Shown here piece by piece: positions 1-64,000 of a stretch of 64,000 nt of DNA; position 1 is the first letter of the stretch; each line of letters begins with the position of its first letter. The stretch covers positions 1 through 64,000 of the forward strand of contig CAJXNH010000011.1 in the NCBI GenBank assembly GCA_913057245.1, given 5' to 3'. This stretch comes from an uncultured Phaeodactylibacter sp. GTDB lineage: Bacteria > Bacteroidota > Bacteroidia > Chitinophagales > Saprospiraceae. The notes beneath the pieces were generated by a model. That model was given only the letters and a program-made list of their open reading frames with translations, was not told the origin of the DNA and did no database searches. The position numbers and the translations under genes were made by a program.

Positions 1-1
1 G

Positions 2-259
2 GGAACATCCGCCTTGATTAGCCTCAAAATTCGCTCCCACTCAACCCATAAATTAACACTTGACAGACCACTAGGCACCAATTGGTTCCTGACACCTAAT
101 TTGGCTTTTGATATTGGGCTGGATTTGGGCCAACATCTCTGGGCGAATATGGAGGGGACCAGTGACTGGTCAGGTTCATTTGATGAGCAAATGCCTGACC
201 GTGGATTCCAGGTAGGAGCATCAATAGGCGTGCAGTACTTCCTGCAACGGGGAAATTAG
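2..259 (+). CDS. C-terminal end of an outer-membrane beta-barrel-like protein (cut by window edge)
   Basis: The reading frame is open to the left edge and ends in TAG, so only the last 85 codons are visible. From GTNWFLTPNLAFD to the final GVQYFLQRGN it is nearly the same as the end of the gene at 582-1631, so the two are tandem paralogues. Alternating hydrophobic and polar residues and a barrel-like closing strand suggest an outer-membrane protein, but the function is unknown. The stretch before the match (about residues 8-24) does not align with its neighbour, so this copy may have diverged or be damaged there. Confidence 0.6.
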   Translation, partial: GTSALISLKIRSHSTHKLTLDRPLGTNWFLTPNLAFDIGLDLGQHLWANMEGTSDWSGSFDEQMPDRGFQVGASIGVQYFLQRGN

Positions 260-581
260 GCAATTGAGCCCCAACTCAGAGCAGCCTGCGACAACCACCA
301 AAGTTTAACATGCAATTTCGGAAACTGCCACCCAATGGGGGGTGCTCCCTGACGTGTTCAAGTTTTGGTTAGTTTCCTTTTCATTCGTGGGCATAACAAA
401 TTGCACAAACATCAATCCCGGGGGCAACCCTCTGCATTTGAGCGCTATGGCTGCTGGGGTAGAGCTTCCCGCTCTGCTCCAGCTTATCCAGGAATTTTTG
501 GCTAATTTGCCCTGTCTTATTGTATGGAGATTCAGTATCTTTCGCCGATAAACGCCCTCTATTGCTTTAAACGATTACCAA
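260..581. other. Intergenic region without a recognisable gene
   Basis: This is 322 bp between two tandem paralogues. A 69-codon open frame at 342-551 has no family resemblance and no plausible translation context, so I do not call it. I see no clear terminator or promoter. Confidence 0.5.
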
Positions 582-1631
582 ATGAAAAAACTAATACTGC
601 TCTCTTTGCTTTGCCTGGCGGCTAATACCTCGCTCCTCGGTCAGATTGGAAAGGGCTCCGTCACAGTAAGGGGGGGAGCTGAACTGGATTATCTGTTTGC
701 AGAAGAGGAGACTCGGACTGGCTTCAGTTATGATTTTTTTCCCAGATTTGGTTTGATGGTTACTGATCATTGGATGGTTGGTGGAAGTATTTCGATTAGA
801 GGTTTTGATGATAGTGTTTATCCGTCAGAGGTCATACCAGAAGTTAGGTACTATATTAACTCTGCTTCTACAAAGAATAGTTACTATGCTGGTCTAAGGT
901 GCATATTGGGAATCAATTACCCAGCACTTTCCTCCTATGGATTTCGGCTGGGATTCAATAGGTTCCTGAATGAGCATATCGCATTTAATGTGAGGGCCAT
1001 TTATTCTGTCCGACCACGAATGCCAAATGGTATTTTATTGTTTTTTGGTTTACAGCCCTTTATGAACAGGGCAGACAGAGCTCGATGGCGGTCTGCAGTA
1101 TCTGCCTTCAGCAAAGGAGATTTTATAATTAACTCGGGTCTAGGCGGGGTCTCTGTTCGGAATAACATCATTCAGATGCGCTTGAGGCCTAATTTGGGGC
1201 TTTTTCTCAGTGAACATACTTTAGTAGGTGTAGAATTAAGTGCCTATCATTTACAAAATCTAAATCGAGAAGTACAGTATAAAAGTAATGGGCTATCCAT
1301 CGCTCCATACTTGCGCCATTATTTCAGCAATGAACAAAAGCATTGGCGATGGTATGGTCAGACTGGATTCCTCTTCTCTAGTTTAAGATTCGAGTCCTCC
1401 TCATCGGAGAGAAATACATTAATCTCCCTTCTGAGCAGCCGATTGGGGACTAATTGGTTCCTGACACCCAATTTAGCTTTTGATATGGGGCTCGGTCTGG
1501 ATTACCATATTTGGACGAATGTCAATGGGGCTAATCCATGGAATGGTTCCTTTGATGGCCCATTGCCCAACAGTGGATTGCGGGTAGGAGCATCAATAGG
1601 CGTGCAATACTTCCTGCAAAGAGGAAATTAG
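582..1631 (+). CDS. Secreted outer-membrane beta-barrel-like protein
   Basis: The protein has 349 residues and a clear signal peptide (MKKLILLSLLCLAANTS, cut near LLGQ). The rest is rich in alternating aromatic/aliphatic and polar residues, with repeated 'FLSEHTLVGVELS'- and 'FLTPNLAFDMGLGL'-type strands, and it ends in an aromatic-rich strand. This is typical of Bacteroidota outer-membrane barrel proteins of the porin/OMP_b-brl type. The start ATG follows directly after an A/T-rich stretch. The last roughly 60 residues are shared with the partial gene to the left, showing a recent tandem duplication. I do not recognise a specific function. Confidence 0.65.
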   Translation: MKKLILLSLLCLAANTSLLGQIGKGSVTVRGGAELDYLFAEEETRTGFSYDFFPRFGLMVTDHWMVGGSISIRGFDDSVYPSEVIPEVRYYINSASTKNSYYAGLRCILGINYPALSSYGFRLGFNRFLNEHIAFNVRAIYSVRPRMPNGILLFFGLQPFMNRADRARWRSAVSAFSKGDFIINSGLGGVSVRNNIIQMRLRPNLGLFLSEHTLVGVELSAYHLQNLNREVQYKSNGLSIAPYLRHYFSNEQKHWRWYGQTGFLFSSLRFESSSSERNTLISLLSSRLGTNWFLTPNLAFDMGLGLDYHIWTNVNGANPWNGSFDGPLPNSGLRVGASIGVQYFLQRGN

Positions 1632-1655
1632 AAACCCAAGCCATTTAAGATATTC

Positions 1656-3137
1656 CTACTGCCTGGGATCAATATCCATTTCCCAGACTCCATTTCTAAG
1701 TAAGAACGGGCCTGCATCCCGGTCAATGGCAGATATGTTTTCCCATCGCAGCCGAAGCTCATCGGTATGCAGAACCGCATCAGCTTTCACTTTTTTACCC
1801 TGGGTTTCCCAGCCAAAATACCCCTGCCACGCTTTAAGATCGAGCAACAGGGCGGGCGGCGGATTGGTCAGTTTCAAAAATCCACTGGGCATTTGAGCGA
1901 AAAGGTTGCCATCCGTATGGTTGTGGGCATTCGGCAGCTCAATGGCGTGCTTTCGGCAGTCGATGAAGATATTTTCAGTTACGCTTTGCGCGCGGGCCGT
2001 TCCACCTCTGCCTGCCACAATGCGGGTAGGATTGAGGTAGGAGCCGTAGCCGGTATTTTCGATATCAATGGCCAGGTTGTGGTGGAAGTGGATACTGTCT
2101 GAGCCATCCGTGTAAAAAGCATTCCCACCTGCACCGTAGTCGCCACTGATCCAGTACTGACTGCGCAGTTGGTGGAAAACGTTGTGGTCAATATGTATAG
2201 CACCCCGGCTGACTTCCACATAAATGGCACCCCGGGCAGTGGTGATATCGGAAAAGACATTTTGGGTTACCCGGCAGTTTTCGCTAGAAAGATAGTCCAG
2301 CCAAATACCAGGCGCGTAGGTAATGTGGCGGAATACATTGCGCCTGATCAGCGTCCCCCGGGCACGGTGAAATTTGATCGCACCCGATTCCCAGCCGTGC
2401 TCCGCATCGTGCCAGCCGATGTACTCAAAGAGGTTGTCCTCCACCAGCAGTTGACGGGCTCCATTGGCCTGCAATCCGCCAGTGCCGCAGTGGCGGAAGG
2501 TATTCCCGCGCACGATGTGGTCGCCGAGCCCGGGCTGGGAATTGGTATGCCACATTTCGTTGCCAAGGTCGAGGGCGATGCTATTGGCCCATTCCAGGGT
2601 ACAGTCCTCAATGACCCAGTGGTTGCCCCGCCGGGCAGAGACCATGCCGCGCTGTGGCATGGCAAACCCATTGCCGACCTTCTCAAAGTTGAGCCCCTTT
2701 AGCTTGATGTAGGGCAGCCCGTAGTCCCTTGGCGTAAAAACTTGCTCTTTCACCGTAGCTTCAATTGAGCTGTAATCGTTAGGCCCGGTACGTCCGGGGA
2801 AACGGACATGCAAGCGTAGCCCGTTGTGCTCAATCCAGTACGCGCCCTGCTCCGCTTTGGCAAGGTCTACCGGGTGCTCCGCCTGCTCAAGCAACTGCCC
2901 ATCCAAAAAGAGGCGGCCCCGGCGCTGAAAGTGGGCGTGCATGTTGATATTCTTATAGTCCACCCATTCCAGGTCCTGCCCCAGGTTCCGCAGCGCAAAG
3001 GAGTTATAGCCCATAAACCATTCCGGTGGCAGATCGTATTGCCAGATTTGCAGGGGTGGTTTCTCATTATCTTCGTAGGTGTGCCGCTGACCGGTGTAGC
3101 GCCATCCTTTTCCGGGTTCCCATCCTTCCAAGGGCAG
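1656..3137 (-). pseudogene. Right-handed parallel beta-helix protein, 5' end missing
   Basis: About 490 residues of a beta-helix protein can be read, with successive 'N-x-F' coils such as HIVRGNTFRHCGTGG, LLVEDNLFEYIGWHD, GTLIRRNVFRHITYAPG and GAIHIDHNVFHQL, and a C-terminal 'WQGYFGWETQGKK' segment. Proteins of this kind occur among glycan-active enzymes of Bacteroidota (GH141/GH120-like or beta-helix lyases). I cannot assign a family or substrate. The frame stays open upstream to 3305, but those codons are the antisense of the GH43 gene and look artificial. Recognisable protein begins near 'LPLEGWEPGKG' (about 3133). Signal peptide, start codon and first coils are missing, so the gene is probably not expressed as a secreted enzyme. 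Confidence 0.65.
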
Positions 3138-4589
3138 CACTGGCGGCTCATTGCCCGCCCCCTCAATCGCCTGTCTCAACTGGATATGGCCGGCAATCCG
3201 GACTCCTGCGGGGTGTGGGCGCCCTGTCTGACCTACGACAAAGGGGCCTTCTACCTGGTGTACAGCAACGTGCGTTCCTTCGATGGGGTCTGGAAGGATG
3301 TCCATAACTATCTGGTCACGACTCAGGACATTACGGGCGAATGGTCAGACCCCATTTATCTCAACAGCAGCGGATTTGATCCTTCTCTTTTCCATGCGCC
3401 TGATGGTCGGAAATGGGTAGTCAATATGCTGGCCGACCACCGGGACAAACGCTTATTTGGGGGCATCGTACTACAGGAGTTTGATCCGGATACCGGTAAA
3501 ATGACCGGTCCGGTGCACATGATTTTTGAGGGTGAGGGGATAAAGAATGTAGAGGGCCCGCACCTGTACTACCGCAACGGCTATTACTACCTGCTCATGG
3601 CTGCCGGCGGGACAGAGTACGACCACTGCGCGATTCTGGCCCGCTCCCGGGACATCACCGGCCCCTACGAAGCCCACCCCGGTAATCCGGTTTTGACCAC
3701 CAAAGGGCACCCGGACTGGCCCCTGCAAAAAGCCGGGCACGGCGACCTGGTCGAGGCGCCGGACGGGCATTGGTACATCGCTTTTCTGTGCGGCCGGCCT
3801 TTGTCGACACTGGGGCGCTGCACACTGGGGCGGGAAAGCAGCCTGGCTCCGGTGGAGTGGGGGGATGATGGTTGGCTGTACCTTACCAACGGGAAGCAGG
3901 TGCCTGATCCAATATTTTCAATTCCCGGTGAAGAGGTGCCTTGCCCTCAACCGGTGGAACGCCATAATTTTGATACTACGGAGCTGCCGGAAGACTTTCA
4001 GTCCCTGCGTGTACCGGTTACTTCGGATTGGGCTAACCTGGAGGAGCGCCCCGGTTTCCTGCGCCTGTACGGCCGGGAATCGCTGAGTTCTTTTCATTAC
4101 CAAAGCCTGTTGGCCCGGCGGTTGCAGCACTTTGATGCCACGGCAGCTACAGCCCTGGAGTTTCTGCCAACAACCTTTCAGCAGATGGCCGGATTGGTCG
4201 CCTACTACAATACCGGGCATTTTTACTATCTGCACATCACTTGGGACGAGCACCGGCAAAAGCGGATACTCGACCTGATTGCCTGTGACCATTATGCGAT
4301 GTCACACCCCATGAGTCAGTGTATTGATTTACAGGTGGATGGCAGGGTGTAGCTCAAGTTGCACTTCAATCATGCCGAGCTTCAGTTTTTCTACCGGGAA
4401 GAGAAAGGCGACTGGCAAAAAGCCGGTCCGGTTTTGGATGGGAGTATCTTATCAGACGACTACATCATGGAACAGTGCGGGCGTTACCGGCCGGCATTCA
4501 CCGGGGCTATGGTTGGTATTTGTTGTCAGGATCTGACGGGCAGTCGTAAGCCCGCTGATTTTGACTGGTTTGAATACAAAGCGGTTTGA
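3134..4589 (+). pseudogene. GH43 glycosidase (beta-xylosidase/arabinofuranosidase type), truncated and with an in-frame stop
   Basis: Homology to GH43 begins abruptly at HWRLIARPLNRLSQL (3138). The first blade, with the catalytic-base Asp and the signal peptide, is absent. The remaining five-bladed propeller is clear: GVWAPCLTYDKGAFYLVYS, then the pKa-modulating Asp in GFDPSLFHAPDG (codon 3378-3380) and the general-acid Glu in NVEGPHLYYRNG (codon 3552-3554). A beta-sandwich C-domain follows (LEFLPTTFQQMAGLVAYYN). In that domain a TAG at 4350-4352 interrupts the frame, and the same frame resumes as LKLHFNHAELQFFYREE to a TGA at 4587-4589, so a Tyr codon was probably lost. A truncated 5' end plus a nonsense codon means this gene is dead. 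It precedes the GH2 gene by 66 bp. Confidence 0.8.
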
Positions 4590-4640
4590 AAGCGATAAAG
4601 GGGGCGAAGTGTCCTGATTTTTTTAGCTTTAAGCACCTGA

Positions 4641-7856
<3,216 letters not shown>

Positions 7857-7857
7857 C

Positions 7858-8691
7858 ATGAGCACCTCCATTTTGCCCCTGTTGTTTTTCCTGATGACCC
7901 AATCGGTCGGGCTACCTGACCCATCTGCCATGAAAGGCTGGAGTGACGAGTTTGACCGACCGGCTATTGATACCACCTTGTGGAGTTTCGAAGAAGGGTT
8001 CATCCGTAATCACGAGGGGCAGTACTACACCAACCGTCCGGAAAATGCCTATATCGAAGAGGGTTGCCTGGTGCTTGAAGCCCGCCGCGAGCCCTTTTCC
8101 AACGCCCGTTACAATCCCGAAAGCGACCGGTGGCAGGATCAGTGGGAAACCGCAGCCTACACCTCCGCCTCTCTGCATACGGCCGGCAAGCGGGAGTTCC
8201 TGTACGGCAGAATGGAAGTCCGCGCCAAGCTGCCCGCCGGGCGCGGGGTATGGCCGGCCATCTGGACACTGGGCAATAAAATGGGCGAAGACATCCCCTG
8301 GCCCGACCGTGGGGAGATCGACATCATGGAATTTGTAGGGTACAATCCGGGGATGATCTACGCCAACGTCCACACCGGCGCTTACAACTGGGTGGCGGGC
8401 ACCAACAAGGGCGATTCCATCCGGATTGAGGATGCCTCTACGGCCTTCCATGTTTATGCCATCGACTGGACGCCGGAGCGGATTGACTTTTACGTCGATT
8501 CCACCCATTATTTCTCCTTTGAGCGGGATGTAGAAGCCGACTTTCAGCGCTGGCCCTTTGACCGCCCGCAGGCCCTCAAGCTCAATTTGGCCATTGGTGG
8601 CAATTGGGGCGGCCGGCAGGGTATTGATACGACGATCTTTCCTCAGCGGTACTACATTGATTATGTCCGGTATACGCCGTTTAGTCCGTAA
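7858..8691 (+). CDS. GH16 endo-glucanase (laminarinase-like)
   Basis: The protein has 277 residues and a short N-terminal hydrophobic signal. It is a single GH16 jelly-roll domain with FLYGRMEVRAKLPAGRG, WPAIWTLG and the catalytic motif GEIDIMEFVG: nucleophile E153, D155, acid/base E158. The Met-containing ExDxxE form and GYNPGMIYANVHT fit the beta-1,3-glucanase (GH16_3) branch rather than agarases or carrageenases, but this is judged by eye. The ATG lies one base after the GH2 stop, indicating translational coupling. The 3' end overlaps the converging gene at 8681 by 11 bp. Confidence 0.88.
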   Translation: MSTSILPLLFFLMTQSVGLPDPSAMKGWSDEFDRPAIDTTLWSFEEGFIRNHEGQYYTNRPENAYIEEGCLVLEARREPFSNARYNPESDRWQDQWETAAYTSASLHTAGKREFLYGRMEVRAKLPAGRGVWPAIWTLGNKMGEDIPWPDRGEIDIMEFVGYNPGMIYANVHTGAYNWVAGTNKGDSIRIEDASTAFHVYAIDWTPERIDFYVDSTHYFSFERDVEADFQRWPFDRPQALKLNLAIGGNWGGRQGIDTTIFPQRYYIDYVRYTPFSP

Positions 8692-10009
8692 AATGGAACC
8701 AATCCAGATGTATACGGGCTTCCGCTTCGCCCTTAACGACCAGGTATAGACTTCTTGTGCCGTTGGTAGCCTGAATATCTGTGGAGATAGTCTGCCAACC
8801 GCTGCTCAATTGCTTTGGGTGTATTTGACCTATCATGGGGCCGGTAGGGCTGCCGATTCTAACCTCCAGCGAAGCAGGGCTGCTCTGTGTATTCAGCCTC
8901 GCCAAGAAGCGGGTGCGGGTGGGATCAAATGCCATATTGGGAAAATGCACCCAGTCTCCGGGACGGAGTTGCTCCAGTATAAAGCCGTTTGTGCGGTCTC
9001 CCGATTTTTGGGCTGTCCCGGATATTTCGTAGTACCATTCCGCTTCAATGCGTTCCCAATCCGCCTGATATCTGGCCACTCCATGGCTGAAATGCTGATC
9101 GAGAAAATCAGTGTCCGTTACGATTCGCCCGTCATCATCAAAGTGGCAATAGGTAATGATGGATTCCCGATATTTAAAGCCTGGCCGGATGTAGTAGCAC
9201 CAGATGTGGTAGACATTATCGCCCAGCATAAAGAGCGCATCGGGGCGGTGCGACTGAATGGTACTCCACATGTAATGCTGCCAGGGGATGTACGCTGCCC
9301 CGCCTCCGAATATAACAGAAAACTGCCCCGGTTTTCCGGGCTTTGGATGCGTGGTAAACTGATACGTGCCGCTGGTAGGTTGTCCATCCACGGAGAGCCG
9401 GTAAAAATAGCTCAGCCCGGGCTTCAACCCGTTGACGGTCAGCTCAGCCGTGTGCCCGTCTGCGGATTGGGTACGCCCGGTAGCCGATTTGACTTTCCGG
9501 AAGGTCTTGTCCCGGCTCACTTCCACCTGCACTTTCCGGGGCTGGTCTGTCCGGCACCAAAGCGTAGCACTGTTGCCGGTGACCTTACCGATCATGGGCC
9601 CGTGTACCAGTGGCGTGGGGTACTTTTCTGCCAGAGCCTTAAAGCCCGGTAGCTCCACCAGGGGTTGCATCAACTTCGAAGGCCCAGCCAGATAGCGGCC
9701 GAACGGCATTTCCTTTTCCAGAGAAGCTTTGACATAGCCCAGTGAATTTTCGGTCTCACCGATGTAAGCGTAGGCCAGTGCCCGGACGAAGTCGGCTTCC
9801 ACATCGCCCTCCCGGGCATCCGCCAGCGGTAAAACCTTTTCCGGTTCTCCTTCGTAGATATGCCGGAGGTAGGTCGTAATGGCTTTGCGGTTATACCAGT
9901 CTTCGGCATCACGGCAGAAGTACTCGCCCTCGCGGGGGACTAATTCCTGGGCTTGCAGGGTGATCGTGGTACAAAATAATAGGCAGAAGGGTAAAAGTAA
10001 CAGGCGCAT
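8681..10009 (-). CDS. Apparent chimera: PhoD-like phosphatase N-half joined to a glycosidase-type tail with CBM6-like module
   Basis: The ORF encodes 442 residues with a signal peptide (MRLLLLPFCLLFC..LQAQ). Residues about 25-130 form a helical region. Residues about 133-225 match the Fn3-like N-domain of PhoD phosphatases (GPMIGKVTGNSATLWCRTD, LKPGLSYFYRLSVDG). The metallophosphoesterase domain then starts (FSVIFGGGA, PDALFMLGDNVY, G263-Y267) but stops after this first metal-binding block. All later PhoD ligands (the WDDHD-type motif and beyond) are absent. From about residue 270 the sequence is ESIITYCHFDDDGRI followed by IEAEWYYEIS and a beta-sandwich ending ARIHLDWFHF, which resembles the C-terminus of a GH43-type enzyme with a CBM6-like domain. 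It cannot be an active PhoD. An in-frame deletion between two genes is the simplest origin. It is the last gene of a five-gene operon. Confidence 0.7.
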   Translation of the reverse strand: MRLLLLPFCLLFCTTITLQAQELVPREGEYFCRDAEDWYNRKAITTYLRHIYEGEPEKVLPLADAREGDVEADFVRALAYAYIGETENSLGYVKASLEKEMPFGRYLAGPSKLMQPLVELPGFKALAEKYPTPLVHGPMIGKVTGNSATLWCRTDQPRKVQVEVSRDKTFRKVKSATGRTQSADGHTAELTVNGLKPGLSYFYRLSVDGQPTSGTYQFTTHPKPGKPGQFSVIFGGGAAYIPWQHYMWSTIQSHRPDALFMLGDNVYHIWCYYIRPGFKYRESIITYCHFDDDGRIVTDTDFLDQHFSHGVARYQADWERIEAEWYYEISGTAQKSGDRTNGFILEQLRPGDWVHFPNMAFDPTRTRFLARLNTQSSPASLEVRIGSPTGPMIGQIHPKQLSSGWQTISTDIQATNGTRSLYLVVKGEAEARIHLDWFHFTD

Positions 10010-10018
10010 TTCTCGAAA

Positions 10019-11293
10019 TTATTGAATGATGATTTTCTGTATTTGCTGTGACCCGTAGGCAGCCCGCAGGTAGTAAATGCCGGGTGGCAAATGCCCGATG
10101 TCTATTTGTTGCACCGGTTGCTGTAGTTGCACCTGGTGTATCACCTGCCCAAAATTATTGAATAACTGCAAAGGTACAGCCGCTGTACCGGGATGGGGTT
10201 GCTCTGCGTAAAGTACGGAAGTTGCCGGATTTGGAAAAACCTTAAGTTGCAGAGACTGATCGGGCGAATGGACAGCCACAGGCTCGCCTTCAAACCGGTG
10301 ATGTACTTTCAAATTGGCCAGGTAAGCCTGGTCGACACCCCGGAAATAAAGCCGAAGTGCTTCAACCTGTTCAAACCAGTGGTACAAGGCAGGCACCTCG
10401 TTGATATTCGTACCATGCGCTTCATTCAGCTGATCGACGATGAGCCCCTCAAACTGATCCGAACGCGGTGTTTCCATAAACATCACCAGCTCATTATCGC
10501 TTCCGGGCGCCAGCGCATCTCTCTGGTAGAAGGACAGGCGGTTGGGGGCATTGACCCAGGTATAATGCTTCCAGTGGGTGGTAGAGGCCAGCGCCACGCC
10601 TTCATTCTTTTGGGTGGGGCTCAGAGGATAAGGATCGCCCTGCCCGGGCGTGCCCCCGCCGACCTCGCTGGAAAAACCAGGCAGCCAGTACCCAAAAGCC
10701 TGCTCTATTTCGCCCTCGAAATCTTCACCGCCACCGTAGAGCATCAGTCCGCCAGACTTGAAAGCGCCGGTGTTCTCGGTATTGCGGAGGCGCATATTGT
10801 AGGCCGGCCGTCCAAAGGGGGCTTCCGCCGATAGGTCATCAATGGCGCCAAACGGAATACCATTTTCGGGATAATCATGCAAAAGCGTCACCACTATCCG
10901 CCCGGACTCGCCCCAGCCGGGGCTGTTCAGTGCATCCCAAAGGGCATCGAATTCCACAATCAGGGTGTCTGCTTCCCGGGAGACGGGCGTGGGAAACCGA
11001 AAATCCACCGCCTGCGATGCCCGGATGGTATTGGGTTGATACCCGGCATATTCCATGGCTTTGGGCGTCATGTGTATGGACTGGTAGATCAGCCCCCGGC
11101 TATCTTCAATGGAATCGTACTGAAAGCCGCTTTCCACTTCGGTATTGTCGCCCCAGATCAGGAGGCGGGAAAGATCGGTGAAGGCGGAGGTGTCGGAGAA
11201 GTTTTCGTTGATTAATAGGGTGTCTTGGAAGGTCTGCGCCCGTGCAGGCAGGACAAAGGTCAGCCCGAGTAATAGGTAAAGTAAGTTTTGCAT
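10019..11293 (-). CDS. Secreted protein with C-terminal T9SS sorting domain
   Basis: The protein has 424 residues. An N-terminal signal peptide (LLYLLLGLTFVLPARAQ) leads to a beta-rich body of about 320 residues that I cannot assign. The body contains features seen in lectin- or glucanase-like jelly rolls (LIVEFDALWDAL, GESGRIVVTLLHDYP, VEALRLYFRGVD). The last roughly 80 residues are a type A T9SS signal: LKVFPNPATSVLYAEQ, then VPLQLFNNFGQVIHQV and PPGIYYLRA ending in QKIIIQ. It is therefore exported across the outer membrane and probably surface-anchored or released. It sits 9 bp upstream of the PhoD-like chimera and 55 bp after the broken sulfatase in the same operon, so a role in binding or attacking the same glycan is likely but unproven. 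Confidence 0.8.
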   Translation of the reverse strand: MQNLLYLLLGLTFVLPARAQTFQDTLLINENFSDTSAFTDLSRLLIWGDNTEVESGFQYDSIEDSRGLIYQSIHMTPKAMEYAGYQPNTIRASQAVDFRFPTPVSREADTLIVEFDALWDALNSPGWGESGRIVVTLLHDYPENGIPFGAIDDLSAEAPFGRPAYNMRLRNTENTGAFKSGGLMLYGGGEDFEGEIEQAFGYWLPGFSSEVGGGTPGQGDPYPLSPTQKNEGVALASTTHWKHYTWVNAPNRLSFYQRDALAPGSDNELVMFMETPRSDQFEGLIVDQLNEAHGTNINEVPALYHWFEQVEALRLYFRGVDQAYLANLKVHHRFEGEPVAVHSPDQSLQLKVFPNPATSVLYAEQPHPGTAAVPLQLFNNFGQVIHQVQLQQPVQQIDIGHLPPGIYYLRAAYGSQQIQKIIIQ

Positions 11294-11348
11294 CGTGAAA
11301 AGGCTTTGGTGTTAGGTCGCCTTATTTTCGGCATTGTAATGTACTTTT

Positions 11349-12722
11349 TTACCAGCTGGGTTTATTCCGGAGCACTTGGATTATTTGGTTATACCCCTCC
11401 TGCTCCGCCAAATTCTCCCACTGATTAGGATCCCTTCTTAAATCATAAAGCTCCTGCCCATACTCTCCCCAGTCCATATAGGACCACTCAGGCGTGTAAA
11501 CCGCTTTGCCCACTACGCCCTGATGACGGGTTTCCACAATGGCGAAGTTTTTCCAGCCGGTGGTTAGTCCCTTCATGAGGTTAGTCATATCCTCTCCTTC
11601 CAGATTAGCTGGGGTTTTGAGCTTTGCCATCTTCGTCAGGGTAGGGTAGAGGTCCAACAATTCTACTACTTCCTCTACGATGCCTGGCCCTATATCCGGA
11701 TGGCGGATAATGAGTGGGGCAATGGCTGATTCCCGGAACAGGAAATTCTTAAACCATAAGCCATGCTCGCCCAGCTGATAGCCGTGGTCGCTGACCAAAA
11801 CAACAATAGTGTTATCGTACAAGCCCAGGTTTTTTAGTGCGCCGACCAGTCGACCCACCTGATCGTCTATAAAAGTAGTGCAGGCATAGTAGGCACGCAT
11901 TGCTTCCCGGCGCTCGGTTTCCGGCAGATTGAAGTGCCCTGCCCAGGTGTCATAGGTGATTTTGGGCATATCCTCCCGATCGGTGGCCGGTACTGGTATG
12001 GGTTGAATATCCACACTGTCAAATTTTTCAAAGTACCGCTTCGGCGCTACCCATGGCACATGCGGCCGGATAAAGCCGGCGGCCAGGAAAAAAGACTGGT
12101 CCTTGGTTTCCTTCATCAATCGGATCACTTCCGTGGCTACATTGTAATCGTGATGGCGATTGTCACCCTTTTCTGCCCTCAGCCAGGCTACCGCTCCGCC
12201 AGCGCCCACCCGATGGGTTTCCTAGGGAGTTGCACTGTAGTAATAGCCATTATTGTTCAACTCGTAGCCCGGTACATCAACGGCTTTGTCCCAGGCTTCC
12301 GGTACATCCGCACCCGGGCTTTGCTGCGCAATAGCATCCGGCACGCCCTGATGGAATACTTTGCCCGCTCGCGCGGTGAAATAGCCGTTTTGACGAAAGA
12401 GCTCAGGCAGGGTCGGATGGTCTTCCCATCTCTCTCGAAAGTCTTCTTTCAGCGACAAAACCTCAAGCGTGTTTGGCCGTAGCCCAGTAAGCGTGGACGC
12501 GCGTGAGGGCGCACACAATGCCTGCTGACAGTAGGATCGCTTAAACAGCGTGCCCTCCGCTGCCAACTGATTAATATCTGGCGTTTGCGCTATGGTATCG
12601 CCGTAGCAGCCCAGCCGGTCGTTGAGGTCGTCCACGTAGATGAGCAGGACGTTGGGTGATTGCTGTGCCGCCAGGAACGTACAGAAGAGAACCAGTGTCA
12701 GAGTAAAAAGAGTCCGTATCAT
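11349..12722 (-). pseudogene. S1 sulfatase (iduronate-2-sulfatase-like, S1_7 type) interrupted by in-frame TAG
   Basis: The N-terminal part has a signal peptide (LFTLTLVLFCTFLAAQ), the metal-binding YVDDLNDRLGCYG, and the formylglycine motif CAPSR in QALCAPSRASTLTGLRP. Codon 167 (12224-12222) is TAG, directly after YYYSATP. The same frame continues as ETHRVGAGGAVAWL and then the rest of a normal sulfatase: FFLAAGFIRPHVPWVAP, VVLVSDHGYQLGEHG and DLYPTLTKMAKL, ending NKPSW. Nothing else is missing, so a single base change separates it from an intact gene of about 457 codons. The fragments could be expressed only as a 166-residue piece and a reinitiated 286-residue piece, neither complete. It lies 5 bp after the GH28 gene. 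Confidence 0.88.
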
Positions 12723-12727
12723 TTTGG

Positions 12728-14277
12728 CTATTTATCGATCACTTCGCAGTCCTTTAGGTCATAGTAAGGCTCTTGGTCGTCTGAGGATTTGGCGAGCGGC
12801 GTGTTAAGCATGGCGTTTTTCAGCCCCCGGCCATACAGGACTTTCAGTTCCGCCTGCCGGGCTTCGGTCCGGGTAGGGTAGAAGGCTTTCAGGGTGCCGT
12901 TGGCGATCTTTTTTGGGAACTGCCAGTCCGCCGGGACTTCCTCCGTTTCCGGCCAGTTGATCATTACATTGTCCAGTATGAAGTTGTGGATGTTTTCGGT
13001 GACAATTGCCGCTTTGGCAACTTTGGCAGCGCGCTTGACGGGTGCAAACTGCGAACTTGTGACTTCATCCACATGAGGTACCGGGTCCTCAATCCAGGGA
13101 TAAGTGAGGTTGACGTTACGGAGGATTAGGTTTTCAATGGCGTACCCGTCGCCGGCGGTCATAAGGATGCGCCCGCCGGTTTTGGCGTGGAAATTGGTGA
13201 TGGTCACATTGCGCAGGCGGGGCTTACGGCCCGCGTAGTCGTACTGCTTCTTTTCCAGGTGCATCCAGTCTCCGTTTCGGCCACCCGCTCCGGGCTCCGG
13301 CAGGTAAAGGCTCAGGTGGATGGGGCGGTTGTAGAGCAGCGGGGCCCGGGAGTCGGTGATGATGTTGTCAACCACGATGTCCTCCACAGTCCCGGCGCTT
13401 TCGGCGTAAATAGCGAAGGCACGGGAGGAGCCATAAATCACACTATAACTAAAAGTTACTTGCTTAATGTCCCGAAAGGTTTCATTACCAATCTTCAGGG
13501 CAGCGCAGGAGCACTCGATAACGCAGTTGGTGACGGTGACGCGCTTGCAATCGCGGGTATCCACCATGGTTTTCAGGCAGATGGCATCGTCGCAGGTTTT
13601 GATGATGCAGTCGCTAATGGTCACATCGTGGCAGCCGGAGATGTCAATGCCGTCTCCGTTCGGTGCAAACAGATCGTTGATGATTTTACGCCCTGCACCT
13701 GTATCCGGTCGCTGTCGTACAAATGCAGGGTCCAGCCGCCTCCGGTGAGTAGCAGCACATCCTTGATCCGCACATCCTGACAGTCTTGTATCTCCACCAT
13801 GGGGCTGATCTTCAGCGGCTTGGCCATTTTCCACTGCGGGTCTTCCGCCGGGTCGAAGTCTTCCCAAAAAGCGGGCCCATTGCCATCAATGGTGCCGCCG
13901 CCAATGATGGCGATATTGAGGGCGTCCTTCCCAACGATAAGGTGGCGGGGCTGCCGGTCTTTGTTGTGCCCCCAGGTCATGACTGCATAGTCTTCGATAT
14001 TGGGGGAGCCAAGTATCTTTGCCCCGGACTGAACGTCCAGGGTGGTATTGTCTTTCAGGAAAATGGTACCGCTGAGGTACACCCCCGGTGGAACCGTCAC
14101 TGTGCCGCCGCCCTGGGCAGCAGCGGAGTCAATGGCGCTTTGGAGGGCAGTTGTATTTAGGGTTGCACTGTCGCCCAATGCGCCAAAATCCTTCACATTC
14201 AGGTATCCATTGTAGTGCTGTGCATGACTTAGCGTAGATACAAAAAAGAATAAAGCGAGAAAAGTAATCCTTGTCAT
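12728..14277 (-). pseudogene. GH28 polygalacturonase-like glycosidase with a single-base frameshift
   Basis: The N-terminal part has a signal peptide (FLALFFFVSTLSHAQ) and the GH28 opening YLNVKDFGALGDSATLNT, followed by beta-helix coils up to LHLYDSDRIQVQGVK. The frame is then lost at an A4 run (T4 on the plus strand, 13684-13687). Adding one A restores IINDLFAPNGDGIDISGC and the rest of the enzyme. Catalytic regions are present in the second frame: NGDGID, CDDAICLK and CAALKIGNE, which correspond to the family's three Asp-containing motifs and the region after them. The ATG overlaps the upstream sulfatase stop (ATGA), so expression is coupled. Family members cleave galacturonan or related uronic-acid glycosides. 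Because the lesion is in a homopolymer, a sequencing indel must be excluded before calling it dead. Confidence 0.85.
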
Positions 14278-15821
14278 TGGTCTTGGTTTTGAATGCGTTC
14301 GAGCCCAGCAGCCATGGCTACTACTTTGTCGGGATAGGTTTCGGCAAGGTTGTTCTGCTCGCCAGGGTCCTCCGCCAGATTATACAACTGATGCTCCCTG
14401 GAGATGCCGCCTTCAATGTCCTTGATGCCCTTAATCCATGGGAATTCTTTTTGGGTGGGGGCGATGTATTTCCACTGTCCCTGCCTCAAGCCAAGGGTGA
14501 AGGCTTCTTCCAGCATGACCGACCGCCCCTCATCTGATTGTCCTGAAAGCGTGGACCAAAGGGCTTTACTATCTTTTGCATCGGCTTCCTGCAGTTCATG
14601 CCCCAGCAGCTCCGCAATGGAGGCATAAAGGTCTACCTGATTCCAAAGGGCATCACTGCGCCCGGGCGTGATTTTACCTGGCCAGCGGAGGATGGTTGGT
14701 ACCCGGTTGCCGCCTTCGTAGATGCTGTACTTACCGCCCCGGAATGGGCCGGCGGGCTGATGATCGCCCAGCTTTTCCACGGCCTGGTCGGTGTAGCCGT
14801 CATCCAGTACAGGACCATTATCACTGCTGAAAAAGACCAGCGTGTTTTCGGCTATGCCAAGGGAGTCCAGCGCTTTCATTAGCTGACCTGTGACCCAATC
14901 CATTTGCAGGATGGCATCACCCCTGGGGCCCATCTTACTTTTGCCTTCAAACCGGGGGTGTACAATGCGGGGCACATGGATGTCGTGAAAGGCATAGTAC
15001 AAAAAGAAGGGCTGGGCTTTTTCCTGAGCCATGAACTGTATCGCTTTTTCCGGAAAAGAATAAGGAAAGTCCTCATCCCGGAAGTGCGCCGCTTCTCCGC
15101 CCTCCATAAAACCAATGCGGCTCACGCCATTAATAATGGTCCCACTATGCTGTGTATCGGCCGGCATTTTCAATAATTCAGGGTGGCTAAGCCCGGTGGG
15201 CGTATCGTAAGGGCTGCCTCCTGACGGATCATCTGTAAAACTGACTCGCAGCGGGTCGGCGGGGTCAAGGTTGACAACTTCATGCTGTTCTACATAAACG
15301 CTCGGTACACGATCCCCGGTAGACGGCAGCAGGAAGCAATAATCAAAGCCAATCTCCAGCGGTCCCGGCTTGATCTCCTCGTTCCAGTCCAGGTTCCCAT
15401 TGCCCAGCCCCAGGTGCCATTTGCCAACCACACCTGTACGGTAGCCTTCTTCTTTCAGCATGACAGGCAGGGTAGGTGTCCCCGGCCGGATCATCAATGG
15501 AGCATCGCCCGGCAGGATCCCGGCTTTTCGCCGAAAGGCATAGTTGCCCGTAAGCAAAGCATAGCGGGAAGGGGAGCAGGTCGCTGCCGCACAGTGGGCA
15601 TCGGTAAACAACCGTCCTTCCGAGGCCAAACGGTCGATATTCGGGGTTTGAATGTCGGTAGCGCCGTAGCAGCTCAGGTCACCATAGCCCAGGTCATCGA
15701 CATAAATGAAAAGGATATTGGGTTGGGCGTTGGCGGTTGGCTCTTCATGCGCTGCACCAGAACTGCAACTTAGGCATAAGGATAGCAGGAAAAGACTGCA
15801 CAGCAAAGTTGGCTTGAACAT
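14274..15821 (-). CDS. S1-family sulfatase lipoprotein
   Basis: I chose the internal ATG at 15821 because it opens a lipoprotein signal (MFKPTLLCSLFLLSLCLSC) and gives 515 residues. Upstream codons in the frame look non-coding. Metal-binding YVDDLGYGDLSCYG is followed by the formylglycine site CSPSR in AAATCSPSRYALLTGN. GKWHLGLGN, YYAFHDIHVPRI and SSDNGP are further sulfatase signatures. The Cys must be oxidised by a formylglycine-generating enzyme encoded elsewhere. It is the first gene of the operon and overlaps the GH28 gene by 4 bp. It is the only sulfatase of this operon that appears intact. It should desulfate an oligosaccharide in the periplasm or at the membrane; substrate unknown. 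Confidence 0.9.
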   Translation of the reverse strand: MFKPTLLCSLFLLSLCLSCSSGAAHEEPTANAQPNILFIYVDDLGYGDLSCYGATDIQTPNIDRLASEGRLFTDAHCAAATCSPSRYALLTGNYAFRRKAGILPGDAPLMIRPGTPTLPVMLKEEGYRTGVVGKWHLGLGNGNLDWNEEIKPGPLEIGFDYCFLLPSTGDRVPSVYVEQHEVVNLDPADPLRVSFTDDPSGGSPYDTPTGLSHPELLKMPADTQHSGTIINGVSRIGFMEGGEAAHFRDEDFPYSFPEKAIQFMAQEKAQPFFLYYAFHDIHVPRIVHPRFEGKSKMGPRGDAILQMDWVTGQLMKALDSLGIAENTLVFFSSDNGPVLDDGYTDQAVEKLGDHQPAGPFRGGKYSIYEGGNRVPTILRWPGKITPGRSDALWNQVDLYASIAELLGHELQEADAKDSKALWSTLSGQSDEGRSVMLEEAFTLGLRQGQWKYIAPTQKEFPWIKGIKDIEGGISREHQLYNLAEDPGEQNNLAETYPDKVVAMAAGLERIQNQDQ

Positions 15822-15922
15822 CAGTGAATGCTTTGAGAACAGGAATCGTCCGGGATTGGGGTGTAACCCATCTGCTCTTCTTATCGGCGCAGAATAAGGT
15901 GAAAAATATTTGTAAAAAGTTA

Positions 15923-15937
15923 GTGTAAAGGTTACAC
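15923..15937. promoter_or_regulatory. Candidate operator, inverted repeat GTGTAA-AGG-TTACAC
   Basis: A perfect 6-3-6 inverted repeat lies in the divergent region between the sulfatase operon (start 15821) and the oxidoreductase gene (start 16101). Spacing and symmetry suit a dimeric regulator. No regulator gene is nearby, so this is only a candidate. Confidence 0.3.
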
Positions 15938-16100
15938 CTAGCAAACCTTGATAACCTCCTGTTGGATAGTGAGTTGCTGCCCGGTTTCCTTATCTGGCTG
16001 TACAATAATTCATAAATTGAGCCATCAAATCCTGCCTATAAAGTTGGGAATTGCACAGATTTCCTTATTTTAATTTCCAAAATCAAAACAATCAGATTCA

Positions 16101-17579
16101 ATGAAAAAACCAGGAAAAAAAGGATCAAAGGGACTGGATCGCCGGACTTTTATCCGTCAGGCTGGTGTTGCTGCAGCTGGTATGACTATCGTGCCCAGCA
16201 CCGTAGTTTCCGGACTGGGGCATGTGATGCCCAGTGACAAATTAAACATTGCAGGCGTTGGTGTAGGCGGTATGGGCCGTTCTAACCTGCGCAACATGAA
16301 TTCTCAAAATATTGTAGCGCTTTGTGATGTAGACTGGAAGTATGCTGCCAAATGCTTTAACGATTATCCAGATGCTGCGGTGTACAAAGACTACCGCCGC
16401 ATGATGGACGATATGGGCGATGAAATCGACGCCGTAGTGGTAGGTACGCCTGACCATACGCACTACGTAGTAACCGCCGATGCTATGCGTGCCGGCAAGC
16501 ACGTCTACGTACAGAAACCACTGACCCACTCGGTCTACGAATCCCGTATGCTGGCTAAGCTGGCAAAAGAAACCGGCGTAGCCACACAGATGGGTAATCA
16601 GGGCAACTCCGGAGAAGGTATCCGTCAGGTTTGCGAGTGGATTTGGAATGGTGAAATCGGTGAGGTGAAGGAAGTCCACGCCTGGACCAACCGCCCGATC
16701 TGGCCACAGGGGCTGGAGCGCCCTACAGAAACACCATCCGTACCGCCTACCCTGGATTGGGATCTCTTTATCGGCCCGGCTAAATGGCGTCCTTACCACC
16801 CGGCTTATACGCCGTGGAACTGGCGTGCATGGTGGGACTTCGGTACAGGTGCATTGGGTGATATGGGATGCCACATCATTGACCCGGTCTTCAAGGCGCT
16901 GAACCTTGGGCAGCCTACTGCTTTTGAAGGCAGCTCTTCTCAGGTCAATACCGAGAGCGCACCGATTGCTGAAAAGGTAACCTACTACTTCCCAGAGCGC
17001 AAGAAGATGGGCAAGGTCAATATGCCTGCCGTTGAGTTCACCTGGTACGATGGCGGCTTGCTGCCTGATCGCCCTGAGGGAATCCCTGAGGGTAAAATCC
17101 TTGGTGACGGTGGTGGTGGCGCTATGTTTGTAGGCTCCAAGGGGACATTGATTTGCAGCACCTACGCGCGTAATCCATACATCGTTGGCCGGGAGAATGA
17201 CCCACCAAAGGCAACCAATGAACTACGTCGCGTGGAAACTAGCCACGAAATGGACTGGGTGCGTGCCTGCAAGGAGGATAAAGGCAGCCGTACGGAAGCT
17301 TCTTCTCACTTTGGCTACTCCGCTCCATTGAACGAGGTAGTAGTAATGGGTAACCTGGCTATCCGACTTCAGGATCTGAAGCGTAAGCTGGAATGGGATG
17401 GTGCAAACATGAAGATTACCAACATCGCTGATGATGAGGAAATCCGGGTGGTTTCCTCTGATAAGTTTACGGTAGTGGACGGTGACCCGCGTTTCGATAC
17501 ACAGTATGCAACCATCAACGCGAAGAAGGCGATGGAAGAGTACATCAAGCGTCCGTACCGCAAGGGGTGGAACTATTAA
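16101..17579 (+). CDS. Tat-exported Gfo/Idh/MocA-family oxidoreductase
   Basis: The protein has 492 residues. A twin-arginine leader (DRRTFIRQAGVAAAGMT) precedes a Rossmann domain with NIAGVGVGGMGRSNL, VVVGTPDHTHY and the family's (E/Q)KP motif in YVQKPLTHSVYESR. A C-terminal GFO/IDH/MocA domain follows (GTGALGDMGCHIIDPVF). Such exported members oxidise or rearrange sugars with a tightly held NAD(P). The next gene, 25 bp downstream, is a DUF1080 protein. This pairing is known from routes in which a glycoside is oxidised at C3 to a 3-keto sugar and then cleaved. The role here is inferred from that pairing. Confidence 0.9.
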   Translation: MKKPGKKGSKGLDRRTFIRQAGVAAAGMTIVPSTVVSGLGHVMPSDKLNIAGVGVGGMGRSNLRNMNSQNIVALCDVDWKYAAKCFNDYPDAAVYKDYRRMMDDMGDEIDAVVVGTPDHTHYVVTADAMRAGKHVYVQKPLTHSVYESRMLAKLAKETGVATQMGNQGNSGEGIRQVCEWIWNGEIGEVKEVHAWTNRPIWPQGLERPTETPSVPPTLDWDLFIGPAKWRPYHPAYTPWNWRAWWDFGTGALGDMGCHIIDPVFKALNLGQPTAFEGSSSQVNTESAPIAEKVTYYFPERKKMGKVNMPAVEFTWYDGGLLPDRPEGIPEGKILGDGGGGAMFVGSKGTLICSTYARNPYIVGRENDPPKATNELRRVETSHEMDWVRACKEDKGSRTEASSHFGYSAPLNEVVVMGNLAIRLQDLKRKLEWDGANMKITNIADDEEIRVVSSDKFTVVDGDPRFDTQYATINAKKAMEEYIKRPYRKGWNY

Positions 17580-17604
17580 GCATCAAAAAAACAAAACTGT
17601 GATT

Positions 17605-18423
17605 ATGAAATTCAAAATTCTTTTGTTTGCTGCTCTGGCATTTGCTCTGGCTTCCTGTCAGGGTGGTGCCTCAGAAGCTACCGAAGGAGAAACCACAGAA
17701 GCGGAAGCTACTGAGGATACTCCGGAGGAAGCCGCAACGGCAGAGATAAATACGCTCACCAAGGAGGAAAAAGCGGATGGCTGGATGCTCCTGTTTGATG
17801 GTGAAAGTACCGATCAGTGGAAAGGCTACTGCAAGGACGGTTTCCCGGAAAGGGGCTGGAAGGTAGTGGATGGTGCCATCATGTGCGAAGCTTCCGGCAA
17901 GGGTGAAGCTGGTGGCGGTGGCGATATCATCACTAAGGAGACCTTCGGTAACTTCGAGCTGAAACTGGAATGGAAAATTTCCGAAGGCGGCAACAGCGGT
18001 ATCTTCTACCTGGCCCGCGAGAAGTGCGGTGAGGAAGAAGGACAGCCCATCTGGAAGTCCGCTCCGGAGATGCAAATCCTGGATAATGAGAAGCATCCTG
18101 ATGCCCGCCTTGGAAAGGGTGGCAACCGGCAGGCAGGCTCTCTTTACGATTTGATCCCGGCTAAGCCGCAAAATGCGGTACCGGCTAATAGTGGTTGGAA
18201 CGAGGTGACTATACTGTCTTATGATGGTACGATTGTACACACTCAAAATGGTGAGAATGTGGTAGAGTACCACCTCTGGACGGACGACTGGAAAGAGATG
18301 GTTGCTAACAGTAAGTTTAAGGACTACCAGGACTTCATTGACGTCGCGAAGGAAGGCCACATTGGCCTTCAGGACCACGGCAATGATGTTTGGTTCCGGA
18401 ATATTAAGATCAAGAAGCTGTAA
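17605..18423 (+). CDS. DUF1080 lipoprotein (3-keto-disaccharide hydrolase family)
   Basis: The start at 17605 gives a 272-residue lipoprotein with lipobox ALASC (Cys18). A Glu/Thr-rich spacer of about 35 residues leads into the concanavalin-like DUF1080 domain: GWMLLFDGESTDQWKGY, EGGNSGIFYLAREK, PEMQILDNEKHPDA and GHIGLQDHGNDVWFRNI. Members of this family cleave 3-keto-glycosides or act as related hydrolases or lyases at the cell envelope. It shares a transcript with the oxidoreductase before it and is followed by a strong terminator. Confidence 0.9.
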   Translation: MKFKILLFAALAFALASCQGGASEATEGETTEAEATEDTPEEAATAEINTLTKEEKADGWMLLFDGESTDQWKGYCKDGFPERGWKVVDGAIMCEASGKGEAGGGGDIITKETFGNFELKLEWKISEGGNSGIFYLAREKCGEEEGQPIWKSAPEMQILDNEKHPDARLGKGGNRQAGSLYDLIPAKPQNAVPANSGWNEVTILSYDGTIVHTQNGENVVEYHLWTDDWKEMVANSKFKDYQDFIDVAKEGHIGLQDHGNDVWFRNIKIKKL

Positions 18424-18450
18424 ATCAGGCAGTGCTCTTGATTAAGTTTA

Positions 18451-18487
18451 AACCGGCTGTGGGCATTGGGCTTGCAGCCGGTTTTTT
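18451..18487 (+). terminator. Rho-independent terminator after the DUF1080 gene
   Basis: Stem AACCGGCTG pairs perfectly with CAGCCGGTT across a 15-nt loop and is followed directly by a T-run. Confidence 0.85.
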
Positions 18488-18764
18488 GTATGGACGTACT
18501 TGATTGTCGTTTTTGATGCTACGATATGTTTACTGCGCCATCACCATTAACAAGTAGTAGAATTGAACCAGAGCCTAAATCGAGGTTGTCAATAGATACT
18601 TGATCAGCCGGACGCTCAATTTTTTGAGCTATACTGACGTCGATAAGATTTGGGAATCCAAACCGGCATCGAGTTCAGTATATGCTGACCGTTTTGGGTT
18701 GGGCAGAGCCCATACCAAAACGCGTCATGTATAATCAAAATACGGGTGATGAACCTACAGTAAG
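18488..18764. other. Non-coding gap with an imperfect hairpin at 18690-18722
   Basis: No gene is seen. The hairpin (CGTTTTGG...GGGC-AGA-GCCC...CCAAAACG) lies 43 bp before the lipoprotein start at 18765. It lacks a T-run, so it may be a regulatory leader structure or a relic. Confidence 0.3.
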
Positions 18765-19265
18765 ATGAAAAGAATAGCCATTATTGCAATCGTACTTCTG
18801 GCAGGGTGTACCCGTAACGACCAGGATTCTAAATACTTAAGATGGGTTGGCGACGCTGAGCCCGACCCTGAAATAGATGCCAGCGATTTCCAGTTGTGTG
18901 GCAGTGAGAAAATGGTTCAGCAGTACCTCCATTTCGGACAGGGGCTTCAGTATGGAGGGGAGAAGACAGCGCTGCGCAAACGATTTGAAGAAGCGTACCG
19001 GCCAGTAGAAACCGCTCAAAGTGGTTGGATAAGAATCCGCTTTATTGTCAACTGCCAGGGACAGGCTGGAAGATTTAGAATGATAGGCTCCGATTTAGAT
19101 TACGGGGAACAAATTTTTGATGAACGGATCACCGACCAGTTATTAAAGATTGCCCAATCATTGGATGGTTGGGCCGTGCTCTCAAAAGGTGGTAATCCCC
19201 GGGATTATTACCAATACCTAATCTTTAAGATCAATAACGGAGACCTAACTGATATTTTGCCATGA
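18765..19265 (+). CDS. Small lipoprotein, TonB C-terminal-like fold suspected
   Basis: The protein has 166 residues and a lipoprotein signal MKRIAIIAIVLLAGC (Cys15). The segment GWIRIRFIVNCQGQAGRFRMIG resembles the beta strands of Bacteroidota 'energy transducer TonB'-like domains, but the similarity is weak and I would not rely on it. The stop codon overlaps the start of the next gene by 4 bp (ATGA), so the two are translated together. Confidence 0.6.
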   Translation: MKRIAIIAIVLLAGCTRNDQDSKYLRWVGDAEPDPEIDASDFQLCGSEKMVQQYLHFGQGLQYGGEKTALRKRFEEAYRPVETAQSGWIRIRFIVNCQGQAGRFRMIGSDLDYGEQIFDERITDQLLKIAQSLDGWAVLSKGGNPRDYYQYLIFKINNGDLTDILP

Positions 19266-20083
19266 GAATTCTTCTGATTTTTGTCTTAGTCGTCGTGTCC
19301 GCTAGTTTGGTCGGTCAGCCCAACTGCAACGCCTATAAGTATAGCGGAGACAAGTTGAAGTATAAGGCTTGTAAAGCTGTGGTAAAAGTGAAAGGGCACT
19401 ATCAGTTCAGCAGAGCGTTCCAGGAAGCACTCGATGAGGCGCTTGCGATCGATTCTACCTTCGCATACGCTTATCGGATTAAATCTACTGCATACCTGAA
19501 GAGTGGTGATTTTATCACCTGGAAAAAGCTAATGGACAAAGCCGTGAAATACGATCCGGAGGGTGAGCTATTCTATCGGGCTTCGTGCCGCTATCAGTTT
19601 TTTAGAGATTATGCGGGAGCTATAGAAGATATTGAACTTTTAGATAGCCTGATTGACTATAATATCGGTTATTCCCAAAATGGGGATTACCACCTCAATA
19701 TTATCAAAGCTTTGTCCTACAAGGCTATTGGGAAACCGGATGAGTCCTTACAGATATTTGAACGACAACTAAGTGATAGCACTCATAGCGTTGGTATTTA
19801 CGATTATTTGCATTTGGGTGTTCTTTACCTGGAAATGGAAAAATTTTCATTGGCTTTGCGTGCTTTAAAGCAGCAGGCATTAGAAAATGATATCGCGGAA
19901 AACAGGTACTATATGGCTATGGCCTGTAAGGCACTGGGGGATAAAAAGGACTACCTGGAAAACATAAAACTTGCCAAGGAGAAGTACGAAAACGGAGTGA
20001 AAATGTTTGACCCCTACGTTGAAAAAATGGATCAAATATTTTTAGCTGACATCATGGATGCGATGAAAATTGAGGGCTTTTGA
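19262..20083 (+). CDS. Secreted tetratricopeptide-repeat protein
   Basis: The protein has 273 residues with signal peptide MRILLIFVLVVVSASLVGQ. Helical pairs recur with TPR-like spacing: FQEALDEALAIDSTFAYAYR, KKLMDKAVKYDPEGELFYR, IKALSYKAIGKPDESLQIF and LGVLYLEMEKFSLALRALK. It probably scaffolds a periplasmic interaction with the lipoprotein it overlaps. No specific function is recognised. Confidence 0.7.
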   Translation: MRILLIFVLVVVSASLVGQPNCNAYKYSGDKLKYKACKAVVKVKGHYQFSRAFQEALDEALAIDSTFAYAYRIKSTAYLKSGDFITWKKLMDKAVKYDPEGELFYRASCRYQFFRDYAGAIEDIELLDSLIDYNIGYSQNGDYHLNIIKALSYKAIGKPDESLQIFERQLSDSTHSVGIYDYLHLGVLYLEMEKFSLALRALKQQALENDIAENRYYMAMACKALGDKKDYLENIKLAKEKYENGVKMFDPYVEKMDQIFLADIMDAMKIEGF

Positions 20084-20139
20084 AAAGGTCAAAAGCCTTC
20101 AAGTTGGCTGGGGTTTTTGATTAAATCGTGCTATTCCAT

Positions 20140-21504
20140 CTAATTCCCCTTTGCAGTAAATGCTTTGATCACCTGTCGCCCGACCTGATCGCCTACTTCC
20201 AGCCCCACCTCATTGTCGGTACGGAAATGCACCCCTCCCTCAAAGCGGGATTCCGAACACTCAATTGCCAGTGCTTTGAACAAAGCCTCGTCTCCGGGGA
20301 ACAGGAACGAGAGGACTCTGGCTATGGACCCGGCAACGGTAGTATGCCCGGCAGGATAGCCCGGGAAGTTAGGCGTGTCAATCAGAATAGGTTTAAAGGA
20401 AGGGTCGTACTGAAACGGGCGGATGCCCCAGTAGTGGTATTTCCCATCCCATGCCGCAATGATGGCATCGAATCGGGCGGTGTGGAAAACGGCATTCGCA
20501 AAGGCAGCTTCTAATGGGTTAAGGTCGTATTCCAAAATCTTGCGTTCGACCAATAGGTCCCATACCGGTTCGCTTTTCCACTTCCAGGCTATGGTGCTGC
20601 TTTGATGGGCATCGTTGAATTGCCGGAGCTCTTCCATATCTGCAGTCCAGTCGGTGGGCGGTGGGCCGGGCCGGAACTGATCGGCTTGCTTCAGGGTGAG
20701 CGGCTTCCATTGCCTTTTCATCGGGTCCCATGGGCTGGGGTTGCCTGACCACAGGCTATCCGCCTGAGGCACTTGCCCTTCCCACCGGCGGTCTGTGCGG
20801 TCGGTTTTCGCATATTCGATATACTGTTGGGCTATCTTCCGGCCAATTTCCAATCCTTTTTCAATATCTGAGGGGAATACCAGCCCTGTAGCCAGGCGGG
20901 CAGACCTGAAGGCAAGGAGATGACTGTCCAACATCGCCTGCTGCTCCGGAAAGTAATATCCGATAACCTGATGCGCCGCCCCGGCTGCTGCACTCCATTC
21001 ACAAAGAGAGGAGGAATACTCTGGTTCCTCTCCAAGCTTTTTCACCCTTTGATTGTACAGATAGGCTGCTTTCCGGAAATGTGCCTGTTTGTGCTCCCAA
21101 ACTTCCACCGTAGCGTCATAGACCGCAAGATGTAGAATGGCCACCCGGCCTCCATTTTTATGGCCTTTATGGTTCCGGCTCGCCTGCATAAGTAATTGAT
21201 GCCAGCGGTAAGCGGGATAAGCGTTGTTCCAGTACCGTACCGCCCATAAACCTTCCGCTTCCATCTGTTGCTGAGCTGTTGTGATCTCCGGGACTTCACC
21301 CCTTAGAGCTTCCTTAGGGACTGGAAGCACAGGTTCTTCCAGTTCAAACTTGAAGGGCATGAATTCGGAGGCTGCCATTTGCCCGTACCCCGGGGATCGA
21401 GTAATCAGTATGGCGATCAGGCAAAATGTGGGTGCGAATAGTAGGGTAGACCAATGAGCAGATGTGTACATGAATCGTTTTTTTTGAAAAAGGGGATACT
21501 TCAT
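20140..21504 (-). CDS. Vanadium-dependent haloperoxidase / PAP2-fold enzyme
   Basis: With the ATG at 21504 the protein has 454 residues and a signal-anchor or signal peptide (WSTLLFAPTFCLIAILI). An ATG at 21471 (443 residues) is an alternative. The three oxyanion-binding motifs of the PAP2/vanadium-haloperoxidase superfamily are present in order: KYHYWGIRP (K-x6-R-P), YPAGH (PSGH-like, catalytic His), and SRFEGGVHFRTD (SR-x5-H-x3-D). Length and layout fit secreted bacterial haloperoxidase-like proteins rather than short lipid phosphatases. Whether it oxidises halides or hydrolyses phosphate cannot be told from the sequence. It stands alone, converging on the TPR gene. Its 5' side adjoins the GxxExxY element. 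Confidence 0.8.
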   Translation of the reverse strand: MKYPLFQKKRFMYTSAHWSTLLFAPTFCLIAILITRSPGYGQMAASEFMPFKFELEEPVLPVPKEALRGEVPEITTAQQQMEAEGLWAVRYWNNAYPAYRWHQLLMQASRNHKGHKNGGRVAILHLAVYDATVEVWEHKQAHFRKAAYLYNQRVKKLGEEPEYSSSLCEWSAAAGAAHQVIGYYFPEQQAMLDSHLLAFRSARLATGLVFPSDIEKGLEIGRKIAQQYIEYAKTDRTDRRWEGQVPQADSLWSGNPSPWDPMKRQWKPLTLKQADQFRPGPPPTDWTADMEELRQFNDAHQSSTIAWKWKSEPVWDLLVERKILEYDLNPLEAAFANAVFHTARFDAIIAAWDGKYHYWGIRPFQYDPSFKPILIDTPNFPGYPAGHTTVAGSIARVLSFLFPGDEALFKALAIECSESRFEGGVHFRTDNEVGLEVGDQVGRQVIKAFTAKGN

Positions 21505-21583
21505 ATAAACCAACACTGGGTGGAATGGCTTAAAAGTCTTTTGGGAATTTTGATATTTAGGATTGGAAATGGGGGTGTGGGTG

Positions 21584-21610
21584 ACCACGGAATACGCGGA
21601 AAACACGGAA
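21584..21610 (+). repeat. Left inverted repeat of the GxxExxY element
   Basis: The unit begins ACCACGGAATACGCGG and contains the repeated word ACACGGAA. It pairs with 22074-22100 (25/27). A partial second copy, ACCACAGAATACACAGAA, follows at 21619-21636. Confidence 0.75.
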
Positions 21611-21662
21611 ATGGGGGGACCACAGAATACACAGAAATTAGGGAGCTTTAAAAATATAGATT

Positions 21663-22049
21663 ATGGACAATCAGGAAGAATTACTTTATGAGGAAGAAAG
21701 TTACCGGATTCGGGGTGCTGTGTTTGAGGTGTACAGGGAAATGGGGGCTGGGTTTTTGGAAGCGGTTTATCAAGAGTGCCTGGAAAAGGAGTTGCGTAGT
21801 CAGCAAATTCCCTTTATTGCACAGCCTGCCCTTGATCTTTTTTATAAGCAGGAAAAGCTGGATACTATTTACAGGCCAGACTTGATTTGTTACGGCAAGA
21901 TTATCGCAGAGCTGAAAGCGGTAAAAGAAATCGCGGATGAGCATCGGGCCCAGTTGCATAACTATTTGAACGCTACTGGTTTTCGGCTAGGGTTTTTGGT
22001 GAATTTTGGACATTACCCCAAAGCGACAATAGAAAGAATTATAAAATAG
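21663..22049 (+). CDS. GxxExxY-family protein (PD-(D/E)XK nuclease-like fold)
   Basis: The protein has 128 residues and carries the name-giving motif GAGFLEAVYQECL. A nuclease-like core follows: YRPDLICYGKIIAELKAVK (D...E-x-K), then AQLHNYLNATGFRLGFLVNFG. The whole family is about this length. Its function is not established. It is not related to its glycan-degrading neighbours, and it is enclosed by inverted repeats, which suggests an independent unit. Confidence 0.88.
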   Translation: MDNQEELLYEEESYRIRGAVFEVYREMGAGFLEAVYQECLEKELRSQQIPFIAQPALDLFYKQEKLDTIYRPDLICYGKIIAELKAVKEIADEHRAQLHNYLNATGFRLGFLVNFGHYPKATIERIIK

Positions 22050-22073
22050 TGCATAGCCTGAACAGCCAAAGCC

Positions 22074-22100
22074 TTCCGTGTTTTCCGTGTATTCTGTGGT
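22074..22100 (-). repeat. Right inverted repeat of the GxxExxY element
   Basis: It reads TTCCGTGTTTTCCGTG... on the plus strand and is the reverse complement of the left copy with two mismatches. It begins 25 bp after the gene's stop codon. Confidence 0.75.
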
Positions 22101-22115
22101 AGAAAAAGAAGCATC

Positions 22116-24337
22116 CTACTGCATCCCCATCACCTCCACCGCCGCCAGCAGAAAAGCACCCAGCCCAAAGGGCTCCGTATGATCAGGATCAATCTGTTCC
22201 GGGGCGTGGGCCACACGTTGTACGCTGCCGAGGCTGCCATCCGGTCGGATATGCTGTAGAAGGCCTTCCCATGCCCGCTCCATGACCGAACGGTAGGTCG
22301 CCTCATCCAGATAGCCATTGCGGATGCCATTGGCCAGGGCATAGCAGAAGAGGGCGGTGCCGCTCGTCTCCGGCAAGGGGTAGTTTTGGGTATCGGTCAG
22401 GCTGACCCGCCAGAGCCCGTCTTTGCCCTGCAAGGGGGCTATACCGGCTGCCATTTGTTGGAGTAATTCGATGTAGTACGACCGCCTCGGGTCACTTTCC
22501 GGAAGGCGCTCCAAAACCCGGACAATGCCGCCCATTACCCAGCCATTGCCGCGCGACCAGAATACCTTGCCGCCGTCTTTGCCGTGGGTGTCAGGTTTAT
22601 CGGGGGCGTAGACGTATTTAGCATCCCGGAAAAAGAGACCGGTGGCGGGATCTTGAAGTACCTTTGTGGCTTGCACCCATTTTTCGTGCATGAAATCCAG
22701 GTACTTGGGATCACCGGTGATTGCGGTAGCTAAAGCGAAAGTGGGTGGCGCCATGAAGAGTAGATCACACCACCACCATTCGGTACGCCCTTCGTAAGGG
22801 AGGCGCATAAAGCGGTCGAGCTCCGTCAGGCTGGGTTCCAGGTAGGCTTTGTTTCCGGTTTCCTGATACATTTTCAGCCAGGTGTGGGCTGCCAGATGGT
22901 TGTTGGCAATGTCAGGGTCGTACTTTAGCGGGGTGAACCGCTCCCGCTTGCCCCAGTCAGCCATGTGTTTGAAAAAAGGAGCATGTCCCGTTTTTTCATA
23001 AAGTTTCCAAAGCCCGGTATAAAAGGTGGCCGCATTCCAGTAAGCGTTCTTGGTCCAGGCACCTTCCATGACCGGAACGTAATTGAGTTTGGGATAAACC
23101 TCCCGCAGGTGGTAGTCCACCATGTTCCAGCAAATGGCCTGGATATCCTCCGGAGTATAGGGGGGCGGTTGAGTTAGCGAGGGAGGTACCTGCACCTTTC
23201 CCCATTCGGAGGGCGCTGATCCCATGATAAGCTCCAACGTACCGCCCTGCATCAGCTCCCGGTGGCGGAACCACGCCCGGTCGATCGGGATACCATTCAG
23301 TTTAGCGGATTGTACATAAATGTTTTCAGCAGACCGGCGGCGGGCCACCACGCTAAAGGTCTTTCCATTTTTCAGCCGGATACGGCTACGGTCAAAGAGC
23401 GGGCTGCCGATGAGGTAAACATCCTGCCCGGCAACGGGGAAGAAGCCCATGCTGCTGAAGACGTACCAGGAAGAGATTGCACCGGAGTCGTCCTGTCCGG
23501 GAAGGCCGTTATGCCCGGCAGCGTACTTTCTTTTCATTAGATGCTGAACGGCTTCAGCGGTTTTATCCGGCCTACCCGCATAAATGTACTGATAGGGCAA
23601 CAGGAAGAGCAGTTCATTACCGAGGTCAAACCTGGGGTCCAACAGCAAACGATCCAGGTATTTGATATAAACTTCCGGGCTTCCGTGCCGTTGGATAAGC
23701 CCCCGCATATCGTGGGGTACATAGCTGCTGTAGGCAAGGGGGTAGCTTCGTAAAAATAGGGGTCGTTCCAGTGGTCTTTACGCAGATTTTCGGTGGTGAT
23801 GTCCGGCTGCCAGTTGCCCGACTGGTCCTTTGCCCAAAAATGCCCGGCTTCTTTGTTAAATAGCTTGAAAACGCCCTGTGAGCGTTTCCTGTACTTCCGG
23901 GCAGTTGCCGTGTCCCCTGCCGCTTCGGCGACTTTGGCAATGCAAAAGTCATTGTAGGCATACTCCAGAGAGCGGGACGTCGCCCCTTTGGCAGAGGACG
24001 AAGTGACATAGCCCAGTTTTAGGTAATCTTCCAGGTAGCGCCCTTGTTTTTTGGGATTATCAGAGGGATGCTCGGCATGATGCCGCAGGGCTTTTAACGC
24101 CTGTTCCTGGTCAAATCCACCCAGGTCTTTGGCAACGGCATCCGCAAAGACGACATCCACATTTGTCCCGCCCTGTATGCTGCCGAAGTCGCCGGCTACC
24201 CAGGCATCCGGAAGCCAGCCCTCCTTTTCGTAAATAGCCAGAAGGCTTTGCAGGATGGCACGTTGCTGCTCCGGTGCAATCAGCGTATGCAGGGGCATAA
24301 CGGTGCGGAAAACATCCCAAATACAATAATGGTCCCA
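22116..24337 (-). pseudogene. GH92 C-terminal part fused to GH105; separated from its N-part by a stop and frameshifted
   Basis: This is the continuation of the gene that starts at 26785. After the TAA at 24340-24338 the same frame reads WDHYCIWDVFRTVMPLHTL, a conserved GH92 stretch. The frame is lost at a C5 run (plus-strand G5 at 23738-23742) and resumes one base over as AYSSYVPHDMRGLIQ. GH92 then ends normally, with the Ca-site motif GLPGQDDSGAISSWYVFS and SAENIYVQSAKLNG. After a short linker a GH105 domain follows: WTKNAYWNAATFYTGLW, EWWWCDLLFMAPP (catalytic Asp region) and FWSRGNGWVMGG. GH105 enzymes remove delta-4,5-unsaturated uronic acids left by lyases, and GH92 enzymes are exo-alpha-mannosidases. 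The downstream 530-codon ORF has no signal peptide. An intact ancestor would be a three-enzyme protein of about 1550 residues. Confidence 0.8.
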
Positions 24338-26785
24338 TTAATGAGCCTGGCTTTCGGGCCAGTCTTCGGTAGCGCCAGTGACTTCGGTGGGCATGAGGAA
24401 GGTATTGCGAAGGGTAGAATAAAACATCCGCTGATGCTCGGGCAGCCCACCTTCCACCTCAATACGGGAGAGCCGTTTGTCCCAGGACTGATCGGCAGCA
24501 GTTCTTGCTTGGTCAAATGAAGTTTGCTTTTCCTCATTCAGAAATTTCCTGGCAGTTTTTATGCTTTTAAATGAAAGCCCAACCTTTGCTTCCACCTGCT
24601 GCCGCTGCGGGCCTTTGAAGGTCGCCCATGCGCCCATGCGGCGACTTTTGACCGGCTGATCGTCCGGGAAGCGGATTGATAAGTTTTGCTGGCCGGGTAG
24701 GAGGGTGGTGTCTTGCCAAACACCTGCTGCATCAAAGGGGCGGTCGAACTGGGCGAAGAAATATACCTTATACGGGTTTTGCCCGCCCCAGCCACCGGCG
24801 AAATGGCCCCAGCCCTGGATGGCGTTTTCTCCAACAATCTCCACTTCGGCTTCCAGGCAACGGCTGTCTTCCAGCCCCGTCCGGCCAATGGTATGGGCGA
24901 CATCAATAACCACCTGCCCTTCGATTTCCGGTGATTTATCCCAGGTGAAAAAAGTGTATCGATGGTAGCCTACTTTGGCAGAAGCCGTTAATTCCACTTC
25001 CACATCGCCGGGTTTTCGGGCAAGGGTGACAGCGTAGTACCCCGGTGCAGCCCGCTCATTGACCTGTTTTAGCGAAGCGTAATCTTTGAGGTTAAGCTCC
25101 TGCGTCAGTGGGGTGAAGAGGATATTCCCATACCGGCCTCCTCCACCGGTCCCGCTGGTATGAGTGTGGCTGAAGCCCGCGATAGGCTTGCCGGGGCGAT
25201 AGCCGGAGGTGGGCTGTGGGGGCATAATGTCCGGGCTCAGCTTAACCATTCCAAAAGGGATGGAAGCGCCCGGAAGCACATTGCCATTGATACTCCCCAG
25301 GAATGGGTCGACAAGGGCGGTGGACCTGGCAGGTACCGGATGGCCTATATCAGTACGTGGGGTGGACCGGGGGTGGCGGTTGGCTTGTTTTGACGGGGTG
25401 GGGCCTCCAAAGTAGGGGCCTTTTTCGAAAACAGTGCCCTGGCCATTGGCACGCGGGTCATGAGTTGCTGATTGCCATTCGTTGAGGGTGTTGTGCAGCT
25501 CTGCTTTTACCTGACTGTACTCCGGATTGGCGGCCTGATTTGCCATTTGGTAAGGATCTTCTGCAAGCACGTAAAGCTCCTCGGCAGGGCGTTTGCCGAA
25601 AGCCAGTTGCCTCAGGGTGCTGTCCTGCCCCTGAATGATCGCATCTTTCGTTACAGAATCATCGCAATCGCCGTAAGCACCTACCGCATAGATGTGCACA
25701 GGATCGCCCGCCGGATACCGCTCGGGTTCCAGGTTCTTGATGTAGAGGTAGTCTTTTGTCCGAACGGCCCTCATCGGATAGCTTTGGTTATCGGGGCGGA
25801 CGTAAGCCTGGCGTTCTCGTTCCAGAAAGACTTGATCACGGTGCTTTCGGCTCTGTCCTTTGAGCAGGGGGAGCAGGCTTTCGCCTGACATCGCCTCGGG
25901 AATGATTAGCCCGGCAGCTTCCAGAAAAGTTGGTGCCAGGTCGATGAGGTTGACAAAGTTTTCCATTTCACGGGCGGGCATTATCTGCCCTTTCCAGTAG
26001 ATCGCCAAAGGGACCCTTGTCCCGTAGTCGTAAAGATTGGCTTTGGAGCGGGGGAAGGGCATGCCATTATCGCTGGTGATGACAATAATGGTGTTGTCCA
26101 GCAATCCACGTTTTTCAAGTTCCCGGACAGCGGTACCGATCCGCCGGTCGAAGCGTTCCACTTCGTAGAAATAATCGAGGATATCATTGCGCACCTTAGG
26201 CAGATCCGGGAAAAAGGGGGGCAGATGGACAGCAGAGGCATCCATGCCCTGATTCACCCCGCTTCCCGGTTCATACACCCGGTGCGGGTCGTAGCTGCCA
26301 TCCCAAAAATAGAAGGGGCGGTCCGGGTCCCGCAGTTTGAGGAAATCGGTGAAACTATCGTAATTTGGTCCAGCAGGATTATGCGGGTAACCGCCTGCTT
26401 TTTCATTTCCGGGTCCCCATCCCTTATTGGCTTTACCAGTTATATATCCTGCTTTTTCCAGCAAGGCTGCATAATTGGGGAATGTATCAGGCAGCAGGCT
26501 CCAAAGATTACCTCCCGGCCCCAGTTCGTGCGGGTATTTTCCGGTCAGCAGGGCTGCGCGGGAGGGCGTGCAGGATGGGGAAGCGCAGTAGGCATGGTCA
26601 AACACCACCCCTTCCCTGGCCAGCCGGTCGAAGTTGGGGGTTTGCACCACCGGGTCGCCGTAAATGCCCGCGTGGGGGTAAGACCAGTCATCGGCGATAA
26701 GGACCAGAATATTGGGCGTGTTTTGTGCGGGGACTAAAAGAGGCAGGCACGCAGCAAAAATGACCTGAAGGTAACGTAGGAGCAT
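24338..26785 (-). CDS. S1 sulfatase fused to the N-terminal part of a GH92 mannosidase (premature TAA)
   Basis: The ORF has 815 codons with a signal peptide (LQVIFAACLPLLVPAQ). Residues 23 to about 460 are an S1 sulfatase (heparan-sulfamidase-like, S1_8 type): ADDWSYPHAGIYGD, formylglycine site C72-T-P-S-R and ITSDNGMPFPRSK. A roughly 30-residue linker leads to GH92 from about residue 492: VDPFLGSINGNVLPGASIPF, GFSHTHTSGTGGGG. The frame ends at codon 816 (TAA), inside GH92, just before the conserved YCIWDVFRT. A Tyr codon probably became TAA. The sulfatase half could still fold and act, whereas the GH92 catalytic half is cut off. It is the last gene of the 22-31 kb operon. Sulfatase-glycosidase fusions are known in marine algal-polysaccharide loci, but I do not know an S1-GH92-GH105 arrangement. 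Confidence 0.82.
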   Translation of the reverse strand: MLLRYLQVIFAACLPLLVPAQNTPNILVLIADDWSYPHAGIYGDPVVQTPNFDRLAREGVVFDHAYCASPSCTPSRAALLTGKYPHELGPGGNLWSLLPDTFPNYAALLEKAGYITGKANKGWGPGNEKAGGYPHNPAGPNYDSFTDFLKLRDPDRPFYFWDGSYDPHRVYEPGSGVNQGMDASAVHLPPFFPDLPKVRNDILDYFYEVERFDRRIGTAVRELEKRGLLDNTIIVITSDNGMPFPRSKANLYDYGTRVPLAIYWKGQIMPAREMENFVNLIDLAPTFLEAAGLIIPEAMSGESLLPLLKGQSRKHRDQVFLERERQAYVRPDNQSYPMRAVRTKDYLYIKNLEPERYPAGDPVHIYAVGAYGDCDDSVTKDAIIQGQDSTLRQLAFGKRPAEELYVLAEDPYQMANQAANPEYSQVKAELHNTLNEWQSATHDPRANGQGTVFEKGPYFGGPTPSKQANRHPRSTPRTDIGHPVPARSTALVDPFLGSINGNVLPGASIPFGMVKLSPDIMPPQPTSGYRPGKPIAGFSHTHTSGTGGGGRYGNILFTPLTQELNLKDYASLKQVNERAAPGYYAVTLARKPGDVEVELTASAKVGYHRYTFFTWDKSPEIEGQVVIDVAHTIGRTGLEDSRCLEAEVEIVGENAIQGWGHFAGGWGGQNPYKVYFFAQFDRPFDAAGVWQDTTLLPGQQNLSIRFPDDQPVKSRRMGAWATFKGPQRQQVEAKVGLSFKSIKTARKFLNEEKQTSFDQARTAADQSWDKRLSRIEVEGGLPEHQRMFYSTLRNTFLMPTEVTGATEDWPESQAH

Positions 26786-26930
26786 ATCCGAAAGCTTTTT
26801 TTAGGAGATACGCAGCAGGGGGGATTGTAATGAGCCAGGCTTACAGTAAGTCTTTCATGTAAGCCTTCAATCTCAGCCGATACGATTGGCTGACGGGGAG
26901 GTGCTGACCGCCGGGAGTCCGGTTGATGGA

Positions 26931-28293
26931 TCAATCATAATGCCCTTCCTCCATCAGCCCCATTAGCGCCAGCAAACCGCCCCAGGTATACCATGGCGAA
27001 CTATTGAGCTGAGGCTCGTTGCAGGTGCCATCAATAGGGGAGTAGTTTTCGCAAACGAACCCCTGTTCGGTCCAGTTGCGTACGAAAAGGTCTACAGATT
27101 TGTCTACCAATGCTTTCCGGGCATCTTTCAGCTCCGGGTAGTCGCGCATACCGAGATAAACCAGGAAGTTCATGGGGGCCCAAATGGCGCCTTTCCAGTA
27201 CCGCTGCTTTGGAAAAAGCGGATCGTTTTTGGCAATGGACGGCAGCACCCATTCTCCCCAGAATTCTTCTTCATTGAGTAGGTGTTTGTCAACCATCGCC
27301 CGGGCTTGTTGGGCTGAGGCGGTGCGAGCGAGCAAGGGGTAAAAGGACGTGGGGGAAATCCGGTCTGAGAAGGCCTCCTGAATCAGGTCGTAGTTTTGGA
27401 AAAGCTGATTCTCCTCATGCCAAAGTGCCTGAATTTGTTGCTGTAAGCGGTCCGCCCGCTCCCGGAGGCGTTGAGCGTCTTCCGATTGCCCCAGAACATC
27501 CGCCATTTTGGCAAGTACCCGGCAGTCGGCGATGTACATGGCATTCAGGCCTACATCGTGCATTTCCATGAGATTTTTCTCCGGGTCAAACTGTGCATCG
27601 AGGTACATAGGGCTATCGTCAATGCCGGTCTCCAGCATGGCAGCGCGTAGGTTGTGGTAGACTTTATCGTGAAAGGGGTTTTGAGCGGGATCGGAGCCCC
27701 AGGAGAGCAGGTCGCCATTCAGGCGGTTTTCTAACCACCACTCGTTCCAGCGCAACAGCCGTGGATAGACCATTTCCAGGAACCATCGGTGCGGATGTTT
27801 CTGGTAGATGTCCCAGCAGGCCAGCCCACCTACCGGCGGTTGGGAGCGGTCCCAGGCTTTGCGCCCGTTGCCCTGACTGAGGTTGCTGACAAAGCCATCA
27901 GCAGTGGCTTCCCGGAGTGCCTCCACAGCATTGGCCATAGCGAGTTCCGGTGCATCCAACCCGATCATATGTGCCATAAAAAAGTTGTCCCAGCCGAAAA
28001 ATACGTATCCCCCCCGGTTGATGTTCCATTGGCGGTCTACGGTAGAAAATACCCGGTCCTGAACGGGATCATAAATGGTATTCCAACCCAACCCGGCTGC
28101 CATGCCTGCGTAGGCTTCAGTGAGTTTGCCGAATTGCTTGAGGTAGGCTTCGTAATCGTTCCGTTTTTCGGTTACCTTCTTTTGAATCGCAGCCCTGCGT
28201 ACCGGAAATGTCCCACTTGCCCTGTGCGCTCAGTGTACCTGCAAAAAGCAAAATGCTGCCCATCACCAGCAGCTGCTTCCAATCCTTGATCAT
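26931..28293 (-). pseudogene. GH63-related (alpha/alpha)6 glycosidase, N-terminal domain deleted
   Basis: A start at 28293 opens a signal peptide (MIKDWKQLLVMGSILLFAG, cut at LSAQ) followed by GKWDISG. The frame then changes, and a different frame carries AAIQKKVTEKRNDYEAYLKQ into a full catalytic barrel: WNTIYDPVQDRVFSTVDRQW, GGYVFFGWDNFF, GNGRKAWDRSQPPVGG, GEWVLPSIAKNDP and KGAIWAPMN. Relatives (GH63/MGH1-like alpha-glycosidases) carry a beta-sandwich domain of some 250 residues between signal and barrel. It is missing here, with a junction near 28185-28207. The remaining ORF (390 codons from 28103) has no signal peptide. An out-of-frame internal deletion is the simplest reading. Confidence 0.7.
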
Positions 28294-28372
28294 AGCTTGG
28301 TTTTTGGGTAAATGAGGCTTTGCTTTTGGACTTGTAATGCTGGTTTTAATGGACGTGTAGTCAATTTCGATG

Positions 28373-28574
28373 CTAGTCGTCAGTCTTGGGCTGGTGTATG
28401 TAGTAGTCCATATGGAGTATGGATTTGAGTACTCCCGGTACAGCTGAGGTCGCCATAACCGAGGTCGTCGGCGAGAATAATCAAAAAATTAGGGCGCTCA
28501 GGCGTTTGGGAAATTGCTGGACAAACGCAGAGTAGCAGACAGGCGAGCGTAGCCCATTCCTTTAGATTAATCAT
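28373..28574 (-). pseudogene. Remnant of an S1 sulfatase gene with its middle deleted
   Basis: From the ATG at 28574 a signal peptide (ATLACLLLCVCPAISQ) and the sulfatase N-terminus NFLIILADDLGYGDLSC are read up to QIHTP. Sulfatase sequence then stops. In the next frame the DNA reads HMDYYIHQPKTDD followed by TAG, which looks like a normal gene end. About 1.3 kb, including the formylglycine site, would be missing at a junction near 28408-28413. The start overlaps the upstream sulfatase-GH43 stop by 8 bp, so it was part of the operon. Confidence 0.7.
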
Positions 28575-31248
28575 CGGTATTTGATTTAGGTGAGGGTGTT
28601 GCGATAATTTCGATAGTGCCATCAGGATTATAGGTTAGCCGCGTCATGCAAACCGACCGGCGGAAGGGGTGGGGGCTGCCCTCATGCCCCCAGCCAAACT
28701 TACGGAGTGCCTCGGGGTGCTGCTCAAAGTAGAGGTCAGAATTGTGGTAGAACAGGTACCACTCCCCTTGGAATTGCTCGATGCTGTGGTGATTGGTGCC
28801 GCTGTTCATGGGCGGGAGGATGTCACCTTTGTAAGTGTAGGGCCCTAGCACCGCATCCGCTATGCTATAACGGATAATATCTCGCCCCTGCTCATCTTTG
28901 GCGGAATAAGACAGATAGTATTTCCCTTGGTGCTTATGTAGCCAGACCGCTTCAAAAAAGCCCGGTGTTTGCTCCTTGTCCAGTATAATGACCTCGCCAT
29001 CGTAAGACATCATATCATCGTTGAGCCTGATTATATTAACTTCTAATTGCCCCATAAGTAAGTAAGCCTGCCCGTCATCATCAATAAATACAGCTGGGTC
29101 AATAAAATCCCGGTCGGAGACAACACCGGGTGAGTCATGACTAATCAGGGGTCCATTCAGTGGATCCTGGAAGGGGCCATAGGGCGAATCCGCCACCGCC
29201 ACGCCAATGTGCTGCTGCTCTACGGGGTAGTACAAATAGTACTTCCCGTTTCTGGCCATGGCATCTGGTGCCCAGGCATCTCGTTTAGCCCATTTGATAG
29301 CATCCAGTCCAAAGGGTTTGCCATGGTCGGTCCAATGTTTAAGATCAGGAGTGGAGAATACACGCCAGTTTTCCATGGAGAACCGGGTCGCTGTATCTTG
29401 ATCGTGGGAGGTGTACAGGTACAAAGTATCGCCGAAAGCCCGTGCTGCAGGGTCTGCCGTGTAAAGGTGTTGGATGAAGGGGTTACCGTGTGCTTCAAAT
29501 CGGTAGGGAAGCTTGTTGGGTTGCCTTTCCAGTTGGAGTAACCGAAAATCGATTGCCCCGGGACCGGGTAAGTCCTTAGCGGCAAGGACCAGGCGGTGCC
29601 GACCGGGCTTAAGGTCAATTGGCGGTAAGGAAAGTGATGTCCAGTCTTTAACAAAGGAGACATCGCGGGGCGTACGGTCGTAGCGGGCGCCGCGCAGCGG
29701 TGGATCATGGGCCTCGTCAATTGTAAAGTCTATCGCTGTGCCGGTTGCGGACAACTGGAAAGCTGCCCCGGTATTTTCTTCCGCACAGGTGTAGTAGAGG
29801 GTTGCCTGATAAAGACCGGGCTTTAGGACTTCCACGTCCCAGTAGATGCTGTCTTGGGTACTTGTCCAGTTGGTGTAGTAGGAGCAGTTGGGCCAGCGGT
29901 TGGACCGTTCGATGGTGCCAGTGGCAATGGCATCACGGGCGGGCAATTGGGTGAAATCGTGGTCGGGGTGCCCCACCGTAAAAGCTCGCTTTTGGTTCGG
30001 TTTGAGTTCTGATAGCACCTCTTTCCGGAATTTTTCCTGCGCTTTGATCAGCGTTTTATGGATTTCCGGATGTGCGTGGCTGACATCTTTACGCTGTCCG
30101 GGGTCGGCTTTCATATCAAACAACTGTCCGTCATGGCTCAGCCGGAAATGCTGACTGCGCACGCTGATGCGATCGCCCCATTGGTTGATGATCAAACGCT
30201 CGGGCCATTCTGCACCCATCTCCAAAAGCAAAGGTTTCAGGCTTTTGCCATCCAGGGGTTTTGGGGGATCGAAGGGAATGCCTGCAAGGTCGGCTAAGGT
30301 AGGTAACAGGTCGTGTACGCTGGCAATGGGTTGGATGGTCTTTCCGGCAGGGAGCTGCCCTTTCCATTGCATCAGCAGGGGCGAACGCACCCCGCCTTCA
30401 TCGGTTTTGGCTTTCCGCCCTTTCATATCGCCGTTCCAGCGCCAGGAGTTAGGGCCGTTGTCTGTGAGGTATACTATTATGGTATTTTCTTCCAGATGGA
30501 GCTTGCGGAGATGTGCGATGAGGCGCCCCACGTTCCAGTCAATATTCTCCACCATAGCGAGTGCGGCCCGGGTAAAAGTAGTGTCTTCGCGTTCCGGATC
30601 TCGGTGCCGGTTTAGGAGTGGGCGGTCTTTTACCTTTTCCCACCAGTCATCCGGTACCTGCATAGGCGCGCGTGGGGTGGGGAAGGGGAGGTAGACCAGA
30701 AACGGCTTGTCCTGATGTTGTGCAATGAAATCCATAGCCCGGTTCGTCAGATCGTCGGGCAGGTAGCCATCGCCCTGAATGATTTGTCCGTTATATTCCA
30801 GCATAGGGCTGAAGTAGCTGCCCCAGTGCCCGGAGCAGAAGCCGTAGAACTCGTCGAAGCCCCGGCTGTTGGGGTGATAGGGCGGCTGCATGCCGTTGTG
30901 CCATTTGCCGAAAGCACCGGTGGCATAGCCGGCAGCTTTGAAATACGCTGCCAGGGTCTTTTCATCAAGGTCGAGCCGTTCGCCACCGACAGAAGTGGCA
31001 TAAACGCCGCCCCGTACCGCATACCGCCCGGTAAGCATTGCTGCCCGGGTGGGCGAACAGACCGGATCCACAAAAAACCGGTCGAATTGAACTCCATTTG
31101 CTGCCAGGTTGTCAATATGCGGGGTGTGCAGATTTGTGTTGCCATGCAGGCTCAGGTCACCCCAACCCTGATCATCTGCCATAATGATGATGATATTGGG
31201 CAGAGATTGAGCCTCCAACACCGGGATTGCGCAGCATACCCAGGCCAT
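28567..31248 (-). CDS. Sulfatase - carbohydrate-binding-like - GH43 fusion enzyme
   Basis: The 893-residue protein appears intact. Residues 16 to about 415 are an S1 sulfatase (S1_16-like): metal ligands D25-D26, formylglycine site C64-S-P-T-R, FGKWHNGMQ and YLTDNGPNSW. Residues about 425-580 are a beta-sandwich of the kind often appended to arylsulfatases (SIYWDVEVLKPGLYQATLYY, IDLKPGRHRLVLA). Residues 585-885 are a GH43 propeller with catalytic base D599 (YTADPAA), D717 (FIDPAVFIDDDG) and acid E766 (FFEAVWLHK). One protein could thus both desulfate and cleave a side-chain pentosyl or galactosyl residue. The signal peptide from this ATG is short and lacks a basic start. A TGA at 31275-31273 lies two codons after an in-frame upstream ATG (31281) that would give a better leader. 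It is the first gene of the operon. Confidence 0.88.
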   Translation of the reverse strand: MAWVCCAIPVLEAQSLPNIIIIMADDQGWGDLSLHGNTNLHTPHIDNLAANGVQFDRFFVDPVCSPTRAAMLTGRYAVRGGVYATSVGGERLDLDEKTLAAYFKAAGYATGAFGKWHNGMQPPYHPNSRGFDEFYGFCSGHWGSYFSPMLEYNGQIIQGDGYLPDDLTNRAMDFIAQHQDKPFLVYLPFPTPRAPMQVPDDWWEKVKDRPLLNRHRDPEREDTTFTRAALAMVENIDWNVGRLIAHLRKLHLEENTIIVYLTDNGPNSWRWNGDMKGRKAKTDEGGVRSPLLMQWKGQLPAGKTIQPIASVHDLLPTLADLAGIPFDPPKPLDGKSLKPLLLEMGAEWPERLIINQWGDRISVRSQHFRLSHDGQLFDMKADPGQRKDVSHAHPEIHKTLIKAQEKFRKEVLSELKPNQKRAFTVGHPDHDFTQLPARDAIATGTIERSNRWPNCSYYTNWTSTQDSIYWDVEVLKPGLYQATLYYTCAEENTGAAFQLSATGTAIDFTIDEAHDPPLRGARYDRTPRDVSFVKDWTSLSLPPIDLKPGRHRLVLAAKDLPGPGAIDFRLLQLERQPNKLPYRFEAHGNPFIQHLYTADPAARAFGDTLYLYTSHDQDTATRFSMENWRVFSTPDLKHWTDHGKPFGLDAIKWAKRDAWAPDAMARNGKYYLYYPVEQQHIGVAVADSPYGPFQDPLNGPLISHDSPGVVSDRDFIDPAVFIDDDGQAYLLMGQLEVNIIRLNDDMMSYDGEVIILDKEQTPGFFEAVWLHKHQGKYYLSYSAKDEQGRDIIRYSIADAVLGPYTYKGDILPPMNSGTNHHSIEQFQGEWYLFYHNSDLYFEQHPEALRKFGWGHEGSPHPFRRSVCMTRLTYNPDGTIEIIATPSPKSNTDD

Positions 31249-31399
31249 CCATAAGAGAAAACCAGCGTTTGTTCAGGACATCTTTAAGGGGCTTTGTAAA
31301 GATTGAATATAAAAAAAGCCATAAAATTGAGCTTTACCATTCCTGTATGTAATCAAAAACAGGGGTTTCGTCGTTGGTTATCCAAGACTACTCTATTGT

Positions 31400-31411
31400 A
31401 CTTCGCGAAGT
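31400..31411. promoter_or_regulatory. Candidate operator, perfect 12-bp palindrome ACTTCGCGAAGT
   Basis: It lies in the divergent region between the sulfatase-GH43 operon and the M16 peptidase pair. Symmetry is perfect, but no regulator or matching second site is seen in the window. Confidence 0.25.
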
Positions 31412-31468
31412 GGGATCCGTTTTACAACTTGCACCATATTTCAAAAATGAATTAAACCAAATATCAAT

Positions 31469-32797
31469 ATGACGCTCAGAAAACTGTTTTTTCTACTTAG
31501 CGGCGTACTTCTCGGGACCGGACTGCTGGCCCAGGACCGCGCCATTGAATTCGAACAGCTCACGCTGGATAATGGGTTGGATGTTATACTGCATCAGGAC
31601 AAGACCACGCCCATTGTCGCCATTGCGGTGATGTACCATGTTGGCAGCAAAAATGAAAACCCTGACCGAACCGGGTTCGCCCACTTTTTTGAGCACCTTT
31701 TGTTTGAGGGCTCGGAGAACATTGAGCGCGGCCAGTTTGACAAGTACATTCAGGATGCCGGTGGTACGCTGAATGCCTACACCACTTCAGACGTTACCTG
31801 CTACTTTGAGATTCTGCCGTCCAATCAGCTGGAGTTGGGCATGTGGCTGGAATCGGAGCGTATGTTGCACGCTAAAGTGGAGGATAAAGGTATTGAAACC
31901 CAACGGGAGGTGGTCAAGGAAGAGATGCGGCAGCGCTACGATAACCGCCCATACGGTACGTTCCGCATGGAAGCACTAAAGCGGGCGTTCAAAAAGCACC
32001 CCTATCAGTGGCCGACTATCGGTTCCATGGAGCACCTGAATGCGGCAACGGAAGCCGATTATATCAACTTCTACAAAGACTTCTATGTGCCTAATAACGC
32101 GGTGCTGGTTATTGCCGGAGACTTTGAGGCCAAACAGGCGAAAAAATGGGTGAACCAGTACTTTGGGACCATCCCGGCTAAGAAAGGCAGCTTTTACCGT
32201 CCGGAAATTGAGGAGCCGGCTTTGAACGGTGAAGTGCGGGACACGGTTTATGACCAGATTCAGCTGCCAGCCGTGATCCATGCTTACCGCATTCCATCTA
32301 TCACCGAAGATGACGCTTATGCCATTCAGATGCTCAACCGGCTGCTGTCTCAGGGAGAGAGCTCCCGTATGCGCCGTGCTCTGGTGGATGAGCAGCAGAA
32401 AGCCCTGGCGGTCTATAACTTTGCAGATGGCACAGAGGACCCTGGTTTGTCTATGACCTTTGCCATAGCAAGTGCCGGCATCGATGCCAAAGACCTGGAA
32501 GAAGCCATGGATGCCGAAACGGCAAAAGTCCGGGAAGAACTCATCTCAGAGCAGGAGTACCAAAAGCTGCAAAATCAGATCGAAGCCAGCTTTTTCACCG
32601 ATAATGCCTCCATGTTTGGTATTGCCAACAGCCTGGCTACCTATCACACCATTTATGATGATGCCAATCTGATTAACACCGAGCTGGAGAAGTACAAGGC
32701 GGTCACCCGGGAAGACCTGCAACGGGTGGCAAAGCAGTACCTGGTGCCGGATAATCGCGTGGCGCTTTACTATCTGCCCAAGCCCGCACAGCCGTAA
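31469..32797 (+). CDS. M16 zinc metallopeptidase (catalytic partner)
   Basis: The protein has 442 residues with signal peptide LFFLLSGVLLGTGLLAQ. The inverted zinc motif HxxEH is H72-F-F-E75-H76 in FAHFFEHLLFEGSENI. The third ligand region EVVKEEMRQRYDNRPYG follows, and the second half is the usual M16 C-domain. The next gene, 45 bp downstream, is an M16 protein lacking this motif. Such pairs form a clamp-like heterodimer that degrades peptides in the periplasm. Confidence 0.93.
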   Translation: MTLRKLFFLLSGVLLGTGLLAQDRAIEFEQLTLDNGLDVILHQDKTTPIVAIAVMYHVGSKNENPDRTGFAHFFEHLLFEGSENIERGQFDKYIQDAGGTLNAYTTSDVTCYFEILPSNQLELGMWLESERMLHAKVEDKGIETQREVVKEEMRQRYDNRPYGTFRMEALKRAFKKHPYQWPTIGSMEHLNAATEADYINFYKDFYVPNNAVLVIAGDFEAKQAKKWVNQYFGTIPAKKGSFYRPEIEEPALNGEVRDTVYDQIQLPAVIHAYRIPSITEDDAYAIQMLNRLLSQGESSRMRRALVDEQQKALAVYNFADGTEDPGLSMTFAIASAGIDAKDLEEAMDAETAKVREELISEQEYQKLQNQIEASFFTDNASMFGIANSLATYHTIYDDANLINTELEKYKAVTREDLQRVAKQYLVPDNRVALYYLPKPAQP

Positions 32798-32842
32798 GCA
32801 GACCCCAAAACCTAATTTTTAAGTCAAAATCTGAACTAAGAT

Positions 32843-34927
32843 ATGAATTTCAAATCCCTATTATACCTCGTTGTCGCGCTATTGGGTGCGACCGCTATAC
32901 AGGCGCAAGACGAAGACTTTCGCAAGCAGGCGCCGGAAGGTGGCCCACCGCCCCGCATTGAGTTTGGCGAATACCAGCAATTTAAGCTGGACAACGGCCT
33001 GGAAGTGATCGTAGTGGAAAACCATAAATTGCCAAAGGTGACTTTCCAACTTCTGGTCGACGTGCCCCCAAAAGCCGAGGGTGATAAAGTGGGTATGGCC
33101 AGTATGGCTGGCGAAATGCTAAGCCGGGGTACGGAAAACCGGACGAAAGCGGATATTGATGAGGAAATCGACTTCATTGGCGCGGTCCTTTCAACGAGCA
33201 GCGGTGGAGCTTATGCCTCAGCGTTGAGTAAGTATAAGAATACCCTGATGGAGGTAATGGCCGACGCTGTCCTGAACCCCACCTTCCCGGAAGCCGAGTT
33301 TGAAAAACTGCAGCAGCAGCGGATCTCCGCACTGGCCAGTCAAATCTCTGACCCCGGCTATATTTCTTCCACCGTTTCTGATGTGTTAGTCTACGGAGAG
33401 GATCACCCTTACGGCGAGATTACCACCAAGGAGGCTATTGAGAACATCAAGCTCGAGGATCTGAAAGCCTACTACGAGAAAAACTTCAAACCCAATATCA
33501 GCTATCTGGCATTCATTGGCGATATTAGTGTGGATGAAGCCCGCAGCCTGGCAGAGCAGTACTTTGGAGGCTGGGAAAAAGGGAACGTGGCACGTGAGTT
33601 TTACCCACGGCCTAAAGCCCCTGAAGCAGCGCAGGTCGCTCTGGTGAATAAAGACGGGGCCACACAATCTGTGCTCAACATCACCTATCCGGTCAACCTG
33701 AAGCCGGGCACAGAGGATGCCATCGTAGCCAATGTGCTGAATACCATTCTCGGTGGTGGGCTGTTGTCGAGCCGTTTGAACCAGAATATCCGCGAAGACA
33801 AGGGCTACTCTTACGGTGTCCGGTCTACGCTTCAGTACGATAAAGTCATTGGTTACTTTGCTGCAGGTGGAAATGTGAGGAATGAGGTCACCGACAGCGC
33901 AGTGGTGGAAATGCTGGGCGAGTTGAAGCGCCTCCGCAATGAGCCCGTTCCGGAAAAGGAGCTGAACAGTGTGAAGAGCTTTATCTTTGGCAGCTTTGCC
34001 CGGAGTACGGAACGGCCGGAGACCGTTGCCCGCTTTGCCCTGAACATTGCCCGTTATAAATTGCCAAAGGACTATTATGCAACTTACCTTGAACAGGTAG
34101 AAGCCATAACAGCAGAGCGCATTCAGGAGGCGGCACAAAAGTACCTGCTGCCAGACCAGGCTTATATCGTAGTAGTTGGCAATGCCGGTGAAGTGGCGGA
34201 ACCTCTGGAGCGCGTAGCTCCCGTGATGATGTATGACAAACAGGGACGCCCGCTTGACAAAGCCGGGCTGAGCGTACCGGAAGGCCTGACCGCCATGGAC
34301 GTGATAGAAAACTATATTGAGGCGATCGGCGGCCGTGAAAAACTGGAAAGCGTGGAAGACATAAGCATGACCATGGGCGCTACGATTCAGGGCATGGCAC
34401 TGACTATGAAAATGAAGCAGAAAGCAACCGGAAAGATGGCCATGACAGTAGAGATGAATGGTTCTGTGGTAAACGAAACCCGCTACGATGGGGAAAAGGC
34501 TATGGTGAGCGCAATGGGCCAGAAGCAGGTCCTGGAAGGCGAGGACGTGGATGCCTTCAAATCACAGGCGATGATCCACCCCGAACTGTCTTATGACAAA
34601 AAAGGCTATGAGCTTAAACTTAGCGGTGCAGAAAAGGTGGACGGCGAGCCAGCTTATAAAATCGAAATCACCAGCCCTGATGGGAGCAAGAGTACCGAGT
34701 ATTTCGGCATCGAAAGCGGGTTGAAGCTGAAAGCTGTGACCGTGCAGGATGGCCCTCAGGGCTCGGTTACCGTCACTAACCGTTTTAGTGATTATCAGGA
34801 GGTGGATGGGATGATGGTCCCTTTCCAGACCGAAGCAGAGGGAATGGCACCAGTACCGCTGACCATGAAAGTGGAGGAGGTGAAAATCAACACCGGTCTA
34901 GAGGATGACATGTTCAAGGTAGAATAG
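32843..34927 (+). CDS. M16 peptidase-like partner subunit with LolA/LolB-like C-terminal domain
   Basis: The protein has 694 residues with signal peptide LLYLVVALLGATAIQAQ. Residues about 35-460 are two M16 domains. At the place of HxxEH it reads GMASMAGEMLSRGT, so zinc ligands are absent. The substrate-binding Arg/Tyr pair is kept (IREDKGYSYGVRS). Residues about 475-694 form an extra beta-rich domain starting DVIENYIEAIGGREKLE, which resembles outer-membrane lipoprotein-sorting folds found on some Bacteroidota M16 proteins. It acts with the preceding gene as the non-catalytic half, and the tail may tie the complex to the envelope. Confidence 0.9.
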   Translation: MNFKSLLYLVVALLGATAIQAQDEDFRKQAPEGGPPPRIEFGEYQQFKLDNGLEVIVVENHKLPKVTFQLLVDVPPKAEGDKVGMASMAGEMLSRGTENRTKADIDEEIDFIGAVLSTSSGGAYASALSKYKNTLMEVMADAVLNPTFPEAEFEKLQQQRISALASQISDPGYISSTVSDVLVYGEDHPYGEITTKEAIENIKLEDLKAYYEKNFKPNISYLAFIGDISVDEARSLAEQYFGGWEKGNVAREFYPRPKAPEAAQVALVNKDGATQSVLNITYPVNLKPGTEDAIVANVLNTILGGGLLSSRLNQNIREDKGYSYGVRSTLQYDKVIGYFAAGGNVRNEVTDSAVVEMLGELKRLRNEPVPEKELNSVKSFIFGSFARSTERPETVARFALNIARYKLPKDYYATYLEQVEAITAERIQEAAQKYLLPDQAYIVVVGNAGEVAEPLERVAPVMMYDKQGRPLDKAGLSVPEGLTAMDVIENYIEAIGGREKLESVEDISMTMGATIQGMALTMKMKQKATGKMAMTVEMNGSVVNETRYDGEKAMVSAMGQKQVLEGEDVDAFKSQAMIHPELSYDKKGYELKLSGAEKVDGEPAYKIEITSPDGSKSTEYFGIESGLKLKAVTVQDGPQGSVTVTNRFSDYQEVDGMMVPFQTEAEGMAPVPLTMKVEEVKINTGLEDDMFKVE

Positions 34928-34953
34928 GAATATGCTTCTGCTTTTTAGGTGTG

Positions 34954-34996
34954 AATAACCCTGGTTACCCGCCCTGTGGCAGCCGGGGTTATTTTT
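34954..34996 (+). terminator. Rho-independent terminator after the M16 pair
   Basis: Arms AATAACCCTGG and CCGGGGTTATT pair with one G-T wobble and are followed by a T-run. Confidence 0.8.
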
Positions 34997-35058
34997 ATTG
35001 TAACCAAAGGTAATTCCTGCATTCTGGAAAAGAAGCTGTATTAATCCCAGGCTGGCAC

Positions 35059-35089
35059 TTTGTGGCAGTAGCCAATTGTCGTATTATTG
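35059..35089 (+). promoter_or_regulatory. Bacteroidota-type promoter for the asparaginase gene
   Basis: TTTG at 35059-35062, a 19-bp spacer, then TATTATTG (TAnnTTTG with one mismatch) at 35082-35089, 24 bp before the ATG at 35114. Confidence 0.55.
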
Positions 35090-35113
35090 CCGCAAAGTGC
35101 AAAAACAGCAATA

Positions 35114-35608
35114 ATGATTCAGGTCTACGTCACCGGTGGTACTTTCGACAAGGAGTACAACTATATATCAGGGAGCCTCTTTTTCCGGGATACTCACTTG
35201 CCCAGTATGTTCGAGCGGGGCAGGTGCACCCTTGACATAAATGTTAAGACCCTGATGATGGTGGATAGTATGGACATGATGGAAGAGGACCGGGAAATTA
35301 TTGCGTATAATTGTCAACGGTGCCCTTACGATAAGATCCTCATCACTCATGGTACCGACACGCTGGTCGAAACGGCACAATTTCTGGCCAGGCGGAATAT
35401 TGAGGATAAAACGATTGTACTTACCGGGGCAATGATCCCCTATGCTTTTGGGACTTCCTCGGATGGCTTCTTCAATCTGGGCAGCGCCCTGGCCTTTGTG
35501 CAAACGTTGCAGCCGGGAGTCTATGTTTCTATGAACGGGCGTTACTTCCACTGGGATAATGTCGTGAAGAATAAAAAAACTGGTTTTTTTGAGGAATTAA
35601 ACAACTAA
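35114..35608 (+). CDS. Single-domain asparaginase-like protein
   Basis: I chose the start at 35114 because it puts Met directly before the N-terminal strand IQVYVTGGTFDKEY and matches the promoter spacing. The 164-residue protein has both Thr motifs of the asparaginase N-domain: TGGTFDKEY and ITHGTDTLVETA. It also has TGAMIPYAFGTSSDGFFN. The normal second domain is absent, as in a group of short family members. Function could be asparagine hydrolysis or an unknown amidase. The next gene starts 3 bp later. Confidence 0.85.
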   Translation: MIQVYVTGGTFDKEYNYISGSLFFRDTHLPSMFERGRCTLDINVKTLMMVDSMDMMEEDREIIAYNCQRCPYDKILITHGTDTLVETAQFLARRNIEDKTIVLTGAMIPYAFGTSSDGFFNLGSALAFVQTLQPGVYVSMNGRYFHWDNVVKNKKTGFFEELNN

Positions 35609-35611
35609 CGA

Positions 35612-35836
35612 ATGGAATACTTGGGTTTACTAATGGAAATGATTTTCCTGGCCTTTGGTATCTACCTGTACCTGTTCAGCATAGGCAGGGTGCAGGCCGG
35701 TGACCCGGAATCCAGAAAAAAGGCAGAGGCCTTCCGGCAGCGCAATGCCGGGTGGATGCGCATAGGTGCACTCGCTATCATTGCCATTATGGTCGTTAAT
35801 CTATACCTCCATTTTGTGCAGCTGAGTGGCAAATGA
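35612..35836 (+). CDS. Small two-helix membrane protein
   Basis: The protein has 74 residues with predicted membrane helices at about 5-24 (LLMEMIFLAFGIYLYLF) and 49-68 (MRIGALAIIAIMVVNLYLHF), separated by a charged loop GDPESRKKAEAFRQRN. It is immediately downstream of the asparaginase-like gene. No known function. Confidence 0.7.
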   Translation: MEYLGLLMEMIFLAFGIYLYLFSIGRVQAGDPESRKKAEAFRQRNAGWMRIGALAIIAIMVVNLYLHFVQLSGK

Positions 35837-36001
35837 GTGGAAAATTAGGTTTGTTCCGGGATGGGTTTGCCCTTACATAGCCTTCTATCCTCAGCATAAT
35901 TTCTTAATATTGCAATGAAAAAAGTATAATTTGTCAGCGCTCAGGAGCCGTTGGTGATTATACCCAAAACAAAATCCTGAAAATCACATCACACCTTCAA
36001 T

Positions 36002-37624
36002 ATGAAAAAAACAACGCTGATCCTACTAAGCCTTTTTTGCTTCGGGGCTTACACAACACTATGGGCTCAAGATGATACTTCTGATTTTTATGATACCGGC
36101 ACCATTCAGGAGATCAAAATCAGATTCGAGCAGGAAAACTGGCGATATGTACTGGACTCCCTGCGCTTTAATGGAGACGGGCTGCTCTTTGGCACTGTGG
36201 AAATCAATGGTCAGAAGTTTGATGATATTGGGGTGCGTTACCGCGAAAGCCGCTCTTTCCAGCCGGGCAACAAGCGCAACAGCCTGTATTTGAAGCTCAA
36301 CTACATCGATAAGGAACAAAACTATCAGGGGCGAGGTACGGTCAAGCTTTCCAGCGCGCTGCGTGACCCGAGCATGGTCCGTGAGGTGTTCGGATATGAA
36401 ATCGCCCGCCGTTATATGCCTGCCCCGCTTGCCAACTATGCGCGTGTGATGGTCAATGGCGAGTACTATGGCTTGTTTGTGAATGTGGAACCTATTGACG
36501 ATGCCTTCCTCAAGCGCAATTATGGTACAGATGAAGGCACTTTCATTCGTTGCGCCCCCAATCTTGTTGAGAACGAGCCAAAAGGTTGTAAAGCGGATGT
36601 GTTCGGTAGCTTGCAGTTTGATGAAAGCGCTAAGTGCTACCTTCATAACTTTCAGTTGCTTTCGGAAAGTGGCTGGGATGACCTCATCGAGCTGACCTAC
36701 CTGCTCAACAAAAAGCCGGAGGAAGTACACCGTGTCCTTAACGTGGATCAGGCGCTATGGATGCTGGCGTACAACAACGTGCTGGCCAATCTCAGCAGCT
36801 ACACCGGCCGCTATAGCGAAAACTACTACCTCTACCGGGACAATCAGGGGAAGTTCAACCCCATCGTATTTGACCTTAACCTTTGTTTTGGCAGTTACAA
36901 GAATACAGGCGTTGGCTCTGACCTCAAGCTAAAGGATTTGCAGGAAATGGACCCGCTCCTGCATGTTAACAACGCCGAAAAGCCACTCATCAGCCAGCTG
37001 CTCAAGGATGAGCACTACAAGAAAATGTACCTGGACCATATCCGGACCATCGTTAATGAGGTTTTCCGCAAGGACCAGTATCTGGAGCGCGTCAAAGAAC
37101 TACAGGCACTTATCCGTGAAGACTTCAAAGCGGATGAGAACCGGTACTACGCAATGGAGGATTTCGATAACAGCCTGACCGAAACTATTGGTAAGCGGAG
37201 CCGCATCCCAGGGTTGCAACAGCTCATGACGCCTCGTACCGACTTCCTGAAGCAGGACGTTGTGCTGGCGGTTATTCCTCCCAGCATCGGTGATGTGACG
37301 GTAAGTTCACGGGAGCAATTCTCCGCCGAGCGGGTTACCGAGTTTAAGATTCAGGCTAAAGTAGAGAAGTTTCCCACCGAGGTGGCCTTGTTTTACCGGC
37401 ACGACAGCACCAAGCCTTTCAAGCGGGTGGATATGACCGATGATGGACGGCATAACGATGGCGAAGCACAAGATGGCATCTTTGGTGCAGTAATCAAGCC
37501 AGAGGGTGGCGCAACAGAAATTCAGTACTATATCTATGCTGAGAACGCCCGCGCGGCCAGTTTCAGCCCATCCCGCTACATGTTTGAACAACACACGGCT
37601 ACTCTGGAAGAACTGAATAATTAG
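36002..37624 (+). CDS. CotH-like secreted kinase-fold protein
   Basis: The protein has 540 residues with signal peptide LILLSLFCFGAYTTLWAQ. The CotH domain opens with EIKIRFEQENWRYVLDSL and GVRYRESRSF. It continues with VKLSSALRDPSMVREVFGYE and the nucleotide/metal site region ENYYLYRDNQGKFNPIVFDL. The last roughly 110 residues form a separate beta domain (FKRVDMTDDGRHNDGEAQDG) that recurs in such proteins. CotH kinases phosphorylate proteins or related targets outside the cytoplasm. The substrate is unknown. It is followed by a paralogue, about 120 bp away. Confidence 0.88.
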   Translation: MKKTTLILLSLFCFGAYTTLWAQDDTSDFYDTGTIQEIKIRFEQENWRYVLDSLRFNGDGLLFGTVEINGQKFDDIGVRYRESRSFQPGNKRNSLYLKLNYIDKEQNYQGRGTVKLSSALRDPSMVREVFGYEIARRYMPAPLANYARVMVNGEYYGLFVNVEPIDDAFLKRNYGTDEGTFIRCAPNLVENEPKGCKADVFGSLQFDESAKCYLHNFQLLSESGWDDLIELTYLLNKKPEEVHRVLNVDQALWMLAYNNVLANLSSYTGRYSENYYLYRDNQGKFNPIVFDLNLCFGSYKNTGVGSDLKLKDLQEMDPLLHVNNAEKPLISQLLKDEHYKKMYLDHIRTIVNEVFRKDQYLERVKELQALIREDFKADENRYYAMEDFDNSLTETIGKRSRIPGLQQLMTPRTDFLKQDVVLAVIPPSIGDVTVSSREQFSAERVTEFKIQAKVEKFPTEVALFYRHDSTKPFKRVDMTDDGRHNDGEAQDGIFGAVIKPEGGATEIQYYIYAENARAASFSPSRYMFEQHTATLEELNN

Positions 37625-37744
37625 GAAAACAAATTATTTGGCGCATACCTGTAGGTTTTGACGCCGGAATTCCTGAATTTGCGAAGCAGGCAGCTCTTGT
37701 TTACTTCGCAATTTTCTTTTGACAGGGTTCAATTGACCAAACCT

Positions 37745-39379
37745 ATGCAACGACTTTTCTTATTTTTTTTGTTGGCTTCGGTATTCACCCTCCCGGCTAT
37801 CGGGCAGGATACTGAAATTGATATTTATGACCCGGACTCCATCCGGGAGGTCCGTATTTACTTTGAGGAAGAAAACTGGGACGATATCCTGGACTCCCTT
37901 AAGCAAGCAGGGCTCGATCAGCGGCTGATCGCCACGGTGAAGTTTGCGGGGGAAACCTACGAAGGAGCGGGAATCCGGTACAAAGGCAACAGCTCCTACT
38001 TTAATGTCCGGAAAAACGATTATGCCAAGCTGCCGTTCAACATCGATGTGAATGAGACGCACAAAGACCACAAAATGCCGGGCGGCTATGATAAGCTCAA
38101 GTTGAGTAATGTATTTCGGGACCCTTCTTTTCTCAGAGAAGCCTTGTCCTACAAAATCGCCAACCGTTACATGGTTTCCCCGCGGGCCAATTTCGTCCGT
38201 GTTTTTATAAACGATGCATACTTCGGGCTTTACAACAATACCGAGTCTGTTGATGAAGAACTGCTCGAACGTTTCTTTGGTGGTGATTACGAAGACGAGA
38301 CCGGAGTGCTGTTCAAATGCGACCCGGTTTGGAGCTATGAAGCGCCGGAAGGGTGCAAAAAAGGGGAGAAGTCTTCACTGCAGTACCTCGGCCCCGATGC
38401 GGACTGCTATAAAGGGAACTATGAGATAAAGTCGGATTCGGGCTGGACGCAGCTGGTGGCCCTTACTGACATTTTGAATAATAACCCCGAAAAAATCGAT
38501 TCTGTACTCGCCGTGGATGAAACACTCTGGATGCTGGCATTTAACATCACCCTGGTCAACCTGGATAGCTACACCGGGCGCTTTTGTCACAACTACTACC
38601 TGTATCAGGACGAAGACGGTGTTTTCCACCCCATTATCTGGGACCTCAATCTCTCATTTGGCGGCTTCCGCTACGATGGGCTGGGTAAACCCCTGGGGCT
38701 GGAGGATATGCAGACCCTAAGCCCCTTTATTCATTACAAGCAAAAGAATAAGAAACGCCCCCTGATTACGGAATTACTGGGTAACGACTTGTACCGAAAA
38801 ATGTACGCCGCTCACATCCGGACTATCGTTCAGGACTTTTTCGCAGATAGCACTTACCTGTATGAAGCCATGCGCATGCAGGAGCGGATCCGTCCTTTTG
38901 TAGAAGCGGATTCCAACAAACTCTACAATGTAGAGGCTTTTGAGAAAAATCTTTACGAATCCGCCCGGGCCAATAAAGTAAACATCGTTGGGATTAAGGA
39001 GCTCATGGAGCCCCGAACTGAATATTTGCAAAAGCACCCTTTGGTTGGGCATGAGCCTCCTAAAATTGATACGATTGAACATATTGATGTAGGGGAGGAG
39101 GCGATCTTTGCTACTCGTCTGGAGGGGGCAACCCGGGCCTGGTTGTTTTACCGGAATGGCACCCGGGGCAACTTCAGGGCGGTTGAGATGTTAGACGATG
39201 GAGCGAGTGGGGATGAAATGGCAGAAGACCAGGTTTATGGGGTGATAATCCCGCATAAGGACAAAGAGCAACCCATTCAGTACTTTGTGGTTGCTGAAAA
39301 CGACCGGACGGCTGCCCTTTCGCCTGAACGCGCTTCATTTGTATACCATACAACGGCTACTACAGATGCCTCTGATTAA
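37745..39379 (+). CDS. CotH-like secreted kinase-fold protein, paralogue
   Basis: The start at 37745 gives 544 residues and a clean signal peptide (MQRLFLFFLLASVFTLPAIGQ). Upstream codons of the frame are not protein-like. It has the same layout as the preceding gene: REVRIYFEEENWDDILDSL, GIRYKGNSSYFNVRKND, LKLSNVFRDPSFLREALSY and the active-site region NYYLYQDEDGVFHPIIWDL. The C-terminal beta domain ends with MLDDGASGDEMAEDQVYG. Tandem duplication with clear divergence suggests two distinct targets. Its 3' end overlaps the next gene by 14 bp. Confidence 0.88.
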   Translation: MQRLFLFFLLASVFTLPAIGQDTEIDIYDPDSIREVRIYFEEENWDDILDSLKQAGLDQRLIATVKFAGETYEGAGIRYKGNSSYFNVRKNDYAKLPFNIDVNETHKDHKMPGGYDKLKLSNVFRDPSFLREALSYKIANRYMVSPRANFVRVFINDAYFGLYNNTESVDEELLERFFGGDYEDETGVLFKCDPVWSYEAPEGCKKGEKSSLQYLGPDADCYKGNYEIKSDSGWTQLVALTDILNNNPEKIDSVLAVDETLWMLAFNITLVNLDSYTGRFCHNYYLYQDEDGVFHPIIWDLNLSFGGFRYDGLGKPLGLEDMQTLSPFIHYKQKNKKRPLITELLGNDLYRKMYAAHIRTIVQDFFADSTYLYEAMRMQERIRPFVEADSNKLYNVEAFEKNLYESARANKVNIVGIKELMEPRTEYLQKHPLVGHEPPKIDTIEHIDVGEEAIFATRLEGATRAWLFYRNGTRGNFRAVEMLDDGASGDEMAEDQVYGVIIPHKDKEQPIQYFVVAENDRTAALSPERASFVYHTTATTDASD

Positions 39380-40334
39380 AGAATCGACCTATAAGCGAGC
39401 GCCCCGTTATCAGTTCAACGGGCACCTTCAGACTATACTCCCTGCCATCTTGCGCAAGGTGCAGACCACCTATGAGCGGGAGCGCCTGACCCTGTCTGAT
39501 GGCGACTTTGTAGACCTGGACTGGTTGGACAACAGAAGCCGCAATCTAGTGCTCCTGTCCCACGGGCTGGAAGGCAACAGCGAACGCCACTACATGATGG
39601 GCATGGCCAATCGCTTTTCGGAGGCAGGCTGGGATGTGCTGGCCTGGAACTGCCGCTCCTGCTCCGGTGAAATGAACCGGAAATTCCGGCTTTACAACCA
39701 CGGCGAGATCGGTGATATAGGTGAAGTGATAACCCATGCCCTGCAAACCAAGGACTACCAAAAGGTGCTGCTCATCGGCTTCAGCATGGGCGGCAGCATC
39801 TTAATGAAATACCTTGGCGTACATGGTAAATCCGTCCCCAAGGCAGTCATTGGCGGGATTGCCTTCTCTTCTCCCTGTGACCTGAAAGCCAGTGTTGATG
39901 CGCTGGAATTGCCGGGCAATGGTTTTTACAAGCGCCGCTTTTTTAAGAGCCTGAGTAAAAAAGTGGCCAATAAGTCAGCAGATTTCCCCGGTCGCCTGGA
40001 TTTGTCAAAACTGGATGAAGTTGGGCACTGGCGCGACTTCGACGAATACTATTCCGCACCCCTCGGTGGTTATGAGGACGCGGCAGATTTCTACCGGCAG
40101 GCTTCCGCCAAAAACTTCATGGGCGGTACCGACCGGCCCATACTGCTGGTCAATGCCGATAATGATCCGATTTTGCCACCCGCGTGCTCGCCGGTAGAGC
40201 TTTGCAGCAACCACCCAAAGCTCTTCCTGGAGCGCCCCCGGAGTGGCGGTCACGTCGGGTTTACCCTGCCCCGTAAGCCTTATGCCTGGTCAGAATACCG
40301 GGCGGTTCAGTTTGTAGAAGACCACTTAAACTGA
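39366..40334 (+). CDS. Alpha/beta hydrolase, YheT/EMB8 family
   Basis: I placed the start at ATG 39366, just before YKRAPRYQFNGHLQTILP, the family's typical beginning. It yields 322 residues. Catalytic elements are the nucleophile Ser in IGFSMGGSILMKY, the Asp in VNADNDPILPP, and the His in RSGGHVGF. The family contains esterases of unsettled substrate. The start overlaps the CotH gene, so it may be translated from the same message. Confidence 0.88.
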   Translation: MPLIKESTYKRAPRYQFNGHLQTILPAILRKVQTTYERERLTLSDGDFVDLDWLDNRSRNLVLLSHGLEGNSERHYMMGMANRFSEAGWDVLAWNCRSCSGEMNRKFRLYNHGEIGDIGEVITHALQTKDYQKVLLIGFSMGGSILMKYLGVHGKSVPKAVIGGIAFSSPCDLKASVDALELPGNGFYKRRFFKSLSKKVANKSADFPGRLDLSKLDEVGHWRDFDEYYSAPLGGYEDAADFYRQASAKNFMGGTDRPILLVNADNDPILPPACSPVELCSNHPKLFLERPRSGGHVGFTLPRKPYAWSEYRAVQFVEDHLN

Positions 40335-40406
40335 TCGGGGGCTAAATTTTGGGTACTTCTTTCAGGTCAATGGCCGGGAGTTCTCTATCTTGCGCAAAAA
40401 AACGGG

Positions 40407-41564
40407 ATGAACACCCTCGAAAAAATAGCTTCCGTATTTCGCGATACATTCTCCTCACAACCTTTGCTGGTGCAGGGCTGCGGGCGCATCAACATCATTG
40501 GCGAGCACACCGACTACAACGAAGGCTTTGTGCTGCCTGCCTCCATCAACAGATATATTTACTTCGCCATAGCCGAGAATGGTACCAATGAGTGCCATTT
40601 TCATGCCCTGGATATCAATGATTCCTATCAGTTCTCGCTAAGTGACATTAAAAAATCCGATAAAGGCTGGGCGAATTACCTGATGGGTATTTTGGATCAG
40701 CTTCAACAGGAAGGCACTTTACTGGAAGGCGTGGATGTTGTTTTTGGTGGTAATTTGCCGATTGGCTCGGGGATGAGCTCCTCCGCAGCACTCGAAGCTG
40801 GCTTCGCCCTGGGCATTTGCAGTCTGTTCAATCTTCAGAAAAGCCGTCAGGAACTGGCCCAGCTGGCCCACCGGTCCTCGAACAACTTTCTTGGTGTGCC
40901 TTCCGGCATTATGGATCAGTTTGCCAGCTTGCTGGGGCAACGGGGGCAGGCGATCAAGCTGGATTGCCGCTCCCTGCAGTACGAGTATGTCCAATTGGAC
41001 CTGAAGGATTATGAACTGCTGCTCATCAATACGGGGGTATCGCACGCCCTGGCTAATTCTGCCTACAAAGATCGCGTACGTGAGTGCCACGAAGGGGCGG
41101 CAGCTGTAGCCCAAAAGTTTGAAGGCATTCAATCCCTGCGCGATGTATCTCTGGAACAGCTGGACGCCTGCAGAGAGGACCTAACGCCTGTGGTTTACCA
41201 GCGCTGCCGCTATGTCATTGAGGAGAACGAACGCCTGCATCAGGCGCTGCACCTGCTGACGAACGGCGAAATGGAAGCGCTCGGTGAGCTGTTGCTCCGC
41301 ACCCACGAAGGCCTAAGTAAGGAGTATGAGGTCAGCTGCCGCGAACTGGATTTCCTGGTGGAACTTGCCAAAGACCACGAAGGCGTTGCCGGTGCCCGCA
41401 TGATGGGCGGAGGCTTTGGCGGCTGCACCCTTAACCTGGTGAAAAAATCAGCTAAAGCAGACTTTCTGAAGTATGCCAAAAAGGAATACTACCGGGTCTT
41501 TTCCGTACAGGCGGAGCACTACGAGCTTGAAATTGTAGACGGCACGGATATCGTCAGAGGGTAG
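40407..41564 (+). CDS. galK: Galactokinase
   Basis: The protein has 385 residues, the usual length, and all GHMP-kinase landmarks: galactokinase signature GRINIIGEHTDYNEG, phosphate-binding LPIGSGMSSSAALEA, catalytic-Asp region GVPSGIMDQFAS, and C-terminal GGGFGGCTLNLV. It phosphorylates galactose at C1 in the cytoplasm (Leloir pathway). No galT, galE or galM is adjacent. It could serve galactose released by the GH2 enzyme at 4.7 kb. The decarboxylase gene follows 5 bp later. Confidence 0.95.
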   Translation: MNTLEKIASVFRDTFSSQPLLVQGCGRINIIGEHTDYNEGFVLPASINRYIYFAIAENGTNECHFHALDINDSYQFSLSDIKKSDKGWANYLMGILDQLQQEGTLLEGVDVVFGGNLPIGSGMSSSAALEAGFALGICSLFNLQKSRQELAQLAHRSSNNFLGVPSGIMDQFASLLGQRGQAIKLDCRSLQYEYVQLDLKDYELLLINTGVSHALANSAYKDRVRECHEGAAAVAQKFEGIQSLRDVSLEQLDACREDLTPVVYQRCRYVIEENERLHQALHLLTNGEMEALGELLLRTHEGLSKEYEVSCRELDFLVELAKDHEGVAGARMMGGGFGGCTLNLVKKSAKADFLKYAKKEYYRVFSVQAEHYELEIVDGTDIVRG

Positions 41565-41569
41565 ACACT

Positions 41570-43003
41570 ATGGGGTCAGGAAAAAATATTTTACAGTCGG
41601 CTTATGACCCGGAAAGGTTCAGGGCAATCGGGCACGAGCTGATTGATAGGCTTGCCGATCATTTGAAATCCGTTCAGAGGCGGGAAAAAGAAGCCATTGC
41701 TTATTCGCCTCCGGGAGAACAAGCCACTTACTGGCAAGAGGATCTCCTCAACGGACCGGGCAGCCCCATCCATTTTTTTCAGGAAATTTTATCGCGCAGT
41801 GTGCAGGTGCAGCATCCCCGGTATATGGGGCATCAGGTTTGCCCGCCGGCCCCGCTTGCTGCCCTGAGTAGCTTAGTGGATGGCCTGCTCAACAACGGGA
41901 TGGCTATTTATGAAATGGGCATGTCTGCTACCGCTATTGAGCAGCAGGTCATAACTGCTGTAGCCGAAAAAATGGGCTTTGGCCCGAATGCCGCTGGAGT
42001 GTTGACCTCGGGAGGTACCCTGGCTAACCTGACGGCCCTGCTTGCTGCCAGAGCGGTGAAAAGCAAAAAGGCGGTTTGGACAGAGGGTGGGCATCAGACG
42101 CGCCTTGCCCTTATGGTGTCAGAAGAAGCCCATTATTGCGTAGACCGGGCGGTCCGGATAATGGGATGGGGCGAAGCTGGTATCATCAAAATCCCTGTGG
42201 ACGGCCACTATCGTATGCGGCACGAATGCCTGCCTGAATATCTGGCGCAGGCCAGAGCGGAAGGCTTGGAAGTGATCGCCGTTGTGGGCAGCGCCTGCTC
42301 CACTTCCACCGGTTCTTTCGACAACCTGAATGCACTGGCTGACTTCTGCGAGGCGGAAAGCCTGTGGCTACATGTGGATGGGGCACACGGTGCGGCACTG
42401 TCGCTTTCACCCCGGCACAGATCAGTTGTTGCCGGTCTGGAGCGTGCAGATTCCGTGGCTATGGACTTTCACAAAATGCTGCTTACGCCCGTACTTGCCA
42501 CAGCTTTGGTTTTCAAAAACGGACCAGACAGTTACCGGACGTTCAGTCAGCGGGCACAATACCTCTGGTCCGGGCAAACCGAACAGGAATGGTACAATCT
42601 GGCCAAGCGTACCTTCGAGTGCACCAAGCTGATGATGGGTATGAAGGTGCATGCTTTGCTGCGAACCTACGGTTTTGAATTGTGGGAAGCTTATCTCGAT
42701 AAAGTCATGGAAAATGGCGCCCTGTTTGCGGACCTGGTCCGTGCTCATCCTGACTTTGAACTGGCGGTTGCCCCGGCTTGCAATATTGTTTGTTTTCGTT
42801 ACGTACAACCTGGCGCCGACCTCGATGAACTGAATGCCCGCATCCGGCAGTTTCTGCTGGAAGACGGCCGGTTTTACATTGTGCAAACTCAGCTCAAAAC
42901 CGGGCTTTTCCTAAGGGTTACACTGACCAATCCGCACACAGGTCGGGAAGACATAGAAGCCTTGCTGACACTGATTGCCAGCAAGGCTCCGGAATTGCGT
43001 TGA
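41570..43003 (+). CDS. PLP-dependent group II amino-acid decarboxylase
   Basis: The protein has 477 residues. The cofactor site is K302 in SVAMDFHKMLLTP, with D270 in LHVDGAHGAAL and a conserved His188 in SEEAHYCVDRA. TSGGTLANLTALLAAR binds the PLP phosphate. The family includes aromatic-amino-acid, glutamate, aspartate and 2,4-diaminobutyrate decarboxylases. I cannot separate these by eye. With panB at 48 kb, an aspartate decarboxylase (beta-alanine) role would fit pantothenate synthesis, but this is only a suggestion. Confidence 0.9.
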   Translation: MGSGKNILQSAYDPERFRAIGHELIDRLADHLKSVQRREKEAIAYSPPGEQATYWQEDLLNGPGSPIHFFQEILSRSVQVQHPRYMGHQVCPPAPLAALSSLVDGLLNNGMAIYEMGMSATAIEQQVITAVAEKMGFGPNAAGVLTSGGTLANLTALLAARAVKSKKAVWTEGGHQTRLALMVSEEAHYCVDRAVRIMGWGEAGIIKIPVDGHYRMRHECLPEYLAQARAEGLEVIAVVGSACSTSTGSFDNLNALADFCEAESLWLHVDGAHGAALSLSPRHRSVVAGLERADSVAMDFHKMLLTPVLATALVFKNGPDSYRTFSQRAQYLWSGQTEQEWYNLAKRTFECTKLMMGMKVHALLRTYGFELWEAYLDKVMENGALFADLVRAHPDFELAVAPACNIVCFRYVQPGADLDELNARIRQFLLEDGRFYIVQTQLKTGLFLRVTLTNPHTGREDIEALLTLIASKAPELR

Positions 43004-43044
43004 CGCCCTGTCGACAGGGGCCATATTGTCGGTGTCACTTTTGT

Positions 43045-44034
43045 TTAGAAAGGCGGATGAGCAGGCTTGTTGCCCAGCACTTCCTCGATGCTGTGCAGGA
43101 TTTCCTCATCGAGTTGAGGGACCAGTTCCAGCGCATCAATATTTTCCTCCAGATGGTGGACTTTTGAGCCACCGAGTATTACAGTGCTTACATTGGGGTT
43201 GGTCAGGCACCAGGCAATAGCGAGTTTAGGCATAGAGGTGCCCAGATCATTAGCGATTTTACTGAGTTTCCGGACTTTTTCCAGACGCTCCTCAGTCAGG
43301 CTGAGGTTCTTGAGCCACTCCAGGCCTTCCATGCCCAGACGGGTGCCTTCCGGAAATTTATCCAGGTACTTGCCGGTCAGCACACCGGAGGCCAGTGGTG
43401 ACCAAATGGTAGTACCCAGCCCTACGGTTTTGTAGATCTGACTGAACTCAACCTCGACTTTTTCCCGGTGAAACATATTGTACTGCGGCTGCTCCATGGT
43501 TGGCCCAATGAGGTTAAGGCGCTGCGCCACCATGTGGGCTTCCATGATTTCCTGCGCGGACCACTCCGAGGTGCCCCAGTATAGGATCTTTCCCTGTTGA
43601 ATGAGGTGGTTCATGGCCCATACGGTTTCCTCGATGGGCGTGTTCTTATCCGGGCGGTGGCAGAAAAACAGGTCCAGGTAGTCGACTTGTAATCGTTTCA
43701 GGGCAGCATGGCAGGCTTCGAAGATGTGCTTTCGGCTAAGCCCGGTCTGATTGGGCTTTTGACCACCATCTCCAAAGAACACTTTGCTGGACACTACGTA
43801 GGAGCTGCGGTCCCAGTCCTGCTTAGCGAGGATATTGCCCATCACAATTTCGGATTTACCCCTGGCGTAGGCCTCCGCATTATCGAAGAAGTTGACGCCC
43901 CTTTCGTAGGCTGCGACCATGAGCGATTCTGCTACATCATCACTGATTTGCTTCCCAAAGGTTAACCAGGAGCCCAGCGAAAGTGCGCTCACTTGTAGTC
44001 CGGATTTACCGAGCCGGCGGTATTGCATTTCCAT
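43045..44034 (-). CDS. Aldo/keto reductase (voltage-gated-channel beta-subunit/YghZ branch)
   Basis: The protein has 329 residues. The catalytic tetrad is visible: D51 and Y56 in FFDNAEAY, K84 in VVSSKVFFGDG and H126 in DLFFCHRPD. The NADPH-binding end motif is VSTVILGGSKVHHLEEN. The start MEMQYRRLGKSGLQVS is typical. It reduces aldehydes or ketones in the cytoplasm; substrate unknown. It converges on the decarboxylase gene. Confidence 0.93.
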   Translation of the reverse strand: MEMQYRRLGKSGLQVSALSLGSWLTFGKQISDDVAESLMVAAYERGVNFFDNAEAYARGKSEIVMGNILAKQDWDRSSYVVSSKVFFGDGGQKPNQTGLSRKHIFEACHAALKRLQVDYLDLFFCHRPDKNTPIEETVWAMNHLIQQGKILYWGTSEWSAQEIMEAHMVAQRLNLIGPTMEQPQYNMFHREKVEVEFSQIYKTVGLGTTIWSPLASGVLTGKYLDKFPEGTRLGMEGLEWLKNLSLTEERLEKVRKLSKIANDLGTSMPKLAIAWCLTNPNVSTVILGGSKVHHLEENIDALELVPQLDEEILHSIEEVLGNKPAHPPF

Positions 44035-44104
44035 AGATTGTATTTGGTTGGTTATTCTTCCAAAGCAACCCGTGCCGGAAAGGGATTGTTTAGGAGGGCG
44101 CTAC

Positions 44105-44803
44105 CTAAAACTTCACAGCCGTTCTAATCCCAACGGAGTAGAGATTGCGATTATACTGTTCAAGCGGATCATTGAGCAGCCCGCTGAGCCAAAACTGAAA
44201 GGTCGGCTGAATCATAGTGGTGAAACCGTCGAAGTGGTGCTCCCAGCCCAGCCCGGAAATAAAGCTGTAGCCCAGCCCGGAGAAGTTATTGCCATCGGGC
44301 TCTTGTGTTACCCGTTCTGAAATATCATCAGTGTAGTAGGTGATGCGTTCGCGGTTCGCAATGTTGACGGCCATAGAAAGCCCCATGGAGAACAGGAAGT
44401 CATTTTTATCATTAAGGGTCTGATAGAAGAGGAGTTCAGCGGGGATTTCAATAAAGTAGTGCACGTAATTGATGCGCTGATCATCAGCTCCATCCGGAAT
44501 GTCGTCGCGCAAATCAACTTCCGTACGCCGGGTCTGATAGCCGCTTTCCACAAAATAGGCACCGGTTTTGAAAGCAATGCGTTCGGTGCGCCACTGCGCC
44601 ATAAGGCCTGCAGAATAGGAAAACCGGGACACCTCAAGGTTCTCCAGTCGTTGGGTCTCAGCCGGGTCTACGTCATTGAGTTGGGCGACGAGCCTGCGGT
44701 GGCTAACATTCGGGAAAAGCTCCACACCCACTTTGAGCTCTGATTGTGCGAAAAGGCTGCCAACCAGGCAGCTGGCGAACAGAAGCAATCCGATTCTCTG
44801 CAT
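44105..44803 (-). CDS. Outer-membrane beta-barrel protein (PorT/OMP_b-brl_2 type)
   Basis: The start at 44803 gives 232 residues with signal peptide MQRIGLLLFASCLVGSLFAQ; an ATG two codons upstream is possible. The body has amphipathic strands such as IAFKTGAYFVESGYQ, INYVHYFIEIPAELLFYQ and NDFLFSMGLSMAVNIA. It ends in a typical barrel terminus, LYSVGIRTAVKF. Function unknown. It follows the patatin gene by 36 bp on the same strand. Confidence 0.75.
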   Translation of the reverse strand: MQRIGLLLFASCLVGSLFAQSELKVGVELFPNVSHRRLVAQLNDVDPAETQRLENLEVSRFSYSAGLMAQWRTERIAFKTGAYFVESGYQTRRTEVDLRDDIPDGADDQRINYVHYFIEIPAELLFYQTLNDKNDFLFSMGLSMAVNIANRERITYYTDDISERVTQEPDGNNFSGLGYSFISGLGWEHHFDGFTTMIQPTFQFWLSGLLNDPLEQYNRNLYSVGIRTAVKF

Positions 44804-44839
44804 AAACAACTTTTATGGAAAAACTCAATTCTCCGGGGT

Positions 44840-46690
44840 TTATTGCCCGTCGCGGTCCAGAAGGTTGCGTTTTTGAAAATCAGTAAGTATGGTCTTTAGT
44901 ACCATATTGGTAGCCCGGTTGGCCGCGATTCCAGCGCCCCACTGCTTCCAGACGCCCTTTAGTACCCAGGTGATGAAGCTACCGAACAGGCTCGGTTTCA
45001 CTGATTTATGGTTGTGGTGTTGCAGGATTTGGTGCACCTCTTCCTTGAGTTTTTCCTGCTCAGGCACAGGTGTCGGCTTTTCGTACTTATCCGCATTCAG
45101 GAAGACTTCGCGGAGGCGGTGGTGGATGTTGCCTTCAATGCTGAGGAGCTCTGACGGCTTGAGGCGCTGACGTTTTGGGAGTGGAATCTCCGGATTGTCA
45201 TTTTTGCGCCGGTCAAAATTCATATCCGGTACAATAGGATACCCATCCACGGACTCGCTGTAAAATCGCTTGTGGCGCTCATCGCTTGCATCCCAGTCCT
45301 GGAAGACGCTATCCCGCTCAGCTGCCTTAGAGGTCGGAATGCAGAAGTAATTACGGAGGAAACTCTGACAGTTTCGGCGCCCCAGCTCAAAATCATGTTC
45401 GCGGAAGCCCCGGCTGAAGAATCCACCGAAGCCATCGAGTGAACCACAGGAAATGGGGTAGGGGTCCTTCTGATCGCCTTCCCGACGGGAGGGGAAGATC
45501 ATGCGCAATGTATGGTCAGAAGACAAACCGCCGACCAGGTCGCTTTCTTTCATCATGGCCTGCCCGCGGATAGCGCCCAGGACTTTGGGGACCAGTTCAA
45601 TTAACTTAGGCGTTTCCTCGCGGTCCTGCTGGGTTTCCCCTTCAAAGTTAGGGAAAGGGTCAATCATCAGTACCGCGTAGTTCTGCCCGGGGTCATCCTG
45701 GCTCTTTTCTTCCAGTGCCCGGATCACTTCCCCAAAAGGTTCATTATTCACCGTGCCACCGTCTACGGCAAAAAAGTCAAAAGTATCTTCCTCAATTTGG
45801 ATGCGCAGGCCCTGCGTAGGCAGTTCCCCTTCCTCATGCCGCTTGGGTGAAAACATGCGGTCTACCATCGCTTTGATATACGGCGTTTGGGTATTGGTCA
45901 GGTGCCGGGGAGCTAGGCCGAGTGGAAAAGCGCCCGTGGCTTTGGCGCATTGCAGGAGGGTCTCCCGGTCAATGGCTTCTTCCGGATTGAAAGGCAGGGT
46001 GTGGTCGTAGTGCTCCGATCCGGTTGTGTTCACTTTGAAATGCGCGATACCTTTGTGCAGGTACATGCGGTGGGCCGGCTTTGGCGGTTCGCTAAAAGCC
46101 TTTTCCTTTTTTACCTCATCAAAGAAGTTTACCGCCAGGGGAATGCCTCTCAGGCTGGTAATGGTGAGGATAATCTCTAAATCCGGAGCAATATAATCTG
46201 GTAGCTTTGTAATTCTTTTCAGTTCTGCAGCCCGATCGGCAATCTGATCTATCGGCTTGGAATTGAGCAGGGAAATCACCCCATTGTGCTCTTTGATGTC
46301 TTCAGTCTGAAGCATTTGCAGGAGCGTAGACATTTTGCCGTCTCCCTTATCGTTGAGGTTGACCCAGGCTTCGTACAGTTTGTTTTGTTCCTTATTCGGG
46401 TTGTCATCGTTGATGGGGCGCAACCCTTCGAATAAGCCAAGCGCAGTGATTGCGGCTGTCATCCCCCCGGCAGAAGAGCCGCCCATCACCTCGATAATGA
46501 CATCGTGCATAGGCACACTGTGGTCGTATTCCGGGTGGTCTTTTCCTAATTGTTTGTTGCGCTCTTTAGCGCCTTCCCACTTGGATAGCGTTTCGAGTAA
46601 ATAGTCGATGACACCGGCTGTGTAAGCACCAGCGGAGACCGCCCCTGCCATTGCAATGCCGATTTTGAAGACGTTCTGTTGTTCAGCCAT
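44840..46690 (-). CDS. Patatin-like phospholipase domain protein
   Basis: The protein has 616 residues and no signal peptide. The N-terminal patatin core has the oxyanion loop IAMAGAVSAGAYTAG, the nucleophile S73 in GGSSAGG, and the catalytic Asp in FAVDGGTVNNEPFGE. These form the Ser-Asp dyad of lipid acyl hydrolases. The C-terminal roughly 250 residues are specific to this long subgroup and end with a short hydrophobic stretch (LFGSFITWVLKGVWKQWG) that may contact membrane. It has its own promoter at 46711-46741. Confidence 0.88.
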   Translation of the reverse strand: MAEQQNVFKIGIAMAGAVSAGAYTAGVIDYLLETLSKWEGAKERNKQLGKDHPEYDHSVPMHDVIIEVMGGSSAGGMTAAITALGLFEGLRPINDDNPNKEQNKLYEAWVNLNDKGDGKMSTLLQMLQTEDIKEHNGVISLLNSKPIDQIADRAAELKRITKLPDYIAPDLEIILTITSLRGIPLAVNFFDEVKKEKAFSEPPKPAHRMYLHKGIAHFKVNTTGSEHYDHTLPFNPEEAIDRETLLQCAKATGAFPLGLAPRHLTNTQTPYIKAMVDRMFSPKRHEEGELPTQGLRIQIEEDTFDFFAVDGGTVNNEPFGEVIRALEEKSQDDPGQNYAVLMIDPFPNFEGETQQDREETPKLIELVPKVLGAIRGQAMMKESDLVGGLSSDHTLRMIFPSRREGDQKDPYPISCGSLDGFGGFFSRGFREHDFELGRRNCQSFLRNYFCIPTSKAAERDSVFQDWDASDERHKRFYSESVDGYPIVPDMNFDRRKNDNPEIPLPKRQRLKPSELLSIEGNIHHRLREVFLNADKYEKPTPVPEQEKLKEEVHQILQHHNHKSVKPSLFGSFITWVLKGVWKQWGAGIAANRATNMVLKTILTDFQKRNLLDRDGQ

Positions 46691-46710
46691 GATCGTATTT
46701 GAGGTTTAAC

Positions 46711-46741
46711 CAAAGCTAGGGCTTTTTTATAAATGCAACAA
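46711..46741 (-). promoter_or_regulatory. Bacteroidota-type promoter for the patatin gene
   Basis: On the minus strand, TTG (46741-46739), a 20-bp spacer, then the exact consensus TAGCTTTG (46718-46711). The patatin ATG is at 46690. Confidence 0.75.
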
Positions 46742-46746
46742 CTGAA

Positions 46747-47781
46747 TTATCGCAGCCCCCGTTCCCGCAGATTCGCCCGGTAGATGGCGGCATTGCGGTT
46801 GTGTGCTGAGAGGGTCCGTGCAAAGGAATGCAGCCCGGAACCATCACCCTTGGCGCAGAAGTAAAGGTACTCGTGGTCTTCGGCATTGAGCACTGCATCA
46901 ATACTCGAAATGGACGCCATGGAGATGGGGCCGGGAGGCAGTCCGGCGTACATATAGGTATTGTACGGTGAGTCAAACTTCGTATGATAGTCGGTTACCC
47001 TTGGCGTACTAAAATCCCGCCGGGCAAAAACGGCGGTGGGGTCAGCCTGAAGGGGCATCCCGATACGTAAACGGTTGAGGTATACGCCGGCCATTCGGGG
47101 CTTTTCGCTGCCGACCAGGGTTTCGCGTTCCACAATGGAAGCCAGGGTGTAGACCTCGGCGGGTGTCATTTCCTTTTTGGCGGCTTTCGCCCGGCGGTCC
47201 TGCTGATTCCAGAATCGGTCGTGCTCTTTGATCATGCGGGCCATAAAGGCTGCCGGACGGGTATTCCAGTAAAATTCATACGTGTTGGGGATGAACAAAC
47301 TCATCAGGGTTTCCGGGGTGTAACCGATGGAGTCGAGGTAAACCTCATTTTGCATCAGATTCAGGAAAGCCAGGGAGTCCTGCTCTAAAAAACCGGCAAC
47401 TTTCCCAGCCACCTCTTCAATGAGCCGCTCGTTGTGCAGTACGACATTTACTGGAGCTTGCGGCCCATTGCGCAAATGCCGGATGAGCTCAATATGATTC
47501 CAGCCGGGCTGCAGTTCGAACCGTCCGGGGCGCATGGGGTCGCGCTCGTAGGCCATGCGGTCTGCCAGTACCCGGAACACCTGCTCATCCTGAATGAAAT
47601 CATGAGCTTCCAGCAAAGCGACAACTTCCTCAAAAGTAGAGGAGGTGGGAATTTTTACGATGTAACTGTCGAGCCCCTCCGGCACAGCGACTTTCGCCAG
47701 GAAGGCATTGTAAAGATACAGCCCCGTTCCTATGATGGCTACTGTCAGGAGCAGCAGCGTGGTCTTCACAGCTCTTTTCAT
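46747..47781 (-). CDS. mltG: Endolytic murein transglycosylase MltG
   Basis: The protein has 344 residues. One N-terminal membrane helix (TTLLLLTVAIIGTGLYLYNAF) anchors a periplasmic YceG-like domain with the LysM-like part first. The catalytic Glu is E218 in LASIVERET. Other family stretches are RFELQPGWNHIELI, FIPNTYEFYW, PLQADPTAVFA and YAGLPPGPI. It cleaves nascent glycan strands in the peptidoglycan. It lies 34 bp after panB on the same strand. Confidence 0.95.
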   Translation of the reverse strand: MKRAVKTTLLLLTVAIIGTGLYLYNAFLAKVAVPEGLDSYIVKIPTSSTFEEVVALLEAHDFIQDEQVFRVLADRMAYERDPMRPGRFELQPGWNHIELIRHLRNGPQAPVNVVLHNERLIEEVAGKVAGFLEQDSLAFLNLMQNEVYLDSIGYTPETLMSLFIPNTYEFYWNTRPAAFMARMIKEHDRFWNQQDRRAKAAKKEMTPAEVYTLASIVERETLVGSEKPRMAGVYLNRLRIGMPLQADPTAVFARRDFSTPRVTDYHTKFDSPYNTYMYAGLPPGPISMASISSIDAVLNAEDHEYLYFCAKGDGSGLHSFARTLSAHNRNAAIYRANLRERGLR

Positions 47782-47815
47782 AGTGTTCGTCTTTTAATAT
47801 TGGCCCGTTCCTCTT

Positions 47816-48631
47816 CTAATATTGCTCTTTTTCATTGGGGAAATCCCCGGAACGTACATCATCGCCGTACTGCTCGGCTGCGCGTTTGATCTCATCAAAG
47901 AGGTCGAGGTAACGCCTAAGAAAACGCGGCTTAAAGTCTTTGGTGATGCCCAGCAGGTCATGGGAGACCAAGACCTGTCCGCTAACATCAGGGCCGGCAC
48001 CAATGCCAATGGTTGGGATATCGATGCTATCGGTTACCCGCTTGGCGAGCTTGGCCGGGATTTTCTCGAGCACAATGGCGAAGCAGCCCAGTTCCTGCAA
48101 CAACTTCGCGTCCTCAATAAGCTTATTGGCTTCGGCTTCTTCCTTGGCCCGCACGGTATAAGTGCCAAATTTATAGATAGACTGCGGTGTAAGCCCAAGG
48201 TGCCCCATCACCGGCACACCTGCCGACAGGATGCGTTTGATGGATTCCTGAATTTCGGCACCGCCTTCCAGTTTAACCGCGTGAGCCCCGGATTCCTTCA
48301 TAATCCGGATAGTGGATTCCAGCGCAATGCGGGAATTGCCCTGATAGGAGCCAAAGGGTAGGTCGACCACCACAAGCGCCCGTTTAACCGCCCGGACGAC
48401 TGAAGAAGCGTGGTAGATCATCTGATCGAGCGTAATGGGCAGCGTCGTTTCATGGCCGGCCATGACGTTGGAGGCTGAGTCGCCTACCAGCAATACGTCG
48501 ATATTAGCAGCATCGAGGATGCGGGCCATTGAAAAATCATAGGCCGTGAGCATGGTGATTTTCTCACCCCGCTCTTTCATTTCCTGAATGACATGGGTGG
48601 TCATTCGTTTGATATCTTTGTTGACGGACAT
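47816..48631 (-). CDS. panB: 3-methyl-2-oxobutanoate hydroxymethyltransferase
   Basis: The protein has 271 residues from ATG 48631. The longer start at 48655 is excluded because it falls inside the promoter's -7 element. PanB landmarks are [62 protein letters not shown] and [18 protein letters not shown]. It transfers a hydroxymethyl group from methylene-THF to ketoisovalerate, the first committed step to pantothenate. No panC or panD is adjacent. Confidence 0.95.
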
Positions 48632-48653
48632 GCGTTCCAGTTTTTTTGGTGTC

Positions 48654-48685
48654 ACAATATAGGTTCAATTCCGTTTGTCAAACAA
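48654..48685 (-). promoter_or_regulatory. Bacteroidota-type promoter for panB
   Basis: On the minus strand, TTG (48685-48683), a 21-bp spacer, then TATATTGT (48661-48654), 22 bp before the panB ATG. Its position decides the start codon. Confidence 0.55.
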
Positions 48686-48768
48686 ATATTGAGAGGCCTT
48701 TGGTTGAATCTGGTCAAAGGCAGTAAAAAACAATTCCGTCTTTTAAACGTCAATGCCTGTTTATGTCG

Positions 48769-48801
48769 TTTGTGTTATTGAGGGTAATTAGATTACCTTT
48801 G
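48769..48801 (+). promoter_or_regulatory. Bacteroidota-type promoter for the DUF4249-like gene
   Basis: TTTG at 48769-48772, a 21-bp spacer, and the exact consensus TACCTTTG at 48794-48801, about 35 bp before the ATG. Confidence 0.75.
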
Positions 48802-48836
48802 CGTTTGCTTTAATGATTACTGCATAATTTTCTAGA

Positions 48837-49847
48837 ATGAAATTACTCAAGCCTACTTTTTTACTGCTTGTTTTGGTAATGGGCTGGAGCGCCTGCTCTA
48901 CCGAAGTTAACCTGGAAGCAGAGTGGAAAGACATTCCTATTGTTTACGGTTTCCTGAATATTCAGGATACGGCTCACTATGTCCGGGTTCAAAAAGCTTT
49001 TCTGGAACCGGGCGGAGATGCCCTGCAGATCGCTCAGGTCAGCGACTCGATTTACTACGATGGGATCAATGTTGTCCTGGAAAACCGGACACAGGGTACT
49101 TCCTTTGTGCTGCAGCGCGTTAATGGAGAAGATGATGGCTACTTTAAGGAGGAGGGGCTGTTTGCCAACACTCCAAATGTTTTGTACAAACTCAACGCGG
49201 AAGAGGCTGGCCTGGAAGGAGGAGACGAGGTATCGATCCGCGTGGAAAGGGGGGATGACCTGCCGCCGGCTACCGCTGAGACCATTATTCTGAATGAAAT
49301 AGACTCCGTAGCAACTTCTCCATCAAATACCATCAACCGCTGGCGCTACAATCAAATGCTTACTGTAGCCTGGAGCCCGGGGCTGGAAGCTAAGATTTTT
49401 GATGTCCGCTTTATTATCCACTACCGGGAAGTTACGCCCGGACAGGGGCAGGACCCGGTCGAAAAAACGCTGGAGTGGGTCGTCAATAAATCTATACTTC
49501 GGCAGGATGCTGATAGTCAGCGGGAAAAAGTGGACATACCGGGGCAGAGCTTTTATGCGTTCCTGGGCAGTGCTATCCCACCTAGTGAAGGCGAAATTCG
49601 ATTGTTCGACTATATTGATATTGTTATCACAGGAGCCGGAGAAGAATTTAGAGACCTTGTGTTAGTGGAACAGGCGAATACCGGTATTACATCGGCGCAA
49701 AATATACCCGTTTACACTAATATTGAAGAAGGGCTGGGTGTATTCACTTCACGTTTTCAGCTTGTTCGCCGCGGTATCCGAATCGGTAATGAGGCCCGGG
49801 ATAGCCTTCAGAATGGTATCTTCACCAAAGACATTAATTTCAATTAG
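48837..49847 (+). CDS. DUF4249-like lipoprotein
   Basis: The protein has 336 residues with lipoprotein signal FLLLVLVMGWSAC (Cys20). The family-like opening is IPIVYGFLNIQDTAHYVRVQ, followed by a beta-rich body with SIYYDGINVVLENRTQG and LYKLNAEEAGLEGGDEVSIR. DUF4249 proteins usually accompany TonB-dependent outer-membrane receptors. None is adjacent here. It probably sits on the outer membrane. The exact role is unknown. Confidence 0.75.
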   Translation: MKLLKPTFLLLVLVMGWSACSTEVNLEAEWKDIPIVYGFLNIQDTAHYVRVQKAFLEPGGDALQIAQVSDSIYYDGINVVLENRTQGTSFVLQRVNGEDDGYFKEEGLFANTPNVLYKLNAEEAGLEGGDEVSIRVERGDDLPPATAETIILNEIDSVATSPSNTINRWRYNQMLTVAWSPGLEAKIFDVRFIIHYREVTPGQGQDPVEKTLEWVVNKSILRQDADSQREKVDIPGQSFYAFLGSAIPPSEGEIRLFDYIDIVITGAGEEFRDLVLVEQANTGITSAQNIPVYTNIEEGLGVFTSRFQLVRRGIRIGNEARDSLQNGIFTKDINFN

Positions 49848-49950
49848 CCGGATCCGCCGGGAGAAAAAAGAAAAATGCTGTAACGTTTTGGTTTTTGGGC
49901 TGATCAATGGGCAATAATCCCATTAATTCAATCTCCCAAAAACCAAAACC

Positions 49951-52146
49951 ATGGCCAAACACCATGAAACCCAACCTGAAGACCAGCAGCCTTTAACAGC
50001 CTTGGCTTTTCGCCGTGATGGCAGCCTGCTCTGCAAAGGAAAAATCGAGGACGGTAATACCGTATACTTCGATGCAGATATCAAGACACTCAGGCAGTCC
50101 CGTATTTTCATTCTTCCTGAGCCCGAACCGGGCATGCCACTTCCCAATCTCAGCATTGAGCGATTAGAACGGCGTCAGGCTTTTGAGCCTCGTTTGCGAT
50201 TTAATGAGAACGGCGGCTTAATTTTTGAACGCATTCCCGATCGCATTCGCGAAATTTGGTGGTGGCAGCGCTGCTGCATGCGCGGGCAGGTTACCAACCG
50301 TGCCTCTGTGGAAGGGCAGCAGGAAACCTATCCGGTCTGCAATGCCATCGTGCACATTTGTGAAGTAGACCGTATCCGATGGTGGATTGAGAGGATCGAC
50401 CCCGACCTGTTAGAGCGCTTGCGTGAGGACCTGATCGAGCGCATCCCTATTTCTATCCCGGAGCCTCCCCGACCATTGCCTGACCCACCGCCATTCCGGC
50501 CGGAAATTGGACTGGAGCTATTGCAAAATACCCGTTCAAACATTTCAATCAGCCGGGTGCCACAAATATCCCGGCAATCGTTGGAAAACCCTGCTCAGCT
50601 TCAGCTCCTGCATCAGCAAATTCAGCGGGTGGACGGCTCGCAGTTCCGGGGCATTCTGGCTGAATATTTTCCGTTGTTTTTCCCATACTTCTGCAATTTC
50701 CCCTACCTGTGGCCCTGGCTGTACCGCTGCGACGAGGTGGCTGTAGTAGAGACCGATCAGAACGGGCGGTTTGAGGCCTGTATCTGGCATCAGGGCGATC
50801 AGCCGGATGTCCACGTGTGGGTGGAATATCCTATGGATGGCGAGAACGTCACGGTGTACCGTCCCCGCGTGCCCTGTGCTACGTACTGGGACTACGAGTG
50901 CGGAGGAGACATCAATATTCAGCTTGCAGATAGCCGCATTCCGCCGGTATGTGGAGGTATTCTGGAAGGGACCTCTGTTGCGATCCGGGCAATAGGCACC
51001 CACGTTTCCCCTTTGCATATTGACCAGAGGCTTACAAATTCCATTGTTTTGCCAGGGGACGGTAATTTCCGGACCGTTGGGCTGACCAATTATGCGACAC
51101 AGGGACTAGGCGGCTACAGCCTTCAGCTTACTAATCAATTTGTACGCCCTTTTACTGGCAGTATACCCATTTACGCGCAGTTTGGAGACGGCCTTCCCGC
51201 CAGCAATATTCACTATTTCCAGGTGCAATACCGGCGGACACACAATGCAGGGCTCCTCACCCTTATCAATCCATCAAATCTGAATGCGGGCTGGAAGACA
51301 TTGGAAAGCGGTGCGCTCAATCGGCGCTATGTCTTGCAGGACGGATTGGACTTCAAATACGAATACTATAATCTTGGGCCTTTTGAGGTCAACGGAGCGC
51401 GGGTATACCGCATCCCGCCCTTAGATCCGCAACTGCCCGGTATAGATGGTCAGCCCGCTTCTTCAGACCCTACGGCGCGTTGGTCGCGGTATGACAGAGT
51501 GGCTATTGCACGGATTAACACCAACCTGCTTGACGATGAGGGCTTGTACGAATTCAGAATCCGTTTTCTGGATCAAAATGGTAACCTGGCCAATGTCAAT
51601 CCAGGTTTTTTCCGGGTACCCAACCCTGCTGATGCCAACGCTACTATGGCTGCGCCTGATACTTACATCCGTGAGATCGGTGGTGATGCCGTCTTCCAGT
51701 TCAGGATGCGGGTGGATAATCAAAGGCCAGACCTGAGTATTTTTGGTGTATCGCTCGATGGAGATGCCCGTGCCATGACGGATTGCGGATTTTTAGCTTA
51801 TGAGTCCGTGAGTCAGCAGGTAGGTATTTCCTTCAGAGCCGACCATCCCAGAGGTTTTGGTCTTTTCCACTTTAACCTGGAGCGGGGGCGGCGGAACAGC
51901 TTTCTTAACCATTTTACACTCGGTGATGCCAGGGGGGTGGTCACTGGCAGTAAGGCACCCTACACTCTGGGAGCAGATGGTATTTACCGGGCTTCTTTCT
52001 CTGTGGCGGCATTACTAGCCGGTTGCGGAGACAAAGCTGCTTTCTCGGAAGGTTTGACCGTAGTGGGTTTGCATACAGATGGCACCCACGCCGGCAACTT
52101 CTTCCGGCGCTCGGTAAGCAATGCTTTTGCGATAGCGCCCCAATAG
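49951..52146 (+). CDS. Large protein of unknown function with Trp/Cys-rich blocks
   Basis: The protein has 731 residues and begins MAKHHETQPEDQQPLTALAF; I see no signal peptide or membrane helix. An aromatic/Cys block (EIWWWQRCCMRGQ) and a proline-rich stretch (PEPPRPLPDPPPFRPE) lead to FPYFCNFPYLWPWLYRC. A transthyretin-like strand set follows (AVVETDQNGRFEACIWHQ). The C-terminal 400 residues are beta-rich without a family I recognise. A cytoplasmic structural or effector-like role is possible, but nothing in the neighbourhood supports one. A hairpin terminator follows. Confidence 0.75.
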   Translation: MAKHHETQPEDQQPLTALAFRRDGSLLCKGKIEDGNTVYFDADIKTLRQSRIFILPEPEPGMPLPNLSIERLERRQAFEPRLRFNENGGLIFERIPDRIREIWWWQRCCMRGQVTNRASVEGQQETYPVCNAIVHICEVDRIRWWIERIDPDLLERLREDLIERIPISIPEPPRPLPDPPPFRPEIGLELLQNTRSNISISRVPQISRQSLENPAQLQLLHQQIQRVDGSQFRGILAEYFPLFFPYFCNFPYLWPWLYRCDEVAVVETDQNGRFEACIWHQGDQPDVHVWVEYPMDGENVTVYRPRVPCATYWDYECGGDINIQLADSRIPPVCGGILEGTSVAIRAIGTHVSPLHIDQRLTNSIVLPGDGNFRTVGLTNYATQGLGGYSLQLTNQFVRPFTGSIPIYAQFGDGLPASNIHYFQVQYRRTHNAGLLTLINPSNLNAGWKTLESGALNRRYVLQDGLDFKYEYYNLGPFEVNGARVYRIPPLDPQLPGIDGQPASSDPTARWSRYDRVAIARINTNLLDDEGLYEFRIRFLDQNGNLANVNPGFFRVPNPADANATMAAPDTYIREIGGDAVFQFRMRVDNQRPDLSIFGVSLDGDARAMTDCGFLAYESVSQQVGISFRADHPRGFGLFHFNLERGRRNSFLNHFTLGDARGVVTGSKAPYTLGADGIYRASFSVAALLAGCGDKAAFSEGLTVVGLHTDGTHAGNFFRRSVSNAFAIAPQ

Positions 52147-52164
52147 CACGGAATCGAGAATGGT

Positions 52165-52231
52165 TGGCTTCATCCGCTGCCTGCTTTCGAACATGGAGAG
52201 ATTCAGCAGGTTAAAGGGATGAAGCCATTTT
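52165..52231 (+). terminator. Hairpin terminator between converging genes
   Basis: TGGCTTCATCC (52165-52175) pairs perfectly with GGATGAAGCCA (52217-52227). A second inner stem, CCTGCT/AGCAGG, lies in the loop. The hairpin is followed by a T-rich tract on the plus strand. Confidence 0.7.
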
Positions 52232-53870
52232 ATTGAATGACGCCATTTACCACGCTTTGCGCCTCCTCCTGCAGCTGCTTCAGGTGGGCATCACCTTTGA
52301 AGCTTTCCGCATAAATCTTGTAGATGTTTTCAGTGCCGGAAGGGCGGGCGGCAAACCAGCCGTTCTCAGTAGCGACCTTTAGGCCTCCGATGGCAGCCCC
52401 ATTGCCCGGTGCTTCCGTCAGAATGGCCTCAATAGGCTCACCAGCTAGTGTGGAGGAGGTGATCTGATCGGCGGATAGCTTTTTCAGCTTGTCTTTTTGG
52501 TCAGGCGTTGCGGGCGCATCAATGCGGGCGTACACCGGCGCACCGAATGCCGCTGTGAATTCGGTGTAAATTTCACCCGGATCCTTGCCAGTCGTAGCTG
52601 TGATCTCCCCAGCCAGCAGTGCAGCGATGATGCCATCTTTGTCGGTGGACCATACCTTGCCGTTTCGGTCCAGGAAGGAGGCACCGGCGCTTTCCTCCCC
52701 ACCAAAGCCAAGGCTGCCTTCAAACAATCCGTCTACAAACCATTTGAAGCCTACCGGGACCTCCACCAGTTTCCGGTCGAGTTTCTTCGCCACCCGGTCT
52801 ATCATCTGACTGCTTACCAGTGTTTTTCCAATGCCCGTATCTGCCGACCAGCCCGGCCGATGTTGAAAGAGGAAATCTATGGCCACAGCAAGGTAGTGAT
52901 TCGGCTGCATCAATCCCTGACTACGGGTCACGATTCCATGCCGGTCGTAATCGGTATCACAAGCTACAGCTACGGCAAAGCGGTCTTTGAGCGCGAGCAG
53001 CCGCTGCATGGCGTAAGCGGAGGAAGGGTCCATGCGCACTTTGCCATCCCAGTCCAGCGACATAAACCGGAAAGTTTGGTCCACCTGCGTATCGACAATA
53101 TTCAGATTGATATTGTAACGGTCGGCAATGCGCTCCCAATAGCGTACACCAGCGCCGCCCAGGGGGTCAACGCCGATTTCCAGGCCTGCGCTCCGGATAG
53201 CCTCCAGGTCAATTACCTGATCGAGGTCGCCGGTGTAGGCATCTAGGTAGTCGTAGGTCTTCGTGGAGTTGGCTTTCAGGGCTTTCTGCAGGGGCATTCG
53301 CCTGACCTCCTTTAGCCCGTTTTCCAGGATTTCATTGGCTTTAGCCTCAATCCAGGAAGTGACGCTGCCTTCTGCTGGCCCGCCATTGGTCATATTGTAT
53401 TTGAACCCTCCATCCTGAGGTGGATTGTGCGAAGGCGTTATGATGATTCCATCTGCCAGCCCGTTTGTCCGTCCGGCGTTGTAGGTCAGGATGGCGTGGC
53501 TGACCGCAGGGGTAGGTGCGTACTCCTTATTGGCGGCAATCATCGTTGGCACTTCGTTGCCCGCCAGGACTTCCAGCGCGGTGGCCTGCGCCGGTTCTGA
53601 AAGTGCATGCGTGTCCATGCCCATAAATACCGGTCCGGTGATGCTCTCCTTTTGGCGGTAAAGGCAGATGGCTTGTGTGGTCGCCAGGATGTGGTCTTCG
53701 TTGAAAGAGGCTGTGAGGGAAGAGCCCCGGTGCCCGGAAGTGCCAAAGGAAACGCGCTGCGTGCGTTCTGCGGGGTCTGGCTTATCTGTAAAGTATTGGG
53801 TAATCAGGCGGGGGAGATTAACGAGTTCGCCAGTGGAGGCCGGCTTACCGGCATTAGGGTGGATCGCCAT
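52230..53870 (-). CDS. pgm: Phosphoglucomutase (alpha-D-glucose-phosphate specific)
   Basis: The protein has 546 residues, the full length for Pgm. [12 protein letters not shown] at the N-terminus, the phosphoserine loop [13 protein letters not shown] (S147), the metal-binding [12 protein letters not shown], the sugar-binding GGEESAG and the phosphate-binding [13 protein letters not shown] are all present. It interconverts glucose-1-P and glucose-6-P in the cytoplasm and would serve entry of galactose from the Leloir route. Confidence 0.95.
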
Positions 53871-53935
53871 GGGCTGGTTTGGGTTTGGTTGGGCTTAAAA
53901 ATAGGGGACAGGGAGCGGGTGTGCAAGTAGTTTAC

Positions 53936-53968
53936 AAAAAAAGCCCGGCCGCAACTGCAACCGGGCTT
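53936..53968 (-). terminator. Terminator of the tRNA-Leu pair
   Basis: AAGCCCGG and CCGGGCTT pair across 12 nt. On the minus strand the hairpin is followed by a run of T. Confidence 0.8.
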
Positions 53969-53974
53969 CCGGGG

Positions 53975-54056
53975 TGCCCACGAGAGGACTCGAACCTCCA
54001 CGTCGTTAGACACATGAACCTGAATCATGCGCGTCTACCAATTCCGCCACGTGGGC
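53975..54056 (-). tRNA. tRNA-Leu (anticodon CAG)
   Basis: A full cloverleaf of 82 nt: acceptor GCCCACG/CGTGGGC plus discriminator A, D-arm GCGGAATTGGTAGACGC, anticodon stem CATGA/TCATG with loop TTCAGGT, class II variable arm, and T-arm with GTTCGAGTC. CCA is not encoded. Confidence 0.95.
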
Positions 54057-54066
54057 TTGTTTTTTG

Positions 54067-54113
54067 CGGGATAAATTGCTCTTCCCGCCTTCTATACTTC
54101 GTACCGACGGCGG
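54067..54113 (-). repeat. Direct repeat copying the 3' end and tail of tRNA-Leu(CAA)
   Basis: These 47 bp match 54167-54213 at 45 of 47 positions, offset by exactly 100 bp. The copy includes the last roughly 12 nt of the tRNA (TACCGACGGCGG on the plus strand) and its downstream tail, without the rest of a tRNA. It may be a relic of a third tandem tRNA or an attachment-site scar. Confidence 0.75.
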
Positions 54114-54201
54114 TCATTCCCGTTAGTGCATCTGTAAGGTCGCTGCGCTTCCAACAGCTGCAACAACGGGATAAACTTCTCTTCCCGCCTTCTATACTTC
54201 G

Positions 54202-54285
54202 TACCGACGGCGGGAATCGAACCCGCACTCTGTTGCCAGAACTGGATTTTGAATCCAGCGCGTCTACCAATTCCGCCACGTCGGC
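54202..54285 (-). tRNA. tRNA-Leu (anticodon CAA)
   Basis: A full cloverleaf of 84 nt: acceptor GCCGACG/CGTCGGT with a G-T first pair and discriminator A, D-arm as in its neighbour, anticodon stem CTGGA/TCCAG with loop TTCAAAA, long variable arm, and T-arm with GTTCGATTC. It is transcribed before tRNA-Leu(CAG). CCA is not encoded. Confidence 0.95.
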
Positions 54286-54331
54286 ATAAGACTGCCGATC
54301 AATCGGCGCTGCAATACTTCAATTGCGGATG

Positions 54332-54362
54332 CAAATATAGAGTGGTATTTTCAATTTGTAAA
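54332..54362 (-). promoter_or_regulatory. Promoter of the tRNA-Leu pair
   Basis: On the minus strand TTT, a 20-bp spacer, then the exact -7 consensus TATATTTG (54339-54332), about 47 bp before the first tRNA. The -33 region overlaps one arm of the inverted repeat at 54358-54410. Confidence 0.6.
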
Positions 54363-54410
54363 GCAAATGGGGCGAAAAAAGTTCCTATAATAACGCCCCA
54401 TTTGCTTTAC
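54358..54410. repeat. Perfect 17-bp inverted repeat between rseP and the tRNA promoter
   Basis: GTAAAGCAAATGGGGCG (54358-54374) and its exact reverse complement (54394-54410) flank a 19-nt loop. It lies just after rseP on the minus strand and may end that transcript, although no long T-run follows. Confidence 0.8.
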
Positions 54411-54430
54411 GGCTGATAGTCAGTGGATTC

Positions 54431-55771
54431 CTAACTAAAAAAACTGCGGATAATATCCAGGCCGTTGGCATACAGGACCAGCCCGATAACAATAACGAAC
54501 CCAACGATGGTAGCCCGCTCCAAAAATTTATCGCTTGGTTTACGGCCGGTAACCATTTCGTAGAGCAGGAACATCACGTGCCCACCGTCCAGTGCCGGTA
54601 TAGGCAGAAGGTTCATGAAAGCCAGGATGAGGGACAGCACCGCCGTCATCGTCCAGAAGCGTTCCCATAGCCATTCATTGCCAAACATGGAGCCGATGGT
54701 GCCGAATCCGCCCAGGCTTTCGGAGGCTTTGATGCGCCCGCGGAACATCTGCCCAAAGGCTTTGACCTGATCGCCCAGGAAGGTCCAGCCTTTTTGTACA
54801 CCGGCTGGCATCGCCTGCGCAAAATTATATTCCTTGCGCTTGGTGCCGAACAGTTCCCCTGCCGTTACCCTTTCCACGCCGATCATTCCGTTTTTGGTAG
54901 TTGTCAAAGCGAGCTGAAGGGTGTCTGATCCGTTGCGGAGCACGGTAAGGTCTACTTCCACGTTATCTTTGCCACGGATGCCCCTCGCGAAGTCGATAAA
55001 CCAGGGCGTAGGCTGCCCGTCCAGGCCAATAATCTGATCTTCAGGTTTGATGCCTGCTTTTTCGGCCGGGCCATCTTCTATGATGTCCTTTATTTTGAAG
55101 GGCATGCGGGGGTAGAAAAGCGCCTTGTTCTTGTATTCGTAGCTGGAGAGCAGCGTAACATACTTAGGGTCAATGGGGACTTCTACTTCCTGGCCTTCCC
55201 GTTCCACTGTGATCTGGTCTGCGTTATTGATGATAATTTCCCGTACCACCAGGCGGTCGTTGAATTGCTCATAAGGCTTGCCGGCTATGCTGAGGATATG
55301 GTCTCCATCGCGCAGCCCCATTTCCTGTCCGAGGGAATCCACCTGAATGCCGTATTCGAGGTTCTCATTGGGCAAATATTCCTGCCCATACACCCAAAGC
55401 ACAAAGCCATAAAGCAGGAAGCCCAGGATAAAGTTGACAGTCACACCGCCCAGCATGATGATGAGCCGTTGCCAGGCCGGCTTGGAGCGAAACTCCCAGG
55501 GCTGCGGTTCCTCGCTCATTTGCTCGGTATCGAAGCTCTCGTCAATCATACCGGAGATCTTGACATAACCGCCAAGGGGCAGCCAGCCGATCCCGTACTC
55601 CGTTTCTCCAATTTTCTTTTTGTACAATTCGAACCAGGGGTCAAAAAAGAGGTAGAATTTCTCCACACGGGTACCAAACAGGCGAGCCGGCAAAAAGTGG
55701 CCCAGCTCATGCAGTACAATCAAAATAGAAAGGCTAAGCATCAACTGCCCGCCCATGATTAGATAATCCAT
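54431..55771 (-). CDS. rseP: Site-2 protease RseP
   Basis: The protein has 446 residues. Zinc motif H21-E22-L-G-H25 lies in the first membrane helix and the third-ligand motif NLLPIPALDGGH in a C-terminal helix. Between them is a PDZ domain pair (GQEMGLRDGDHILSIAGKP and GPAEKAGIKPEDQIIGLDG). At least four hydrophobic helices are visible. It cleaves membrane-bound anti-sigma factors or leftover signal peptides within the membrane. Confidence 0.95.
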   Translation of the reverse strand: MDYLIMGGQLMLSLSILIVLHELGHFLPARLFGTRVEKFYLFFDPWFELYKKKIGETEYGIGWLPLGGYVKISGMIDESFDTEQMSEEPQPWEFRSKPAWQRLIIMLGGVTVNFILGFLLYGFVLWVYGQEYLPNENLEYGIQVDSLGQEMGLRDGDHILSIAGKPYEQFNDRLVVREIIINNADQITVEREGQEVEVPIDPKYVTLLSSYEYKNKALFYPRMPFKIKDIIEDGPAEKAGIKPEDQIIGLDGQPTPWFIDFARGIRGKDNVEVDLTVLRNGSDTLQLALTTTKNGMIGVERVTAGELFGTKRKEYNFAQAMPAGVQKGWTFLGDQVKAFGQMFRGRIKASESLGGFGTIGSMFGNEWLWERFWTMTAVLSLILAFMNLLPIPALDGGHVMFLLYEMVTGRKPSDKFLERATIVGFVIVIGLVLYANGLDIIRSFFS

Positions 55772-55924
55772 ATATTATTTTCTTCCTTGCAGGATGGTTA
55801 GTTTGTCGAACAAAAGAACAGCTTCTTTCCGGTTATGTTGTTTAGGAGCGGGCAAAGGTAGTTAAATATTATATTAGCGCCGCGGATTTCAGGACGAAAC
55901 GAACCGGATCAACAAAGTGAGGAT

Positions 55925-56629
55925 ATGAATATTTTTTTTACAGATCAGGTAAGAGGGGGCGTGGCTGCCCTTCCTGAGCGTGAGGCCCGGCATTGTATCC
56001 AGGTGCTTCGCCATAAAGTGGGCGACCGCATTCACTTTATTGATGGTCAGGGCGGGCTGTACGAGGGGGAGATTGCCGAGGCGGGCAAAAAAACGTGCCT
56101 GCTGAAGGTCATTTCCCATAAGGAAAACCATGGCAAGCGGCCTTACCGGGTCCACTTGGCAGTTGCCCCGACCAAAAACATCAGCCGGATGGAGTGGCTG
56201 CTGGAAAAAGCTACTGAAATCGGGTTAGATACTTTCACGCCTTTGTTATGTAGCCATTCCGAGCGCCGGGTGCTGAAGCTGGAACGGCTGGAAAAAATTG
56301 CCATCTCCGCTGCAAAGCAGTCCGTTAAGGCCTATTTGCCGCAGCTCAACCCTCTGACCTCATTCGAGGCCTTCTTAAAAGAAGCTCCGGCAGAGGCGGG
56401 CCGTTATATTGCTTACCTGGGGGAGGGCGTTAAGGAGAGCTTAAAACAAAACTACAAGCCTGGGCAGGACGTTTGCTTGTTAATTGGTCCGGAGGGTGGG
56501 TTTAGCCCTCAGGAAGCTGAGGCGGCAGTATCGTCAGGGTTCACGCCTGTCACTTTAGGCGAAAGCCGATTGCGGACTGAAACGGCAGCCCTCGTAGCCT
56601 GCCATACTATTCATCTTTTAAACGCATAA
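55925..56629 (+). CDS. rsmE: 16S rRNA (uracil-1498-N3)-methyltransferase
   Basis: The protein has 234 residues. An N-terminal PUA-like part (EREARHCIQVLRHKVGDRI) precedes a SPOUT knot domain: KNISRMEWLLEKATEIGLD, LLIGPEGGFSPQEAEAA and LGESRLRTETAALVA. It methylates U1498 of 16S rRNA. The next gene starts 3 bp downstream. Confidence 0.95.
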   Translation: MNIFFTDQVRGGVAALPEREARHCIQVLRHKVGDRIHFIDGQGGLYEGEIAEAGKKTCLLKVISHKENHGKRPYRVHLAVAPTKNISRMEWLLEKATEIGLDTFTPLLCSHSERRVLKLERLEKIAISAAKQSVKAYLPQLNPLTSFEAFLKEAPAEAGRYIAYLGEGVKESLKQNYKPGQDVCLLIGPEGGFSPQEAEAAVSSGFTPVTLGESRLRTETAALVACHTIHLLNA

Positions 56630-56632
56630 CTC

Positions 56633-57298
56633 ATGTTGAAAACCGGAATGGCGCTTTTTGCGGCTTTTTTCCTGTCCTTTACTACTCCATTTGACCCCGG
56701 AGCAGGAACTTTAAAGATGGGACTGCTTAAATATAATGGTGGGGGCGACTGGTATGCCAACCCAACTGCACTGCCTAATCTTGCGGCTTTTTGTAATGCG
56801 CAGTTGGGCACTGACTTTGACACGGAATATGAGGAAGTTGAAGTGGGAAGTGTGGAGCTGTACAACTTTGCTTTTGTACACATGACCGGGCACGGCAATG
56901 TGGTCTTCTCAGATGCAGAAGCAGAAAACCTGCGCAACTACCTGTTGGGTGGTGGCTTTCTACATATCGACGACAACTACGGCATGGATCCCTACGTTCG
57001 GGTAGCTATGAAAAAGGTATTTCCGGAGCAGGAATTCGTGGAGTTACCCTTTGAGCACGAGGTTTTCCGTCAGAAGTTTGAGTTTGAAAATGGCCTGCCC
57101 AAAGTGCACAAACACGATGATAAACCGGCACAAGCCTTCGGTTTATTCCACGAAGGCCGGATGGTTTGCCTGTACTCTTTCGAATCAGACCTCGGTGATG
57201 GCTGGGAAGATGAGGACGTGCACAATGACCCTGAACCCATTCGCCGCCGGGCTCTTCAGATGGGGGCGAATATCATACAGTTCGCCTTTCAGCAGTAA
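56633..57298 (+). CDS. DUF4159 secreted protein
   Basis: The protein has 221 residues with signal peptide GMALFAAFFLSFTTPF. The DUF4159 core is clear: KYNGGGDWYANPTALPNLAA, NFAFVHMTGHGNVVFSDAE and LRNYLLGGGFLHIDDNYGMD, with a glutamine-amidotransferase-like fold. It is translated with rsmE, from which it is separated by 3 bp. Function unknown, though the family is associated with envelope or gliding-related loci in Bacteroidota. Confidence 0.88.
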   Translation: MLKTGMALFAAFFLSFTTPFDPGAGTLKMGLLKYNGGGDWYANPTALPNLAAFCNAQLGTDFDTEYEEVEVGSVELYNFAFVHMTGHGNVVFSDAEAENLRNYLLGGGFLHIDDNYGMDPYVRVAMKKVFPEQEFVELPFEHEVFRQKFEFENGLPKVHKHDDKPAQAFGLFHEGRMVCLYSFESDLGDGWEDEDVHNDPEPIRRRALQMGANIIQFAFQQ

Positions 57299-57301
57299 AA
57301 G

Positions 57302-57517
57302 TTACTGCCAGATCATAGACCGTTTGCGCCGGATATAGTTCCGTACGTTAAGCCAGAAGGCTACGAAAATGTACAGAATTACCGGCGACCCCAGGGCCAC
57401 AAACGAAATGTAGATAAAATTGATGCGCACGCGGGCAGAAGCAATCCCCATTTTATCACCGAGATAGCTGCATACGCCAAACGCTGATCTTTCCAGTAAA
57501 TCTTTTACGTATCGCAT
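57302..57517 (-). CDS. PspC-domain small membrane protein
   Basis: The start at ATG 57517 gives 71 residues. The PspC pattern is seen in SAFGVCSYLGDKMGIASARVR, followed by one membrane helix (INFIYISFVALGSPVILYIF) and a basic tail. PspC domains act in envelope stress responses. It converges on the DUF4159 gene with a 3-bp gap. Confidence 0.8.
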   Translation of the reverse strand: MRYVKDLLERSAFGVCSYLGDKMGIASARVRINFIYISFVALGSPVILYIFVAFWLNVRNYIRRKRSMIWQ

Positions 57518-57749
57518 AAGCCAATTTTTTTGGTCAGGCACTTCACTTCCATGCAATGCCGAAAAAGCTGCAGCAACCTGTCATCCGGTACAACGCTTAT
57601 TCCGGTTGCGGCGTTGCCGATAAGCGGGATTCCGGTCAAAATGCATAGCCATCCCTGCTATTGCTTCGGAATAAATCCTTAACAATAAAATAGGCAAATG
57701 GGTTACGAGGCCGGCAAAAAAAATCAGGTTTCCCTGTTTTAACCTGTAT

Positions 57750-57941
57750 TTATTCGGCAATAGCTGTCATGGCATCATTCATGGATACCTGCTCATAAAC
57801 TGCAGCGCCATTTTCCAGTGAGTGGCCAGGCTCTTGCATGTTGCCTTCAGAACCGGAAAAAAGGAAGAACGCACCGGTGGCGCCAAAAACGAGAAGCAAA
57901 GCAATGATAATGGTTTCGATGTTGGACTTGTTACGTGCCAT
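57750..57941 (-). CDS. Small single-pass membrane protein
   Basis: The start at ATG 57941 gives 63 residues: a short basic N-terminus (MARNKSN), one membrane helix (IETIIIALLLVFGATGAFFLF) and an acidic tail ending MNDAMTAIAE. The upstream extension of the frame is basic, proline-rich and unlikely to be protein. Function unknown. Confidence 0.55.
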   Translation of the reverse strand: MARNKSNIETIIIALLLVFGATGAFFLFSGSEGNMQEPGHSLENGAAVYEQVSMNDAMTAIAE

Positions 57942-58672
57942 GATGTTTGGTTGTTTGTTGCAGCGGTAGCACTGGCTGGGCTGAGCGCTGCGGTTTAGGA
58001 ATACGGGGGGCTTTCCCGGCGGTGCGGCTGAGCGCTCCGACGCGGCATAGGGAGCCCGGGGCAAGTGCGGGGCACTTTACCGGGCAAAAGGTTTCGACAA
58101 GGCACAGCAAGGGCTTTCAGCTTCCGTAGCACCGGAGGCTGTTCTTAGGGAGCGGGCATAGCTCGCCCCCTTAGCACCGTGCGGTCAGGCACGAGCTATT
58201 CAGGCATAGGAGTAGCAGGGCAAGCGGATATACTTGCCGAAAATACAGGCATACATCGGCCACAATGATAGCCGAGCATTTGCCGGGCTATCAGCCAGAA
58301 AATGTAAAGGGCCTGCAGGGTACGCTACCGTACCTGGCCAATACTGTGTTTGAAATGTGTGGTTGTAGATGGCCTGCGAATTGCAAGCGAAGAAGTGTTG
58401 TTTAAGGAGGAGATGGTGCAGTGCAACCTTTGAGGCAATAGTTGCCAAGGCAGCCTGCACCCGGTTTGTAAGGGTTCTGCATAGGTCGTCTTGGTTTACT
58501 GAATGATTACGATTGTTGGCATACAGTCTTTCAACTGTGCTTATGCAAATATTATAAAAATAATCTATATAAGTATAATCCGATCGTGATTTATTAAAAA
58601 AAATCTTCATTTGTTTCTCCGTATTGTGTTCACTTACAGAGCTACAAAATATATGCCAAAAATATTATGTGT
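57942..58672. other. Long non-coding region, GC-rich with local inverted repeats
   Basis: I see no convincing gene in 731 bp. The left 300 bp are GC-rich and contain short hairpins such as GAGCGGGC-ATA-GCTCGCCC near 58158. A 136-codon frame at 58200-58610 has no family features. It might hold a structured RNA, but it matches no RNA that I can recognise. Confidence 0.4.
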
Positions 58673-59866
58673 TTATTTTAAGCTTGTGCTGACGGGTTTA
58701 GGCTCCTTTTGAGGCGGAAGTAAAAGCCACAGTCTGCCGTAGGATTTAAGGTTGTTGGCCTCTTGTTCAGCCTCATCTCCAATACCGGTGTAAAAGTCGA
58801 CATGCCCGGGGCCTCGGATAGCCCCGCCTACATCCTGTGCGATAAGGAGGCGGTAGTCATGCCCGATTACACGTTGTTTGCGGTTGTCAAAGATGGGGAA
58901 GGCGGCAAGCAGGCAACTGCCCAGTGGAATATATCTGCGGTCTACCGCAATAGAATATCCGGGCGTCAAAGGCACATTCCCGGCTCCGGAGGGTTCGGTT
59001 TGCTGGCGGATAAAGAAGGTATAGGAAGGATTTTGGAAAAGGATGGTATCTGTGAGCGCCGGATTTTGAAGAAGAAATTTGCGAATACCACGAATGGAGA
59101 GGTCTGCAATATTAAGGTCTGCCCGGTCTTGAATATATTTTTCAATACTTAAATACGGATGGCGGTTACTGCCGTTGTAGGAAAAAAGCTCCTGGCTGCC
59201 ATCGGGGTATTCCACAAACCCGGACCCCTGTACCTGCATATAGTACAAGTCAACTTTGTTAGCTGCATAGGCAAGCTCGAGCCCCATACTGTCCAGAACG
59301 CCTTCCCCTTCGATCTTGGCTCGGGTAGGCAAGGCGCCTTCCCAGTCAAGGGGACGGCTGTAAATCGGATATTTGAATGGGCCTGAAGGTTCCCGGGATA
59401 CTTTGATGACAGGTGTAAAGTACCCTGTAAACTGCACATTCCCGCGTTGGTCCCGTCCCCAAATTTGGTGGGCATTAAGGTATTTTGCTAAGCCAAAAGG
59501 TTGTGCGTGCTGCCAGGCGGCAAGCATTTCGGTGACCTCACGGAGTGCTTTGTGCCGTATTCTTAGGTTTCCGACCTGATAATTGCTCCTGCTTCGGGCA
59601 AGGTCCAACAGTTTAAGGTTGTACTGCAGTGCTTCTACTGCTGTGCCATCAATAATTGGCAGGGTGAGGGAATCCAGAGGGGTCGGGGTGTAAATATCCT
59701 GCTGTTTGGGTTGGCCCTGTACCCTTCCATAGCGATCAATTTTCAGCTTTTTGGGCGCTGGGCGGTCATCAGGCATATCAACCGGTAATTGCCCGGACTC
59801 CGGAGCTGGCTCACAGCCGGCGAGGGCAGTGAGCGCCAGGCAAATAAGGGCCGTGCGTATTTTCAT
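58673..59866 (-). CDS. mltA: Membrane-bound lytic murein transglycosylase A
   Basis: The protein has 397 residues with lipobox ALAGC (Cys18). The MltA domain includes QFTGYFTPVIKVSREPSG, DLYYMQVQGSGFVEYPDG and NPSYTFFIRQ. The C-terminal 3D domain carries the catalytic Asp in AQDVGGAIRGPGHVDFYTG. It cleaves peptidoglycan with formation of anhydro-muropeptides at the outer membrane's inner face. Confidence 0.93.
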   Translation of the reverse strand: MKIRTALICLALTALAGCEPAPESGQLPVDMPDDRPAPKKLKIDRYGRVQGQPKQQDIYTPTPLDSLTLPIIDGTAVEALQYNLKLLDLARSRSNYQVGNLRIRHKALREVTEMLAAWQHAQPFGLAKYLNAHQIWGRDQRGNVQFTGYFTPVIKVSREPSGPFKYPIYSRPLDWEGALPTRAKIEGEGVLDSMGLELAYAANKVDLYYMQVQGSGFVEYPDGSQELFSYNGSNRHPYLSIEKYIQDRADLNIADLSIRGIRKFLLQNPALTDTILFQNPSYTFFIRQQTEPSGAGNVPLTPGYSIAVDRRYIPLGSCLLAAFPIFDNRKQRVIGHDYRLLIAQDVGGAIRGPGHVDFYTGIGDEAEQEANNLKSYGRLWLLLPPQKEPKPVSTSLK

Positions 59867-59894
59867 GAAGCGGTAGGTTGATGCCTACCAACAA

Positions 59895-60788
59895 TTATAC
59901 TATAAAATTCATGGACTTCCAAAGGGCTTTTGGGCGGTGATGAGCCCGTAGTACCATAGCCCCTGTCGTAATGCCTGAAACTGACGGATTACTGCCTACA
60001 ATATTATTGTGTTGTGCCCGGGTGCGGATGCCCAAGGGGTAGAGCAGGTAGTTAGCCCATAGCCATCGGCGGGATATTTGATAGAGGTTTTTGAGCGAAA
60101 TAAAGGCATAGCGGGTATAGTCCTGTATTTGAACGTTGCTAAAGGCGGCGTTTTCCAGATGAGCCTGATGCTCTCTTGTCGTGTCAAGATCAGGGATAGC
60201 CCAGCGGTTGACCCAATCCAGGAGCAATTGTTCCTCGGCTTTGGGGTACGGTCGTTGGTAGCGGATATACTCAGCGATGACGATTCGCCCTCCGGGTTTC
60301 AGCAGCCGGGAGGCTTCGCGGTAGAAAGCGGCCTTGTCCTCCGCGTGGCAAAGGCTTTCGCAGGCCCAGATAACATTTATACTGTTGTCTTCCAGTGGGA
60401 CTTTGCAGTAGTCGCCTTCAATAAACTGGCAAAGGTGGGTGAGCTTCCGTTGGGAAGCCTGTTTTTCAGCGGCCGCCACCTGCGTTGCCACGGGTGTAAT
60501 GCCGGTTACACGGACAGATTTTTGGGCAGCCAGCCACAGACTGCTGCCTCCATTGCCACAACCGGCATCAAGTACATGCTGACCAGGCTCAATCCTGCTT
60601 CGTGCTGCCATGATTTGGTTGGTATTCAGCAGCGCCTGATCGTGTGTCCGGTGGTTGCGGTCATAAAAGCCGAAGTGGACGGCCTGATTCTCTTCATTGA
60701 GCCAGGCAACTTTATAGTCAAACCGGGTTTCATCGTAATACCGGGTGATATCGTGAAAATGGGCAGTTGGCGGGGAAGTGGTGGGCAT
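59895..60788 (-). CDS. SAM-dependent methyltransferase (class I)
   Basis: The protein has 297 residues. The SAM-binding motif I is HVLDAGCGNGGSSLWLA, with the post-motif stretch INVIWACESLCHAEDKAAFY and RLLKPGGRIVIAEYIRY. The layout resembles small-molecule methyltransferases of the tocopherol/sterol/cyclopropane-lipid group. The substrate cannot be told. It stands between mltA and the SQR gene. Confidence 0.88.
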   Translation of the reverse strand: MPTTSPPTAHFHDITRYYDETRFDYKVAWLNEENQAVHFGFYDRNHRTHDQALLNTNQIMAARSRIEPGQHVLDAGCGNGGSSLWLAAQKSVRVTGITPVATQVAAAEKQASQRKLTHLCQFIEGDYCKVPLEDNSINVIWACESLCHAEDKAAFYREASRLLKPGGRIVIAEYIRYQRPYPKAEEQLLLDWVNRWAIPDLDTTREHQAHLENAAFSNVQIQDYTRYAFISLKNLYQISRRWLWANYLLYPLGIRTRAQHNNIVGSNPSVSGITTGAMVLRAHHRPKALWKSMNFIV

Positions 60789-60842
60789 GAACTCCTTGGT
60801 CTGTTTCTACCGGCAAAATAGGGAATTTTTGAGGATCGCTAT

Positions 60843-60881
60843 GAAAAGAGCGCAACCCCGCCAACCATTCGGCTGACGGGG
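60843..60881 (-). terminator. Probable terminator after the SQR gene
   Basis: CCCCG and CGGGG arms with an inner GCC/GGC pair form an imperfect hairpin. On the minus strand it is followed by a short T-run (CTCTTTT). Confidence 0.45.
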
Positions 60882-60909
60882 CTGCTATAAGTAGAACAAT
60901 GAGTCTGTG

Positions 60910-62172
60910 CTATGCTCTGCCTTTCAGCATCATATTCCAGTACATGAATGGCAGGCCGTATTTCTTGAGCACCCACATAGGGTAAAGCTCTTTTGAAGTG
61001 TCGAAGAACTTGGACAGCATCGGGTCGCTATCCCGTTCACCATCGTAGTTGAACTCTGCAAGCACCATTTTGCCGTAACCGGTCACCAGTGGGCAGGAGG
61101 AGTAGCCCTGATAATCGTTGTTTAGTTTGCCGTCATTGGCGATGGCATGGAAAAGGTTCTCCACTACGACAGGAGCTTGTTTGCGTACAGCGGCACCAGT
61201 CTTGGCGGTTGGCAGAGCAGCTGCATCACCCAGTGCATAAACATTCTGATATCGCTTGTGCTTAAGGGTATTGATGTCCACTTCAATCCAGCCTTTGGTG
61301 GGGCCATCCTGTACAGCGAGTTGAGATTGCTGTATGAAATCAGGAGCGGCCTGAGGTGGGGCCAGGTGGAGCATGTCAAATTCCATCATAGCGGTACCTT
61401 CCACGATTTCTTCCTTTTTAGTATCGCGGTAGTTGTAGCAGACTGCAGAAATCTTGTCGTATTCCTTGACGATGTCAAAGTACACCCGTTTGTTCTCCCC
61501 GTCAATTTTCTTGATCCGGTGGAAGAAGCGTAGTTGGAGCCCCTTGCGGTCAACGACTTTCATCAGCGTAGACTTGAAAGGTTCCACACCGAAGATGACG
61601 CTACCGGGCGTGATAAACAGGATGTCTGATTTTTCGCGAACGCCCTGTTTTCGCCAGTAATCATCGGCCAGGTACATGATTTTCTGTGGAGCACCACCGC
61701 ATTTGATGGGCGTGGCAGGTTGGGTGAAAACAGCGTTGCCCCCTTTAAACTCCTGAAGGACCTCCCAGGTATAATCGGGGTCTACATAATTGCTGCAGAC
61801 CTGATTTTTATTCATGGTTTCTTCCAGTCCTTCAATCTGCTTATAGTCGTATTTGACGCCGGGGCAGGCTACCAGGTAGTCGTAGAATACTTTGGTGCCG
61901 TCTCTGAGCACCACTTCATTATTGTCCGGATTGACAGACTCTACATATTCCTGAATCCACTGCGCACCTTTGGGGATAAGGTCACCCATATTGCGCTCCG
62001 TATCCTTGTAATTGAAAGTGCCGGCACCTACCAGCGTCCATGCGGGCTGGTAATAGTGCTTTGATGCCGGGTCAATGATGGCGATATCCAGGTTCTTGTC
62101 TTTGAGGAGGAGTTGAGCCGCAACGGTGATACCAGCCGTACCAGCTCCAATAATCACTATTTGATGTTTCAT
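60910..62172 (-). CDS. Sulfide:quinone oxidoreductase family flavoprotein
   Basis: The protein has 420 residues. The FAD site is IIGAGTAGITVAA at the N-terminus and NVYALGDAAALPTAKTGAA near 310-328. Three cysteines stand at SQR-like positions: C126 (NQVCSNYVD), C158 (PIKCGGAPQK) and C360 (YSSCPLVTGYGK). It would oxidise sulfide to polysulfide or sulfur and pass electrons to quinone at the membrane. Membrane association is through the amphipathic C-terminus (FMYWNMMLKGRA). Confidence 0.88.
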   Translation of the reverse strand: MKHQIVIIGAGTAGITVAAQLLLKDKNLDIAIIDPASKHYYQPAWTLVGAGTFNYKDTERNMGDLIPKGAQWIQEYVESVNPDNNEVVLRDGTKVFYDYLVACPGVKYDYKQIEGLEETMNKNQVCSNYVDPDYTWEVLQEFKGGNAVFTQPATPIKCGGAPQKIMYLADDYWRKQGVREKSDILFITPGSVIFGVEPFKSTLMKVVDRKGLQLRFFHRIKKIDGENKRVYFDIVKEYDKISAVCYNYRDTKKEEIVEGTAMMEFDMLHLAPPQAAPDFIQQSQLAVQDGPTKGWIEVDINTLKHKRYQNVYALGDAAALPTAKTGAAVRKQAPVVVENLFHAIANDGKLNNDYQGYSSCPLVTGYGKMVLAEFNYDGERDSDPMLSKFFDTSKELYPMWVLKKYGLPFMYWNMMLKGRA

Positions 62173-62292
62173 GTGAATTGGCTTTAATAATGTTTGGTAA
62201 AGTAAAGGCTAATCCCCCTTTTCTTTTGTGTATTGAATCACAAAAGGAACTGATAAAAATCATCAAATGTATTTATAATTATCACTAAAGCT

Positions 62293-62869
62293 TCAAAACG
62301 CGATACCGGCCTGGAAGTCGGACCTCAGGCTAAAGCCAGAGCCCAACATAGGGCCTACCTGATAGCCAACTATAGCCCCGTTTGAATAAACGGCGCTGAA
62401 AACCCCAAACCGGGGTTGCGAACGTGCTAAGTTCTGATTGCTGCAATGCGCTATCGTAAAGCACAGACTGGCTAAGCCGAAGAGCAAGGTAGTTAGCTGA
62501 AAGGTTGTTAGCGGATTTGCCCTGTGCGATTCGCTTTTTGAGGTTGTAGTAAAAGCGGGGTTCTAGAGCCCATTCCAGCAGCGTTTGCCCATGCTCACCT
62601 ATATAGCTGTAATCTGCCGTGAAGTCGGCTTGTAGAGATACCGGTGACTGCCCTAATTTTTGCTCATAGGCTATACCTATCCCCGCATTAAAAAAGGTGG
62701 AGCCATGGTTGCCGATATTGGGTATCGCCCGGGCCAGATTGATTTTAAACAGGCTGTTTTCTTGTGTATGGCAAAGCATAACATCACACTGCTGCCCGTC
62801 TTCAGGGGCACCAGGGCCAAATGCTACGCCATAGGTAATGTTGGTGGGGTGGTAATTTGAGGGCTCCAA
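62293..62869 (-). pseudogene. Outer-membrane protein paralogue lacking its 5' end, with a frameshift
   Basis: From ITYGVAFGPG it aligns with the next gene upstream (62824-63591): SLFKINLAR vs HLFKIGLFN, YEQKLGQ in both, LEPRFYYNLKKRI vs LEPRYYLGMKHKI, and GFQRRLFKRGY vs GIQRRILKYGY. No signal peptide or proper start is present. After KRGY the frame changes and a second frame carries VGYQVGPMLGSGFSLRSDF ending QAGIAF. The two lesions (missing 5' end and frameshift near 62366) make it a pseudogene or half of a recombined tandem pair. Confidence 0.65.
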
Positions 62870-63591
62870 CTGGTTTCTGCCGCGGGCACGAGTAGGTTCT
62901 CGCCAGTACGACTGTAAGAAATAATTTGCTGATGAATGGCGCCAATGCCTAACTGAAAGTCCAGATAGCCATATTTAAGGATGCGTCTTTGAATACCGAA
63001 TACAAAATTGGCTTCAAAGCCATCCTGGTTAGGCCAGGCATTATTGGAAAACCAAGTGCTAATGTCTCCAGCTTTATAATTGTCCTCCAGCCCCTGCACC
63101 CCGAAGTAGCGCACTGCAAACCCTATATATTGTCCGGAAAGGTTATCTGCCTGCAGGCCTTTTTCAATTTTATGCTTCATGCCCAAGTAATAGCGTGGTT
63201 CCAGGCTTATTCCAATTTGGTTAAACCTGAAATCATCCGAATTGATAGTGTTCCCTTCACCAAAGTCGAGGGTAATTAAACTTTCAAGAGCAAAGTCTAA
63301 GCTGGCATTTATAGAAAAAGCTTGCCCCAGCTTCTGTTCATAGTCCACTCTTAGCGTTCGCCCCTGGTCGATATTCAACCCTTGGGCACTGCGGTTATTG
63401 GAAGGATTGAACAGGCCGATTTTGAATAGATGAGGGGTGGGGACCTGTTTCATAAAGACGTAATCGCTGGCATCAGCAAAGGTCGGGGGCTCAAAGGGCT
63501 CCCGGGTGACCTGATGGATAGTGGTATCTTTTTGCGATAAGGTTTGTGCAATGGTCAAAAGTACAAAGCTAAGAGTTAATAGGTGCTTCAT
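62824..63591 (-). CDS. Outer-membrane beta-barrel protein, C-terminus possibly lost by fusion
   Basis: The ORF has 255 codons with signal peptide HLLTLSFVLLTIAQTLSQ. Barrel-like strands are LRVDYEQKLGQAFSINASLD, ISLEPRYYLGMKHKIEKGL and GFEANFVFGIQRRILKYG. The final residues (PQITTPPTLPMA) are low in barrel character. They overlap, in another frame, the start of the damaged paralogue, so the true C-terminal strand may have been removed by a deletion between the tandem copies. Function unknown. Confidence 0.65.
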   Translation of the reverse strand: MKHLLTLSFVLLTIAQTLSQKDTTIHQVTREPFEPPTFADASDYVFMKQVPTPHLFKIGLFNPSNNRSAQGLNIDQGRTLRVDYEQKLGQAFSINASLDFALESLITLDFGEGNTINSDDFRFNQIGISLEPRYYLGMKHKIEKGLQADNLSGQYIGFAVRYFGVQGLEDNYKAGDISTWFSNNAWPNQDGFEANFVFGIQRRILKYGYLDFQLGIGAIHQQIISYSRTGENLLVPAAETSWSPQITTPPTLPMA

Positions 63592-63631
63592 TTTGTATAG
63601 GTTTAGGGCCTAAATTAGGTTGCGTTGAGGA

Positions 63632-64000
63632 TCAGCGGCGTTGATCCGGCTTTTCTTTCTCAAGATAGATATCCCCGAAAGTCACCGAGATCGTTACATT
63701 GGGGTAGTACTCTGCCCGGGGCTGGAATTCAACCTTTTTGATCTCATCGGTATTCTTTAGGAATTCCATTTTGAGGTTGCTGGGAAAGTAAATACTGCCA
63801 TGTTGTGCAGTAAGGGTATATCCGTAGTCCAGCAGTCTGGAGTCGAATAGGAAAATATCGCTTTTCGTACCGGTAATATTGAGGTCTAATAACCCTGCTG
63901 CCGCTGAAAGGATGCGCACATCCCCGTAGCTGGCTTCAATGCTGTAACGGCCTTTAATCTCCTCGAGCGTTACATTCGAGCGCCGGGCATTGATGGTTAC
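63632..64000 (-). CDS. DUF4097-like protein, C-terminal part (cut by window edge)
   Basis: The frame is open to the right edge, leaving 122 visible residues. Repeating short beta rungs (NVTLEEIKGRYSIEASYGDV, LLDLNITGTKSDIFLFDSR, FPSNLKMEF) and the final YPNVTISVTFGDIYLEKEKP are typical of DUF4097-type, adhesin-like beta-helix proteins. A GTG at 63919 could act as a start, but the coding pattern clearly extends past it. Confidence 0.6.
   Translation of the reverse strand, partial: VTINARRSNVTLEEIKGRYSIEASYGDVRILSAAAGLLDLNITGTKSDIFLFDSRLLDYGYTLTAQHGSIYFPSNLKMEFLKNTDEIKKVEFQPRAEYYPNVTISVTFGDIYLEKEKPDQRR

Follow-up and report, generated by a model that had tools for sequence, protein, structure and literature searches.

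The closest described systems join an S1 sulfatase to a glycosidase on one polypeptide. In the ulvan pathway of Formosa agariphila, the two modules of P36, S1_25 and GH78, act consecutively at the non-reducing end (PMC8511951). The protein PbSulf1-GH195 of Polaribacter sp. Hel1_33_78 acts on the C6-sulfated alpha-1,3-mannan of diatoms, which it cleaves, working together with a GH92 exo-mannosidase; its counterpart in Ochrovirga is encoded by two genes (PMC13063451). Putative glucuronomannan loci of flavobacteria contain GH92 enzymes together with sulfatases and have been assigned to sulfated, glucuronate-containing diatom alpha-mannan (PMC9723552).

The locus analyzed here, located in a stretch of 64,000 nucleotides from the genome of a marine Phaeodactylibacter that we call the window, encodes an S1 sulfatase, a GH92 module, and a GH105 module in one gene. 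It shares with P36 the combination of an S1 sulfatase and an exo-glycosidase on one polypeptide. However, P36 has two catalytic modules instead of three, a GH78 rhamnosidase in the place of GH92, and a sulfatase from another S1 subfamily, and the GH105 of its pathway is a separate gene. PbSulf1-GH195 is also an S1 sulfatase joined to a glycosidase, but it is endo-acting, is predicted to be located in the outer membrane, and carries a T9SS domain; its GH92 partner is separate, and it has no GH105. In the flavobacterial loci, the enzymes are encoded by separate genes beside SusC/D pairs, whereas no SusC/D was seen in the window. The GH92-GH47 fusions of Bacteroidota (L113, L114) likewise have a second glycosidase positioned C-terminal to GH92 in one ORF, but the partner is GH47 and neither a sulfatase nor a GH105 is present. 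Members of the same bacterial family carry the same module families in joined ORFs, as S1-esterase, S1-BNR, and BNR_4-GH105 fusions (L013, L020, L034, L040, L055), which differ in having two modules and no GH92. The literature searched contains no S1-GH92-GH105 protein and no GH92 joined to a sulfatase or to a GH105.

The window belongs to contig C11 of a metagenome-assembled genome (MAG) of 3.5 Mb, which is 62% complete and consists of 63 contigs. On the minus strand at 26785–22116, one reading frame, broken by two lesions (Table 1), encodes the S1 sulfatase, then a complete GH92, and finally an unsaturated-uronyl hydrolase of GH105/88, which is also complete. Pfam matches in the three ORFs of this frame confirm the order, coordinates, and strand of the modules given in the initial annotation. 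The 815-residue ORF 26785–24338 matches Sulfatase PF00884 (E 2e-43) and GH92N (8.7e-60) and ends within the GH92 catalytic domain, of which it covers the first 67 positions. The ORF 24298–23537 corresponds to GH92 profile positions 94–285, and the ORF 23708–22116 to positions 288–463, followed by GH88/105 (3.5e-73). The sulfatase has the PF00884 fold and the C/S-x-P-S-R formylglycine motif of family S1, in the form CTPSR. In the intact copy of a sister MAG (L066), the GH105/GH88 module matches PF07470 with an E-value of 2.3e-73 over positions 28–348 of 352. All three modules are complete domains where they flank the two joints. The interruption of GH92 that had been described as a repairable stop and shift is formed by the TAA at 24338–24340 and a single-nucleotide deletion near 23742, both of which were mapped against two relatives. 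At best, the gene in the window could still yield a secreted sulfatase, with the GH92 truncated and the GH105 lacking a leader of its own.

Table 1. Features of the fusion gene and its neighbors in the window.
Feature	Position	Strand	Evidence
S1 sulfatase module, codons 1–460, with a signal-peptide-like leader at the N-terminus	25406..26785	-	PF00884 and SGSH_C matches
Sulfatase formylglycine motif C-T-P-S-R, codons 72–76	26558..26572	-	direct sequence reading; kept in L066
S1/GH92 linker, Pro-rich, about 25–30 aa	25331..25405	-	equal length and indel-free in window, KD52, and L066
GH92 module (GH92N and catalytic domain), split by TAA and 1-nt deletion	23199..25330	-	PF17678 and PF07971 in pieces; complete in L066
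In-frame TAA inside GH92, fusion codon 816	24338..24340	-	the two relatives have a sense codon here
Frameshift in GH92 by a 1-nt deletion, codon 1015	23742..23743	-	mapped against two relatives
GH92/GH105 joint, about 15–35 aa (about 13 aa between the domain limits used here)	23160..23198	-	indel-free in three copies
GH105/88 unsaturated uronyl hydrolase module and stop codon	22116..23159	-	PF07470
MGH1-like/GH63-type hydrolase, N-terminal part missing relative to L066	26931..28103	-	intact L066 ORF has 646 codons
S1-GH43 fused ORF, 893 aa, intact	28567..31248	-	second sulfatase-glycosidase fusion of the cluster

When 84,980 species genomes were scanned with the GH92-GH105 part as the query, two close loci emerged: one in Phaeodactylibacter xiamenensis KD52 (L067, 96% identity) and one in a MAG placed in the same genus by genome search (L066, 89%). 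In L066, the fusion is a single uninterrupted ORF (4923–9590) of 1556 amino acids from the likely start, close to the restored length of about 1550 residues that had been predicted from the window. The S1, GH92N (236/236 profile positions), GH92 (464/464), and GH88/105 modules of the L066 protein are all complete, so that intact sulfatase and glycoside hydrolase modules occur in one ORF in L066; the copy in the window is not intact. The KD52 gene has the same architecture and carries a different single-nucleotide deletion, which lies in the sulfatase at codon 110 and is independent of the lesions in the window. The fusion is present in three of the six Phaeodactylibacter genomes. Relatives with three separate genes, named in the initial annotation as the finding that would speak against a fusion, do not occur within the genus, where there is only the fusion or its absence.

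The three copies (window, KD52, and L066) were aligned by codons to map the lesions and to calculate dN/dS. Over the 4,668 aligned nucleotides, the only indels are the single-nucleotide lesions, one in each broken copy, and there is none at either joint. The S1 module of the broken copies is 83–84% identical in amino acid sequence to that of L066, and the S1/GH92 linker (codons 455–485) is 81–97% identical among the copies. The dN/dS values are 0.087 for L066 and the window, 0.075 for L066 and KD52, and 0.128 for the window and KD52. Individual modules have values of 0.05–0.15, the GH92/GH105 joint (codons 1190–1225) of 0.12–0.17, and the S1/GH92 linker of 0.16–0.19 against L066. The overall dS to L066 is 0.77–0.88, which would have given an unconstrained gene the time to gather many frame lesions. 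The purifying selection on every module and joint, together with the indel-free joints, indicates that the fusion is a maintained gene and that its joints are not deletion scars. Of the two origins that the initial annotation had offered for the linkers, the natural one is borne out by this strong selection and by the intact ORF with the same module order in a MAG of the same genus. Judged by sequence comparison, the fusion is a real, natural single gene and the copy in the window is a damaged allele. The best explanation as a whole, with a probability of about 0.7, is that the window contains a damaged allele of a genuine Phaeodactylibacter gene for a secreted trifunctional S1-GH92-GH105 protein of about 1556 amino acids.

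The cluster around the fusion also contains GH28, GH43, GH2, and GH16 genes and several sulfatases, and in L066 and KD52 this cluster includes a CE15 glucuronoyl-esterase-like gene. No SusC/SusD-like pair was recognized among the window ORFs around the fusion, a partial test since the L066 contig is short, and the locus is therefore termed a CAZyme cluster and not a polysaccharide utilization locus. No polysaccharide lyase, including ulvan lyase, was recognized in the stretch examined. The KD52 match to the S1-GH43 ORF covers only its first 387 residues, which form the S1 part. At 28100–28622 on the minus strand, an N-terminal stub of a sulfatase lies end to end with the MGH1-like hydrolase that lacks its N-terminal part. 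Further from the fusion, at 8681–10009 on the minus strand, a PhoD N-terminal domain is in frame with a CBM6, with no phosphatase core recognized, and looks like a deletion join. At 1656–4352, the ORFs of a beta-helix protein (minus strand) and a GH43 (plus strand) overlap head to head at 2.8–3.3 kb; the profile match of this GH43 begins at position 42, and the site looks like a rearrangement breakpoint.

It is possible, although unlikely, that the TAA and the single-nucleotide deletion arose by error in sequencing or assembly and that the gene is intact in the organism from which the window derives. The source is an incomplete MAG, the broken copies carry unrelated lesions, that of KD52 falling within a short run of A residues in a HiSeq draft, and the dN/dS between the window and KD52 is still low. 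However, the damage is unevenly distributed. In comparison with KD52, the annotated genes of the collinear non-cluster stretch at 30–60 kb have no clear net damage to their frames, whereas several genes are broken in the cluster at 11–31 kb: the fusion, a GH28 (12.7–14.3 kb), a sulfatase (11.3–12.7 kb), and the rearranged MGH1-like region. Uniform sequencing error would not be expected to concentrate in this way, and the confinement of frame damage to the CAZyme cluster suggests decay of the locus. In KD52 (L067, 2056–4778), the ORFs of the CE15 glucuronoyl-esterase-like and MGH1-like proteins overlap in different frames, the former continuing into the latter; the two ORFs are separate and intact in L066. 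The cluster is thus damaged in KD52 as well, independently of the window. That the locus is decaying in parallel appears to be a better reading than sequencing error. The synonymous divergence between window positions 11391–31000 and KD52 contig C82 is mostly about 0.15–0.4, in comparison with 0.42–2.0 in the flank at 31–57 kb, a difference suggesting that Phaeodactylibacter lineages have exchanged the locus.

No further S1-GH92-GH105 protein was found in the genome sets of the family (398 genomes), class (395), and phylum (395), which overlap and together include roughly 1,100 Bacteroidota genomes. The queries were the full 1556-residue protein at a strict E-value and the GH92-GH105 part, so that a weakly similar fusion could escape. 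The closest sulfatases outside the genus (50–59% identity) are encoded by separate genes of mostly about 490–540 codons, and the closest GH92s (36–43%) by separate genes of mostly about 750–780 codons; the closest GH105s are separate or joined to BNR domains. These separate genes are not even adjacent: S1, GH92, and GH105 were not found side by side in the neighborhoods of the best S1 and best GH92 relatives. Long GH92 ORFs considered as candidate S1-GH92 or GH92-GH105 fusions proved to be GH92-GH47 or GH92-PA14, or to carry CBM-like domains or an unassigned extension. The partners in long S1 and GH105 ORFs were esterases or BNR domains. Two relatives of the GH92 module (L092 and L093, 38–41% identity) adjoin GH28-like genes, genes for inositol catabolism, and a transporter of the sodium-solute type. 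The contexts of the nearest GH92s, which include this combination of GH28 and inositol-pathway genes as well as tandem GH92s elsewhere, reveal no consistent substrate. S1-GH92-GH105 is a new three-module set that is lineage-restricted in what was sampled; two-module sulfatase-glycosidases are already known.

Several motifs of the three families are kept in L066: CTPSR in S1; the acid Glu before VPHD, GQDDSG, and a GNEP-type motif in GH92; and WWWCDALFM in GH105. The roles of the CTPSR, GH92, and GH105 motifs are general knowledge of these families. The motif EGxxWQY of GH92 relatives reads EATPLAY in L066, and its Trp is absent from the Phaeodactylibacter copies (fusion codons about 1013–1022, near 23720–23750 in the window). 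The loss of the Trp after the acid Glu suggests that the specificity may differ from that of known mannosidases. In a phmmer search with the intact copy, the closest solved structure to GH105 is 4ce7, an unsaturated 3S-rhamnoglycuronyl hydrolase that acts in ulvan degradation. The WWWCDALFM region is common to both, and the segment WWWCDALFMAPP of the GH105/GH88 module aligns with 4ce7 in the region of the active-site Asp. The closest solved structures to the S1 module are an S1_8A sulfatase (9bb9) and, almost equal to it, human SGSH.

GH92 and GH105 are exo-acting families. No domain follows GH105, and thus no C-terminal sorting domain is seen; together with the leader and the complete modules, this suggests that the single signal peptide would export the protein by the Sec route, with probable retention in the periplasm. 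There it may trim imported sulfated, uronic-acid-containing oligosaccharides from the non-reducing end. GH105 would take off the delta-4,5-uronate that lyase cleavage leaves behind, the sulfatase would take off a blocking sulfate, and GH92 would take off the freed alpha-linked mannose. The fusion would fix the ratio of the three enzymes and hold them together on one substrate. That a single substrate may need all three activities had already been suggested in the initial annotation.

The most likely class of substrate is sulfated glucuronomannan of the diatom type, an assignment whose odds are well below even. Diatom glucuronomannan consists of alpha-1,3-mannose, glucuronate, and sulfate (PMC9723552), and diatom sulfated alpha-mannan is degraded by GH92 and S1 enzymes (PMC13063451). 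The assignment is favored by this use of GH92 and S1, from the isolation of KD52 from a Phaeodactylum culture (PMC4263839), and from the CE15 in the cluster. It is weakened by the GH28, GH43, GH2, GH16, and sulfatase neighbors, by the lack of a recognized lyase or SusC/D, and by the ulvan-type relatives of S1 and GH105. A natural fusion could instead serve another substrate, such as an ulvan-like polymer or a sulfated rhamno- or galacto-glucuronan with terminal alpha-mannose. This is a tentative alternative, to which the similarity of GH105 to 4ce7, the GH28, GH43, and GH2 neighbors, and the proximity of S1 to S1_8A among solved structures all point; the ulvan pathway of Formosa makes use of S1_8 (PMC8511951). 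However, GH92 is so far a family of alpha-mannosidases, ulvan as described in the literature covered contains no mannose, and an ulvan lyase was not among the genes recognized in the stretch examined.

The fusion might merely spare a signal peptide and fix dosage, with modules that act independently, possibly on different chains. The proline-rich linkers without recognizable structure would fit such an arrangement, as would the joining of the family's sulfatases and GH105s to esterases and BNR domains, which indicates that shuffling is common. This is improbable, since both characterized sulfatase-glycosidase fusions, P36 and PbSulf1-GH195, work consecutively on one substrate, and the linker is constrained at a dN/dS of 0.16–0.19 against L066. 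The truncation of three neighboring genes and their in-frame joining by deletion, in the genome or in the assembly, is rejected as very improbable: the truncated or joined genes nearby (MGH1-like/sulfatase stub at 28.1–28.6 kb, PhoD_N-CBM6 at 8.7–10 kb) indicate that deletions do occur in the cluster, but the same indel-free joints are present in three species at a dS of about 0.8–0.9, one ORF is fully intact and under purifying selection, complete domains lie on both sides of each joint, and separate adjacent ancestral genes were found in no relative.

Under the preferred reading of a genuine trifunctional gene, one exported protein may dismantle a sulfated glucuronomannan repeat in the order delta-uronate, sulfate, and mannose, in a diatom-associated genus only and with an altered GH92 active site, while two species may be losing the locus independently; that all parts of this picture hold is doubtful. 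The turnover of marine carbon hinges on the opening of sulfated diatom polysaccharides by bacteria. A natural three-enzyme gene shows which activities go together on one substrate. It therefore gives a direct clue to a structure that is still unsolved, and supplies a tool enzyme that is already assembled. Because sister species carry broken as well as intact copies, the loss of such a trait can be followed.
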